From positions 4,600,453 through 4,664,452 of the forward strand of contig OZ025208.1 of the NCBI GenBank assembly GCA_964019055.1: DNA of 64,000 nucleotides. The letters run 5' to 3'. Source of the DNA: Anthopleura xanthogrammica. Its lineage: Eukaryota > Cnidaria > Anthozoa > Actiniaria > Actiniidae. A program made the position numbers and the translations under genes. How positions within the stretch are numbered: position 1 is the first letter of the stretch; the number at the start of each line of letters is the position of its first letter. Below are positions 1 to 64,000 of this stretch, one piece after another. Under the pieces are notes generated by a model, which ran no database searches, was not told where the DNA came from, and worked only from the letters and a program-made list of their open reading frames with translations.

Positions 1-880
1 AGTTTTTTCATTTTGCAAAAAAATAAGCTTCTTTTTCCTAGGAGTATCAGTTGATTAACTAGGAGAAGGTCCTTGTCTATATTACACAAGCCAAAAATGA
101 TATTTGTAGATTCCGAAAGGTTTATTCTTATATCATATCTCTCTAGCCATTTTATGACTTCTAACCAAAACTGTTGCGTGTATCGGCAATTACATAATAA
201 ATGTTCGAGCGTTTCGTCTTCCCCGCAACCAAATGTACACGATGCTGATTCACAGTACCCGAACTTCTTCAACTGAACATTCGTGTACATAATCCTATTA
301 AGAATTTTGAATTGAAATTCCCTAGTTCGAGTGTCTAATGCGGCTTGGAAAGGTAAAGCATAAATTTTTTCCCATTCAAGAGAGTAGTTTGAGAATATTT
401 CATTGTACCTCTCTTGGGCTGTGGGCACCACATAAAGTTTAGACGCTAACTCTTTATATACATCTTTGGAAGTGACCTTTGCTATATCCGTTTCTACTGA
501 ATTTACGAGAATTTTCGAATTGTTGCAGGAGTTGAAAGCTACCATGCTTACGCCATTCCCTTGTTGTGATAGCCTATCTCGCCATTCACGAGGAATCGCA
601 TTTATCAAACCAAACCACACTAAATAATTGTCATTCATTAATCCTTTGGCCTTTAATTCATCCCATCGCAGAAAGCTCCCTTTGCCATTTAACATATCTC
701 CAACTCTATGAATTCCAATACAGGTGTAATCGGAGAAATTATTCCATACAATTTGATTTAAAAGTTCTTGTATGGTCTCTTCTTTCGTGTGGGCAAAAAC
801 CAAAGTTGCCCACAAGGACAGACATTCCCTATAAAAGGGCGATACTTTTAGAGGTAGAGAATCAAGCTCATAATTACATC
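1..880 (-). pseudogene. LINE ORF2 C-terminal domain, out of frame with the RT ORF
   Basis: Reading the minus strand, about 300-180 gives FKILNRIMYTNVQLKKFGYC followed by a Cys/His cluster (CTFGCGEDETLEHLLCNC), typical of the zinc-binding region after the RT in L1/Tx1 LINEs. The RT ORF stops at 881 and this downstream segment is read in another frame with further breaks, so at least one frameshift or stop separates them. In the intact family it is the C-terminal part of ORF2p. It runs off the left edge. Confidence 0.7.
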
Positions 881-2911
881 TTAGTAAGTAGGATCCTCCA
901 ACTGGTTCAAGAAACTATCTAATATTGACATCCATGAAGGTCTATCTTCTGCTTCTTCCACTAACGAGTATCTTTTGAAAAAGGATATTTTCTGTGCATT
1001 AATTAAACATTCCAAATCTAGCATTTTTAAACCTCCTTCCTGATAATCTCTAATTAAGGCTCTTCTTTTGACTTTATCTTTTCCGTTCCAAATGAAATCA
1101 AAAATTATGCTTTTTGCTTCTTTTATTATTTCCTTTGAATTAGGGACTAGCGATGCTCGGTACAGAAACTTGGAAAGAGCGAAAGTTTTGACAATTTGGA
1201 TTTTTCCAAGTATCGTTAAATTTCTCCACTTCCAGAGATTAAGGGTTTTTTTTAAAGATCTCAGAATGGATTTCAAATTAAGTTGTAGTGCTTTATTTCT
1301 GTCGTAAGTAAAATGAATACCTAGAATTTTTATGGGTTGATCTACTTGCTCTATATCAATGTCCATTTTTGGTCTGGACTCTCCGCTTAGATGAAGTGCT
1401 TCTAGTTTACTTTTGTTTATTTTAAGGCCGGAACACTTTCCAAAGCATAGCAATATTTCCATTAACCTGTTATATGAATATTTATCTGCTAAAAAAGACG
1501 TTAAATTATCTGCAAATAAGTTGAGTTTGATTTGTCGATCGTCAATACAAAAACCTCGTACATTGAGGTCACCTCTAATGTTAATTGCTAATAATTCAAG
1601 GGCGATGATAAATAGATAGGGTGACAGGGGGTCACCCTGTCTAACTCCCCTCTGAATTTCGAAAAATCTTGTTGCGTATCCATTGTTTAAAACACAGCTT
1701 TGGATGTTATTATACATAGTGTTAACCCAATTAATAAACGATTCTCCAAAATAGAATGCTTTAAGCGTTTTTCTCAAAAAGCCCCAACCTAGGGTATCAA
1801 AGGCTTTTTCGAAATCAATTGCCAACATTAATCCCAATAGATTATGCTCTTTAGTATAAAACATAAGGTCGTCTATTAATCTTACACTATCATGAATGAG
1901 TCTGCCTTTTACATAAGTGTTCTGGTCTCTGTGAATAACATATGGAAGAACAGACTCTAGTCGTTTAGCTAGTGCTTTCGTTGCAATTTTCACATCAACA
2001 TTCATCAATGATATTGGTCTCCAATTTTTTAAATAGGTTTTATCTTTATCTTTTTTCTCTATTAGCTTTATAATGGCTTGTTTTTGTGAGGTGGACAGTT
2101 CTCCTTTCTCGTAGGCTTCATTCAAACTATTTACTGCTAATTCTCCTAGTATTGGCCAGAAACATTTATAAAATTCTGCACTCAACCCGTCATTTCCAGG
2201 GGTTTTACCATTCTTAAATGTGAGTAGTGCCTTAAAGCATTCATTTTTAGAAAGCTTTCCTTCACACTCTGTCTGTTGTTCTTCAGTCAGTGTGGGTATA
2301 TCTGGACTGTTGCAAAAATCGATCAGTGGGGCATTTGCGCTGAACTCGGTCGGATCCTCACTATATAAAGACGAATAAAAATATTCCACTTCTTTCATTA
2401 TAACTTCAGGGTCACAAGAAGTACTACTTGAGTTTTTTAAATGAATTTTCCTAATACACGATTTACTATGGTTGTAAGTTTCTAATCTTGAAAAATAACT
2501 GTTGTTCTTTTCCCCTTTCTCATACCATGTAGCCCTTGAACGAACCATTGCTCCTTGAGTTATGTAATCATAATACGATTCGTATTCTAATTTAGAAATC
2601 TCAAATTCACGGAAGTTAGCCTCAGTTGGTGATGGTCCACATTTTTGTTCACATTTGTTCAAACTATTTTCGAGCTCAGATATTTTTTTCCGGCGCTCAA
2701 TTGCCTTTAGTTTACTGTATCGAATAGTTTCTTGACGTATCTTATACTTGACTAGATCCCATAGAATTCTTTTGTCTTCAATAAAATTAAATTCCTCTAG
2801 CCACTTTGGATAAAGATTTGACAAAAGATTGCAGTATTTCGGGTCCTCAGTAAGGCTTGAGTTGAACCTCCAGAAGGAAGGTCCATGTTTCTGTGTATTC
2901 AATTCTGACAA
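881..2911 (-). pseudogene. LINE ORF2 reverse transcriptase domain
   Basis: About 676 residues. It begins with a typical L1 linker (GPSFWRFNSSL) and contains the RT blocks: WRPISLMNVDVKIATKALAK, LMLAIDFEKAFDTLGW (first catalytic Asp), RGVRQGDPLSPYLF and NLFADNLTSF. The usual Y/FxDD box reads FADN, so the second box aspartate is Asn. The domain would copy the LINE RNA by target-primed reverse transcription. Its 5' end overlaps the endonuclease ORF by 65 bp in a different frame, showing an indel at the EN-RT linker; it ends at a stop at 881 before the C-terminal domain. The copy is therefore dead or dying. Confidence 0.88.
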
Positions 2912-3638
2912 CCTTAAGAATGATAGCAGAATGGTCTGATTTAAGAGAGGGAATTATGTTAACAACATCAATGTCCTCTTGGAGGCTATCACTTATAAAC
3001 CAGAAATCCAGTCTCCTTTGAATGGGAGGAGTCTTTTGCCTCCAAGTAAAACGGCGTGTGTTAGGATGTCGGATTCTCAAAATATCTATTAGGTCACATT
3101 TCAACATAACGTCTTTTATTTTTTCAATGGAACTGCTTTTTAATTGGGGGTTGCCTCTACAACAGTCCATGTCAACATCAAAGTACAAATTAAAATCACC
3201 TCCCATGATTACATTCCTCTCGGGTCGAAAGTCATATTCTTCCATTTTGTTTGAGAGCAGAGAAAAGAAATGGTCTTTTTGATTAAGTGTATTGGGAGCA
3301 TATATATTAACAAGCAGAAGCAGGCAACCTTGTACTATGGCCTCAAGAAAGATATACCGGCCATTAGTGTCAGTGTCAATATTCATAAGCTCAAACTCTA
3401 AATCATCTCTAATTAGAATCATTGTACCTCTGCTATGTGTTGTGCCGTGGGAATAAAATACTTTACCCTTCCATTGCATTTTCCAAATGTTTTCAATTTT
3501 CGAAGTGCTATATGTTTCTTGCAGAAAAATAATGTCCACTTTCTTACTGTTCAACCATATAAATATCGATTTTCTTTTGTTAGGAGAACGAAGCCCTCGA
3601 ACATTAAGTGAGAGAAAAGTACAATTATGTAAGCTCAT
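2847..3638 (-). pseudogene. LINE ORF2 APE-type endonuclease domain
   Basis: 263-residue ORF. The start (TFLSLNVRGLRSPNKR), IIFLQETYS, the GGDFNLYFDVDMDC block and the terminal KSDHSAIILKV are the hallmark blocks of the exonuclease-endonuclease-phosphatase fold that nicks target DNA for L1-type LINEs. Metal-binding (QET, GDFN) and catalytic His (SDHSA) residues are present. After the SDH block the ORF drifts out of frame (RIEYTETWTF) while the overlapping RT ORF gives the expected continuation (ELNTQKHGPSFWRF), so one frameshift lies near 2850-2910. The Met at 3638 is a natural ORF2 start about 325 bp after ORF1 ends. Confidence 0.88.
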
Positions 3639-3962
3639 TGTTTGAATAGATTATTGTTAAGAGCATATTATTCCCATAGTGCCGTATAAGCCTTTTATAC
3701 TTAAAATGAACATGATCAAGAATTAACAAAACCTTATGAAAACAATGGAGAAAAAATTTAAATATTGAAGAAATGAAACGAAATAACTTAAGATTAGGTT
3801 TAGATTTCAATTTTTTGTTGTTGAAGTAAATAATGACTTTCTGGCGACGAGAGGTAACGGGAGATATGTGTCTAAGTAATGATACATACCAAGAGGCTTC
3901 TTAGAGCAAATAAAGTTCGGAAATTACGGTGTCTCTCTAATTTTAGCGCTTGGCCGCTTGTC

Positions 3963-4748
3963 TCAGATGACTGGGTAAACTGTGTATTTCGTATAACCAA
4001 CCTGGAGAGTTTGTTTTCTGATGAAGATCTTTTCTCCTGGTTCCGCCGTCTCTTTTGCTATTTTCATTGCCGCTCGTAGTTGGGCTCTTTTCTTGGCTGA
4101 TACTGGCGAGAGATCTTCGTCTTTGTACACATTTTCGAAACCTTCCGATTTCCTCAGTTTCCATTTGTTATTCCATAAGTGCTTCTTGTCCTGCCTGTTA
4201 ACAAATCGTATGATGATAGGTCTTGGTCTTGCATTTCTTTGGGGTCCAATTCGATGGGCATCGTGTACTGGCACATCGTCCTTGTCGTTTCCCACCGCTG
4301 CTACAAGGCTCTTTGCAAACTCAATGCAATCCTCATCCTCTTGTTCAGGCACATTGTAAACCCTGACATTTTCTCTACGGGAATAGTCCTCCAGATTTGT
4401 TATCCTTTCTAGTGCTGCATTTAACTCTTCTTTAAGTACTTTGTTCTGTTCCAACTTGGTTTCTGTTTGGTCGCTGATGTTTTGATTTTGTTGCTTTATG
4501 ATTTCAATTTCACCCCAGGCGTTTTCAATGGACCTCATCACTTCCATCATATCGTTTTTAATGCCTTTAACCGTTGAAATAAGTTCGTGTTTGACAGTAT
4601 CTATCTCCTCATTGACCTTGGTGAAATACTCTTGCAACATACATTCCATGTGGTCGAAACGGGTATTAAAGGCAAAATTGGCGATGTCTTCTGGTACTTC
4701 ATCAGAGCTGGATGCTCTTAACCTTTTCTTGTGTTGTCTTCCTTTCAT
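3963..4748 (-). CDS. LINE ORF1 protein, coiled coil plus RNA-binding domain
   Basis: 261 residues. Residues 1-30 are basic and charged; 40-125 form a long heptad-rich coiled coil, the likely trimerisation stalk; 122-200 contain EDYSRRENVRVYNVP and RPIIIRFVNRQDKKHLW, matching the RRM-like part of L1 ORF1p; the C-terminus is a basic CTD-like segment. In the L1/Tx1 group such proteins coat the element RNA and act as chaperone. It is followed by about 325 bp and then ORF2. No stop interrupts this frame, so unlike ORF2 it looks intact. Confidence 0.8.
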   Translation of the reverse strand: MKGRQHKKRLRASSSDEVPEDIANFAFNTRFDHMECMLQEYFTKVNEEIDTVKHELISTVKGIKNDMMEVMRSIENAWGEIEIIKQQNQNISDQTETKLEQNKVLKEELNAALERITNLEDYSRRENVRVYNVPEQEDEDCIEFAKSLVAAVGNDKDDVPVHDAHRIGPQRNARPRPIIIRFVNRQDKKHLWNNKWKLRKSEGFENVYKDEDLSPVSAKKRAQLRAAMKIAKETAEPGEKIFIRKQTLQVGYTKYTVYPVI

Positions 4749-4781
4749 TATAACTTTACAGTTAGATATAGAAGCCTCTGC

Positions 4782-5962
4782 CTACATTATATTTTGCATT
4801 TTTCCTCCCGTATAATGGAGCTCAGAAATAGGCGTCCTCCATGAACGCTGGCTCGGCCCAGTCTCCCCAAAGCAACTCTTACCATCAGGGAAAAATATGG
4901 GTTTTGCTATGTTAATAACATCCTGTACATTTGACTGAAGCTCCACACTCACTTCTCTGGTGCCACCACCCTTGGCGGTGGGCACAGCAACATACTTTTT
5001 CTGTTGTTGATCATAGTGCAGCCACCGAAGCTGGATTTTTTCAAAATTCCTAGGTGACTTTTTATCTTCGGGTACAGAATCTTCTCCTTTTGCCTTCTTA
5101 TTTTTCTTCTTGTTATCTGACTTCTCTTGTAGAAGATGAAGCAGCTTCCTTTTCTTTTCATCCCTGCTGTCACCTTTTAATTTAACAATGACAAATCCTT
5201 TCAGGGACAGTATATCTCCTCTCATAAGGATTCCTAGTTCTTGAAGCTGTTCATCAGTAGCTGTGGATACTGCAGAGAAATCCATCTTGACAAAAACCAA
5301 ACAGAAAATCATAAGTAATTTCAAACAGTATAAAATGTGCACAATTAATTCTTGACTTTTTTTCTGCAAGATTCTCCCACTTCAACTTCCAAGAAAAGTG
5401 ACTAAAAGCACCAAAAATGAATTACATAAAGTTTGCTTTCTAATTCTCAAATAAAAAGCATTAATCCTGGATTAGCAGGAATTTGTCATTCTTTCAAACC
5501 CCGTTTGAAGAGAGCTTGAAATCACACAATCATGCTCAGCCAATCAAATTGCAGGTCATATGATAATCAAAAAAAATACAATAATTCCAAAAGCTTCAAC
5601 TTCAATCAAACAGTTTGGTATTTCAACTCAATATTTTGGGATTGATTTTATGTCTACTACAAACTTATAATACTCTTATTGCAGTATAAACCTTTCACCA
5701 AGAAATACTAAACGTTCATACTTGCATTACACGACCTCTAAGTATGCAACTCACTCACCTTCTCATGTTTGAAACGACCTATCGTTTCTTTTTCGAGGCC
5801 TCTTTTCGCAAGGAAATCACAAATCTGTAAAGGAATTATAATACGCCTTAATTCATCCATTCAAGTTATATACATATATATATAACTTTATACGTGGCAA
5901 GAGCGATTTGCAATACGTACTTGATCAATTTCTAAATCTAAAGAAGCGTGTCCATCCGCCAT
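4782..5962 (-). pseudogene. Spliced SAM-domain gene, 5' part of a SAM-HECT-type protein, truncated
   Basis: Three exons fit with good splice sites: 5962-5921 (MADGHASLDLEIDQ, donor GTACGT), 5824-5759 (22 codons, ICDFLAKRGLEKETIGRFKH, donor GTGAGT) and 5285 to the stop at 4782. Joined, exons 1-3 give a SAM-like domain whose end reads ATDEQLQELGILMRGDILSL. A lysine-rich linker and a conserved block with KGGGTREVSV and PIFFPDGKSCFG follow. The same arrangement is seen in the gene at the right end of the window, where a HECT domain follows; here no HECT sequence appears and the LINE 5' end lies directly downstream. Truncation by the LINE insertion is the simplest reading. A short complete SAM-only gene is the alternative. 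Confidence 0.6.
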
Positions 5963-6011
5963 GTTTTGATGTTATGGCCACGAACAGAAAACCTTGAGCC
6001 CGCGATGCTAC

Positions 6012-6082
6012 TGAATACGCAACGTAAGTCGCAACGTAAGGTGCAACGTAAGTCGCAACGTAAGGCGCAACGTAAGTCGCAA
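6012..6082. repeat. Short tandem repeat, about 12-bp unit
   Basis: Six or so units of CGCAACGTAAGT with T/G and C/G changes, just upstream of exon 1 of the SAM gene. Confidence 0.85.
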
Positions 6083-6130
6083 CAGCCAAAAAAAAGTAGA
6101 ATATCTTAATGGCACTTAGGAGCCACCGTA

Positions 6131-6800
6131 CAAACCTGCGTGTATAAAAATATTAAAGTTTGTTAATATTTTGACTGATATAGAGCGAAAATTCTAGACA
6201 AAAGCATGCCCCATAAGGCTGATGTGGTTGAAGAGTATCCATTTCCTTTCAAACTCACTTATTATTGGTTTCTTCGAATGGAACGCGAGTCTCAAAATTG
6301 AGTCTACTCACCAGAGTTAAACAAAGTTAGTAGCGAACTGCGCCCATGGAGAAAGACTTCGATATCAGTTTGCGACATGCGACATTTCGTAATTGCTATA
6401 TTTTCTCCAACCTGTGTGTATAAAAACATTAAACTTAGCTAATATTTTGACCATGATATAGAGCGAAAATTCAAGACAAAAGCGTACCCTATAAAACTGA
6501 TGTGGTTGAAAAGCAGCTAATTACTTTAAAAATATCTTATTATTGGTTTCTTCGATTGCAATGCGAGTCTCAATATTGCGTCTACTCACCAGAGTTAAAC
6601 CAAGTTAGTAGGGAACTGCGCCCATGCCGAAATACTTGACTACCAGGTTGCGCCTTGCGACATTTCGTGATCGCTCTATTATCCCCAACCTTTGTGTATA
6701 AAAACATTACAGTTTGTTAATATTTTGACCATGATATGGAGCGAGAATTCTAGACAAAAGCGTGCCATATAACACCAATTGAGATTTTTTAACATAAATA
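6131..6800. repeat. Tandem repeat, about 278-bp period, about 2.4 copies
   Basis: The segment around GTGTATAAAAACATTA, AATATTTTGACCATGATAT and GAGCGAAAATTC recurs at about 6135, 6413 and 6693, followed in the first two copies by GATGTGGTTGAA and ACTCACCAGAGTTAAAC. Spacing is a constant 278-280 bp with about 85-90% similarity by eye. Confidence 0.8.
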
Positions 6801-7298
6801 GGGTGTAGCTTACTAAGCCCCTTTTGTTGTGTAGAAATCTATTGTGAATTAGAATTTACAAGAAGTTTTACAATTCGTAACTGGTGCTGAATAAGAGCCA
6901 GTCCTGGGCTTTGCAATTCCCCCAAGCATCTGCTTCACTGCTGCAACTAGTTAGAACCAGTGGGCATTTGTACCCACTTTAAACACTTGCACTCAGACAT
7001 TGTATGTACCCACTGGGTCACATGAATGTCCTCTTCCTTCTGCAGCTGAGCTCTTTGCAATATATGACAGTGCCTTTGTTAATGTTTATTTTGGCCTGGC
7101 ATGAGTATGGCAAGTATCATTTAAATTAATGTTAGTAACTTCTGCCTCAATGTTACATGAATCATGAACAATCTCAAGAGCTTCAGTCACAAATGAAAAG
7201 AAACTACGACAAGAATACAATGATAAATTTTCTTCTAATATTTTATTATGATTGGCAAAAGCAAGGCACAAAAATGTAAACATGAATGTTTTGAGTTC

Positions 7299-7949
7299 AG
7301 GTATCAGGATACGTTTGAGGCCTTCGAGATTACTTTATCCGCGAGCCAAATTTCTCGCAGCCTTTTAAATATTTTTATATAAAAGTACACATTTTCTGAA
7401 AGGTACATAAACGTAGTTTTTAAAAATCAATATGGAATTTTCTGTTTTGCGACACGTAAACAGTTATTGGCTTTCTCCGTAGTTTTTGAGTGACCAAAAT
7501 ATCGTTTTAAAAACATTCTAGCTCTTTCGGATTACATTGGATCAAACTGAAACTTTGGATTATGATAAATAACAATACGATCTAAAACACGGTGTCTCAG
7601 ATTTTAGAAATGTTTTTTCATTCAAAAGATATTGTCGATTTTGCAATCATGACCACCGAAATTTCAAACTTCCGGATTTAACGCGTCATTGCGCATTTTG
7701 AAGCTCATTATCTACAGAGTATGCTAATGTAATTTTGATCGACATAGCGGAAATTTGGACCCTGCGGGAAGTCGTCGAATGAAGTGAGATGTCACTCTGA
7801 ACCCAATAACTTTTTTTGTGTTCCAAAACAGACAATTATAAATAGATATTCGAAAATTACATTTTTTTAGCATTCAGAAAATGTATACTTTTATGGCAAA
7901 ATATTGTAACGCCCGTGCGTATAAGGGTCCTAATCATATCCTGATACCT
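7299..7949. mobile_element. MITE-like element with inverted ends
   Basis: The ends are inverted copies starting AGGTATCAGGATA (7299) and ending TATCCTGATACCT (7949). Similarity continues inward: a segment near 7385 (AAAGTACACATTTTCTGAA) mirrors one near 7880 (TTCAGAAAATGTATACTTTT). About 651 bp and non-coding, so a non-autonomous DNA element or foldback. No clear target duplication was seen. Confidence 0.6.
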
Positions 7950-8059
7950 TAAGAATTTTAAGAAAAGATAGCCATTGTATCTCATGCTACTGTAAAATTA
8001 AATAATTATAATATTGCAAGACTTAGTGCTAAAAATGTGTCTGCAAATCTTGCACATTA

Positions 8060-8432
8060 TGCACACTACAACAAAATATTAGTGTTGAATAAACAATTGC
8101 CACATACAGACTAAAAAGTTGTTACTGTTGTTTATTTTTCTAAAAATGTTGAAGATATCTATGAAAGAAAATTAACCATGATAACATGATAGGCCTAATT
8201 GGTGCACTGTCATAAGTCAAATTTTTCCTCGTATCAGACGCCATACTTTTTTTAAAATAGCCTTATCCTGTGCTACCGTAAGCACACTTTGCAATATTAG
8301 TATTGCTAACAATTTCCACAAAATAGACTCAAAAGTTGTTACCTGTTGTTTATTTTTCTAAAATTTGGAAGATATTAGTGTAAGAAAATTAACTATAATA
8401 AACATCATAGCCCTAAATGATGCACTGTCAAG
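8060..8432. repeat. Diverged direct duplication, about 226-bp offset
   Basis: Two similar segments, 8075-8217 and 8300-8432, share AAAAGTTGTTAC, TGTTGTTTATTTTTCTAAAA, GAAAATTAAC and GATGCACTGTCA. Non-coding. Confidence 0.6.
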
Positions 8433-9404
8433 CATATTGAAAATGCTAATGCTGTTGAAAAAAATCTATTTTTATTATTTCCTTTTAATTTTTGAAGAAA
8501 TTGATGTTGATTCCTGGGTTGATAATTTTTAAATAATAATTAATATCGTTTGTTGAAAATATGTTGAAAAAAAATGTTATCACACTGTTTTCTCTCATGT
8601 TCTATGACAAAAGAGCATTGCAAGTATTGTTTTCATCTTGTTGAGTGGCTGTGTTGTATTAGATATAGAGGGATAGCACTAAAATCATGTACTGGTTGAG
8701 TGATAGCGACTAATGGTCACTAAATAGCTACTATTTCTCATAAACAACTTTGCATTTGTTTCACAGTTTTAGTGCAATCGCTCTACAGCCACAAGCTGAA
8801 GGTGAATGATTGCAAATATGATACAACACAGACTAGAGTGGTTTTCAAAAACCCATGAAATAAATCGCAAGCAGTTATCTGTAAGTCAAATGGGAACAAA
8901 AGAAAACAAGGGAATTATGGTCAACTACTTGTAATGTGTATTAGTTAGTATTTTTAGACTAGGTAATGGTTTACAAAGTGCTAAATATAATTTCTTCCTA
9001 AACAAGTAAGACAAAAGGGCTCTGTTTACGTTATAACCTGCAGCTTAGTAAGACCAAAATTTACAAACCTTTATTCAATCTTGGCACTTCCTGAGTGGAT
9101 GGTTTTCCTGACAGGTTCAGAGCCCAATGCAAGGTAATCAAATAAACTATAATTCTTTAGAAATGGACTTTTGGTGGGGGATTAAAACTGAACTCAGAGA
9201 TTGAAAATCCTAAAACACAGAGAACATGGGAAAAAACTTTATTTGCTTACAGCAGACCCATTACTGAGATATTAATTATGAAATTCTTTTTTTTCATGCA
9301 TAAATTCATAAACTACAGGGGTATCAATTTGGTTGTATAGGTAAATCAAGTTATTAAATTACAGGTGTAGAATATCAAAATCTAAATTCTTAATGGTGAC
9401 TAGC

Positions 9405-9548
9405 ATAGAGTGAAGGCATTAAACCCATGAAATTAAAATGGCTTGCTATGGTGTACTACTAAAGCAAATATATACAAAAGAAAACAATAGAATAAGGGTC
9501 TATTAAAGTGGATTAGACTAATATCTATTTTCATGGGTTTCATGACTT
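9405..9548. mobile_element. MITE, same family as 56006-56295
   Basis: Starts with ATAGAGTGAAGGCATTAAAC and ends with CATGGGTTTCATGACTT, the inverse of the start. The interior AAAACAATAGAATAAGGGTC and GACTAATATCTATTT matches the copy at 56.2 kb. The TA at the ends suggests a TA target duplication, a Tc1/mariner-related trait. Confidence 0.6.
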
Positions 9549-9639
9549 AAATCTTTATTAATAGCCTAGTTCATTTCATCAATTATCTCTTGAGTAAGAC
9601 TTAAAACCCCACAATATATGTCTACTCCCAATTAACTTG

Positions 9640-10230
9640 ATTCCTTTAGTGGATCAATCTCATCCAAACTGTATGCCTTTAATAATTCTTTGTTATCAAG
9701 ATCTATTTGCTCAACTACCACATTATTTTCTGGAACTTGATGGACCTTGGGCATCATATCCATACATGGCTAGGTCATCTGGCTATTCATCTACCAATCC
9801 ATGAGCTAATGGATTATTATAATGCATCATTCCATTTTTCCACATCTGAATGGGGGACCAGTTTCTCTCGGTGCGTACTCTGTGGTGATTAAAAGCCTCC
9901 ATAAATTTATTCAGTGCCTTCTCTATTCTTGGGATAAAGACTAAGTGAAGAGCAAGAAGATGAACAGCTTCATTTACTTGGAGTATTCCAGTGGATTCCA
10001 TGGCATAAAAGGTGTAGTAATAAAGATGGCAAACACACCTGAAAACATCCCGCCACAATCTTTCAATACGCTGATTGTGAGTTGGCGGACCTGCTATACA
10101 ACTTCCTCTCCCTTGACCTCTAGCTTTCACCATGGCATCGCATGCAAGGACATTCTCTACCCCTTGATCCACTCTGATTCTTGATGGCCAGAGATCACCA
10201 TCACAATTAATTGCATTTAAAAAGAGTTCA
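9640..10230 (-). pseudogene. Decayed rve-type integrase (retroviral integrase-like core) fragment
   Basis: The minus strand encodes PSRIRVDQGVEN (second acidic residue in context) and then GPPTHNQRIERLWRDVFRCV, where GPPTHNQRIERLWRD is the block with the third catalytic Glu of rve cores. It continues with AVHLLALHLVFIPRIEKAL and FMEAFNHHRVRTERNWSP, the C-terminal part of a core-domain family widespread in fish and invertebrate genomes, probably transposon-derived. A stop after HGLVDE is followed by continuation in other frames (PDDLAMYGYDAQGPSS, then VVVEQIDLDNKELLKAYSLD). The N-terminal half with the first catalytic Asp is absent. It is a pseudogene fragment with no visible element ends. Confidence 0.75.
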
Positions 10231-11349
10231 AGAACAGTTTCTGAAAGGTTGTTTGAACGTTGAATAAGGGGTTGAATGTTGAATAAGGGGTTGAACGTTG
10301 AATAAATATGGTTGAACGTTGAATAAATATGGTTGAACGTTGAATAAAAGAGCTGAATTGAATATTGCTACGATCGGCTTGCCATAGCTAATCGTTTGAA
10401 GAAATTCTTTGGTCTATAACAGAAGTCACAAGTGGAAAGTCATCTCATTGTGGTTCATACTGCAAAACTGGTTATTATGTGTTCTTATCCTGACAGTTTC
10501 ATTTCTTTTGATGTTTGCGATCTTCTAAAATGCAAGGTGTTTGGAGGTCTTCTGATGCCACTCCATGTTTATGACATTCTACATAATATAATACTCGAGA
10601 CATGGGGACTAATAGCGAAATATCTATCCAGTTGCCACAGGTTAGTTTATCCATTTTTTAAATGCTTATATATTTTATTTTAAGGAATGGTAGATATTAT
10701 ATTTGTAGTCCTATATCAAAGGTTTAATATTTATTTTTATTCGAATTCTGTGGTGCGTTCACATTCGCGACAATCATCGGTATTTCTCCTGCAGGATTAT
10801 ATATTTTTTGTGCTGCTCCGTCGACTTTCCCGCTTCCTTTAACTCTCTCTACAAGTAATAATGTCACCGAAGTAAAAAAGAACATTGCAAAGATAGGATA
10901 ATTGAAACTTTTGTTCTTAATAAATCTTTGAAGCATTTCAATAACACAACCAGTTAATTTAGCAAGAAAGATCTTAGCAAATAGCACTAAATAGGGAGGG
11001 AGGTATTCTTTGTTTTCCTTTTTTTCATAAATATTTGTTATTGCTATAGCTGTTATTACAGTTGAGCCCATAATGATATTTTCTTTTGTTTTAAGAAATC
11101 ATACAAGTCTGGCTATCATGTAAATACAATGCTTGTTGTCTCATTTGCATCTCATTTGCATGCATACATAATAACTGCTTTAAGAACGAAATAGTCAATA
11201 CCATTTCATGCATTTGTTGTTTTCACTCTAACGTCTTGATTTTTGAATATAGGGAACCTCTAATCCATTAATTTGGCCATGAGAGGGGTAATGGTGTTTG
11301 TTGATGACGAGCTGTAAGTACCTGTAACAACATCATTTATTTAGCTTAT
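10231..11349. other. Mostly non-coding gap with a tandem repeat and weak ORFs
   Basis: Contains a 20-22-bp tandem repeat at 10255-10346 (GGTTGAACGTTGAATAA followed by GG or ATAT, about five copies). A plus ORF (10432-10683) and a minus ORF (10724-11071, 115 residues with two hydrophobic stretches) match nothing I recognise. I see no other feature. Confidence 0.5.
10724..11071 (-). CDS. Hypothetical 115-residue membrane-like ORF, unrecognised
   Basis: Starts MGSTVITAIAITNIYE, has hydrophobic stretches around residues 25-45 and 60-75 (YPIFAMFFFTSVTLLLV) and ends with PQNSNKNKY. No motif, splice site or neighbour supports a function. It may be an exon of a larger gene or a chance ORF. Confidence 0.2.
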   Translation of the reverse strand: MGSTVITAIAITNIYEKKENKEYLPPYLVLFAKIFLAKLTGCVIEMLQRFIKNKSFNYPIFAMFFFTSVTLLLVERVKGSGKVDGAAQKIYNPAGEIPMIVANVNAPQNSNKNKY

Positions 11350-11683
11350 ATGTTCCTAGATCTTTCGTATGTTAAATTAAAGATGCATTGCTATAGTTCA
11401 AAGGTAAAAACCAATTTTAGAGTACAAACAGTAAAAGCGTGCAACATGAATAGTACTGAATGGAGCGTTAAATCAGATTCGTTTAGATTGAAACTGGTGA
11501 TTGTATATCGCCCTCCTTATTCGGCTGCTCACCCAGTGACTTTGGATAAAAAATTTCAAGACTTTAGTTCTTATCTTGAATTATCTAATCTCCGAAACCA
11601 CTCATTATAACTGGTGATTTTAACATTCACGTCGATCTAGTTGATAATACCGACTCCATTAAATTTCTGGATTTACTTAATTC
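11350..11683 (+). pseudogene. CR1 endonuclease fragment, 5' side of the insertion
   Basis: Encodes WSVKSDSFRLKLVIVYRPPY, a typical CR1 endonuclease block, and after a frameshift near 11600 the block LIITGDFNIHVDLVDNTDSI with the GDFN metal-binding motif, then KFLDLLN. Cut at AATTC (11679-11683) by the inserted LINE. The N-terminal catalytic QET block is missing. Confidence 0.8.
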
Positions 11684-11708
11684 CAGAAATTAAAAACAGT
11701 ATTCAAAC

Positions 11709-14700
11709 ATGGCGGCGTCAACACATCATCTTAGTGCTCTGCACTTTCTCCGAACAAAACTCCTAATGCAGCTCCTTTTCACGATTTTACTACAAGGATT
11801 CTTGCTCAAAACTGTCAAGAGATATCAGAAACTCGCCGATTTACACCTCGGCAAAGATTTATCAACCATAAACACTCCTAATATGAATTTAGCTCCTCGT
11901 TCACAAAAATGCCGTAGTAATCAAGTTTTCTGCCCAACAAGACAAAGAGCATCAAGATCTTTAAAAATCTTTCAGTATTGCTGCACTGCCTCAATATTGA
12001 TTCTTCTTTCCGGTGATGTATCGCCAAATCCTGGTTGGATGAAACCATGTCTACAGAGACCTGGCCTAAAGATTGGTCACTTGAATATCAGGAGTCTACC
12101 AAAACATCTAGATGAATTGAAAATTCTCCTCAACGAAAATCCATTCGATGTTATCTGCCTTAACGAAACCTGGCTAAACAGCACTTGGAATGATAATGAA
12201 CTCTCTATCGAAGGCCACAGCTTTATCAGGAAAGATCGTAAAGATGAACAGCGAGGCGGTCGGACTGCGATTTATTACAAATCAAATCTCGTTGCCCGCC
12301 CAAGAACTGACATTAGCTCTCAAGATATTGAATCATTATGGCTTGAATTTACGTTTCCAAATAAGAGTAAAATGCTGGTGTCTTCGGTCCACCGTCCACC
12401 AAATGCTGATGTAAATGATTTTATTCAGAAATTTGAAAGTCAATTTGATTACACCTGCAGTGAGATGAAAGAGTCAATCAAACTTGGGGATCTAAATTGC
12501 GACCTTGCTGCTAAGAAAAAATCCACCGACACCAAAGAACTCTGTAAGTTATTTAAAGCCTATCAGTTTATTCAGCTTATTAGTGATCCGACAAGAATTG
12601 TCGAAAGGTCGTCAACTCTCATTGACTTAATATTTACTACAGACAGTGAACAAATTGTTGATTCTGGCGTTGTAGAATGTTCCATTAGTGATCACTCACT
12701 TGCTTACATCGTTAGAAAAGCCAAAGCTCCCAGGGGTCCGATAAAAACTATCAACTGTCGCAGCTACAAAAACTATACGGCTGAAAATTTCACTAGAGAT
12801 TTGCATGAAGCCTCCTGGGATACTGTTGATTCATCCTTAATGGTTAATGAAGCTTGGGTCTCTTTTAGAGAAACATTTATCACCATAGCTGATCGGCACG
12901 CTCCAAAGTGCACCAAGAGAGTTCGTTCGAATACTCTTCCTTGGATGACTGATCAAATAAGAGCGCTTATTACTCAGAGAAACTTTCATCAAAAAAAAGC
13001 ACAAAAATCAGGATCATCAAATGACTGGCAGGCCTTCCGCTCTCTTAGGAACAAGATAACTGTCAACATCAAAGAAGCAAAAAGGGTGTATTACTCTAAC
13101 CTGATTGAGGAGAATAAGAGCCACTCCAGCAAATTATAGAATGCGATAAAGTCAGCAATTGGCACCGCTACTGGACACACTCAGATTCAATCCCTAGAGA
13201 TCGACGGCGAACAAGTTACTTGTTCTAAGCAAATCTCGGCTAGCTTTTCTGCCTTCTTTAAATCCATAGTTGGCAACCTGCGACAGACCCTTTCAGTACA
13301 ACCACTCTCACCAAAGTCTGGTCTTTTAAAGACCGAAGCTAAGTTCAAGCTATCTCTAATAACTGCAGAATTTGTCTGCAAACAGCTGAAATCACTGAAC
13401 TCCAAAAAGTCTTCTGGTCTAGCAGATATTCCCACAAGACTTGTTAAGGACGGGGCTGTAGCTCTAGCTGGACCATTATCAATGCTTATGAACAGGACCA
13501 TAAACGAAGGAACCATACCAACTGACTGGAAACATGCTATAGTCACTCCCGTGCATAAATCTGGCCCTAGGACAGATCCATCAAACTATCGTCCGATTTC
13601 AGTTCTTCCGATTTTTTCAAAAATACTCGAGCGTGCTGTTCACCGCATGGTCTATGACTACCTGCAGGAGCACAAGTTTCTATCTCCTCTTCAATCTGGC
13701 TTCCGGCCACTACACTCAACATCGACATGTCTCACCCATGTTACAAACGCTCTACTTGAGAACATTGATAAAGGTCTACTAACTGGACTAGTATTTCTAG
13801 ATCTTAGCAAAGCGTTTGACACACTCGATCACGCTATTATGCTAGATAAGCTAACTGCGCTCGGAATGAATCGCTCTGCTGTTCAATGGTTTAGGTCTTA
13901 TTTGACTATGCGCACTCAAAGTATCTGCACAAACGGAGTTACGTCTGCACCACAACCCATATCCTTTGGGGTTCCTCAGGGTAGCGTATTAGGCCCGCTA
14001 TTATTCATCATCTACATTAATGATCTGCCTAAGATAGACCTAGGTTGTAACATCGAGCTCTATGCTGATGATACTCCTATCTACTTTGCAAGTAAGTCAG
14101 TCAATGATATTCAAACCCAGCTAAGTTCCAACTTGATTAATATCATGGGCTGGCTTCAGACCAACTGTCTTATACTTAATCTAGCTAAAACTAAGATCAT
14201 GCTAGTTGGCACGCACCAAAGGATCTCGGCAGCTCAAAATATAGAAATTGACATAAATAACAAGTGCTTAGAAAGGGTAGTTAAGTTTAAATATCTGGGG
14301 GTCCTTTTAGATCATACTCTGTCCTGGAAGGACCATGTCGAGTACATTGGTAATAAAATCTCGTCTAGACTGGGTATACTCCGCCGAGCATGAAAGGTTC
14401 TGCCTAGATCTACCTGTATTATGTTGTATAATACCTTAGTTTTGCCATTGTTTGACTATTGCGCACCAGTCTGGGACAGCTGTAGCAACGGAAGTAAAGC
14501 TTATCTGGACAAGCTGAACAGGCGTGCTGCCTCTATCATTGAAGGACGATCTCTCGGAGCCGATGAGCTGAAACCTACGCTAAGCTGGCCCAGCCTTGAA
14601 GCGCGCAGACAATATCTGAAATGTTTACTGGTTTACAAATGCCTCCATGGTATGGCACCAGTTTACTTGCTGTCCGAATTCAAACATGTGCATGAAATCC

Positions 14701-14877
14701 ACAATTATAATACCAGAGGCCGTAATATGCTGCGCCCACTGTCGTGCACACTTCTAAGTATCAGGGCTCTTTTAGGATTAGTGGGGTTCGGGCATATAAT
14801 GCCCTTCCTTGTAGTCCTAGAGAAGTTGACTCACTCAAGGAATTTAAACTTAAGCTCAAACGCCATCTTAAGAATAT
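11709..14877 (+). pseudogene. LINE endonuclease-reverse transcriptase polyprotein with two in-frame stops
   Basis: One frame runs from ATG 11709. Residues 1-100: Met-rich leader with a hydrophobic stretch (SILILLSGDV) and a 2A-like box. Residues 120-350: APE endonuclease (KIGHLNIRSLPKHLDELKIL, VICLNETWLNS, LGDLNCDL, ISDHSL). A TAG at 13137-13139 interrupts it, but the frame continues: RT from about 13400 with PSNYRPISVLPIFSKILERA, FLDLSKAFDTLDHAI, FGVPQGSVLGPLLF and ELYADDTPIYF (both box aspartates intact). A TGA at 14391-14393 (RRA*KVLP) is the second stop and could be a CGA-to-TGA change. The C-terminal domain follows (LYNTLVLPLFDYCAPVWDS); a frameshift near 14750 moves the last block (GVRAYNALPCSPREVDSLKE) to another frame. 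Lesions are few, so inactivation is recent. Confidence 0.88.
12012..12038 (+). other. Degenerate 2A-like (ribosome-skipping) box in the LINE leader
   Basis: Residues 102-110 read GDVSPNPGW after a hydrophobic run, where the 2A consensus is D-V/I-E-x-N-P-G-P. Functional 2A boxes are established knowledge for some APE-type LINEs with exactly this placement before the endonuclease. Here Glu is Ser and the essential last Pro is Trp, so skipping is probably lost. Confidence 0.55.
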
Positions 14878-15097
14878 GAACTAACTAGGGGTAGGCAGGG
14901 GTGGGATTTTAAGTGACATAAGGGATTGTCTGATTATGGACTAACTGTTGTTAAGTAATTTATTACGTAATTGTAAAGTTCGTGTTTTCGTGCTCGTGAT
15001 ATGTAAACTAGTTATGTTACATCAGGCCTCCTTTTAAACTAGCTGTTGCTAAATAGAATATGGCTGTATAAATATTGATTTAAATAAAAAATAAAAA

Positions 15098-17353
15098 AAT
15101 TCAATGGGCCTCACACAGCACGTCAATCAGCCAACACATAAGGGTGGCCATACCCTTGATCTGGTTATCACCTGTGTCATTTAAGACTCCTACGACTTGA
15201 CACTATTTATCGGATCATGCTGTAGTATTTTGCAAGCTTAAATCTAACAAGTCACCTGTTAAAGTCAAGGAGACCTCCTAACGGAAGCTAAGATTGATTG
15301 ACATGGATGCTCTATCTGATGATCTTAGGGACTCTCACCTATGTAACAAGCAATTCACAGATGTCGATGAGTTGGCCCATTGCTACAATTCTACACTCTT
15401 ATCCTTACTTGATAAACAAGCACCCTTGAGGACTAAATGTGTCGTTGACGTTGGCGCTCCTCTAAATTGGAACAAGATTTGAAAACCTTCGAATCCATAA
15501 AAAAACAGGCGCCACATTTGATGAACTTGGCAAGAACTGAGTATTATACCAACCATATTCAGGAGCACAGTTCAGATCAAAGAAAGCTGTTTAATGCTAC
15601 AAAGTCCTTGTTGTGTGAACCGAGTGATGTGAACTTTCCCCCTGACATCAACCCTACACAATTAGCGAACGATTTCGGGAAGTTCCTTATGCAGAAGATT
15701 GAAAATATTAATATTTCTCTTGATGAGCTCTCGTCGCCATCATTACCTGTTGTTGTTTATTGCTTTCCTGCAGATGGAGTACTCTTTAAGGAATTCAAGA
15801 TCTTGTCTGAGGAAGAAGTACGTACCTTGATTAAGAAGGCAGCAAAGAAATCATGTTCATTAGATCCAATACCGACATGGATGGTGATTGAACTCTTAGA
15901 TTTACTACTTCCAGTTATCACAAATATGATTAATTAATCATTTGAGTCTGGCCAATTTGCTGAACCGTGGAAGGAGGCACATGTACTGCCCTTACTTAAG
16001 AAGGCTGCTCTTGACACGACTTTTAAGAACTTTCGCCCTGTTAGCCATTTGCCATACATCTCAAAATTATCAGAGAGAGCAGGGGTGAACCAACTGATTG
16101 AACACATGACTTCCAATAATTTACATTCTCTATTGCAGTCAGCTTATAAAAAGAATCACAGCACAGAAACCGCTCTTCTCAAGGTGAAGAACGACATTCT
16201 TATGTCTATGAACGAAAAGCATGTAACGTTACTTGTCCTTCTCCACCTTAGTGCTGCCTTTGACACCATACATCCCAATATTCTTATTAACCATCTGGAG
16301 TTTGAACTTGGTGTTAGAGATGATGCACTTGCCTGGTTCACATCTTATCTGTCTGATTGCTGTCAGCGTATTTCCATCAAAGGAGGTATATCTGATAAGT
16401 TCCTACTCAAGCATGGCGTACCTCAAGGATCCTGCCTTGGTCCGCTTTTGTTTACGGTTTACATGCGCAAGCTTTTCCAGATTGCTGCGTCACACCTGCC
16501 GAATATTCACTGCTATGCGGATGACACACAACTCTACCTATCTTTCAGCCCAAACGAGGAATGTGGAGCAGAAGAGGCTGTTCTATCGATGTCTAAATGT
16601 ATCAAAGCCATACGGAAGTGGATGATTGAAAACAGACTTATGATCAATGATAAGAAAACTGAACTCTTAGTAATAGGTACGATGCAGCAATTAACTAAAG
16701 TTGATATTAGTCACATTGTTGTTGGATCATGTGAGCTCTGCCCTCAGTCTGTCATCCGGAACCTTGGATCCTGGTTTGACTCTAATCTTTCAATGTCTAG
16801 TCATATTAGTAAAACTTGCAGCTCAGCATTTTACCATCTGCATAATATTTGGCGCATATGCAAGTATTTGTTGTTGGAGACTACACAAATTCTAGAACAT
16901 GCTTTTATTACAAGTAGGATAGATTATGGCAATAGCCTATTATATAGTCTTCCTGATTGTCAACTGAATAAGCGTGCTGAACGCCACTGCATGCAAGACT
17001 GATCTGCCTTGCACCAAAAATATAGTCAAGTCACACCAATATTGCGAGAATTACATTGGCTACCTATAAGTTATATAATCAGTTTTAAAATCCTTTTGAT
17101 TACATTTAAGGCAATTCACGGTTCAGCTCCATTGTATTTAAGCAATCTGTTAACGATTAAGTCTTCTACTTATAGCCTTAGATCTTCAAATACGCTCCTT
17201 CTGAGTGTTCCTTCCGTTCGATCTAAGCTGACATTAGGTGATAGGGCCTTTGCATTTGCTGCTCCTAAACTATGGAATAACTTACCGAAAGAACTACGTT
17301 TAATCCAGTGTATTGAAACATTTAAATATCTTTTTAGGCAAGCTTATGGCTAG
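15098..17353 (+). pseudogene. CR1 LINE, 3' part: end of endonuclease, RT and C-terminal domain
   Basis: Resumes at the AATTC with MGLTQHVNQPTHKGGHTLDL, then LSDHAVVFCKLKSNKSPVK. RT blocks: FRPVSHLPYISKLSERAGVN-like sequence at 16035, VLLHLSAAFDTIHPNIL (the usual DLSAAFDT has His for Asp), GVPQGSCLGPLLFTVYM and HCYADDTQLYLSF. C-terminal domain at 17009-17353 (LHWLPISYIISFKILLITFK, ending FKYLFRQAYG). Stops and frame changes at about 15482, 15937 and 17002 break it. In life it would have copied CR1 RNA; this copy is dead. Confidence 0.85.
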
Positions 17354-17363
17354 TTATGAGTAT

Positions 17364-17840
17364 TTCAAAAACTCATGAATAATTCATGAGCCTTTGGTCC
17401 AACTGGAGCGCTCATACACTTCACGTGCATGGACCTTTATACCCGATAAAGCCATCTTCATTAGTATTCAAGTGGTCTTTATATAAAGACACACGTGTGT
17501 CTTTATATAAAGATTACTAATGAGGACGACTCAGAAATAAAGGTGCCTCCAAGTTTAGATGAAGCCTTAGAGCCTCATCAAGGTCAGTCTCACATACGAT
17601 CACCGACGACCCACGAAAGTTAGTCGACTAGCAATCCTGTCTTCAGACTTGCATGCTCTCTTCAAAATGTGGGAGCCTTTTTGGGACTGACTGAGTGCAC
17701 GTGACAGTGACGTATAAACCTCGACTGTGCATGACAGTTATGTACAAACTTCTATCGATGTATAAAAGTCCATGTTCGTAACGTGTATGGTCGCTCTAAT
17801 TCGACCAAAGGTTTGTGAATTATTCATGAGTTTTTGAAGT
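17364..17840. mobile_element. MITE with about 80-bp inverted ends
   Basis: The left end (TTCAAAAACTCATGAATAAT then CCTTTGGTCC, AGCGCTCATACAC, CATGGAC) is mirrored at the right end ending TTATTCATGAGTTTTTGAA. About 477 bp and non-coding. It starts right after the CR1 3' end. Confidence 0.75.
17476..17513. repeat. Perfect 38-bp palindrome inside the MITE
   Basis: TCTTTATATAAAGACACAC followed by its exact reverse complement, no spacer. It could extrude as a cruciform. Confidence 0.95.
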
Positions 17841-17847
17841 AGTTCAA

Positions 17848-17940
17848 TAAACTCGTAGATCGTGTTTTATCAGGTCTAAAATCACTCGGCTACGCCTCGT
17901 GGTTTTAAACTTGATAAAACACTCCTACTCGTTTATTAAA
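17848..17940. repeat. Foldback of about 93 bp
   Basis: The arm AATAAACTCGTAGATCGTGT then TTTATCAGGTCTAAAA faces TTTTAAACTTGATAAAACAC then TCCTACTCGTTTATT, around CTCGGCTACGCCTCG. Probably a small MITE end or foldback element. Confidence 0.7.
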
Positions 17941-17990
17941 CAGTACATATATTTTTTAATATATAAAGTAGCTTTTTGAGAGACCATGTC

Positions 17991-18975
17991 CAGAAAAATC
18001 AAACATAGGGCGGCCAGGGCAGTCTCATCGATTATCATATCCCAAAGTGCACTACATAGTTGTTTTAGAAAAATATTTTTATTTTTGAGAAAATGTTGTT
18101 TTTAACCGACCACCCGAAACTCGCCATTTTTATCGCTCAAACGTAAGTTGACTTTGTCGACCGATCTCGGTACAAAAATCGATTTTATCCGCTTAATAAC
18201 TCTGAAACCCTGTTTTATGTTTTCCAAACATCCGGTTACATAACTTTCAGGTCATTTGAGTGATCTTTTGTAACAGAAATAATCCTAGTTTTACGACACG
18301 TGATTCTACTCGACTTACGATATTCCCTACAAAATGTCAATTTTCACCATGCGATAAAGCTCCAAATTTAAAGAGCTTCTGCGGACGAGTTCTCAAAGGA
18401 ACAAGCTTTCGATTGATGTAAAAATTTCTCTGGGCAAATAAATTACCGTTACGCAACAGCTCATCGAAAACTTCCGTTTTTGACCCGTTTCAAGTTTACG
18501 GCACTCAAGGTCAAGTGCTATTATCATTCAAATAAGTAAAACAACTGCCGAATTCAATCGTCTAATCTTACTATTTTAACTTTCTACGACAAGAAGTAGC
18601 CTTAATATGTCACTTCTTACCTTACTAAGGCCTTAACTTGCATAGTATTTGCAAAACTGCTGTGATAATCGTAAGTCTTGACCATTGTCTGTCAGTTGAT
18701 AATTTCCGATTGCTGTTCAACATGTCAACAACAGTCGCGAGTGCTTCTAGACAGCGTTTAAAATCTCTTTGGAATAGTCCAAGTAGTTTTTCGTTTTCTT
18801 CTGATGAACTGTTATTTTATATGGAAACAATACGACCTCTAAATGTATGATACAGCTGAACCGCGTACGAAGAATCGAACGTAAACAAAATAACTTTGGA
18901 TTATGCTAATTTTAGACTACGACTTTCTAGGGTAGGGATGGGATGTTTTGCATTTCTTGGCATCCGAGCTCAAAC
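17991..18975 (+). repeat. E1 left terminal inverted repeat
   Basis: Matches the reverse complement of 26960-27769 nearly base for base, for example GGCCAGGGCAGTCTCATCGA near the outer end and GGTAGGGATGGGATGTTTTG near the inner end. It holds about 205 extra bases (about 18305-18510) absent from the right copy. A 70-codon ORF in it (18638-18850) is repeated in the other arm and is probably not a gene. Confidence 0.9.
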
Positions 18976-21052
18976 TGATCGTGATATATAATCCAAAATA
19001 TTTCTTCGTGATAATTCATGTCATTATCATAAACTGCAAATGAACAGAATTTTGGGTTATAGAAAATAATTTACACAGGGACCCCAGTGAGCTTGAACGC
19101 ACAGTGAATATGTCAACGTGTGTTTTCTTTTTTGGCTAAAAATAGAAGCGCACATGATTCCAGCTTAAAAAAGAATGCACAAGTAGTGACTGACTAAAAT
19201 AATGTAGTATCATATATGTTATTATTATATTGGATAGGCTAGACCTAGTGCGACTTGAAAACTTTACCCTTCCCCAGTCCGTCATGACATGCCTTCACTT
19301 AGATAAACACAGCGGATATCGATTACTTAGTTGTAAAGAAAATGGAAGCTTGTTGTTCGTTTAAGACCTTTGTTGGTAGCGCTTGTGGTTTTGATGCCAA
19401 AGATCGAAAGCGTCAGACCAAAATTGTGCCATTACTATCCTGTACAAAGGATATTACAAAACACTTGTCCACACTGAGTTTTTCAGGACCTGCAAATGAG
19501 ATCGATCTCATATTGTCTCAAGCGTCATTGTTTGGCAAGTCAGAGGAGAGCATTAAATCTATGACCATCTGCCCTGATCATCGTGCGACGCTTGAAATAA
19601 GCTGGACGAAAGGTGGAGGAACAAACAATTTCGGGTCATGGCAAGTCTCAAGGAAGCTGGCCAAAAGGTGATCGAGGTTTGGGCAATCAAGAATCGTATG
19701 TCATATTATGCGACACTGGTGTGTTTTTTCCTCCTGGTTCAGGTAGGTTTTCTAGAAATAGCTCGCAAGTATATAATACCATTTTGACAGTTTGACAACT
19801 TACGGGCTGCAAGGCATTTTTCAATAAACTATCTATCTATCTATTCCCTTCTAATGTATATACTGGATAAATTATGTCAGGAATTTGCAAGAAATGCCGA
19901 TATTTGATTAAAGCAATGGACAGTCAAGACTCATCAAAGCCAGATGCCAAACCTATTGCTGAACAGATGCAAGAGTTGACATTGGTACGTCTCTATTATC
20001 CCTTGTCCTGCCAAGTACAAAGTATAATCATTTCCTTTATCATATTTCTCAGTGTCAATAACAAGTATACTTATTTTTAATGTTTGTTTGACCAAAGACC
20101 AAGTTTTCCAAAGCCAAAAAAAAACTTGTAATTCAAAAACGATCGTAGTTGTCCTTGGTAGGACTAACTAGTATAGTAACAATTTGCGTGGTTCAGTAGT
20201 TTTAAAAAATATAAGGCTTATTTTGCGGAACTAATTCAGAGTGCCCGTCATATGTGACTTGATAATACTATCTTGGTAGCCCTCGATCTAGACATAACTA
20301 AATGCACTGATATTCAGCTAGGGCCTTATCTAGACTCAAATTAAAGCGACAAGAAAAGCCTACGAGAATAAAAAAATTAAAAAAAGCTGAAATGGAAAGA
20401 GAAAAAAATCACACCTAGCAGAAAAAATTTCCCATTTTACCTTCAGAAGCATATAAAAAGACATGCAGTGATCTCATTAAGATTATATTTGTCCCACAGG
20501 ATTACGATGAGGTAACCTTCAAAACTAACACGCAGAGTACTGTGTCCCCACAGAGCCCACGTGTTCCAAATACACCTGAAACACCATGGTATGTTTACTT
20601 GCCGTCAGAATCAGAGCCTAAAGACCATTCAGATCCAGCCATAGCAAAAGATCTGCTAAATAATTTTCTGAAAGGGAGGGATGTAAGTTCTATAAGAAAC
20701 CAGCTGACCACAACGTGGGAAGAGGCTTCACAAAGAACTAAGAGGCAATATTCGCGGAAAGCTAAGCAAGTTGTCTTAGCTGCCCTAGAAGAAATTGCTC
20801 CTGAGAGTCCAAAAGTTCTGTTAAATGTAATAGACATTTCCGATTTAGCGGCATATGAGCGGAATAGGCATATACTATATGCCGGCCACTCATTCATGTT
20901 GAAAAGATAAGATTGTTTATAAGAAAATGCTCATTTTCCTCGTAAAATATTCATTTATATGATTAAAGTAATTTAATAATTTCGAAAAGACAATATGAAA
21001 GCCTGGACAAGTAAACGTCCTCGCGAGGAAAATTTTTTAAAGTTCCAATTTA

Positions 21053-22137
21053 GCTAATCAAATTTTGCCTCACACTTGAGGAAAAAGCTACCCTGATAGA
21101 AGCGCAGAAGTTTTGAATCTGCTCTGCTAGTAAAGTAGGAAAAAGCAGTAATGGTCTCGACACGAGTGTGAGCTGTTCCATTGCTCTAGCATTCGTTGGA
21201 CTAATTAATACTGACTCATCTCCAACCTTAAAGCCAAGAGAAAACCCAATCAACACTGTAAGATTATAAGGAGAATATGTAAAAAGCCTTAAAATACCAC
21301 AATACTTAAATTTTGAACTCGTTTATTAATAAATGACAATCTGCACGCTTTAAGCTTGTGCTCTACAAACATGAGACTCGGGTGAACATAACAATTTCAA
21401 TTTTTGGTTTTTGAACTGTCAAACTGTGCACGTCTCTTCCTGAAGAGAAGGAACGCTAACTTAAGTATAATAAATAAAATATTCTCGGGAATTTCAAATC
21501 GTTTAGTTGCGATAATAAACATACTCAGACTTCATGCATAATATTTTTACCTGTCTTCCTCTCTCTCACTTTCTCTTGACTTCTTCACTTTGTTTAGGAT
21601 GTCTGATGGCTGCCCTTTGGTGTCTTCTACATCGAAACAATACTTGTTTTCTCTAGCGTTTATTTGACTCGCTATCTCTTCCACTTCTTTCTGGTCTCTG
21701 TCATCTTTTTCCTCTTCACTCTGATCAGAAGAAGCCTATTCTTCGTCTATAGCGGGCGCAGATGTTGAGGCGGAGGGTTCTTCATTCCTGTCAAATACAA
21801 ATTAAAACAATTTCTTTTATCAAGAGCTGTAATACCGAAAATATAAATAAATAAGACTGTCTTAATTCTCTTAAACGACTGTGCATTACCTTGTCGGAAG
21901 AGCATTGTTTAATAACTTGGCAGCTCTTTTTCTTAACCTTTCTTGTAATACTTTATCTGAGTTTTGTTGTGAAAGGTACTGGTTTCCCGCCTCTCCTAAA
22001 ACCTCAGCGTGCCTCCTCATGAACGATAAAACACTCTTCAGTTCTCGCCCAAAGTTCTGCACACCTTCAAGAAGCAAAGTGTCTACCACTTTCGTGTAGT
22101 TTTGCCTGTGTTTGCACGCGGGCTTTGATTGACTCAT
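21053..22137 (-). pseudogene. Second gene of the Harbinger element, spliced, one in-frame stop
   Basis: Exon 1, 22137-21886, encodes MSQSKPACKHRQNYTKVVDT and a helical segment ending LLNNALPTR before a GTAATG donor. Exon 2, about 21788-21555, is acidic (QSEEEKDDRDQKEVEEIASQ) with an in-frame TAG after DEE. A possible exon 3, 21256-21053, encodes GDESVLISPTNARAMEQLTL. Harbinger elements carry an accessory DNA-binding/nuclear-import gene opposite the transposase; position and orientation fit, but I see no clear Myb or SANT motif. The function is therefore inferred from context only. It diverges from the transposase gene with about 250 bp between starts. Confidence 0.45.
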
Positions 22138-22383
22138 CCGCTCCGGAAAATATAGCTACAACTGAGTAAAAGAGAGACCTGAACACGTTCAAATATGATA
22201 CAAGTGCACGTGCAATCATGAATTCACACTCGGGTTATTTGTGGATAATGATTCTTAATTGCAAGCATGACCGATAGATAATTATCCCTTTGTTAGTTAA
22301 ATACCAATCATCTCAAACATCATATAAATCACAAGTAGATACATAATTTGATCGATGTTCATGAATATTAGTATCGATGAACA

Positions 22384-23611
22384 ATGGACCTCCCGCCATT
22401 TCCAACTTTCATTCTTATTACACTTCTTCCCATCATCACAATCATAAAAGTTCTTCAAAACCGAAGACAAGTTCCTATCGTTCCTATGCTACCCATGCAT
22501 GTTCTTGGTAATGTTCTGTTGACACTAGCTACACTGCTCCCTGTTATCCCTTTAAATGCTGGACATGGTTTACTGGCAAGGCTTTTTGGAAACTATCAGC
22601 CTGCAGGCCGTAATAATGGTCGAGATGTGAGACATCTACTGGGGATCCATCCACATATCTTCTGGTACATGACGGGGGAAACCCCTGAATCTTTTGATGC
22701 TATCGTTCAAAGAATAGGAATAAAAGTAACACTTCCAAGACATACTCCTAGAGCACCAACGACCAATAGAAGAAAATCCTGTATACTTGATGTGGACAAC
22801 AGAGTCCTCTTAGTTGTTATATGGTTGAGACAGTACTTGAAACTTCATGTTCTTGTGTCAATCTTCGCCGTTAGCAAAAGCACAGTTGATGAAGAAATAT
22901 ATCATGTAGTACCAATCCTGTTTACCTGCTACCGTAGTTTTATAACCTGGCACTCACTAAGAAGATGGAGTGACTACCTGGACAAGCTTCCTCACTTCCC
23001 TAATGCTGTGGGAATGATAGATGCCACAGCACATAGGATTCAAAGACCTTCTGGTCCAAGACAAGCCGACTTCTACAGGGGAGACAAAAAATATCATTTT
23101 ATGAGTATGCAGCTTATCATTGATGCAGATGGATTAATTGTTCTTCTTGTGGCTGGGTAGGTTCATCTTTTAAGCGTTTTGATTTTTACTCATAATTTTT
23201 CAGTTTATGTAACACAATCTAATTTATAGGTTTCCAGGCCATATGAACGATGCTGGAACGTATAGACAACTTCCTGCAATTGGACGTGGGAGGTGTGCTT
23301 TACCAAGACGGGCAAGGTTGCTGGCTGATGGAGGATACGCCAGCACTCCACCCCTTATCAAACCAAGACGAATAACCCATAACAGACGACAAAGGGATGC
23401 TAACAGGACCTTGAGGTCTCTACGCATCCGTGTAGAGCATACAATCGGGTGTATCAAGATATATTTTGCAACCACCGATATTTTTCGCCACGAGACCATT
23501 TCAGCCTCGTGTTGTAGCTACTTGTGGTCTTCTCACAAACAGAAGAAAAAGACTTCTGAGAGCAATCTTATCTTCTTTCAAGATAATTATTATAATTTCA
23601 TGCTTTCTTGA
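22384..23611 (+). pseudogene. PIF/Harbinger (DDE_4-type) transposase, two exons, C-terminal frameshift
   Basis: Exon 1 22384-23156 and exon 2 from 23230 join in frame (VAG then FPGHMNDAGTYRQL) through a 73-bp GT-AG intron. Order: N-terminal region, helix-turn-helix segment (LVSIFAVSKSTVDEEIYHVV, about residues 155-180), then the DDE core: GMIDATAHRI (first Asp), LLADGGYAS (second) and RIRVEHTIGCIK (Glu). All three catalytic residues are present. After TTDIFRHE, near 23490, the frame shifts; the expected end (QPRVVATCGLLTNRRKRLL) is in another frame. DDE transposases of this class cut and paste the element. Probably recently inactivated. Confidence 0.85.
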
Positions 23612-24205
23612 TGTCCATTGAACTGAGAGGTCCAACAAACAGAAATTAATTTTCCTTCAGCTAGGCCGGCTTAAAACTGGATTCCTGGTTTGTCAAGGTA
23701 CAGATTTAATATGGCACGTCATCATACACTTCTTCACGGGAGAGGCTCTGCCGTTACTACCACAAAAAGCACCCGCATGTGTATCTCGCCTGAAAAACTT
23801 GACCATTTTTTGACCTTCCTTACAAGTGGTCAAGTAATCCAAGATTTGCCATTTGGAGAAAAGACATTGAAGTTGTCCACAGGTGCTAAGTTCACAGTGC
23901 CAAATGTTGTAAGGACTTTGATACCAGAACAAGTGGTTCAACAATACACGACCTATTGCAAGGAAACTGGCTTTCTTCCTATGAGCCGAAGCAGTCTGTG
24001 TAGAGTTTTGAGCGTCTGTAGTACCTACATAAAAAAATCATTGCAGGGTTTGGACTATTTTTCTGCCGATGGTGTCCAAGCATTTGACGAAATACAAGCG
24101 ATAGCACTAAAGCTTGGAGATGAATACGGTAAAGGTCACACCTGGGCAAAGAATCTTATCAGTAAATCAAAAATGGCTAAACGCTATCTAAAAAGCGACT
24201 ACAAG

Positions 24206-24664
24206 GTATGATGATGGTGATGATAATGATGGTAATGATGATGATGATAATGATGGTAGTAGATATGAAATGACAGTTCTGGGACACCTGCTACCATGGG
24301 AACCATCAGAGCTATCTGTGGGTGCACCCTAATGGATAATGATAATGATGATGATGATAACAATAAACAATTATAACATTAATGATAACATCAATGCAAA
24401 TAATAATAATAACAATAATAGTAATGCAAATAATAATAATGCAAATAATAATAATAATATTAATGTTAATATTAATGGAAATAATAATAATAATAATGAT
24501 AAAAATAATAATAATAATAATAATAATATTATCAAAGAACCATATAGTGATAAATTGATGACAAGTGATTTTGTACACATGCCCTTACCCAATACAGTTT
24601 CATCAAAAACGTTATATGTAAAAAACATTAATTTAATTAATTTAAAAAGTATTTTTTTTTGCAG
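24206..24664 (+). repeat. GAT/AAT trinucleotide microsatellites filling an E1 intron
   Basis: The intron between SDYK (24205) and VHVSK (24665) holds imperfect GATGAT repeats, then about 150 bp of AAT-rich repeats (24380-24535), and ends with a T8GCAG acceptor. Open frames through it are artefacts of the repeat. Confidence 0.85.
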
Positions 24665-26639
24665 GTTCATGTGTCCAAAAGCTCTCGAGTCCCCGACCAC
24701 TGCAGGTCGCATGCTCTTAGTGATCAAAGTGATGCAGATTTTATTTCACAATGTAATCATCAGCACAATCTCAGATGTGACAGATGTGATCTAATTCCAC
24801 TGATGTTTTCCGAACTAGATGCGGCACTTAACGAACTTGCCTCTCATCACGAAGAAAAGAAGGAGATGGAGTATGTGATTGCACAATCCAAAAAAAATAT
24901 CCATTCCTGGAAAGCACACCTCATTCGTAGTATAAACCAGGACGAAGCCCGACTTGACATTCTGCAATCTTTGGATCCTACGTCAGTTCTAGCAGTGTTA
25001 GATTGGGCGATGAAATTTATACCCAAGAAGTACCGTGAAAGCCAATCAGATTGTTACGGCAAAAAAGGCATCTCGTGGCACATTGCAGTTGCTATTACAA
25101 GAAGCGTAAGCTGCCACTTAGAAATGATGACATTTGTCCACACTTTCACAAGCTGCACACAGGACAGCTACTCAGTAATGGCCATAATCGACGATGTTGT
25201 CGGGCAGCTGAAAGCTGAAAGACCAGACCTTAGAGACGTCTTTTTGAGGCAGGACAATGCTTGCTGCTATCTAACGCATTCAATCTTCTCGCTATGAGAG
25301 AGATAGCAACAAAGCACGAGGTTCAGGTAAACGTTGACTTTTCAGATCCGCAAGGCAGCCAACATAAAGAGCCACATCAAGGCATACATCAACTTTGGCA
25401 AAGACGTCGAGACTGCAAGCCAAATGAAAGCAGCAATAGATTCATCAAATGGCATCCAAGGAGTTAGAGTGATGCTGTGCGAGCCCCCAGAATTAAAGAA
25501 GCAAGATCCTTTGAAATGGGAAGGTGTAAGTTTCATCAATAACATTTCTTATGACAATGACGGCGTGAAAGTGTGGAGAGAGTATGGCATTGGCAAGGGT
25601 AAGAACATGAAATGGAGTGCATTTGGCCTTCCAAAGAAGAAGAAGATTCATCTCCCGAAGATGACCATCACTAAAAACGCTGCTTCCCCAGAAGCCACAT
25701 TTGCAGAGGTGTCTGTCAGGAAGAAGCAAAACACAAGAAGCCAACCAACAAGTAGCGCAAGCTCAGACGATGAAGAATGCTCAGAAGATGAAGAAGAGCC
25801 AACAAAGCTGTTTCCTTGTCCCGATGATGGCTGCCTCAAATCTTTTCAACGATTTTCATCCCTGCAACGCTATCTTGACGTCGGGAAACATAATTTTTCT
25901 CTGGAACGGGAAACATTTCTAGACAAAGCGATGCTATCATACGCCACAAAACTGGACAAGGGTGACGAGCCTTTAAAGAACCAGCCGATTGAAGAGTCGA
26001 CCACCTCGCGGACCTTGACGTACAGTGACGCTTTACCAAGAGGATGGGCTCTAAAGTCTTCACAATCTCAAAGAAAACGGTTCAGCAACAGTCAAAAAGA
26101 ATATCTAACAAAAATGTTTGACATTGGTGAGAAGACGGGCCATAAAGTAGATGCAAGTACAGTTTCTCAATCAATGAGACAAGCACGAAATCTCGACGGT
26201 TCCTCTATGTTTGAGTCGAGAGAATATCTCACTCCAAAACAGATCAAAAGCTCTTTTTCGCGTCTAGCAAAAAAGAGAAGAGAGGGCAACTCAGAAGACG
26301 AAATGGCGGATGATGAGGAGGAGGATGAGGAGGCATGGGCTGATGAGGAGGAGTTCCAAGAAATCACAAATAATGTCATTTAGGAGGTTGGACTTGTTCC
26401 CCCAATAACGTTTGAATCGCATAATCTTTGTGAACTTGACAAACAAGAAGCTACCAAAGCTTTCAATTAAGATGTTGAGCGATATATGCGCCTTTTTTTG
26501 AGTTGGACACTTCTGCACTCAAGGGAACAAGAACACAGCCATATATTGATTCGCTTAAAATGGAGGTCATTGGGAATTGCAGCTGCAAAAGGTATGCTGT
26601 TGTCCCTTAGCTTGTCTAGTGTTACAAAAAGGATATTAC

Positions 26640-26725
26640 CAAGGGCGGATCCAGGGGGGGGGGGGGTTTCGGATGTGCTGAGGCGTTACCCCCCCAACAC
26701 ACACACACACACACACACCACTAAA
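26640..26725. repeat. Poly-G and CA-repeat patch
   Basis: A run of 13 G, then C7 and about 10 CA units at 26654-26720, between the E1 gene and its right inverted repeat. Low-complexity; assembly errors are likely here. Confidence 0.8.
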
Positions 26726-26959
26726 ATAATAAAGACATACTAATAGTAAATAACTGGTAATGTTTTTAAATGTTGATCTGTAGCTATCTTTTTATGTGAA
26801 GATATATTTTATTTTTCGCGCTGGCGGATCACCTGCTATTACACTAAAGTTTATACAATAAATTGCTTTATTTTTGTTTTATCTTTTATTTTTCGTATTA
26901 ACATTGCCTGAGCCTTGATTCAAAAATTAACCAAAATTACATTCATTTGCAGGTCATGA

Positions 26960-27769
26960 TCGTTTTAAATATGAGCTCGGATGCCAAGAAATGCAAAACA
27001 TCCCGTCCCTACCCTAGAAAGTCGTAGTCTAAAATTAGCATAATCCAAAGTTATTTTGTTTACGTTCGATTCTTCGTACGCGGTTCAGCTGTATCATACA
27101 TTTAGACGTCGTATTGTTTCCATATAAAATAACAGTTCATCAGAAGAAAAAGAAAAACTACTTGGACTATTCCAAAGAGATTTTAAACGCTGTCTAGAAG
27201 CACTCGCGACTGTTGTTGACATGTTGAACAGCAATCGGAAATTATCAACTGACAGACAATGGTCAAGACTTACGATTATCACAGCAGTTTTGCAAATACT
27301 ATGCAAGTTAAGGCCTTAGTAAGGTAAGAAGTGACATATTAAGGCTATTTCTTGTCGTAGAAAGTTAAAATAGTAAGATTAGACGATTGAATTCGGCAGT
27401 TGTTTTACTTATTTGAATGATAATAGCACTTGAATCACGTGTCGTAAAACTAGGATTATTTCTGTTACAAAAGATTACTCAAATGACCTGAAAGTCATGT
27501 AACCGGATGTTTGGAAAACATAAAACAGGGTTTCAGAGTTATTAAGCGGATTAGAATCGATTTTTGTACCGAGATCGGTCGACAAAAGCAACTTACGTTT
27601 GAGCGATAAAAATGGCGAGTTTCGGGTGGTCGGTTAAAAACGACATTTTCTCAAAAATAAAAATATATTTTTCTAAAACAACTATATAGTGCACATCTGG
27701 ACCAAATTTGAGCAAAATCGATGAGACTGCCCTGGCCGCGAAATGGCACATTTGTCTGATTTTTCTTAA
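26960..27769 (-). repeat. E1 right terminal inverted repeat
   Basis: Reverse complement of the left arm. It jumps from CACGTGATTC directly to AAGTGCTATTATC, so about 205 bp present in the left arm are missing. Outer end is GAAAAATCAGACAAATG next to TTAA (27766-27769). Confidence 0.9.
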
Positions 27770-28272
27770 AAGCCTTAAAAGGCTTTATTAATCTTATATA
27801 GTAATTAATGAAATGTAGCATTATTATATAAATTATAATTAATTAATTATTTATCTTTTTGTTATTAATATTGCTTATTTTATCATGATTATTGTAAAGT
27901 GTATTTGATCATAATCCATGTAATTTACGCTATATAAATTATTAAATTATTATTAATTAATAATATTACTTAATAGTTTTAGTACATACCAAAGCGGGAA
28001 CTTACATAGATGACATGTTCTCATTGGTTCGCTATCTTGGGATATTCCACTATATTTACCTCCAAAACTCGGGATAATGTCGAACCAAAGATAGCGGCTC
28101 TAAATTCTCGTTTTACCAGTGCTTTTTATAGTGAAATTGCAAAATAATCCACAAAATCTTTTGTAGAAACAGAAGGAAAGCCACAAAATATGATTTTTAG
28201 AAAAATTCAAGGCGTAATAAGTTATGTATGGTAAAAGAAAGCCATTTGTTTTCCTAGATTTCGCCAAACAAG
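27770..28272. other. Gap between E1 and E2, no feature seen
   Basis: About 500 bp of AT-rich DNA separating two transposons of the same family in opposite orientation. I see no coding sequence. Confidence 0.6.
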
Positions 28273-28276
28273 TTAA
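28273..28276. other. E2 target-site duplication, left TTAA
   Basis: TTAA directly outside the inverted repeat, mirrored by TTAA at 35360-35363. Confidence 0.85.
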
Positions 28277-28989
28277 GTGTCATTGTCAGAGAAAACCAGG
28301 CAGAGCCCGCGGATGAAGGTTGGTCGATTTCCTTCAAATTTCTACCATAGATTCTCCTTTCGAAATGATTAAGAATGATGGGTTTCTTGGGTATATTCAT
28401 TTGTTTCTTCCGAGATTTGACCACCCCCCCTTGTTTTTGCTAATTTGCATAAGAAATTTATCTCGAATTTAGGGTTATTTGCATAGGATTTTTGACCTAC
28501 TTCCCATTGATTGTTATCGCTCATACTCTTTGTACGAAATATCCCACATCTGATGAAATGATTATCAACAGATGAGCTGTTTTGGGTAACTTTGGTTATC
28601 ACAACAAATTTTTAATTTTCGCTTCTGAGCAGCTTTGAGAAATGTAGCAATTTTCGGTCATTTAAAAAAAATAATTTCTCCCATGTGCGCGAACGAATTT
28701 TGGAGTAAAACCACTCAATCTGTAGTGTTTCTATAGTAGATTGAAGGCAAATAAATTTTAGGTTGGGACCTATCAACACTTTTGAGCGAAAGGCCATTAC
28801 ATCTGCTAAAAATTTGCATATATTTTACCGCAACTTGTTTACGTTTCGCAGACGTCTCGCATAAAAACTTGTACAAATTCGTATTTTAGCGTTTACATTC
28901 TGTTTTATGTCTGTTTTGATCATCTTTCTGGTGCAGGAACAGGAGATTGAAATAAAAGCATTACATTTTGACTTTGTTTTTGTCTAGAG
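28277..28989 (+). repeat. E2 left terminal inverted repeat (713 bp)
   Basis: Outer end GTGTCATTGTCAGAGAAAAC, inner end TTTTTGTCTAGAG. Matches the reverse complement of 34648-35359. Confidence 0.95.
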
Positions 28990-30138
28990 GATTAACAACA
29001 AAACTCGACTGATTTTTACATAAACAGCTTTCAGTACTGCATATCTTTATTCATTGCAATCACGCATTGCATTAAAGATTTTCCATAGATTAAAAAAATA
29101 GACTTGATATAAAATGAGTGGTATACAAATGATATGCGCTTTTATAAAATTATAAAAGATGCGAATGAAATATGTTGTCAATAGCTTGCTAAGGTAATTC
29201 TTCTAATTCTCACAAACTTAGGTGGTGTTGAACAATCACTTCATGATTTTTGTCTATAAAACAGGTCTTTAGGATATAACTATTCTACGTACAAAAGCCG
29301 TCCATAAGGTAAGATTCATTTAATATGACAAGGGGGAGGGAGCATGAAAAGTTTAGAGCCCCCTTTTACATTTGCCAATTTTTATGTCCCCCAGCGTGTT
29401 GTGTAAAACAATTCAAGGCCTCTCCTTCCAACTGTATTGACCACTAAAAGCCCCCTATAGACCTTACCGAATTTTTAGAGCCCCCCACAAATCTTCATGC
29501 CCCCTCCTCAAACTATTAAATGAACCTTTCCTGAAAGCTAAAGATCAATAAAGTCATGGAGATTTGCAGAGTCAACCTGTTTCAGTGGCCGGATCGTCAT
29601 CCATAGAAAAACAGCAACGATTTTTCCACAACAAGACGGCTTTAGTTGCTTAACCTGACTAAGTAGAACAACGGTTAAAACTCGAATAGTCCATGTTGTA
29701 GTCTATGCAAAAGAAACACTAGAAGTTTTCTGCACACCAAGACAGTCCGAGTATCTAATTTGAATATAGTGTACATTTGGATTCAAGATTCCTAGACTTA
29801 TCAACTTTTTAACAGTAACTTACTAGCATTGTTCTTCATTACGGGGAACCGGAGGTAAGAGTATAGGTGCACGGTACCCTAAAAGTAACCCATTGTAACT
29901 ATTATAATCCATAAAATATCTCAGTGGTGACACAAAGTACCATTTTTGGGGCCTAATGACGCAAGTCCCCCCCCCCCCCTCTCCCTCTACGTAACTGTTC
30001 TAACTGGCGCATGACGTGATCCTTTCAACAGCATAAGCTATAAAAATCAAGCAAGTAACTCAGTTATAAGAGATCATGTCAATACTTTTATCCCAAGCTC
30101 CCGGCAGAACGTTGTGCATACTTCAGGTATCATGTTGT
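28990..30138. other. E2 non-coding segment downstream of the gene
   Basis: 1.15 kb between the left inverted repeat and the stop of the E2 gene. Contains a C13 run near 29968 and degenerate T/C-rich sequence; no coding sequence recognised. It should hold the 3' UTR. Confidence 0.6.
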
Positions 30139-33100
30139 TCACTTGTCTTTCATGCAAGAGCACTGTTTAGCAAGATCTTCAATTGGCTCATAATAGGACT
30201 TCTTTCTCGCGGAAGAACCGTTTGGCTCGACTTTCAACTCTTGACTAATCTCTTTGAGGGCAGCCAGTTTAAGAGATCGAAGTTTGTTGGAGTTGAAAAG
30301 TTCACAAACGTTGTTGACACCAACTACAATGGGATGGTCTAGTGCTACCATATCATTCAGCACAGTGGTTCGTAGATCATCAGCATCAATTTCTGCCTCT
30401 AGTGCTGTGATGTCCTCTTCGGTTACCTCCTCCTCTCCAATACCTCTCTTGTTCTGCAAAACCTTCAGCCTGGAAAACAGGTTTCGTATCTGCTTGGCGG
30501 TCCTCCATTCTTCAGGTGCAAAGACAAACTGCCCTTCTTTATTTTTTGCAACCTTCATTTCCTTGGCTAACTGCGCTGGATCGGCTTTGAGTCTACTTCG
30601 CGCTCCCTCAGCAAATTTGTTTTCTAAGAACTTCTTTACTTTTTCCGTCATTCTTGAAGACTTCTTGGTCGACTTTAGGGCCCAGCCCTGTGCTCTTTTG
30701 CTGGTCTTGTCTGGGGTTTCTCTTAGCTCTCCTGAATCAGTCGTATTTGTGCTCGTGGATGGACGGTGATCATCTTGAACAGCCATACCAGTCACCTTGC
30801 TAGCCCATTTCATACGTATTTTGTCGTACATTGATTCTGTTTCAAGCAGTCGCTTATGTTGGCCGGTTTCAAGATGCTTGTCTAACTCTGACTGAGATGC
30901 AAAAGTCAGGATACACCCTGTCTCTATGCAGGAAAAAATCCTCTTGGTGTTCTTTCTGCTGCTTTTCCCCACCGTCCCGCGATCTTTGATAGAAGAGCAA
31001 AAGGGCTGTATCACCTTCAAACCAGTATCACCCTGTGGTTGGACATTTAGCTCTTTGTACTTCAGGAGGCGTCCAGAACCAATATCAAAGGCTTTCCATA
31101 CTCTAATGCCTGTTTTCTCAAACTTGAAATTGTTCAGGACACTAATCCCAGGAATTTTGCTTCCTTGATTCTCTTCTTTTGTCGTGTCTACCTGTACTAC
31201 AGATGCGCGACAGCCCTTCAGCCCACCATGAGACTCTAAAGCCTCTTTCATCTCTTCTGCAGTGGATACATTATGCTTCTCATCAACCCAACGTCGAATG
31301 TGTGCTTTCATCGATGCCGTTTTGCGGTCGCATATGTCCTTGCCAGACTGCGGTTCTGAAAAATCGTACTGAATCGGTATGATGCCAGTCCTTTCTCCCA
31401 CCTTTTGGAGACTAAGCAGAAGCGTGCCATTGTGATAACAACCGGCGTTATCAGAGCGAAAATATACCTGGCTAATGTTGGGGTACTCGGCTTTCACATT
31501 CTTTAAGAGATCTTCAACAATAGACAATACTGCAAAACTTTCTTGGGTGCACTTGTTAAAAAGATGGATAAAGCATTCTACTTCAAACTCGTTCTTCCCG
31601 TCTCCATCTTTCTTTTGAGTGGTGATCACTGCGCTCACGTGCCAACTTAGACCGCGCTTGCCAAAGAAGTCTTCCATTTTCTCTCGATATTGAATGGGGA
31701 GAAACTTCATCGCCCAATCCATTATGACAAGACAAGATTTATCATCAAGGTTGTTGAGCACGTCTTGTTTTGCTTCTTCTTGATTTCTCGTCCTAAGCAA
31801 GTGTGCCTTCCACGCTTTGATGCTGGTCTTACATAGCGAAAATTCAAATTTGAGGCAAGCTTTCTGTTCTTCTGAAATCTGGACTTCATTTACCAGCTTC
31901 TCGACGCCTTCAAATAGCTGTTCAAGTGCTTCACATCGTTCACACTCGTGCTTGTGGTCATGTTTGCATTTAGCTTTTAACTTTGGGCAGGCTGCATCAG
32001 ATAGGGCATGAACGCTACAATGGTCGCTGCACTGTTCGTTCCTTCCGACGTGTATCTTGTAGTCGGTCTTCAAATACCTCTTTCCAGCTTTCAGTAACTT
32101 CCGAACAACATTCGTATTCATTCCATGCTCAGCTACACTATCAACAATGGACGACATCTTATCAAAAGCTTCTGCTCCCTCGGCAGTAACGTTATCAAGT
32201 CCATGTAAGGATCTTTGCATGGATGCCGAGCACAATTCCACGATCCTGTACAAGGAACGTTCACTTGCTGGATCAAAGTTCTGCTCACTGCAATGCAACA
32301 GGTACTGACTGATGATTCGAGATGGTAGCATCGTTCGGATAACTGCTGGAATGGTAACTCTTTCTCCAGAATCAAGCTTGAGAGTTTTCGTGCCAAATGC
32401 TACATCTTGAACAAACTCTGGTCGTGAAATGTAGTTAATAAAATGGTCGACTTTGACGGGGTCAATTCTAGTGCGATATATAGGTCTTTCAAGAGGTGGC
32501 TGCCCTTTGCCTTCTTCTGTGGCGTGAAGCCGTGCTTGATCTATCCTCCACTTGGATAATCCTGGTATCATTTCTTGTAGCTCGCTCTTGGTAAAGTCGT
32601 TAGCAAATAGCGATAGAATCTGACGTTTGGTCTGCCAAGTGTCTGCCTCATCGAAAGCCTTTACTAAAACATCTACGATACCACTGTGCGGATCGAAGTG
32701 CTTGCGGCTGAATGTCTCTTGAAGTGGCTCTGTTTGTACTGCTCTCCATACCAGCTCCTCTTGGCCAGGTGCTAAAACGGAGAGAGAAGCAGCAATGGCT
32801 TCCTTAGCCTTGCGTACATAGTACCGCTGCTGGGTGTCAGAAACATCATTCCAATCTGTATTCAGGGTTGACTTTACAGGACTATAGCGGCCATCCATGA
32901 TGCTGTCGATGGCTTCATTTAGGTTTGCCCTCTTTTGGTTTTGTGCCTCTATCTCATCAACCCAAATACTTATTTCTGCTTCAGGAATCGAGCTTTGTGA
33001 AGACTGTGAGCACTGCGAACTCTGTGATGATTGTGTAGATTGTGAAGAAACGGCAATCACTTCATCCGATTCACTATCACCACCACTCTCTGCAATCATT

Positions 33101-34492
33101 TTTTCGTTGTCATCTTTTTCTGGAATTATTTCTTTGTGTTTATCTTTTTGCTGCAATGACGGATGCTACAGACAAATTAAAAGAAGGAACGAATGTGTAT
33201 TACAAAAATATATAAGTTTTTACTCATGTAAGTACTTTTAAAACAAGGTCTACTTAACCATAATTACATACCTCTTCGCTATGCTTGGTGCCGTGTGTCT
33301 TGTAGTGATCTTTACGGCAAAGAGTACAAATAGCTACAATGGAATAAACCGCTTTGTAAAAATACTAAATAATTCAAATACTGCGTATTTTCTTGAAAGA
33401 ATATTCCCTCCTTCCTTCCCTACTTTCTTCCTCCCTACCTCCCTTTCTTCATTCATTCACTAACCCACCCATCCAATTCAATCATCAATTGCATGAAAAA
33501 AATTGCATTTTTTTGTAACATACATTTTTACGAATTCCTTGCTTTTTTTCAGTATCACTCTGCACTCACTAGCTCCAATTAGCTGATGTACCCTTAGGTT
33601 TGTGAAGGGAAAGGGGTGGGAGATGTGTGCAAAAATTTTTCCTCCGCATGCATGAATATTTTTCTGGCATTTTCATGTCGCTTTGGGGGTGGGGGTGGGG
33701 TGAGAGTTCTGCACCCCCTCCCCAGATAAAAGATAATAATAATATTAATAATAATAATAATATTTATAATGCGCAAATTCCATTGAAATATGATCAAATG
33801 CGCAATAAAAGAATACAATAACAAATATTGAAATAATGATAAAAATAAAAAATGTAACATAATTATAAAAATAATAACTACTAAAATCAACTAAGAATAA
33901 TTAAAATACTAAAACCTAAAATTATGATCCACCCGATATATACACAAGCATACCAACAGTACATCAGAAACCATAGAATGTTCCGTTCTTATTATGAAGC
34001 ATTTTACACTTGCTGTGAAATTATGCATACGTGTCGAGTTCAAAAAATAAATTGCAGATATTGATTTTTATATAAGAAGCTAATGCTGTTCTTACCTGAT
34101 CCAATGGGAACCACAATGCTGTGTTCGTTATATATTTCTGTTGACATTACAGCATTTACACGACGTGGTTTAGGTAGCTTCCTCTTTTCTCCTTTGTGAA
34201 AAGGATAAGCACATTTGTTGCTCTTACGGCCAGCCCAGTCGGATGTCAGTGACTTTCTGTGTTTTGGACAAACTGTCATTACAGCTTTCTCTTGTGGAGA
34301 AGCAGTGAAATACCCAGCGCGATTCATGATGAGATCTGCTTCGCTTACAACACTTGGACCGCTCACGCCAATGCTTTCGAGAAGAGGATTCATATCTCGA
34401 TTACATGCTACAAGAGGTATTATAGATGTTCCAATACCCACATCATCACAAGGCGATTCGTTAGAAATAAAAGAGCAACTCATCGAACTCAT
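30139..34492 (-). CDS. E2 putative transposase, about 1,161 aa, three exons, intact, superfamily unassigned
   Basis: Exons 34492-34096, 33333-33272 and 33165-30139 join in frame through GT-AG introns (donors GTAAGA and GTATGT). Domains: residues 40-132, Cys/His block (VSGPSVV, VMTVCPKHRKSLTSDWAGRK, CAYPF, VVPIGS); CxxC exon (AICTLCRKDHYKTHGTKHSE); Ser/Gln-rich acidic linker; helix-turn-helix-like stretch (RRQILSLFANDFTKSELQEM); a zinc-binding segment (CSDHCSVHAL, CKHDHKHECERCE); an RNase H/DDE-like core with LVIMDWAMKFLP, FFGKRGLSWHV, VYFRSDNAGCYHN and DFSEPQSGKDICDRKTAS; a C2H2 finger (CIETGC then HLETGQH); and a homeodomain-like end (GWALK...TAKQIRNLFSRL). Acidic residues in IMDW, RSDN and SEPQ or CDR are my candidate catalytic triad. 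Likely role: cut-and-paste transposition of E2. The function is inferred from context and motifs. Confidence 0.75.
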
Positions 34493-34647
34493 GTTAGAAA
34501 TCTTAGTAAGGTTTCACAATTCGACTGGTAGATTATCGGAATATTTCTATTGCCATTGACTACATAGTGACGCGACGATCTAAAAGGCAGTCTGTTAGAA
34601 ATCAAGTAGCTGTCAATTTTTTAAGATTAAAATTTTTTAATTAAAAT

Positions 34648-35359
34648 CTCTAGACAAAAACAAAGTCAAAATGCAATGCTTTTATTTCAATCTCCTGTTC
34701 CTGCACCAGAAAGATGATCAAAACAGACATAAAACAGAATGTAAACGCTAAAATACAAATTTGTACAAGTTTCTATGCGAGACGTCTGCGAAACGTAAAC
34801 AAGTTGCGGTAAAATATATGCAAATTTTTAGCAGATGTAATGGCCTTTCTCTCAAAAGTGTTGATAGGTCCCAACCTAAAATTTATTTGCCTTCAATCTA
34901 CTATAGAAACACTACAGATTGAGTGGTTTTACTCCAAAATTCGTTCGCGCACATGGGAGAAATTATTTTTTTTAAATGACCGCAAATTGCTACATTTCTC
35001 AAAGCTGCTCAGAAGCGAAAATTAAAAATTTGTTGTGATAACCAAAGTTACCCAAAACAGCTCATCTGTTGATAATCATTTCATCAGATGTGGGATATTT
35101 CGTACAAAGAGTATGAGCGATAACAATCAATGGGAAGTAGGTCAAAAATCCTATGCAAATAACCCTAAATTCGAGATAAATTTCTTATGCAAATTAGCAA
35201 AAACAAGGGGGGTGGTCAAATCTCGGAAGAAACAAATGAATATACCCAAGAAACCCATCATTCTTAATCATTTCGAAAGGAGAATCTATAGTAGAAATTT
35301 GAAGGAAATCGGCCAACCTTCATCCGCGGGCTCTGCCTGGTTTTCTCTGACAACGACAC
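34648..35359 (-). repeat. E2 right terminal inverted repeat (712 bp)
   Basis: Reverse complement of the left arm with only scattered mismatches by eye. The E2 gene begins 156 bp inside it (ATG at 34492), so its promoter probably lies in this arm. A conserved ORF in both arms (for example 34840-35025) is most likely not coding. Confidence 0.95.
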
Positions 35360-35363
35360 TTAA
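35360..35363. other. E2 target-site duplication, right TTAA
   Basis: TTAA directly outside the right inverted repeat; the flanks beyond it do not match. Confidence 0.85.
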
Positions 35364-36119
35364 GCTTATGGAGCTTTGAATTTTTTCGTTTACTTGTTGT
35401 TTTATATGGTTATCGCAATAAAATTAATTCAAAAATACATTCACAATATAAAAAAAAGAGTTAACTATAGTATCAAGCAAATTTCTACCCGTTTTACCCT
35501 TTTTACAGAAAATAAACAGAGTGAGATGGAGGCTTGATTTTTAGATAAAAGCAAATCTTACCTGCTAACTGTCGAGCAGTCTTAGAGAGACAAATTCCCC
35601 TATTTATCAGTTTTTGTTGATCCTAAGCTGTCTTGAGTAAATAAAATCTTCAGATTATTCATCATTCAAAGAAGCTGGCGGTGAAATTCTTCAAGCTAAG
35701 GAGGTACAATTAAACACTGACATCCAAAGCATATGCTCCAATCTCTGGCGACTCGTTCAACAGCTGCACTGGAAGTTAACCTAAACTTGAAAGACATATT
35801 TGTCGCTTTTATCACTTTTGATTCTATCCAGCAAGCTTATTTTGTAAGAAAGTATTTTGGAAACTGTCTTTTTTGACAGTTATAAGCCATACCTCTCACT
35901 ATAAGTACTGTAAGTTTGAACTGATGACAGTGAACTAATATGGAAATGAATTGTGCAAGAATCAATGTAACGGCTTCCATATATGGCTGGAGCGTGACAT
36001 TTGTCCTGGCTTTTAACATTCAGAAATAAATTACATAAAGAAACTGTTTTAATCAACGTTTTTAGAGGTTCCCTTATTGGCATATACTAAAACAATTATT
36101 CACCTTGGGCTCAGTGTGG
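35364..36119. other. Gap right of E2, no gene seen
   Basis: About 750 bp of AT-rich sequence; only short minus-strand ORFs without recognisable content. Confidence 0.5.
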
Positions 36120-36449
36120 TATCAGCGAATATTTACCTCGAATAAGACTCGCGGCTCGTAGATTCGGAGACTCGCGGCTCGGAGACTCGCGGCTCGGAGA
36201 CTCGCGGCTCGGAGACTCGCGGCTCGGAGACTCGCGGCTCGGAGACTCGCGGCTCGGAGACTCGCGGCTCGGAGACTCGCGGCTCGGAGACTCGCGGCTC
36301 GGAGACTCGCGGCTCGGAGACTCGCGGCTCGGAGACTCGCGGCTCGGAGACTCGCGGCTCGGAGACTCGCGGCTCGGAGACTCGCGGCTCGGAGACTCGA
36401 GGCTCGGAGACTCGAGGCTCGGAGACTCGCGGCTCGGTAAATATTCACC
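36120..36449. repeat. 15-bp GC-rich minisatellite, about 18 copies, with inverted flanks
   Basis: GGAGACTCGCGGCTC is repeated almost perfectly from 36166 to 36435; two units carry CTCGAGG instead of CTCGCGG. Because 15 is a multiple of three, both strands stay open, giving false Ser/Arg/Glu and Leu/Arg/Ala ORFs. The array is flanked by a short inverted pair (CGAATATTTACC at about 36126 and GGTAAATATTC at about 36436), as if it had expanded inside a small foldback element. Confidence 0.95.
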
Positions 36450-36739
36450 GATATTCACTTCGCCTTCGGCGTATAATTGTTAAATATCTTATGCACATTA
36501 TATTGTCTTCTTGTTTCGTTTACTATTTAGTACTAAATAGTGATAAGTTTCGCACGCTTTTATATTTGTATCTATACACCTGACCCCAGCAGTGTCCAAA
36601 TGTGAGGGCTCACCAAAATACACTATGTGACTCGTAAAATATCCAGTGGTCCATAACATGATATCCTGTTTTGTAGATTTTTTTTCTTTCTTGAAATCCA
36701 TCCTTTGGATAACATACATTATAAAATCTATAATTTAAT

Positions 36740-38220
36740 TTATATGTTTAAATTTTTCATCATAATTTCATTTTTTTTCTTTTGTCCATAGTATATAAAG
36801 AACTGAAGAACAACAAAGAAAACAAAAGGAAATAGACTTTCAAAAGATTCCAAAACGTTTTCAACCTTTGTCACTACTGGCTCAAAGACTGATTTCAAAC
36901 ACTCAAAGTTGTCCTTCAAAGATGGCAAGCAATCTGGCAGCTTTAACGTAATGTTGTTGTTCAGCATTAAGGACTTAGAAGAGTAATTTTGTTGATGGGC
37001 CTCCTTTATCTCCTGACAGTAGGAACCACAATACACCATTGGGAATATTTTCATATTGCTGTAATTTTCTGCTCTCTGAAAGCTCCTGCACAGTTGATGA
37101 TCACATCTTCCACATTTACCACATGCAGAAAGGACACCGCCTTACTCATAGCACTGTCTGTCACCAGTTGGGATGGTCTTGAATTTCCCACATTCATATT
37201 GAAATTCCATTGTTTTTAAGTGTTCTCTTATTTGATTCTCAGGACCAAAGATGTCATAGGCTGTATGTATTAAAAATTTAGTCGATGATTAAAAGTTTAT
37301 CAGCATCTCAGTTAATGTGCCATGATAGAGGCATGTGAATAATTGTCCAAGGTGTTAAAAAAAACCTATCATTGGAAACTCACCGTTCGTATTGCTTCGA
37401 TGCAGAGGCCCGGCTACCTTTCAAGATGGTGCAGGTAACTGTGAAGGGGACTATTCTACCAAAAAAAAAAACCAACTAAATGCTAACTGACATGTAAAAA
37501 TCTAGCCTGTGATACAGAGTGCAGTCTTATAGTTTTCCCTTTTCCTGGTATGCCCATATAAATATAAAACCATCTTTTGAGTGGCCTTGTTTTTTCATGA
37601 AAACCTGAAAATTGTTAAATGTGACTTTAGATTTTTAATTCATTTGAGGTTGGCACTTAGTGCATGAGTCAATGTAAACCCCGGCTTAAGAACAAGGTGC
37701 AAAAATTTAGTGAGGGAATTTGAAACAAATAATTTCCCAGGGGGTATCTAGCCCCTCACTTTACAATGGCAGCTCCTCTGGTCTCTTTTTTCTCTTTTCT
37801 GATTAATAATATCTTTGAATAACTGTTCCTTTGTGTCTTCCTGCAAAAGAAATGGAATAAACATTTATGTTAATTATTTATGAAGTTCTGGAAATTTTTC
37901 AATAAACCCATTTATTCTTAACCAATATGGTTATCAATGGTTAATTAGCCTTTCCAGAATTGAGGAATGAACTGGGGTCAGTGGGATATAATAATCTAAG
38001 GTGTGGTTCCAAAATATTTCATTGCCATTTTTGCAACTTCTACAACATCATCACCATATCTTTGAAACATGCCAGTTGTTAAATAAGACAGTCTCTCTTT
38101 CTCAAGTAGTTTGCTAAAGTCATAAAAATCATCAGATACATGGATCAGGCCATGTGTTCGATATTCCCTCTCTTCAGTGACATTCAGGGTTTCTGGGTAT
38201 TTTATATCTTACGAAAGCTT
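36740..38220 (-). pseudogene. Decayed minus-strand gene of unknown family
   Basis: Three coding-like segments. 38220-37990 minus reads THGLIHVSDDFYDFSKLLEK, then GMFQRYGDDVVEVAKMAMKY, ending in TAG. About 37842-37770 follows a good acceptor (TTTGCAG) with EDTKEQLFKDIINQKREKRD. 37210-36740 minus starts MEFQYECGKFKTIP, has a TAA, then a Cys-rich stretch (ACGKCGRCDHQLC) and PMVYCGSYCQEIKEAHQQ. The Cys spacing suggests a zinc-binding module. I do not recognise the protein; in this context a transposon-derived gene is plausible. The order of segments supports one transcript on the minus strand. Confidence 0.35.
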
Positions 38221-38572
38221 ACATGAACAAAATGAGTTGACATAGAGATGAGTTAGGCTTAAGGTGGCATTCCAACAAAAAGTTTTGCTATTTTCCTCCT
38301 GATTGGGCACCTCACAAAGACCACCAAAGAAAAGCAGACCGAGGTGTAACGCTTCGAAATTCTAAAACCTTGCATGCAGTTACGTCAAAGCTTGTACCAG
38401 TTGGATCACGTGAGTACCATTGCATTCCAGTTTACTTATTTGACATATGTATAGTCTAAACAAATACAGTTTACTTCTCAATATTGAAAGCCGAAGAACA
38501 ATTCTAGTTGCGTACGCTTATACTTTTTTCATGCAAGCGTGCCCGTGATTAATTGATCTGTTATGCTTTCAG

Positions 38573-41500
38573 CTACATGCAAGCGTTGTCGGCTCAGTCT
38601 AGGAAGTATAACACCACAGTTGTCAACTGATGAACCTCCTGAAGAACAGCCTCAAGAGGAAGCTGGTGTGAGTGCTGCGAACACCAAAGAAACTGAAAAC
38701 GTGGAAGAAAGTATCATTGTTGTAAACCAAGAGGTAAGTATCCTCAAAATAGCTAGACAACTTTAGATCTCGGTTAGCAAGAGTTTTTGTCGTTAAATGC
38801 TATTTTCGAAGCACAGATGGCGTAGCAGTGAGACCGGTCGCCAATTTATTTTAGTCTCCGGGTTCTCCAATTTTCCTCCCTCCGCACAAAAATCAACTGA
38901 ACTTCTAAATTCCAATAGGAATTTCAGTGGTCGAATTAAGAGCTACTCTGTTGAGATGTCACTGCTAAATCCCATTTATTTTTTATTTATCAGTTTTATT
39001 AATTACTCATAAGTAGTCAATTTGATTTTTTATTTTTTTTGGCTTTTATTATTTGAAGGAAGCTCAAGCTAGCGACAGTGTATATGAAGAAAGCTATCAT
39101 GTCAGTTTATGTGAAGAAATGGAAGAGCTAACGATTGCTTCTACTGCCTCTGATATAAGCCATTTTACTGCAAAAACGGGTAGCAATTCTAGTGAGTCAG
39201 CTAAAAACACAAAGGCTGACCAAATTTCTCAACAAACACTGTTAAATAAATTTCTCCAAGCAAGTGGAAAAGAAGAAATAAGCCTGCGAAAAAAGCCATG
39301 GAGCCAATTTAGTACCCGTACAAAGAACGTCCATGTATCGAAAGCGGGCAATGCTATTGTCGCTGTCCTTGAAGTTGTCGTACCAGAGAACGTATCTGCC
39401 CTATGGGAAGCTGTAAAAAGCTCTAAAACAGTGGAGTCTGCAATCGGCACAAAGGATTCTGGACCAGAAATAATGTATTTAGAGGCATTAGCAGAAGCAT
39501 ATCAGAATGCTGCTTCTTGGGAGACTCGCAGGCAAATTCTATCAGTCATGGCGGATCTGGTGCCCTACAAAACAATCCAAGAATACATTCCTGGAATAAC
39601 TCGATACAGAATAAAGACGGCAAGGCATCATGCGCTACAACATGGTCGTGGTGCAGTCATAGATTCTAAAAAGTGCCCCAGAATGCGGATTAACCTTTCG
39701 CAGTTGGACCACTTCTTGAGTTTTATCACAAGCCCTCACGTGGTACAAGACTTGCCGTTCGGACAGCGGTACCTTAAACTCTCGAATGGGAAACTTTTGG
39801 AGACCCAAAATGTTATACGAACAATGATTCCTGAGCGTATAATCAAGCAATATCAACAATATTGTAGTGAAACCAACTTTACTCCATTTAGCAAGTCGAC
39901 AATGCAAAGGATACTGTCTTCATGTACAGCCAGTGTACGTAAATCTTTGCAAGGTCTTGATTACTCTTCTGCAGATGGAGTGAAAGCTTTCGATGATCTG
40001 GTATCGCTGATCGAAAAGCTTGTTGTTGATGCACAACTAGAGAGACAGGAAGGTAAACGACTCCAGCAAACTTTAAAAGAAGGAAAGTCCTACCTCAAAA
40101 ACGACTACAAGGTATTTAAAAAAATCAATGCTAGAATAACTTAACAAATGAAAAATATAGCGAAAGAGAGTTAAATAGAACATGATAATGAAATAGGTCA
40201 TGTAAAGTTGTCCATTCTGACGATTTCATATTCCTTAATCGCAAAAATTCCTCTTTTGTACTATATTTCTTGCTAAAGGTAAAAGAGGGAAAAAGTTGAA
40301 GTGCAAAGTCGGTCATACACAAAAAGACGTCAATGCAGCCCGAAAGGCGGTTTCCGCCTCAATCCCCCTGCACATTCTTCCTATAGCTATGATTTGTTCG
40401 GGGTTTACGCGTTTTTTTGTGGCTTCAATAACCGGCAATCTTTTCTTTTAGGTACATGTTTCCTTGTCTTGCAACGTCGCTGACCACTGTATCTCGTACT
40501 CCGTTAATGACCCGAGGGAAAAGTGCTTCAAGACTGCCTGCGACCATGCACATGACACTCGTTGACAATGGCAAACTCCAGCACCAGACCTTTGTCCACA
40601 TAGTTAAAAACAACAACCAAGAAAGCGAAAGTGTCATTCAGCTTACCAAACACAGCCTGGTTTAGCTTAAGAAAGAGCATCCAGAGATCAAAACTGCGTA
40701 CCTTAGACAAGATAACGCAGGCTGTTACCACAGCGCTGCACTGCTGGCTGGGTGCAGTCTTTTAAGAGAAACAGGCATTAACATCCAGCGCTTTGGACTT
40801 TAGCGACCCACAAGGCGGCAAGGGACCATGCGACAGAAAAGCTGCCTCCATCAAGGCGCATATACCTCGTTTTATAAATGAAGGCCACGATGTTCTTAAT
40901 GCTAAAGACCTCAAGGATGCAATTTTGTCTCATGGGGGCCTCAAAGGTGTGCGAGTTTGTGTGGTAGAAACAGCGTCAAGTGTACAAGTATTAAAGCCAG
41001 TAGTTTGGAAAGGAATCAGCACCTTAAACAATTTCCTGTACCTAACAGCTGACTCATGCACTGTATGGAAGGCATACGATGTAGGATCAGGAAAGTCTAT
41101 CCAGTGGTCTGAATTAAATTGTAAGTATAAAATTTATTTACAGTATTTAGCCCAATAAACTATAATACCATAAACTATAGTACGTGTGTAATAGGAATTT
41201 TTCTTTTTAGTTCAAGGAGGGAAAGTCCCTTGCCAATTTTCAGACGAGCACTTGTCAGCCGGTGACTTTAGTCAAGTTGAACAAGGGAAAAAAGAGAGGG
41301 GAGAGCGTGTAGACGGCGAAGAGAAAGAGAGAGAAGAAGAAGATGAAGCTGAAAAAGAGGAATATAAAGAAGAGGAAGAAGAGGAATCAGGGAAACAAGA
41401 GGAAGAGAGAGATGAGAAAGACAGCGAGGAAGAAGAAAACGGGGAACCGGAGAAAGAGTCAAGTGAGAATAACGTTAGAGAAAGCGCACTTTTTTTGTGT

Positions 41501-42245
41501 CCTATTGAAGGCTGCATCCTCACTTCCCAAAAACATCGATTCCTAGAAAACCATTTGAGTTTCGGTAAATGCAAGCTTGTGCCAGAACGAACCACTCTGT
41601 TGGATAAAGCTAAACTGATGTACCAAAAAAAGGTAGCCGAGGGAACCAGTGACCAGCCCTTCATCTCTGCTACCGTGCTCGTTTCTGATATTGATAGCGC
41701 ATGCAATTCCACTTTGATGTCAGAAGGGTGGGCACTAAAGAAGTCAAAAAGTTCCTCTCGATTTAACCAAAATCAAACAAATTAACTTGACACCAAATTT
41801 CGAATAGGACAAGAAACTGGCAGTAAGGCTGACCCCGCTCAAGTGGCAGCAGACATGAGAAGAGCGAAGAATGAAACTGGTCAGCGTCGATTTGAAGCGA
41901 AATAATTTTTGACAAATACAATCATACTTCTCAAGAACTGCATCAAAGTTGAAGCGCACAGGTTTAGACAACGAAAAGGAAACAGCTGTTGAAGAAGAAA
42001 TAGCCTTTGCTTCTGCACGAGCACACGTTTTGAAAGAATGTCAACTAACACATCCTATTGTTTATGACAGTTACAACATTTGTGAACTCTACAGCAAGGC
42101 ACAGCTAAAAAGGCTGAATATTGCCATGTTACGTCACATTTGTACGTATTTCCACATAGAAGTCGACACAATAACTGAAAGAAGAAAAGCGCCTTACATT
42201 TCAATGCTTTCCGATCTTGTTCAAGCATGTTCTTGTAACATGTAA
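38573..42245 (+). pseudogene. E3: third member of the E1-E4 transposase-like family, broken
   Basis: Exon 2 38573-38733 (TCKRCRLSL, same phase as in E1/E2), exon 3 39059-40111 (ETRRQILSVMADLVPYKTIQ, GITRYRIKTARHHALQHGRG, QGLDYSSADGVKAFDDL, ending NDYK), exon 4 from 40452 (VHVSLSCNVADHC). Then come nonsense changes and a deletion near 40640-40680 that removes the WAMKFLP region. Coding resumes with YLRQDNAGCYHSAALLAG, shifts frame, then DFSDPQGGKGPCDRKAASIK. Exon 5 from about 41206 has a Glu/Lys-rich stretch, C2H2-like CPIEGC...HLSFGKC, a broken homeodomain-like part, and the C-terminus (HPIVYDSYNICELYSKAQLK) to a stop at 42245. Exon 1 was not found, and no long inverted repeats were recognised. 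Confidence 0.8.
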
Positions 42246-43989
42246 ATCATTGGTGCAACAGCGAAGCCAAGGAGTGACTTAGTAGGGATTTCAGTTCTTG
42301 AATATTCAAAATCAACATAATTTACTTGAGGCTTGAAAGTAATAAATATGTCATTGAGTCAATCGAAACTTTTGCCCACCAGAAATGGAGTCATATTGCA
42401 CGAGAAAATCCAAAATCAGAATCATATTTGCATTATAAACTGGTCGAAACTGAAATACCGGAGCCTCAGTGAGCCCTAAAGGTGTACAGCTCATTTAATA
42501 TTTTTTGGATTTATCTTCAAATAGTAAACGCCTGTTGTTGGCCATGTCACTCGATTAGGACCATATTGAAGAAGAGCCAAGGATTTCAGTGTAAAGCTCG
42601 TCCAAATTGAGTAATATGGAAAAAGAAATATCACTGGTATTGTACTTTACTGTATTTATTGAAAAGAACGACCAGATTCAGTGATTTGGATTTATTTCCC
42701 CCATTTTGCAACTGAAGGTATGTCTCGCAATACGCGGCAGTGTTGCAATTTTGAATCTAGCATTGTAAACATTTTAAGATTTCAGAGGTGAAATTTTCAG
42801 TAGCCCAAAATTTTTATTGCAGTTATTTGAAGTAGAGATGTTGTACTTCAACGTAGTTATATTCAATTGAGCCCAGTCCATGTAGCAATTTGATTTTTTC
42901 TTGCCTCAATATTGGCTATTTTGGATGTTTTTAAAATATGCAAAAATTCAAAATTTTGAAAAATCTATAAAATATTTAGATTTTGATTAATTGCATCTTC
43001 TAGCTTCTCAAATACAAAAACATTCTTGTGCTTTCAGCTTATCAACTCATTTTGTTCCTGTAAGCTTTCGTTATTTTTTTAGAGATTTTTTCGCGAAGGG
43101 TGGTAGAAACCCGTAAAGAGCATCTCAAAAGCCGTAAAACCAAAAACGGCCCTGTCCTCCTAAAATAAAAATCTTTCGAACCTTATAATATTTTCCCTTT
43201 AAATAGGAACCTAAATGCTATCTTTTGGCAAAGTATGAAGATTCTCGATTTTTTTATTTTGCACACCATGGTCGACGCGTACGGACTCCCTCTCTTAAGT
43301 ACCTGATATTTACGTTGACCCCTAGGAACTTTTACAGTCTGTCCAATTGTCTGGCACACAGAGGCAAAAAGGTCTATCATATATTAAGCAGCCTTGAGTG
43401 TATGACGAGAAAGATCTTCATGGCCATTTCCTCGGCGATATTGAGGAAGAAAGACATCTACAAACTAGTCTTCAAACCTTTGAGCACTGAGGACATGTGC
43501 TTGTTCATGGACATAATTTTGCAGTTGCCCACATTGGAACAGCCCTGAGTAAGTAAAAGATTATCTACGTAAATATTCAAGCCTGACTAAATGTGAGTTG
43601 AAAATGATAAATATTTAGCGAAAATAATTTGAATTCAAATTTTTTAGCTAGTTTTCTTTTAAGAAATAGTGTTATGCCAAGAAAAAAAGAAGTATATTGG
43701 AAACTGTTGTATGATGTTTTCAATAAGCAGTTTGTGATATATATTATTTATCTAGTAGCTGCTCAATATGTAAGATAAATTTAAAACCCTGGTTATTACA
43801 GTGCGGACACACTAACTCGGGCCACTTGAACAAAAGTGACCAATCAGATAACACCTTAAAAAAATGACATTTCACTTCGATCATGCAGTAGTTTAATCAA
43901 GTAGTTGTTTTGATTGTTGACATAATAACACAAAGAGCTTAGGTACATTTGAGAGTCAATTTAAGTCCATGCATATTTCTTTCGATAAT
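42246..43989. other. Gap after E3, one unexplained ORF
   Basis: A 107-codon plus ORF at 43225-43548 (SLKYLIFTLTPRNFYSLSNC) does not match anything I know. The rest shows no feature. E3 terminal repeats might lie here, but I could not pair them with sequence upstream of E3. Confidence 0.4.
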
Positions 43990-46740
43990 TTACCTTCGCA
44001 ACTTAGAATGAAACACCTCAACTTTTTTTTGTCAAAACATTCAAGGAACCATGTACTAGAGTTGTAAGTTTTGGTTTTGTCTCTAAGTGGAATAGGACAT
44101 CAGACAAATGACAAAGAGTTGCCTTGTCATAATTCTTTCTCCTATATATTAAGAATTGTAAGGCAATTCTTAACATAGTGTGAAGCCACTGCTCATGATC
44201 ACCGCCCCTAAAAACAACCACATAGAAATAAAAGACAAGGGGAATGACTTCATCAAAGAGATGTAGAAGCATCAAGTACTGGGGATCTTTACAATATCCT
44301 CCAAAGTGATACAAAACCATGTTTCGTACAACTGTCCAACCACCAAATGTTGAAGCAATGAGTAAAGCAATCTTTTCAGATTTCGGTTGTGAAGTAATAC
44401 TTTATTCTGGACAAACAACCATTTGTAGGGGTTTGCAAATAATGGGCGGTACAGCAGCATGGTTGTTTCCTGAATGTTTAACGAAATATGGAATGGGCCT
44501 TGCCAGGGTATCAATGATGGAATATGTTGAGGGTCTGTTCTTGGATTCCACTGAAATGTACAATTAAATTTACAGTATTAGTTAACAAATAGTCAGCTAT
44601 ATTGATCTAATTTTACTCAATTTTTTTTGTGAGCTACTGTAAGAATTTTTTGAATTATCAAATTGTGGACTAACATTGTTTGACCTCACTGTTTTAATGA
44701 ACATTTATTATTTTAGATGTTAATTGTTTTAGCTTCCTTTGTTATTCATAGTTAACCAGTGCTATTTTGAATGGACTTGCAAAGACTTGTAATTGATTTC
44801 AGTTGAATAATGAACTTACATCAGCAACAATTTTCTTGTTGTATTTCCAGGTAGGAAAATGTCCCTCGAGAATAAATAGGTTTTCTTTCATGTATTCACA
44901 CCGTGAAGGTGCTACTGCTGTTATGTGTCGTAAAGAATCCATGTAGTCCTGCTTGCTGTGGAGATCCTGCAAGAACTCATCCACTAGCCAAGTAGTTCTC
45001 AGAAGATCCAAATTGTGTCCGTCTAATTTTTGATATCAACTTCATGTATCAATAATAATCATAACTTTATTAGTTGAGATAGGTTAATATAAAAAATACA
45101 CTTATCATCAAAAAGTATTTATAGTGCTAATTGAAATTGGATACATTTGATGTAATAGATTTACATGTAATAAAGAACAGAGAGAAAAATACTATTTACT
45201 CTTTTCCAATTCATATCTTCAGTATTTCTAGTTCTAGGTGGATCCTGGCATGGCATATGATATTAAAAACTATTTTTCTCTATGATCTTTTTTTCTTCAA
45301 ATATTTTATACTGCTAATACATATTGTTTTATCTTTTTAGGATTCTGTAATTAACCAACCTTAAGTTTTCAAAAAGTATTTATAGTGCTAATTGAAATTG
45401 GATACATTTGAGGTAATAGATTTACATGTAATAAAGAACAGAGAGAAAAATACAATTTACCCTTTTCCAATTCATATCTTCAGTATTTCTAGTTCTATGT
45501 GGATCCTGGCATGGCATATGATATTAAAAACTATTTTTCTCTATGATCTTTATTTTTTCAAATATTTTATACTGCTAATACATATTGTTTCATCTTTTTA
45601 GGATTCTGTAATTAACCAACCTCAAGTTTTCACAACTTTCTTTGGCAATTGACAAATCAAGATGCCTATACTCCATTGGAGAGTGTTCAAGGAAACTGGA
45701 CCCAAAGTAATCTGATAGAGAACCATTTCTTTCAAAGTATGTTATGAGTTCTTGAACGTCTATATCCCCCTACTGTCAGCAAATACCCCAGTTTTCATTT
45801 TCACCCTGACATTCCTGTGGATGGCCAGTAGATCTTGACTTGGAATGGCTTCAATGTTGTTGTGGATATCATTGCTGTGCACATATAGTATGCTGTGGAT
45901 GTTATTTGGTCCCTTGGACGTTTCTTACAATGGATGAAATGGATATCATCTTCCAATAGCAGTACAAAAGATTTGTTCTGTTTTATTAAACAAAAGACAC
46001 AATAGAAATTCATTGCTGACACATGACGTCATAGCTGCCATGTTGAAAGAACCTAACAAAAGACTTGTCAATTATTACTTTTTCGTATTAATTGGTTGTC
46101 TGTATGTTTGCTTTTTAACTGTAATTTTGGATGTACTGTATGTTGAACACTGAAAATTTTAGGTCTGTTACTAATACATAGGGCATTCTATAGGGCATAG
46201 AATATAGCATCCCCACTACTTTTGACCTAGGGTTCCCCAATATTGTAGGCCATGCTACGGGCCTGAAAGGTAACTGTATACTTACAATTTGGGCATTTTT
46301 AATAGCTTTATGCACTTCATCCTTATTTAGTTTACTTAATTCTTTTCTGTAAGCTAGCACAGTGTTTGGATGACATGACATGATGAAGTGAATTTATTTT
46401 CTTGAAAAGAATAAAGAATTATCATGTTCTTTATATAATTTGATAGAAAAAAGTTTTTCGTCATTCAGGATTGAAGTATACATCAAATTAAAAAGCCCAG
46501 GAGCATATTTATAACAAAAGGCCTTCATATCTTCAGGCTCTTGCCATTCTGATGGTGACTAGCATAAGCTTTATGAAATGCTTTGAATAATGAATCAAAT
46601 CTTTTGTCATATGTAAATAAAATATGTGAATAATGTCTTACCTTATTACATAGACCCAATTGTGTGTTTATTTTAATTTTCATGTATTTTTCAGATATCA
46701 TCTGGATGAGACAGACTGTAGAAGATAGCACCCAAAAGAA
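43990..46740 (-). pseudogene. Multi-exon minus-strand gene of unknown family, decayed
   Basis: Exon-like blocks with good splice sites: about 46721-46643 (acceptor TTCTACAG, donor GTAAGA), about 46378-46287 (MSCHPNTVLAYRKELSKLNK, donor GTAAGT), about 45990-45640 (VLLLEDDIHFIHCKKRP, then after a shift NNIEAIPSQDLLAIHRNVRV), 45020-44826 (LLRTTWLVDEFLQDLHSKQD, ILEGHFPTWKYNKKIVAD, donor GTAAGT), and 44562-44018 (WNPRTDPQHIPSLIPWQGPF, HISLNIQETTM, a shift near 44330, then GGDHEQWLHTMLRIALQFLI). I recall similar PWQGPFH...SLN repeat-family proteins in invertebrates and fungi but cannot name a domain. At least two frameshifts make it non-functional; probably transposon-derived. Confidence 0.45.
45110..45631. 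repeat. Tandem duplication, 261-bp unit, two copies
   Basis: AAAAAGTATTTATAGTGCTA to AATTAACCAACCT(T/C)AAGTT is repeated head to tail with a few base changes, inside an intron of the minus-strand gene. The duplicated short ORFs are not genes. Confidence 0.95.
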
Positions 46741-48297
46741 ATTTTAATGTCTCATTAGCAAAGAATGCAAAGACTTTTCTTCAGTTTTTATGCATAAGGG
46801 GGACTTGTTTACAGAAATCACCTATAAAGCCCCTTCAAAATTTACCCCCACCCCAAACCCAAAACATACTAAAATGTTTCCAAAAGTTATATTACAATTT
46901 GTTTAAAGACAGACATTGAAAAAATTACCTTGTAACTTATTCCTTAGTGTCAATTTTTCGTTTTGTAGTTGGGCTGTTGTATCTTGCAGATTATTGACTG
47001 ATGATTTTAATCTATTATTTTACTCTTTAAGTTTTCTTACTTTCTCAAGAGCTGCCTTGTGTGGGCTCAAGGAATCCCCTTCATTTACTGGTCTCTGCAT
47101 GATGTAAATTAGAAGTTATGTTTTTCGTTGTTGTTGAACCAAAAAAAAAACCAGAAATAATAGTTTTAGATGTTTTGTTGTACATATACCTTTCTTGCTC
47201 TCGGGCTTCTGTAAAGTGGATGACTTGTTATTGTTTCGTGCTTGTCAGCTACTTGCAAATGCTCAGTACAAATTTTTGAACTAATTTTTTTGTGTGTTTA
47301 TGCCGTCAAAAACTAAAAACAACCGAGCAGGGCAGTCAACAACTGTTTTTGAGCAAGGACCTGGGAGGGGGAAACAACACTCTTCTTTTCGTACTTCTTG
47401 AAAATAATGATAGCGGCATAAAAATACATTTGAAAGAAACCCACAAAAGCTTGCTTCAAGCCCATTATATAATTTGACAATACCGCTACACGTTCTAGAA
47501 CTGGAACCAATCAGAACAATTCCAGCTTTTTCGCAGTAATTTTCAGCCATGACGGGTTAAAAAACGGCATTTAGGAATTTCATCTTTTTATTTTAGATAC
47601 TTTACTACCAGGTAAGCTCTGAGAAAACCCCAAGAATGTGTGTGCAGACGCATCAAAACTTGGAGATAGGGCAGGAAAACGTAGGAGAAAAAAATTGCGA
47701 TAACAGTTTCTGATGGGAAGACTTGTTTATTACATAAATAGCAATGTTTTTACAACAGTTGATTGCATTCTGATTTTAAATTAAGGAAAAGCTATCATAT
47801 TGTTTAATATTGAATCGATTTAGAGGATTTTTGACAGGTTTGTTAGCAAGAAAAGATCAGGATTGATGATCGTTAGTTCTTGAATTTTATCGGCTAATCT
47901 CGATATATTAAAATCTCAAGCTCACATATGTTGTCCTGACCTTATAAATTCCAAAACACGAAGGGGACTTTGGTTAGTATTTTCGATGACTTGTGATTTT
48001 GTTGTCGAAATACAGAATAATTTAATAATTTAGTCCATCTTGTTTTTTAGAATTTTGCGCATGTGCAGAGGTTTTTAAACCATGTCGATCAGCATTGTTT
48101 TTGCATACCATTTCTTTGTTGTGGCAGTTGTGAATCTAGTTTCCTTTTTTATTTTCAGGAACTTTGTCTTTGATGAAACTATAAATCTTGTTTCATGCAT
48201 ATCTCACTATACAAACAGAATCCTCCATGTATTGAATTGCCAATGCTTTGGCAATTCATATAACTTATATAACTTATAACTTTGTGCTCTAAATGAG
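46741..48297. other. Gap, no convincing gene
   Basis: Short ORFs only; the minus ORF at 47281-47550 starts MAENYCEKAGIVLIGSSS and could be a 5' exon of the gene to its left, but I see no support. Confidence 0.4.
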
Positions 48298-50059
48298 ATG
48301 GAATCTAAGTGTTTATTTGAGACTCGAGGAGATTCTGTTTGCAGTAAGTCTTCTTCCAGGTTGATAAAGCTCTCGACGATACAAGACTATGAGCTAATCC
48401 TCAACAGGTGTTGTTTACCACTTTCTTCAAATCAGCTTGAACAGCTTTGGATATGTGGGAAGCACAGTAATGCCATGGGAAAAGACTAGCGATCACGTTT
48501 CACATGTCAGTATCCATTGGATTCTGGCCGAAAAAAGAAACTTAAAACGAGAAATGTATTTAATCGTGATATGTCAAGGGAAATAGATACTATCTACGGA
48601 AAGCGTGTCCCGATAGGATCCCGTAAGTATGATCAACCATTGAATTTACTAAACAGCCACCTGTTAAGCGAGGTCACCTCTCATAAACACAAAAAAATAT
48701 ATCTCCTATTGCGCGCCCACTTGAAAAAGTCCCATTATTGGTGGCCAGTTAATAGAGGTTTGACTGTATTACATAGATAAAAATAACTATCCATAATACT
48801 AGTAATCTTGTGTCTGTTTTAAGCGGTTGTCCATAGAGCGGTTTGTTGCTGCTGCTGTTGTTCTTTTTGTTGTTATAAAGCTGAACGCTGCCACTTTTAA
48901 AGCTATAAACAGGGTATGAATGTGCCCTGCTGGTTGTTGTTCAAATTACCATAGGACCCCTTTATATCAAAGTTACTTATAACTCCACAGTCACGAAAAC
49001 AAATCCGTTCCCTTGGTGGGGAGGGGTGCTGAGTGGAAAGGGGGATCCACCACCGAATGCCAACCTCCCCCCCCCCCCCCCCTCAAAAAAAAGGAAAGGA
49101 AAAGGCATCCTTACAATCGAACCAAAAATAATTTTAAAGATGAAATTGGATATCTTGAAATTAGTGGCACAAACGGTATGCTGTGGGAAGGTGGGTGGGG
49201 CGCACCCCCTGTACCCCTCCCATGGATCCTTTGCTAAAGACAGTCTTTCTAAGGTTTGATGAAACTGGCTGCTACCATAACAGTTCTTTGATAGCTAGTG
49301 TGAGAGATATTGCAAAGACGGTTGGAGTTACAGTTCAAGGTTATCATTACTCCGAACCACAAGCGGGTAAGGATATTATTAATGCAACACCCAGTGAAGG
49401 GAACAATGGTGGCAGTTAGCATTGTCGACGAATCCAAGAAGACCCTTTCCATCTAAAACATAGAGAATTTTAAAAGCTATCACGATTTCAGTTATGAAGA
49501 GTCTGGCGTGAGAGTTTGGAAATGTTACAGTATTGGAGAAGGAAAGTGCATTCCATATGACAAAATCTATATCTAGCACCAGCGTCCAATCGAACTCCAA
49601 ACAACAGAATCACAAGAATTTTATGATCCCTCTGAGAGGCATGAAGTTAAGCGACGTTTAGAAGCAAGCAAAATAACTAAGAGTAGGACACAACTATTGG
49701 AATGTTCCTTAGTTGGCTGTTTGGAGGCTTTTGAAACATTTGTGCAATTACAGCTTCACCTAGACGTTGGTAAACATGACATCAGAAGGATGAACCAGTA
49801 TGATGAGATAAAAAGAGACTGGGCATCATCGGTAGACACTGCGAATGCGAATAGCAGCTACTCATCTGATGCAAAGAAGAGACAAACATCTCGGAAGAAC
49901 ACTATCGCTACCCTACGTCTACAAAAAGGATGGACCCTTAGCAAACCAAGATGTAACATCAGGTTTTCACAGAAAGTTAAAGATTACCTAACAGCACGGT
50001 TCAATCTTGGAGAAAGAACTGGAAGGAAAGCCAATTGGAAAGCATTTGTTGATCAGTGA
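48298..50059 (+). pseudogene. E4: fourth member of the E1-E4 family, remnant
   Basis: N-terminal exon 48298-48622: MESKCLFETRGDSVCSKSSS, then WICGKHSNAMGKD, a TAG where the relatives have Trp, then RSRFTCQYP and YGKRVPIGS with the same phase-1 donor (GTAAGT) as E1 and E2. The core is mostly gone; 49250-49380 keeps RFDETGCYHNSSLIASV and YHYSEPQAGKDI. 49697-50059 keeps the C2H2 finger (CSLVGC then HLDVGKH) and GWTLSKPRCNIRFSQKVKDY of the homeodomain-like part, cut off where a Penelope-like element starts. C-rich and repeat patches lie between (49065-49085). A dead copy. Confidence 0.75.
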
Positions 50060-50889
50060 AAGGAATCTTTTGCAGACGACTTTCGTCCATATCATCGGAT
50101 CAACAATCGTTTGACATCGCTGCACCTCCATACCAGAAAGCACTCGATGATAGTGGATACAGCCACAAATTAGAATTCCAACCACCTCAGACAAACAAAC
50201 GGAGAAATAGACCAAGACATGGCATCATTTGGTATAACCCCCCATTTAGCAAGAGCGTCAGTAATAATACCGGCAAAAAATTCCTTTCACTGGTCAACAA
50301 ATGCTTTCCAATTGGACACACCCTCAGGAAGATCTTCAACAGTAATACCATCAAAATCAGCTACAGTTGTATGAACAGTGTAAAGCAAGTAATAGACAAC
50401 CAAAACAAGAAAAAGCTGAATTCACACAATGCCAGCCCAAGCGAAAATGAAAAAACAAAACCATGCAACTGCTGGAACAAAGAGAATTGTCCCCTGATGG
50501 GTGAATGCCTACAGTCTGGTGTGATATACCAGGCCAAAGTAACACGAAAAGACAACGACACACACGAAACCTACGTCGGGCTAACTGAAAACAACTTCAA
50601 AACATGTTACAGAAACCACACAGCCTCATTCCGCAATACATCATCTAGAAATTCGACTGAACTAAGTAAACATGTATGGACACTCAAGGACAATAGCATC
50701 GAACATACAATCACGTGGCGCATAATGGCACGAGCTAAAGCTTACAGCAGCGCAACCAAGCGTTGTAACCTTTGTTTACTGGAAAAATACATAATTATCT
50801 GCCAACCTCATCATTGCACTCTAAACAAAAGGAACGAACTAATATCATCGTGCAGGCACAGAAATAAGGAACTACAGCGTAACAACTAA
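50060..50889 (+). pseudogene. Penelope-like RT C-terminal part plus GIY-YIG endonuclease
   Basis: About 270 residues in one frame. SFDIAAPPYQKALDDSGY and GIIWYNPPFSKSVSNNTGKK belong to the region after the catalytic RT palm; FPIGHTLRKIFNSNTIKISY leads to the linker. A Cys cluster (CNCWNKENCPLMGEC) precedes the GIY-YIG core (TYVGLTENNFKTCYRNH, then NSTELSKHVW). In GIY-YIG nucleases the Arg after FK is catalytic (FKxR); here it is Cys. The RT active site is missing, so this is a 5'-truncated insertion. The end KRCNLCLLEKYIIIC...LNKRNELISSCRHRNK is typical of the family. Confidence 0.82.
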
Positions 50890-50950
50890 CAATCATATGT
50901 AAATTTAGTATATTCTATAAAGTTGTACAGTTTTAATCAGTCCATTAAAA

Positions 50951-50997
50951 CTCCTGATGAGTGAGACCTTAAGGTCTTACGAAACAGCGTTGTAGAG
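50951..50997 (+). ncRNA. Hammerhead ribozyme, type I-like, in the Penelope-like element
   Basis: CTGATGA (50954-50960) is followed by an 8-bp stem II (GTGAGACC / GGTCTTAC, loop TTAA), then GAA, a 3-bp stem III (ACA / TGT, loop GCGT) and A (50994) at the cleavage position. CTC (50951-50953) and GAG (50995-50997) pair as the base of stem I. All conserved core bases of a hammerhead are present. Small hammerheads with very short stem III are known from Penelope-like elements, where they process element RNA. Predicted cleavage is after 50994. Confidence 0.8.
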
Positions 50998-51109
50998 AAA
51001 CCGTCATCGTTATTACTCTCTAAACCTTCTACTACTATTTCTGCTCTACTATCCCAGTATCGAGCACTCTACACTGGATCAATCGACCAACCATTTATTT
51101 ATATATATA

Positions 51110-51535
51110 TATGAAAAATGAGGTGTTGCCATGCCTTGAATATATATGAACTTGAAAATAAATGACTTCTTAAGGCAATTTTTTCTTGGTTTATTTTACA
51201 AACGTTTCGCCTGTTACAGCTTCGTCAGTGTATGGTAATTATTTTCGATTACATAGATTAGGTAAACTAGAACAAAGCCTATGTTAGGGTTCATTAAACC
51301 GAGTGTCATTCAATAGATAATGTGCGTCCTATACAGCCATTAATGATGTTGCTCTTGTGTTTCCTTATTTTTAACGCTTCAATGATCTTGCGCGTGTGGA
51401 CAGCATTGATGTTATTGTGTAGTATTTCCCAGGAGATGTCGTTTAAAGATGGTTTACTATTATGTGTAAGTAGATGTACGTAAACTGTTTGTTTCTTCAT
51501 AGTGACATGTTCTTTAAGTCTAGTACATATATATG
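51110..51535 (-). pseudogene. Second Penelope-like fragment, minus strand, 3' end
   Basis: Minus-strand translation 51530-51306 gives RLKEHVTMKKQTVYVHLLTH and ISWEILHNNINAVHTRKIIE, then EALKIRKHKSNIINGCIG, the end of a GIY-YIG domain plus tail as in many Penelope-like proteins. It is followed by a hammerhead-like motif. The upstream part is lost in a TA/TG microsatellite (51523-51600). Confidence 0.6.
51197..51229 (-). ncRNA. Hammerhead-like motif, degenerate
   Basis: On the minus strand CTGACGA, then a bulged stem II (GCTGTAACAGGC), GAA, a 2-bp stem III (AC / GT) and A. The core is compatible with CUGANGA...GAA, but I cannot close stem I and stem II is imperfect. The position after the Penelope-like C-terminus supports it. 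Confidence 0.45.
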
Positions 51536-51610
51536 TGTATGTATATATATATGTGTGTGTGTATGTATATATATATATATATATGTGTATGTATATACAC
51601 CTATCCAAAA

Positions 51611-51952
51611 AAATTCTGCAATTGTGAGAATTTCATATATATATATGTCTTTTGTATTTCCATCAAACGTTACTGACAGTTGCTATGGCACCGGTTACAA
51701 TAGAATACAATGGTTGTCTTAAAGCTTTGTTTTTAGCTTTGTCTTGAACCTTGATGAAAGGTGTTTGAGTAAAACAAAGTAATTTTGGTTAGCACGCTAA
51801 CTTATATTTTTCTCATGGCATATGCATTCAGAAATTGATTTTTATTAGCAAACTTCTTACCGTTTACCGTGTTTTTCAACGTTCATTTGCACTGAAATGT
51901 TAATATAAAACCAAAAAAATCGCGAATAGAAAAAAGTGTTAGCATTGTTGAA
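51611..51952 (+). repeat. E5 left inverted repeat (about 342 bp)
   Basis: Starts AAATTCTGCAATTGTGAGAA, ends GTGTTAGCATTGTT; carries GTTAGCACGCTAAC at 51788-51801. Differs from the right arm at only a few positions. Confidence 0.93.
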
Positions 51953-53903
51953 TTTAAGAGTGGATGACAGTACACATTTCGTGGCAATGGTCAAATTTTA
52001 GACTTTACTCATATTTACAAATCTAGTAGAGCTATAGGTCCTATATATCGTGGTGTTATTTGTTTTTATTTAAATTCTTCATATTTTTCGAAAAAAAAAA
52101 AAAAAAGAAAGAAAAACGATTTCTCACTTCAGCGCCTATATTTTGGCGGTAAAATATTGCCTAACTTTGAAAGCTTCGCCTTAGTTTCGAATACAACAAA
52201 ACACCTTAAAACTCCGCGTATTCTTTGAATATTACTTAAAGTATCTTCCATCCAAGTTTAAAAGTTTTTTGACGGAATTAAATAAATAAAATTAAATATT
52301 TTGGCTGACCTTCTCAATGGTCTTGCGAAAAGTATTGTAATTCCAAAAATTCATTTCACCCGATACTACCCAAGATTAAGCCAGAAGATTCCGGAAACGG
52401 TTATTTCTTCACTTTATTGTCTCACTAAGTGATGAATATCATAGTAATTTTATGCAAAATATCAGTAACCTTCTCTATGTCAATTTGTATGTCAATTTTC
52501 GAAGGCTTATTACACCTCATTTTTGCAGTGATGTTATTTCTATGTCACTATTTCAGATCAGCTGGTAGTTATATGATTGACGACTGTCGAAACGGCTTAA
52601 TGACAAACGAATCATCAAACTTCGCGGGTCGCACTTCAGCGAAAGAGGCTATAAGAATCCTGGATTCTCCCCTGATTATATTTTTTCATTGTTTTTACCT
52701 TATGCCAAATGTTTGGCCGTTTATAAAGGCGATCTTTGGGGCAAGTTTTGTTTCTGCAATTTTTACTTGAAACACATCAAAATCGGGAAGAAAATTGACA
52801 AGCGCATAAAAAATAGCGCATGAAAAAGGAGATTGAAGAAAACGGCAAAACGAGGATACATGATAGTTATAATAGAAAACCAATTATTAATTATAGTGCT
52901 AACTCGAACTTCTAAAAGAAGCAAAAAATTATTTGAGTAAGGGAGGTGTACGCTGGTATATTGACTGGAAACAAGTTCTAAGGGAAATGGATTGGTGTTC
53001 GAGGTATTACATTTCTCAATAGTAATTCGTGTGACTGATATATCGTGCCTCAAAACACGAATTATCTGTCAAAAACAGATATATCATTCCTCTTGGAAGA
53101 TCAATTCTTCTCTAGTAGGAATTTGGCAAACAGGGAATTAATGATGCGGTAAACAAAGTCGCTAAACTCCTCACGCAATTACTGACATTATCGGCTCTGT
53201 TTACAAAGAAAAACAAACTGAAGATCTAAGATATCTAAAGTTATTTTCTAAAGCCCATAAAATCTAACTTCCCAAGTTCGTTTGATTTTGCCGACTTTGC
53301 AAATTTGGTGAAAGATCTTCAAATACAAAATGCCTGTTTTAGCTTAAAAAAATACCCAAAATATTTTTTATACCAGCATCAAGGACAGCATTTCGTATTC
53401 TAAAATCCCGAATTTCATTGCTTTATTTTGCGCAGTATTGTGTAGATTTATGAGAATCACTCTAAAAGCTGTAATGAGTTTGAAACGCGTTTGTGTTTCT
53501 TGCTCGCCTTTATTACGACTAAAAGGTTTTCATTGCATCATCTGTTGTGTTTTTTAAAGCAGCTCACGTACTTAGCATTTTTTCGCAAACAAAACTTCAT
53601 TGTATATAGAAAAAGAGAACTTTAATGGCCGATATTTTTCAAAAGATGTCTCACAATCTAACATAATTCATTTTACCGCTTATTCTCTGAATGCCACTTT
53701 TATCGTAATAAACAAGACTTAGTTTTTGGAATGTTGTTGCCTCAGGCTGAATAACAATTATTTTACATGTTATAGCTACTGAGAATAGCAAAAATGCACT
53801 TTTTGTTGATATTTTCAGGCCCTCAGGGAATTTAAAACTTATAAAATGGTAAAACTGTCATATCAGAAATTACGGCGAACCTTTTCAGTTATCGTGTGCA
53901 GCA
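51953..53903. other. E5 non-coding 5' side, no gene seen
   Basis: About 1.95 kb AT-rich sequence between the left arm and the accessory gene. Short ORFs (for example 52429-52770) show no recognisable content. It should contain the accessory gene promoter. Confidence 0.5.
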
Positions 53904-55188
53904 ATGGCTCAGACAGGCTGTCGTATCAATATCAGATTGTACCACGATAAAAGCAATATGCGAACTTTTAAAAAGTTTGCAATCGAGGAGTTTCCCATAT
54001 TCAAAGAAGTTTTTGCTGCTAAAATGTGCCTTATTGACACATACCAAAACGAGTTCAGGGGAAAGCTGTCTGTCGAGACACTTGAGCTAGGGTATGTTGG
54101 TTATTCAAATGCCAAACATAAAATAACGAATGAGAAAGGATTAGAAGTCGGATACGAGTCAAAGAAGCATCACAAGGACAACTGTCCCTTGTTCTATATC
54201 GCCGAAATCCAAAAACCTAGTATTGATACCAGCAAGAGAAAAGCTACCTCCATTAAAGTTGGTGAGTCTCAATTCATTCTTTGCATATGGAATTTTATTC
54301 AAATTCATATAAATAAACATCATTCACTATACAAATGTCTCTTATGCAGATTCTTCATCGAGTGAGGAAGATGTTGAAAAAACACCAAAACCTAAAAAGG
54401 CAAAGAAGAAAAAGAGTGAATGCGAACGCGTGGATGAAATAGCGTCCTGTTTAGAGAACGAAAACGGTACCAACGGCAATTGGGACCTGTCGGACTACAG
54501 ACTATGGGCCGTAGCTCTGGTAAAATATTTTTTTGGTTGCTTTTTATAATTTTATATGTTTTGTTACTATAACAATTATTATTTTTATGACTTTCAGGAT
54601 AGAAACCTACATCAGAGCTATACAGAACCTCCAAAATATCCACATTTTCAAAAGAAAATGAACCGCAAAGATGCCAAGACAAAGCAAACAACAAGGACAA
54701 ATGCGGAAACCAATACAACCACTTCGGTAAATTATTTGTACCATTATATTAGCTTGACGGTTCAGTCGTGGATTTTACCCATTACAATTCAGGGTAATTA
54801 TCTACATTGTCTACGATTGAATCAGTGAAACAAAATTGTGATATATTTATTTTCGAATATTTACAGGCGTAACCAGGATTAATGATATCAACAACGTAGA
54901 CGTGTTAATACTTTTTTATGGAAGCTTTCCGTTTCCAACCTGCATTAGTTTGATAAGCTTGAGGTTGGAGGCCAAAAGCTTCTAACTGATGAAAAAATAT
55001 TAAACAGAGAATGTCTACGTTGTATGTCGATGTTTATTTTTATTTATTTTTATTATTTTTAGAGACGAACCAAACTTCTGTCTCAGCTAAAAACTCTTGG
55101 AGACCTTAAAAAAGAAGACGTCCTCGCCGAAGAAGAGTTCCAAGAACAGAGAAATATTGTGTTACAGCAACTAAAGGAAATAAATTGA
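53904..55188 (+). CDS. E5 accessory gene, 260 aa, four exons, intact, unknown function
   Basis: Exons 53904-54261, 54350-54519, 54598-54726 and 55063-55188 join in frame with GT-AG introns. The protein starts MAQTGCRINIRLYHDKSNMR; residues 1-115 form an unrecognised globular part (FAIEEFPIFKEVFAAKMCLI, LELGYVGYSNAKHKI). Then come an acidic Ser stretch and a Lys-rich block (PKPKKAKKKKS), a likely nuclear signal, and a charged helical C-terminus (LLSQLKTLGDLKKEDVLAEE) suggesting a coiled coil. It converges on the transposase gene inside the same inverted repeats. A nuclear DNA-binding or transposition helper role is a guess from context. The stop is followed directly by GTTAGCACGCTAAC. Confidence 0.7.
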
Positions 55189-55202
55189 GTTAGCACGCTA
55201 AC
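55189..55202. other. Internal copy of the E5 arm motif GTTAGCACGCTAAC
   Basis: A 14-bp near-palindrome starting right after the stop codon of the accessory gene and also present once in each inverted arm (51788-51801, 58533-58546). Candidate protein-binding site. Confidence 0.5.
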
Positions 55203-55218
55203 ATATACAACTTTACCT

Positions 55219-55409
55219 ACGGTGACCCATAAGCCAAGAAAAGGCCATCTTTTTTTTTAGGAATCCCAGAATCCCTTATCCCAGAATCCCAGAATCCGGA
55301 TTCTAGCAATATGGATTCTGGGATTCTGGGATAAGGGATTCTGGGATTCCTAAAAAAGGAATCAGGTTTGGATGGTAGAAAAAAAAAATGTGCCTTATGG
55401 GCCACCGTA
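55219..55409. mobile_element. MITE with ACGGTGRCCCATAAG ends
   Basis: 191 bp. The ends ACGGTGACCCATAAG and CTTATGGGCCACCGT are inverted copies; inside, two inverted blocks of GGAATCCCAGAATCCCTTAT pair around GGATTCTAGCAATATGGATT. Almost the whole element folds into a hairpin. Confidence 0.85.
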
Positions 55410-56005
55410 TATACATATCCCTAATTTCCCTACGTCAAGCAAAATTTGAAGCCACGCATGTACATAAGTAGAATTTAGACATTGATTTTCTTTTTCTTTT
55501 TCAAATCAAACTAATTTCTAAGAAAATAAGTGCAAGCGTGAGCATTTTCACACAGATCGCAAACGGTCTCAAAGAAACACAAAATAATCTACTTAATTTT
55601 CAATGCAGCATACATTTTAGTTTTTTGTTAATTATTGTTTTGACGTAGGACACCAATTTTTCAAATAAAGATGTATATTTCAATAGGCCAAGCAATAAAT
55701 ATATATTTTCAGTTTCAGTTTCAGTTTTTTTAAATTTTGATTTTGAAAATAATGACAATTTTAAGTCTAAGGCAATGAAGTAAAAACATTAAATTTTTAC
55801 GTCCTCTTGCACTAATTAGGCGCAAAATTGCATGAATAAGACTATGGGGTGCAAGGCACTAACATTGAAATGGAGTGATTTTATTCAGACTGCGTCAAAG
55901 AAAAAAACGGCTATTCAGTTAGTACTATTGATAAAGAACAAAATAAAACAATTTATTTAGAGATGTTCACGGGCCAAGTAAAAGCACTTCAAAACCAGTT
56001 GAAAG

Positions 56006-56295
56006 ATAGAGTGAAGTCGCTTAACCCGTGAAATTAATATTAGAGTGATTTTCATCCGTCTGTGAAATAGTTAGTACACTAATAGAGGATAGTAGACACT
56101 AATTCCATTGTTTTCTTTTGTGTCTATATGACTATTATAGGCAAACTACTAGTAACTATTTTACAGACGGATGAAAATCACTCTACTTGTTAAAGTGTAA
56201 TAGTCAAATAGACACCAAAGGAAACAATGGAATTAGGGTCTACTAAAACGTATTAGCCTAATATCTATTTCATGGGTTTAGTGACTTCACTCTAT
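56006..56295. mobile_element. MITE, same family as 9405-9548
   Basis: The ends ATAGAGTGAAGTC and GACTTCACTCTAT are inverted copies with TA just inside the outer A, so a TA target duplication is likely. A second inner inverted pair (GAGTGATTTTCATCCGTCTG and CAGACGGATGAAAATCACTC) makes it a compound element. Lies between the two E5 genes. Confidence 0.85.
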
Positions 56296-56363
56296 GTCTT
56301 GTCTTATAACACTTTGTTATTCGAATAATGAATATTTTTTATTCATTAAAAAAAAAACATATA

Positions 56364-56728
56364 TCAGCGGTATCCGCAGTGCCTGTACATATTTCGAATT
56401 TGAACTGTCGTGATATTAAAAAAGGATAATAAAATAAAAGTCTGCATTTCTTTCACTGGAGCAACCATGTAGAGGATGTCGTTGTCCCTAATGTAATGTT
56501 TCGACAGTGCAAATACTTCTTCGATCGGATTCAGTTCCGGGCTATATGGTGGCAAAAACAAAATATGTGCACCAGTGTTTCTTATAAGTGCTTCCACTTC
56601 AGGTATGTGATGAGCTGCATGGTTGTCTGCAAATACAGTTATGGTCATCATTATTATAATTGTTGTTGTTGTGGTTGTTGTTGTTGTTGTTGTTGTTGTT
56701 GTAGTAGTAGTAGCAGTAGTAGTAGTAG

Positions 56729-56759
<31 letters not shown>

Positions 56760-56774
56760 CAGTAGCAGTAGTAG

Positions 56775-56858
<84 letters not shown>

Positions 56859-57875
56859 ATTGGTGAAAAAGAAATGCATGTTGAATGCAATAAAAATAAT
56901 CAATATTAAACTTTTTTTTACAGTGCATCGAAAGAATGTCTTACCCATAACTACCACCGAATTTGAATTGTAGCCATTATAGGGTAAGAGTGATGGCACA
57001 ACATTTTTCCTTAAAAACCGTACGAAACGCCGACCATTAAAATTTGTGTTCTTCATTCTTACGGATAATATACCCGACTCCAATGAAATGGCAGCCATAA
57101 CAGTAGTACAAGGGCCTTTATTTCCCACGTAAGGTCCAATCGCAGGGAATCCACGAAATTGACGGCCATAATTTCTTGCGATAGAGCGATCCTATAAGAA
57201 ACCAAAAATTTGATCAATAACTTAATAAATTTTGAGAAACAATACAACAATTTTATAACAATGTATGTTTCGGCATTCAGTATTATATGCTGTTTTGTGA
57301 TACGATCGCTTATCCTTACATAAAAAGATTCATCAATGAAAACGAGTTCCTCAGGACGATAAACAGACACTGTCTGATGGAACAGATTGACCAGATCATA
57401 TCTTTTTCGTAATGCAATCCTTTTTAACTGTAAAGAAAAGACAACAACAACATTTAATAACGTGAAAAGCTACAGAAGTGCTATAGAACCTGCAAAAATA
57501 TCAACTTACTCGTTTATACGAAAATCCATGGCGTCTAAGCAGAAGACGAAGACTTTCTGCTTCACATGCCGACCCAGTTACCGTAGTCAAATGTTGAATC
57601 ATCTCTTTCACATATGCATTTGGGTTCCTGAGCACGTACTCCATCACCACATTGATTTGTGGCGGTGCTAAAACTTGAGAAATGTTAGGTCTTCCTATTT
57701 TGTATGGTGATACATCTGCGTACACTGTAAATCGGTTGATAATTCTACGGACAGTAGCACTCGATATATCAAGATTTCTAGATATCCACTGTATAGGATA
57801 TCTCAGACCATAATACATCCTTACAATACACCATCTGATATCTTTGCTGTACACCATTTTGCCGTCTCTTCTCAA
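56364..57875 (-). CDS. E5 transposase, Tc1/mariner (IS630) superfamily, DD34E, 327 aa, four exons, intact
   Basis: Exons 57875-57510, 57427-57320, 57191-56945 and 56626-56364 join in frame with GT-AG introns. Residues 1-70: helix-turn-helix ([20 protein letters not shown]) with a GRP-like linker ([10 protein letters not shown]); residues 75-122: second helical domain ([25 protein letters not shown]); residues 123-327: DDE core. Catalytic blocks are VFIDESFY (first Asp), [13 protein letters not shown] (second Asp, restored across the last intron) and [15 protein letters not shown] (Glu, 34 residues later). Length matches mariner-type transposases (about 330-350 aa). The last intron (56945-56626) contains a large GTA/GTT microsatellite. 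If the introns are spliced as predicted, the gene is functional and can move E5. Confidence 0.85.
56660..56862. repeat. GTT/GTA trinucleotide microsatellite in a transposase intron
   Basis: About 200 bp of GTT then GTA repeats with two GTGA interruptions, inside the last intron of the E5 transposase. All ORFs through it are artefacts. Confidence 0.95.
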
Positions 57876-58387
57876 TACTCAGTCACTAGTCAACATGTCT
57901 GAAGCATTGTATTGTCCTAAAGAATGTCATTATTACCACCATATAAACTTCTGGGTGGTACTTGGGACAATAAGATGAATGTAACTGCTTTATCGTTTTT
58001 AACACTTTTATTTATTACGTATTTCTATCTAAGAAAAGATTTAGCTGTGACCAAAAAAAAAAAAAATGAAAAAACAAACTTGCCTGGGTATTGTTCTGTT
58101 TTGCTTTTCTTTTATAATTGATTTCTTTGCCGAGAAAAAGGCTAAAATATCAGCTTAAAATCTGTCAACAAAGAAAGACACAAACATGCCCTTCAAACCC
58201 ATTACTGTGATTCTCATAAATCCGTGAAATACACTTTAGCTTCTGAGTTACGCAATACTTCTCTCAAATTCTTTTGTTTTATATTGTGTTTATCTGTTTA
58301 TTACACATAATAACTACACTTTGTTCCACGGGTTATTGAAAACCACGCTATCGTCTTTGAAACATTTAAATTCTTGGCCTTATAACA
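57876..58387. other. E5 segment between transposase start and right arm
   Basis: About 510 bp without coding sequence, expected to hold the transposase promoter. Confidence 0.5.
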
Positions 58388-58722
58388 ATGCTAACACGTG
58401 CTTCCTATTCGCGATTTTTTTGGTTTTATATTAACATTTCAGTGCAAATGAACGTTGAAAAACACGGTAAACAGTAAGAAGTTTGCTAATAAAAATCAAT
58501 TTCTGAATGCATATGCCATGAGAAAAATATAAGTTAGCGTGCTAACCAAAATTACTTTGTTTTACTCAAACACCTTTCATCAAGGTTCAAGACAAAGCTA
58601 AAAACAAAGCTTTAAGACAACCATTGTATTCTATTGTAACCGGTGCCATAGCAACTGTCAGTAACGTTTGACGGAAATACAAAAGACATATATATATATG
58701 AAATTCTCACAATTGCAGAATT

Positions 58723-58723
<1 letters not shown>
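58388..58723 (-). repeat. E5 right inverted repeat (about 336 bp)
   Basis: Reverse complement of the left arm, for example CCGGTGCCATAGCAACTGTC; carries GTTAGCGTGCTAAC at 58533-58546. Confidence 0.93.
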
Positions 58724-58793
<70 letters not shown>

Positions 58794-58800
58794 CTATATG
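58724..58800. repeat. TATATG hexanucleotide microsatellite
   Basis: About 12 units of TATATG directly outside the E5 right arm. Confidence 0.95.
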
Positions 58801-58982
58801 TACACCTACTTGCAAGAACGTTGTCATACAACATTTGAGCATTTGTAGTTTAGTTGATTAGGAATAAATTCAAAGTACAAAAGAAGATCATTGAAGCAGA
58901 ACTCTTTCTTTTGTACTTTGAATTTATTCCTAATCTTGAAACTACAAATGTTGTATGACAACGTTTTTGCAATTAGGTGTAT
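58801..58982. mobile_element. Foldback/MITE of about 180 bp between two microsatellites
   Basis: The left arm (CACCTACTTGCAAGAACGTT then GTCATACAACATT and GGAATAAATTCAAAGTACAA) is mirrored by the right arm ending GACAACGTTTTTGCAATTAG. The loop is around GATCATTGAAGCAGAACTC. Both sides pass straight into hexanucleotide repeats. Confidence 0.8.
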
Positions 58983-59195
<213 letters not shown>

Positions 59196-59229
59196 TATGT
59201 ATATATACATATATATATATATAGTATCT

Positions 59230-60063
59230 ATAGTCTCTATACATAGAGATACTTTAGTGGTTGATGTACTGAGAAAGAGCAATTCCTACAAGACTACTAT
59301 AGCTAACAACTACCTAATTGGCATGTTAAATTTAAGTCTATATATCAAAATTTTTACTTTTACTTTTTATTTTTACTAAATACATAACGAGTTATAAGTC
59401 CCGCAATTCAGATTTTTTCCTCTATTTGATAAAAAAAGTTTTCTTCGCCTATGATCAGAGTGGCCCATGCCCACTTGTGTTGAGTATAAGATAAAGCAAT
59501 CTAGCTCCGCAAGTTGAATACAGCGGCATTCAGACAAATTTAGAGAAGCAGTTTTATCTTTCTATCTTACTTTAGTAAAATTCGTTAATAGAGGCTCTCG
59601 ACAACATATTCTAGATTTGTGTGGCTTTACGCTAGACTGTAAAGGCCAATTTACACTCGCGATGTTTGAGGCGATTCGAGTAGATGCGATTTTTGCAATT
59701 GAAAAGTTTGAGTTTAAAAACTCAAATATCTAAGTACAGTACCAGAATATCTTTGAGATTTTTGTGTTTGGAAGAACATGCAGATTAGTCTTGAAGTTTA
59801 AAAGTACTACAATGTCAGCAAAATTAGTTCAAATTAAAATTTAATGTTGTAAAATAATGTGAGTATCTGTTATGATCTTTAAAAACAAATGACTAAAATA
59901 AATTCTATCGTGCCAAAACAAAAGATAAAGGGGTTACGTAACTTAGGATTAATAGCAAGTCTCAAGAGAACACTATTTAAGAGCAAATTTTGCATATACA
60001 TTCAATGGGTCGCACAGTTACTTCGGATAAACCCCAAGCAGTATTAATTTTCAAGAACGAATA
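59230..60063. other. Gap, no gene seen
   Basis: AT-rich; no coding sequence. It could contain the 5' LTR or leader of the BEL/Pao fragment, but no LTR pair was found. Confidence 0.4.
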
Positions 60064-61290
60064 ATGGCACAGAATTGTAAGTATTTCAAGAATTCCAACA
60101 CTGGATGGAAAAGTACTCTCAAGATGAAGATGAGCGGTTACAAAGATTCCGCAAAGCTCTTCCAAGGAATTCCTGGTGGACAGATCAAGTTAGGACGTGC
60201 AAAACCATTGACAAAGCATGGAAAATCCTCGACGTTGAATTTCTTGACAAACGAAAATTAATGGACGAGCTATTGGTCGATGTTAACAGCTACAAGACCG
60301 TTAGACGAGATTCCAAGTCTCTCACACGTTACGCAACAGTTATATCTACCTTCGTCAACGATATGGAAGATAACGGATGCCAGATTACCAATGCAACAGA
60401 AGCACCATTTGTCATGTCACAGTTCATATCGAAATTGGACATTAAAGACAACACCGAGTTTGGACTAGAAATGTACAGAGAAAAGAAAGAAGAAAGCGTT
60501 TCCAACTTAGTCGAGTGGTTACAGATAGAAGCAAGATTAAGGTCGAGAGGAAAGAAAGACAGTGACGCTGAGGTTAAAGGTGAGAAAGCCCAATCAAGTT
60601 ACAGAAAGACGGAAGGTTATGCTGTGAACACCACTTTGAAACAAGTTCCATCAGACGAATGTCCCTTAGGCTGCACAACGAAACATCTACTGTTTGCCTG
60701 TCCGAAATACCATAATTCAACAGTTGACCAAAGATGGCAAGTAGTAAAACAACACAAACGATGTCGCAAGTGCCTTCTAAACCATCATACCGACAATTGC
60801 AGAAAGACCGATGGAACGACATGTGACAAGTGCAATAGACGACACCATCGTTCACTGCATAATGAGAGAAATTCAAGTACCAATTTGAATCCCAACGCAA
60901 CGTCATTTACAAGCTCAAATCAAGAGACTGATACTGGAAGCGTCCAAAGAGAGAATTCCAAGAAAGAAGAGACGCAAGAAACTGATACCAAGAATGTTCA
61001 AGGAAGTAATTTGGAGAACAACATCATTGGTCTCTGTCCTGTCCAAAAAATCAAGATAAGAGATAAAGAAGGAAGTTTAATCGATGCACTCGCAATGATT
61101 GACAGTGGATCCAATACAAGCTTCATTTCCAAGAAAACCGCCCAAAAACTTGGTCTCACAGGTCTAAGACGCATCTTAAGATGAACCTAGCCGGAGGTAA
61201 GAAGAATCTTGAAGAATCGGAACAACTAGAAGTTACAGTGATGTCCCCTACAGACAAGAACGTTGAAAAGTATGGAAAGCCACCACTGTC
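60064..61290 (+). mobile_element. BEL/Pao-like LTR retrotransposon fragment
   Basis: Carries gag and the start of the protease only; RT, RNase H and integrase are missing, and the sequence gives way to minisatellites at about 61330. No LTRs were found within the window. Confidence 0.75.
60105..61184 (+). pseudogene. BEL/Pao-like gag plus aspartic protease start, truncated
   Basis: About 359 residues. Residues 1-150: helical capsid-like region (RTCKTIDKAWKILDVEFLDK, YATVISTFVNDMEDNGCQIT, FISKLDIKD). Residues 180-245: Cys/His knuckles (CPLGCTTKHLLFACPKYHN, then CRKCLLNHHTDNC and CDKCNRRHH). Residues 325-345: AMIDSGSNTSFISKKTAQKL, the active-site Asp-Ser-Gly of a retropepsin-like protease. A frameshift near 61165 ends the frame at 61184; NLAGGKKNLEESEQLEVTVM continues in another frame. 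In the family this polyprotein forms particles and is processed by the protease. The copy is inactive. Confidence 0.78.
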
Positions 61291-61354
61291 TTAGGTGAAA
61301 ACATTATATGATATTATGTTCATTTGTCATTATGAGCGCCCGTTAGACAATCAT

Positions 61355-61655
61355 ATTCGGTGGCTACCACATTATATTTAGTGGACATGGCATTATATAT
61401 GGTGGACATGGCATTATATTTGGTGGACATTTCATTATATATGGTGGATATGTCATTATATATGGTAAACATGGCATTATATTCTGTGGACATGGCATTA
61501 TATTCTGTGAACATGGCATTATATATGGTGGATATGTCATTATATATGGTGGATATGTCATTATATATGGTGGACATGGCATTATATATGGTGGACATGG
61601 CATTATATTCTGTGAACATGGCATTATATATGGTGGACACCACATTATATGAACA
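61355..61655. repeat. 21-bp minisatellite, about 14 units
   Basis: Units of the form GGTGGACATGGCATTATATAT, with variants (TATGTC, TTCTGTGAACATGG). Because 21 is a multiple of three, both strands stay open (MVDMALY-type repeats), which does not indicate a gene. Confidence 0.93.
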
Positions 61656-61838
61656 CCGGACATTATATGAACACGACATTATACGAACACGACATTTTAC
61701 GAACACCGGACATTATACGAACACCGGACATTATATGAACACGACATTATACGAACACGACATTATACGAACACGACATTATACGAACACGACATTATAC
61801 GAACACGACATTATACGAACACGACATTATACGAGGTT
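61656..61838. repeat. 16-17-bp minisatellite, about 11 units
   Basis: Units of ACATTATACGAACACG with occasional ACCGG insertions and ATATG variants. It shares CATTATA with the adjoining 21-bp array, so one may derive from the other. Confidence 0.9.
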
Positions 61839-61922
61839 GTTCGCGGGCTCATTTTGTTCAGCGGATTTTTATTCAAAGTGGGCTTCCTGTGGTGTTTCCC
61901 AGAAGTCTTTGTTTCTAACAAG

Positions 61923-63937
61923 ATGGCCGCCTTGAGCGAAGAAAGCATGCTCTCGGTTCTTAAAAAGATCGGTTTACAAGCTTTGGCTCAAAAATTTGAA
62001 AAAGAAAAAGTAACAGTCAACATTGTGCCTACGTTAAAAGACGAGGAGTTGATAAAACTTGGTGTTGAAGCCCTCGGAGATCGAATTAGGCTACGGCAAA
62101 TTTGTGCCAAAAGTATAAGAGCCGCAAGTTCTGCAGCTACTATCACTGGTGTTCCAAGCCAAACAACTCCACAAGCTGCCATAAGAGAGAGGCTGAGTCT
62201 TTTTTCTCCACGACGCACACAGTCAGGAAATCGGTCTAGTTCAAAGAGGACCAACTCTCAGCGATCTTGGACGCCGCAGTTCTATTGTCTCTCAAACAGA
62301 GAAGCGAATAAAGTTCCCACTGCTAGTGAAAAGCAAGCGTTGATAAGGTCTGGCTTGGGTTTAAAGAAAATCAAACTGGAAATTGGAGATGACGAAGAGA
62401 CAGTCATACAGAAAATAACCTCTGCCGATCGTGATGAGGATGGCCAACCCAAGGGGTTCCCTCGCTTAAAAGAAATCGGTGGATTTGAATTTCTTTATTG
62501 TGGAAGTAATTCCAGAGAGTTAAAGCTGCTAAAATGTGCCCGAACTGCCAAGCAATTGAGGTATTATTCTATATATTTCCTTTGTGAAATTGTTATAATA
62601 ACAATAGTATTATGGTGATGATCGAAGATCCTTATTATCAGTCAGCACAGCTGACTGTCGTGTCCTATTGATGGTTAACACATTTTTTTGAAATCTATTA
62701 AATTATATAATTTTATTTATTTTAGACAAAACATCGGAGGATCTCAGTGCAAGATATACTTGCGACCTATACAGATGAACCTGTCTTTAGAGGATGATAG
62801 TGGCAGTTACAATAAAAAAACCAGCCTCAAAGAAAAATGCAACATTTGTGACAAAACCTTCCCCATTGATATTCTTAGAGAGCATTTTTCATCCTGTTCA
62901 GATTTTGCTACTAAATCTGGATCTGAGTCAACAGAAGATGAACAAGAAGAAAAGTCTCACACAGAAAATGAAGATGATGATACGACAACTGAAACTCCTC
63001 TAAATGGTAGTGATAGTGGAACAACTGTTAACCCTGTTACAGTAGACCTGACTGCAGATGAGATGAATGCTGAGAGTGGAAAGGAACCAGACAATGTTTC
63101 TGAAGCCTCCCTTGAAGGAGCCATAAAGAACATTTTAACTCACTGCAAAGAACAAAATTGTGTTGAAGTCCTCAGTTATATGCAGAAGATGATTGTGACT
63201 GGCAGACCCCTTGAAATTGAAAACCCTAATGAGGCCCTTGAAGGAGATACAAATTTCATACTGGTAGACAGAGAGAATCTCTTGTCCACCGCATTTGAGG
63301 AAATCAATGCCTTAACAGATTTGAGGAAAACATTGGAGGTGTAATTTTATAATGAGGTATGAGAATGATTGCCCAAAAGTTGTACTATTTCTAACTTTTA
63401 AATGGACACTTTTTAATATTTGTGTAGTACAGTACTTAAATTAGATTTTTCTTTTTTTAACATACTTCCAACTAGAACCCAGTTACCAGTAGCCCAAACG
63501 AATATGAATTTCAAGTCTCAAACACCTCTTAGGGAACATTCATTTTTTAGGGGCGTGGAGGAATTAGGGGGAAGGGTTAAGAAAAATTTACACTGTCACC
63601 TTTTTATCTTATAAAGCAAAAGAGGGGGGGGGCTAAGTTTTTTTTAACTGGTGCTGTTTAGGATTCCTCTGCCCCACCCCCCCCCCCTCCTAAAAAATTA
63701 ATGCTACCTTATACAAAGGTTTTTGATGTTTGAGAAATCCTGACATTTCATTTATGAATACATATTTATACATATTATAATTATATTATTATTGTTATCA
63801 ACAGACAGCTCAAGATAGTGGAGGCCCAAGAAAGGAATTTTTCAGAATTCTTTTGCAACAAATATGTGAGACTTACTTTGGAGATGAATTAAGAACAGAT
63901 GTACCAAATAAATATATCACCATTGGTATCATTTTTG
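61923..63937 (+). pseudogene. SAM - zinc finger - HECT-type gene, 5' part, with an in-frame stop; continues past the window
   Basis: Exons 61923-62560, 62726-63356 and 63805-63937 join in phase (donors GTATTA, GTATGA, GTAAGA). Residues 1-65: SAM-like domain (MLSVLKKIGLQALAQKFEKE, DEELIKLGVEALGDR). Then a Ser/Arg linker, a conserved block (GGFEFLYCGSNSRELKLLKC, GGSQCKIYLRPI), a C2H2/C2HC finger (CNICDKTFPIDILREH...C), an acidic stretch, and the start of a HECT-like domain: NALTDLRKTLEV, a TAA at 63342-63344, FYNE, and in exon 3 DSGGPRKEFFRILLQQI. Relatives read Gln at the stop, so CAA to TAA is likely. HECT proteins transfer ubiquitin through a C-terminal Cys, which lies outside the window. 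The stop makes this a probable pseudogene or a polymorphic or sequencing-error site. Confidence 0.7.
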
Positions 63938-64000
63938 GTAAGATAAAATGTACTACCTTGTATACCTTATATTTTACCATAACTTGTACATTTCCCATGT

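Follow-up and report, generated by a model that had tools for sequence, protein, structure and literature searches.

Integration that is specific for TTAA has, to our knowledge, been little studied outside piggyBac and Kolobok, and we know of little work on the Sola group, within which Sola3 has TTAA as its specific target. Sola elements are characterised, in the available part of PMC10741241, by a DDD transposase, 4-bp target duplications, a length mostly of 2-9 kb and arms of 11-1124 bp. Moth Sola elements are tabulated with AT as insertion site (PMC5704228, available part), and 64 Sola3 elements are given for mollusc genomes in the accessible portion of PMC10294476, which names no motif. 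The Kolobok superfamily, whose hosts include cnidarians, has ends of the form 5′-RR and YY-3′ (accessible text of PMC9587614) and a THAP domain as a feature (accessible text of PMC6004289). The element analysed here lies in a window of 64,000 nucleotides, by which the whole stretch of DNA is meant. We are highly confident that it is a DNA transposon with long inverted ends and a duplicated TTAA, whose predicted DDD transposase of RNase H fold likely cuts it out and pastes it into TTAA sites. It probably belongs to Sola.

Element structure, genomic copies and target sites

The element spans positions 28277-35359 (7,083 bp) and is flanked on each side by a copy of TTAA, read directly from the sequence and assigned to neither strand (28273..28276 on the left, 35360..35363 on the right). 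Comparison of the arms delimits a left terminal inverted repeat of 713 bp (28277..28989, plus strand) and a right one of 712 bp (34648..35359, minus strand). Between the two, 8 substitutions and a gap of one base were counted, and their termini begin GTGTC. At either side the similarity breaks off exactly at TTAA, the next 40 bases outward being dissimilar. Both the near-identity of the arms and its end at TTAA had been claimed in the original prediction and were borne out. A search for internal repeats within the arm found weak pairs alone, and no Rfam family was detected within 27000-37000 of the window. The evidence supports the presence in the window of a TTAA transposon that looks intact and has long inverted arms.

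The arm was used to search the 289.8-Mb assembly, yielding at least 41 matches (40 of 49 candidates were scored). Fourteen pairs have a spacing of about 7.1 kb and represent the window element and at least 13 others; in three further pairs the spacing is about 3.85 kb, and the seven remaining matches are partial or weak. Identity to the window element is 99.4-99.7% in 12 of the 13 other full copies and 98.2-98.3%, in two pieces, in the remaining one (L051). The mean pairwise divergence of the 14 full copies is 0.26%, from which a recent spread is inferred. The insertions cannot be dated by the differences between arms, because these amount to 4-8 substitutions per full copy and include an end difference common to all 14. 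The ends themselves are common to the 14 full copies, with one base change in one end of L049. An open frame of 1,159-1,161 codons is kept in 8 of the 14; one of the others has a single inner stop (L043), four are frameshifted (L039, L040, L044 and L046) and L051 is disrupted by an insert. The element is real and closely repeated, and with eight intact frames among its copies it may be autonomous, as had been proposed. The three short copies of about 3.85 kb have their internal deletion and its junctions in common and occupy separate insertion sites, which suggests that they were probably moved in trans. Variable sites in 13 full copies (L051 excluded) number 25 in 3,486 coding positions and 41 in 3,597 others; the changed codons are 7 synonymous versus 16 replacement or stop, and as this fraction of 30% compares with a neutral 27%, no selection is claimed.

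Two of the copies, L039 and L040, have 300/300 bp in common on both flanks and were counted once, which reduces 17 copies to 16 independent sites. Fifteen of these sites read TTAA/TTAA and one (L054) reads GTAA/GTAA. The exception is informative because TTAA is a palindrome: an unoccupied paralogue of this site (L057, 97% identical) contains a single GTAA, and the comparison shows that the four target bases are duplicated. The window insertion itself sits inside a repeat, to which the joined flanks gave at least 40 matches (40 of 324 candidates scored), 19 of them, at 77-95% identity, covering the query from no later than base 5 to at least base 298. The best six of these matches hold one TTAA each and represent empty sites for the window insertion. 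Empty sites thus exist as paralogues within the same genome, with the target present once.

A search of the genome with the protein extended the family to at least 45 matches at 42 or more loci (45 of 606 candidates scored). Among the matches listed, 14 loci belong to the window subfamily, 13 have 59-65% protein identity and 15 have 38-56%. The 13-base end TTAAGTGTCNTTG occurs 91 times in the genome, against 55 occurrences of its reversed control. Adjacent convergent pairs of TTAAGTGTCNTTG under 16 kb number 27, and every one of them either brackets a transposase locus (25 pairs) or corresponds to a short copy (L052 and L053). Together with the ends common to the full copies, the target sites and the empty paralogues, this speaks against a chance arrangement. 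Such pairs enclose 13 of the 14 loci of the window subfamily and 12 of the 13 loci at 59-65% identity; the exact pattern brackets not one of the 15 loci that have 38-56% identity, and it also fails to bracket one locus at 59%. The loci at 59-65% form a second subfamily, with TTAA-GTGTC ends at 12 of 13. One of its copies measures 7,277 bp, has arms of 577 and 578 bp (578 of 582 columns equal, including TTAA) and is identical to the window element in its first 13 bases. In this copy the outer 156 bp of the arm (28277..28432, plus strand) are conserved, with 104 of 157 columns equal and a score of 101, where 500 shuffles reached 24 at most, whereas the next 404 bp score only 59, where 200 shuffles reached 39 at most. 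This conservation between subfamilies suggests that transposase-binding sites may lie in the outer 156 bp.

The transposase gene and the predicted fold of its product

The transposase gene is read from the minus strand. Exon 1 (34096..34492) and exon 2 (33272..33333) were placed by joining the frame and by homologue alignment, and exon 3 (30139..33165), which includes the stop codon and encodes 1,008 aa, by its reading frame. The two introns between them (33334..34095 and 33166..33271) have GT/AG borders in 14 of 14 full copies. As had been claimed, the three exons join in phase and give a stop-free protein of 1,161 aa; a possible second start lies 9 bp inward in exon 1, and this second Met may be the translation start. 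Named homologues come from corals, anemones, one octocoral and lancelets. Two of them, both from Oculina patagonica (P0011 and P0134), give alignments that span nearly the whole joined protein, and one from Exaiptasia (P0051) aligns to joined residues 4-156, across the junction of exons 1 and 2. These independent annotations support the predicted exon join.

Searches of the protein against family collections gave little. In Pfam, nothing exceeded the cutoff for the joined 1,161-aa protein and six families lay below it up to E 10, DUF4254 for example; for 38 family members, 35 families were matched at E up to 0.1, with no transposase by name among the 25 listed. Exon 3 had zero NCBIfam matches up to E 0.1, and a sequence search of the PDB with the transposase found no convincing relative. 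Pattern matches in viral contigs (46) and in prokaryote genomes (71) included zero relatives. In the family alignment, of 141 rows, a Cys/His-rich region, probably zinc-binding (31933..32019, minus strand), is outlined by exon 3 residues C383, C400, H402, H404, C408 and C411, and a C2H2-type zinc finger (30856..30930, minus strand) by the conserved residues C746, C751, H764 and H770; the C2H2 profile matched 3 of 38 family members at E up to 0.1. For the tail, the homeodomain-like character suggested originally was not confirmed, and weak SAP-domain matches were obtained instead: 8 of 38 members gave one at E up to 0.1, the strongest at 3.5e-4.

For exon 3 residues 430-735 (30961..31878, minus strand), modelled as the core, an RNase H fold is predicted. 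Three aspartates, all encoded on the minus strand, are the predicted catalytic residues: D483 of the block MDWAMKF (31717..31719), on the first strand of the modelled core, D572 of RSDNAGC (31450..31452), at the end of the fourth strand, and D613 of GKDICDR (31327..31329), in the helix after the fifth strand. Counted over the alignment rows that have a letter at the position, aspartate is found in 139/139, 139/140 and 138/139 rows, respectively. The three residues form a nearly invariant D-D-D triad, and their placement in the predicted core matches that of an RNase H active site. A Foldseek comparison with the PDB is weak when taken by itself: its sole row at E<=0.001 belongs to a NurA complex (2.7e-4, with a probability of 0.38), and Mos1 (5.3e-3) and an MMTV integrase (7.6e-3) come lower down. 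The matches mix RNase H-like with other chains, and no single one is convincing. The 50 matches listed include no structure of piggyBac, Kolobok-like or hAT type, which is uninformative on kinship. The viral models gave two rows at E<=0.001, one for a replicase and one for a polyprotein; their TM was under 0.1 and both were set aside as meaningless. The model predicts for the transposase core an RNase H fold like that of retroviral integrase and mariner.

Proposed mechanism and probable superfamily

The element most likely operates in the manner of a DDE/DDD transposon. The zinc-binding and helical N-terminal part of the transposase would bind the outer arm, and D483, D572 and D613 would hold metal ions. 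The bound ends would be cut and then joined to TTAA by a strand transfer staggered by 4 bp, and the short, internally deleted copies would have been moved in trans. A real element that replicates by copy-out rather than by excision is an unlikely but not negligible alternative: the copies are nearly identical and nothing here demonstrates excision, while nothing direct speaks against copy-out and the neighbours in fold favour neither route. Much further down the scale, and scarcely credible, is the explanation that the copies are an assembly artefact or a segmental duplication. The identical flanks of L039 and L040 could be read in this way, but no other pair of copies has common flanks and two insertions have empty sites; the explanation is refuted for these two sites and unlikely for the rest.

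Within the transposon reading, assignment to the Sola superfamily, most likely to the Sola3 group, is moderately favoured, on a comparison by published description. The assignment was made because the Sola traits set out in the available part of PMC10741241 are all found in the window element: the target duplication is of 4 bp (L054 with L057, and the six empty sites with a single TTAA), the predicted triad D483-D572-D613 would make the transposase DDD and not DDE, and 7,083 bp with arms of 713/712 bp, like 7,277 bp with 577/578 bp in the second subfamily, lies within the ranges given. That the element falls outside Sola, in an undescribed superfamily of its own whose DDD transposons are specific for TTAA, can be entertained tentatively. 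This would agree with the lack of a Pfam match above cutoff and, for exon 3, of any NCBIfam match at E up to 0.1, with the unconvincing sequence relatives in the PDB, with the absence of six motifs (three of them from the window protein) from the literature searched, and with the GTGTC ends common to two subfamilies; the Sola traits of PMC10741241, as far as its available part goes, tell against it. A shade more doubtful still is the fuller proposal of an uncatalogued TTAA-specific DDD superfamily in cnidarians and lancelets, with GTGTC ends, arms of 0.6-0.7 kb and intact, possibly active members. The undescribed superfamily of the original prediction is not established; that prediction omitted Sola, whose described traits fit. 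A description of this transposon family was not found in the literature searched, which leaves most subscription journals outside; the available parts of PMC9587614, PMC5199201, PMC10294476, PMC2872659, PMC4455052, PMC6004289, PMC8634313, PMC4735498, PMC5704228, PMC5753468, PMC10741241 and PMC3706591 hold no account of it. A family that combines intact frames with internally deleted passengers and a conserved outer end offers material for testing the choice of TTAA by a DDD transposase, and it could possibly serve as a further gene-delivery tool.

Among the known systems, retroviral integrase and the mariner transposases (Mos1, SETMAR) resemble the window core in predicted fold and in the layout of three acids; they have no sequence match to it and differ from the window element in target duplication and domain make-up. 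The piggyBac elements share the TTAA duplication, but their ends of 12-19 bp with CC[C/T]T (PMC2872659, available part) differ from arms of 713 bp that start with GTGTC, so that membership is exceedingly improbable; among the Pfam matches of the window protein up to E 10, no piggyBac family is listed. A divergent Kolobok element is hardly more plausible. The TTAA duplication and the conserved zinc-binding residues are compatible with it, and the accessible text of PMC6004289 gives Kolobok elements of 6.8-13.9 kb for Xenopus; the window ends, however, start with GT and not with the RR expected from the available part of PMC9587614, the C/DxxH motif between the second and third acidic residues appears in 1/140 rows and is missing from the window protein, and THAP is not among the six Pfam families up to E 10, although a diverged domain could escape such a search. 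The position outside piggyBac and Kolobok that had been claimed at the outset therefore agrees with the features of the ends. The Sola elements of moths, with AT as insertion site in the available part of PMC5704228, differ from the window subfamily, which has TTAA at 15 of 16 independent sites, and they count against TTAA as a trait of Sola in general. Sola as a whole, and especially Sola3, is like the window element, by description only and as far as the accessible accounts go, in its DDD transposase (predicted here), its 4-bp duplication, its length and the range of its arms.

Short and rearranged copies of the element

Three loci in the same genome (L052–L054) carry non-autonomous copies of the TTAA-flanked, probably Sola-type element, which measure 3.85–3.87 kb and have a common internal structure. 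Both ends of these copies begin with GTGTCG, whereas the full copies have one G end and one A end. In a broken full-length copy, a stretch copied from the element's own intron 1 is inserted into exon 3 (L051:4670-4812).

A convergent end pair and arm-like places on contig C2

A convergent pair of ends, 14.4 kb apart, flanks a transposase locus of 59% protein identity to the window element's transposase (G000:C2:930543-944971), and this arrangement is perhaps a nested insertion. Four other places on this contig (L069–L072, about 960-1200) are 98–100% alike across at least 1.2 kb; their end reads GTGTCATTGT, with TTTAT directly before it, and they show 73–75% similarity to part of the window element's terminal inverted repeat. 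Three of the four lie past transposase loci that have 56% identity, at a distance of about 17.6 kb.

The insertion site and its surroundings

The sequences flanking the element (window 28127-28276 and 35364-35513) belong to an unclassified repeat, within which the insertion sits. A search with the joined flanks gave 324 candidate places in its initial screen, and 40 of these were scored. Elsewhere in the window, a SAM-domain open frame (61671-62615, + strand) is perhaps a host gene. A LINE-like retrotransposon with reverse transcriptase and endonuclease domains in neighbouring open frames lies at 884-3650 (− strand), and further LINE-like pieces, comprising one endonuclease and two reverse-transcriptase frames, at 11694-16999 (+ strand). 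An integrase-core match at 9786-10367 (− strand; Pfam rva_4, E 3e-47) indicates a further integrase-bearing element or gene there. Transposase remains include a DDE_3 fragment at 56367-57191 (− strand; E 1e-15) and one at 22381-23157 (+ strand), matching HTH_Tnp_4 and DDE_Tnp_4, each slightly below cutoff, which we take to be Harbinger-like.
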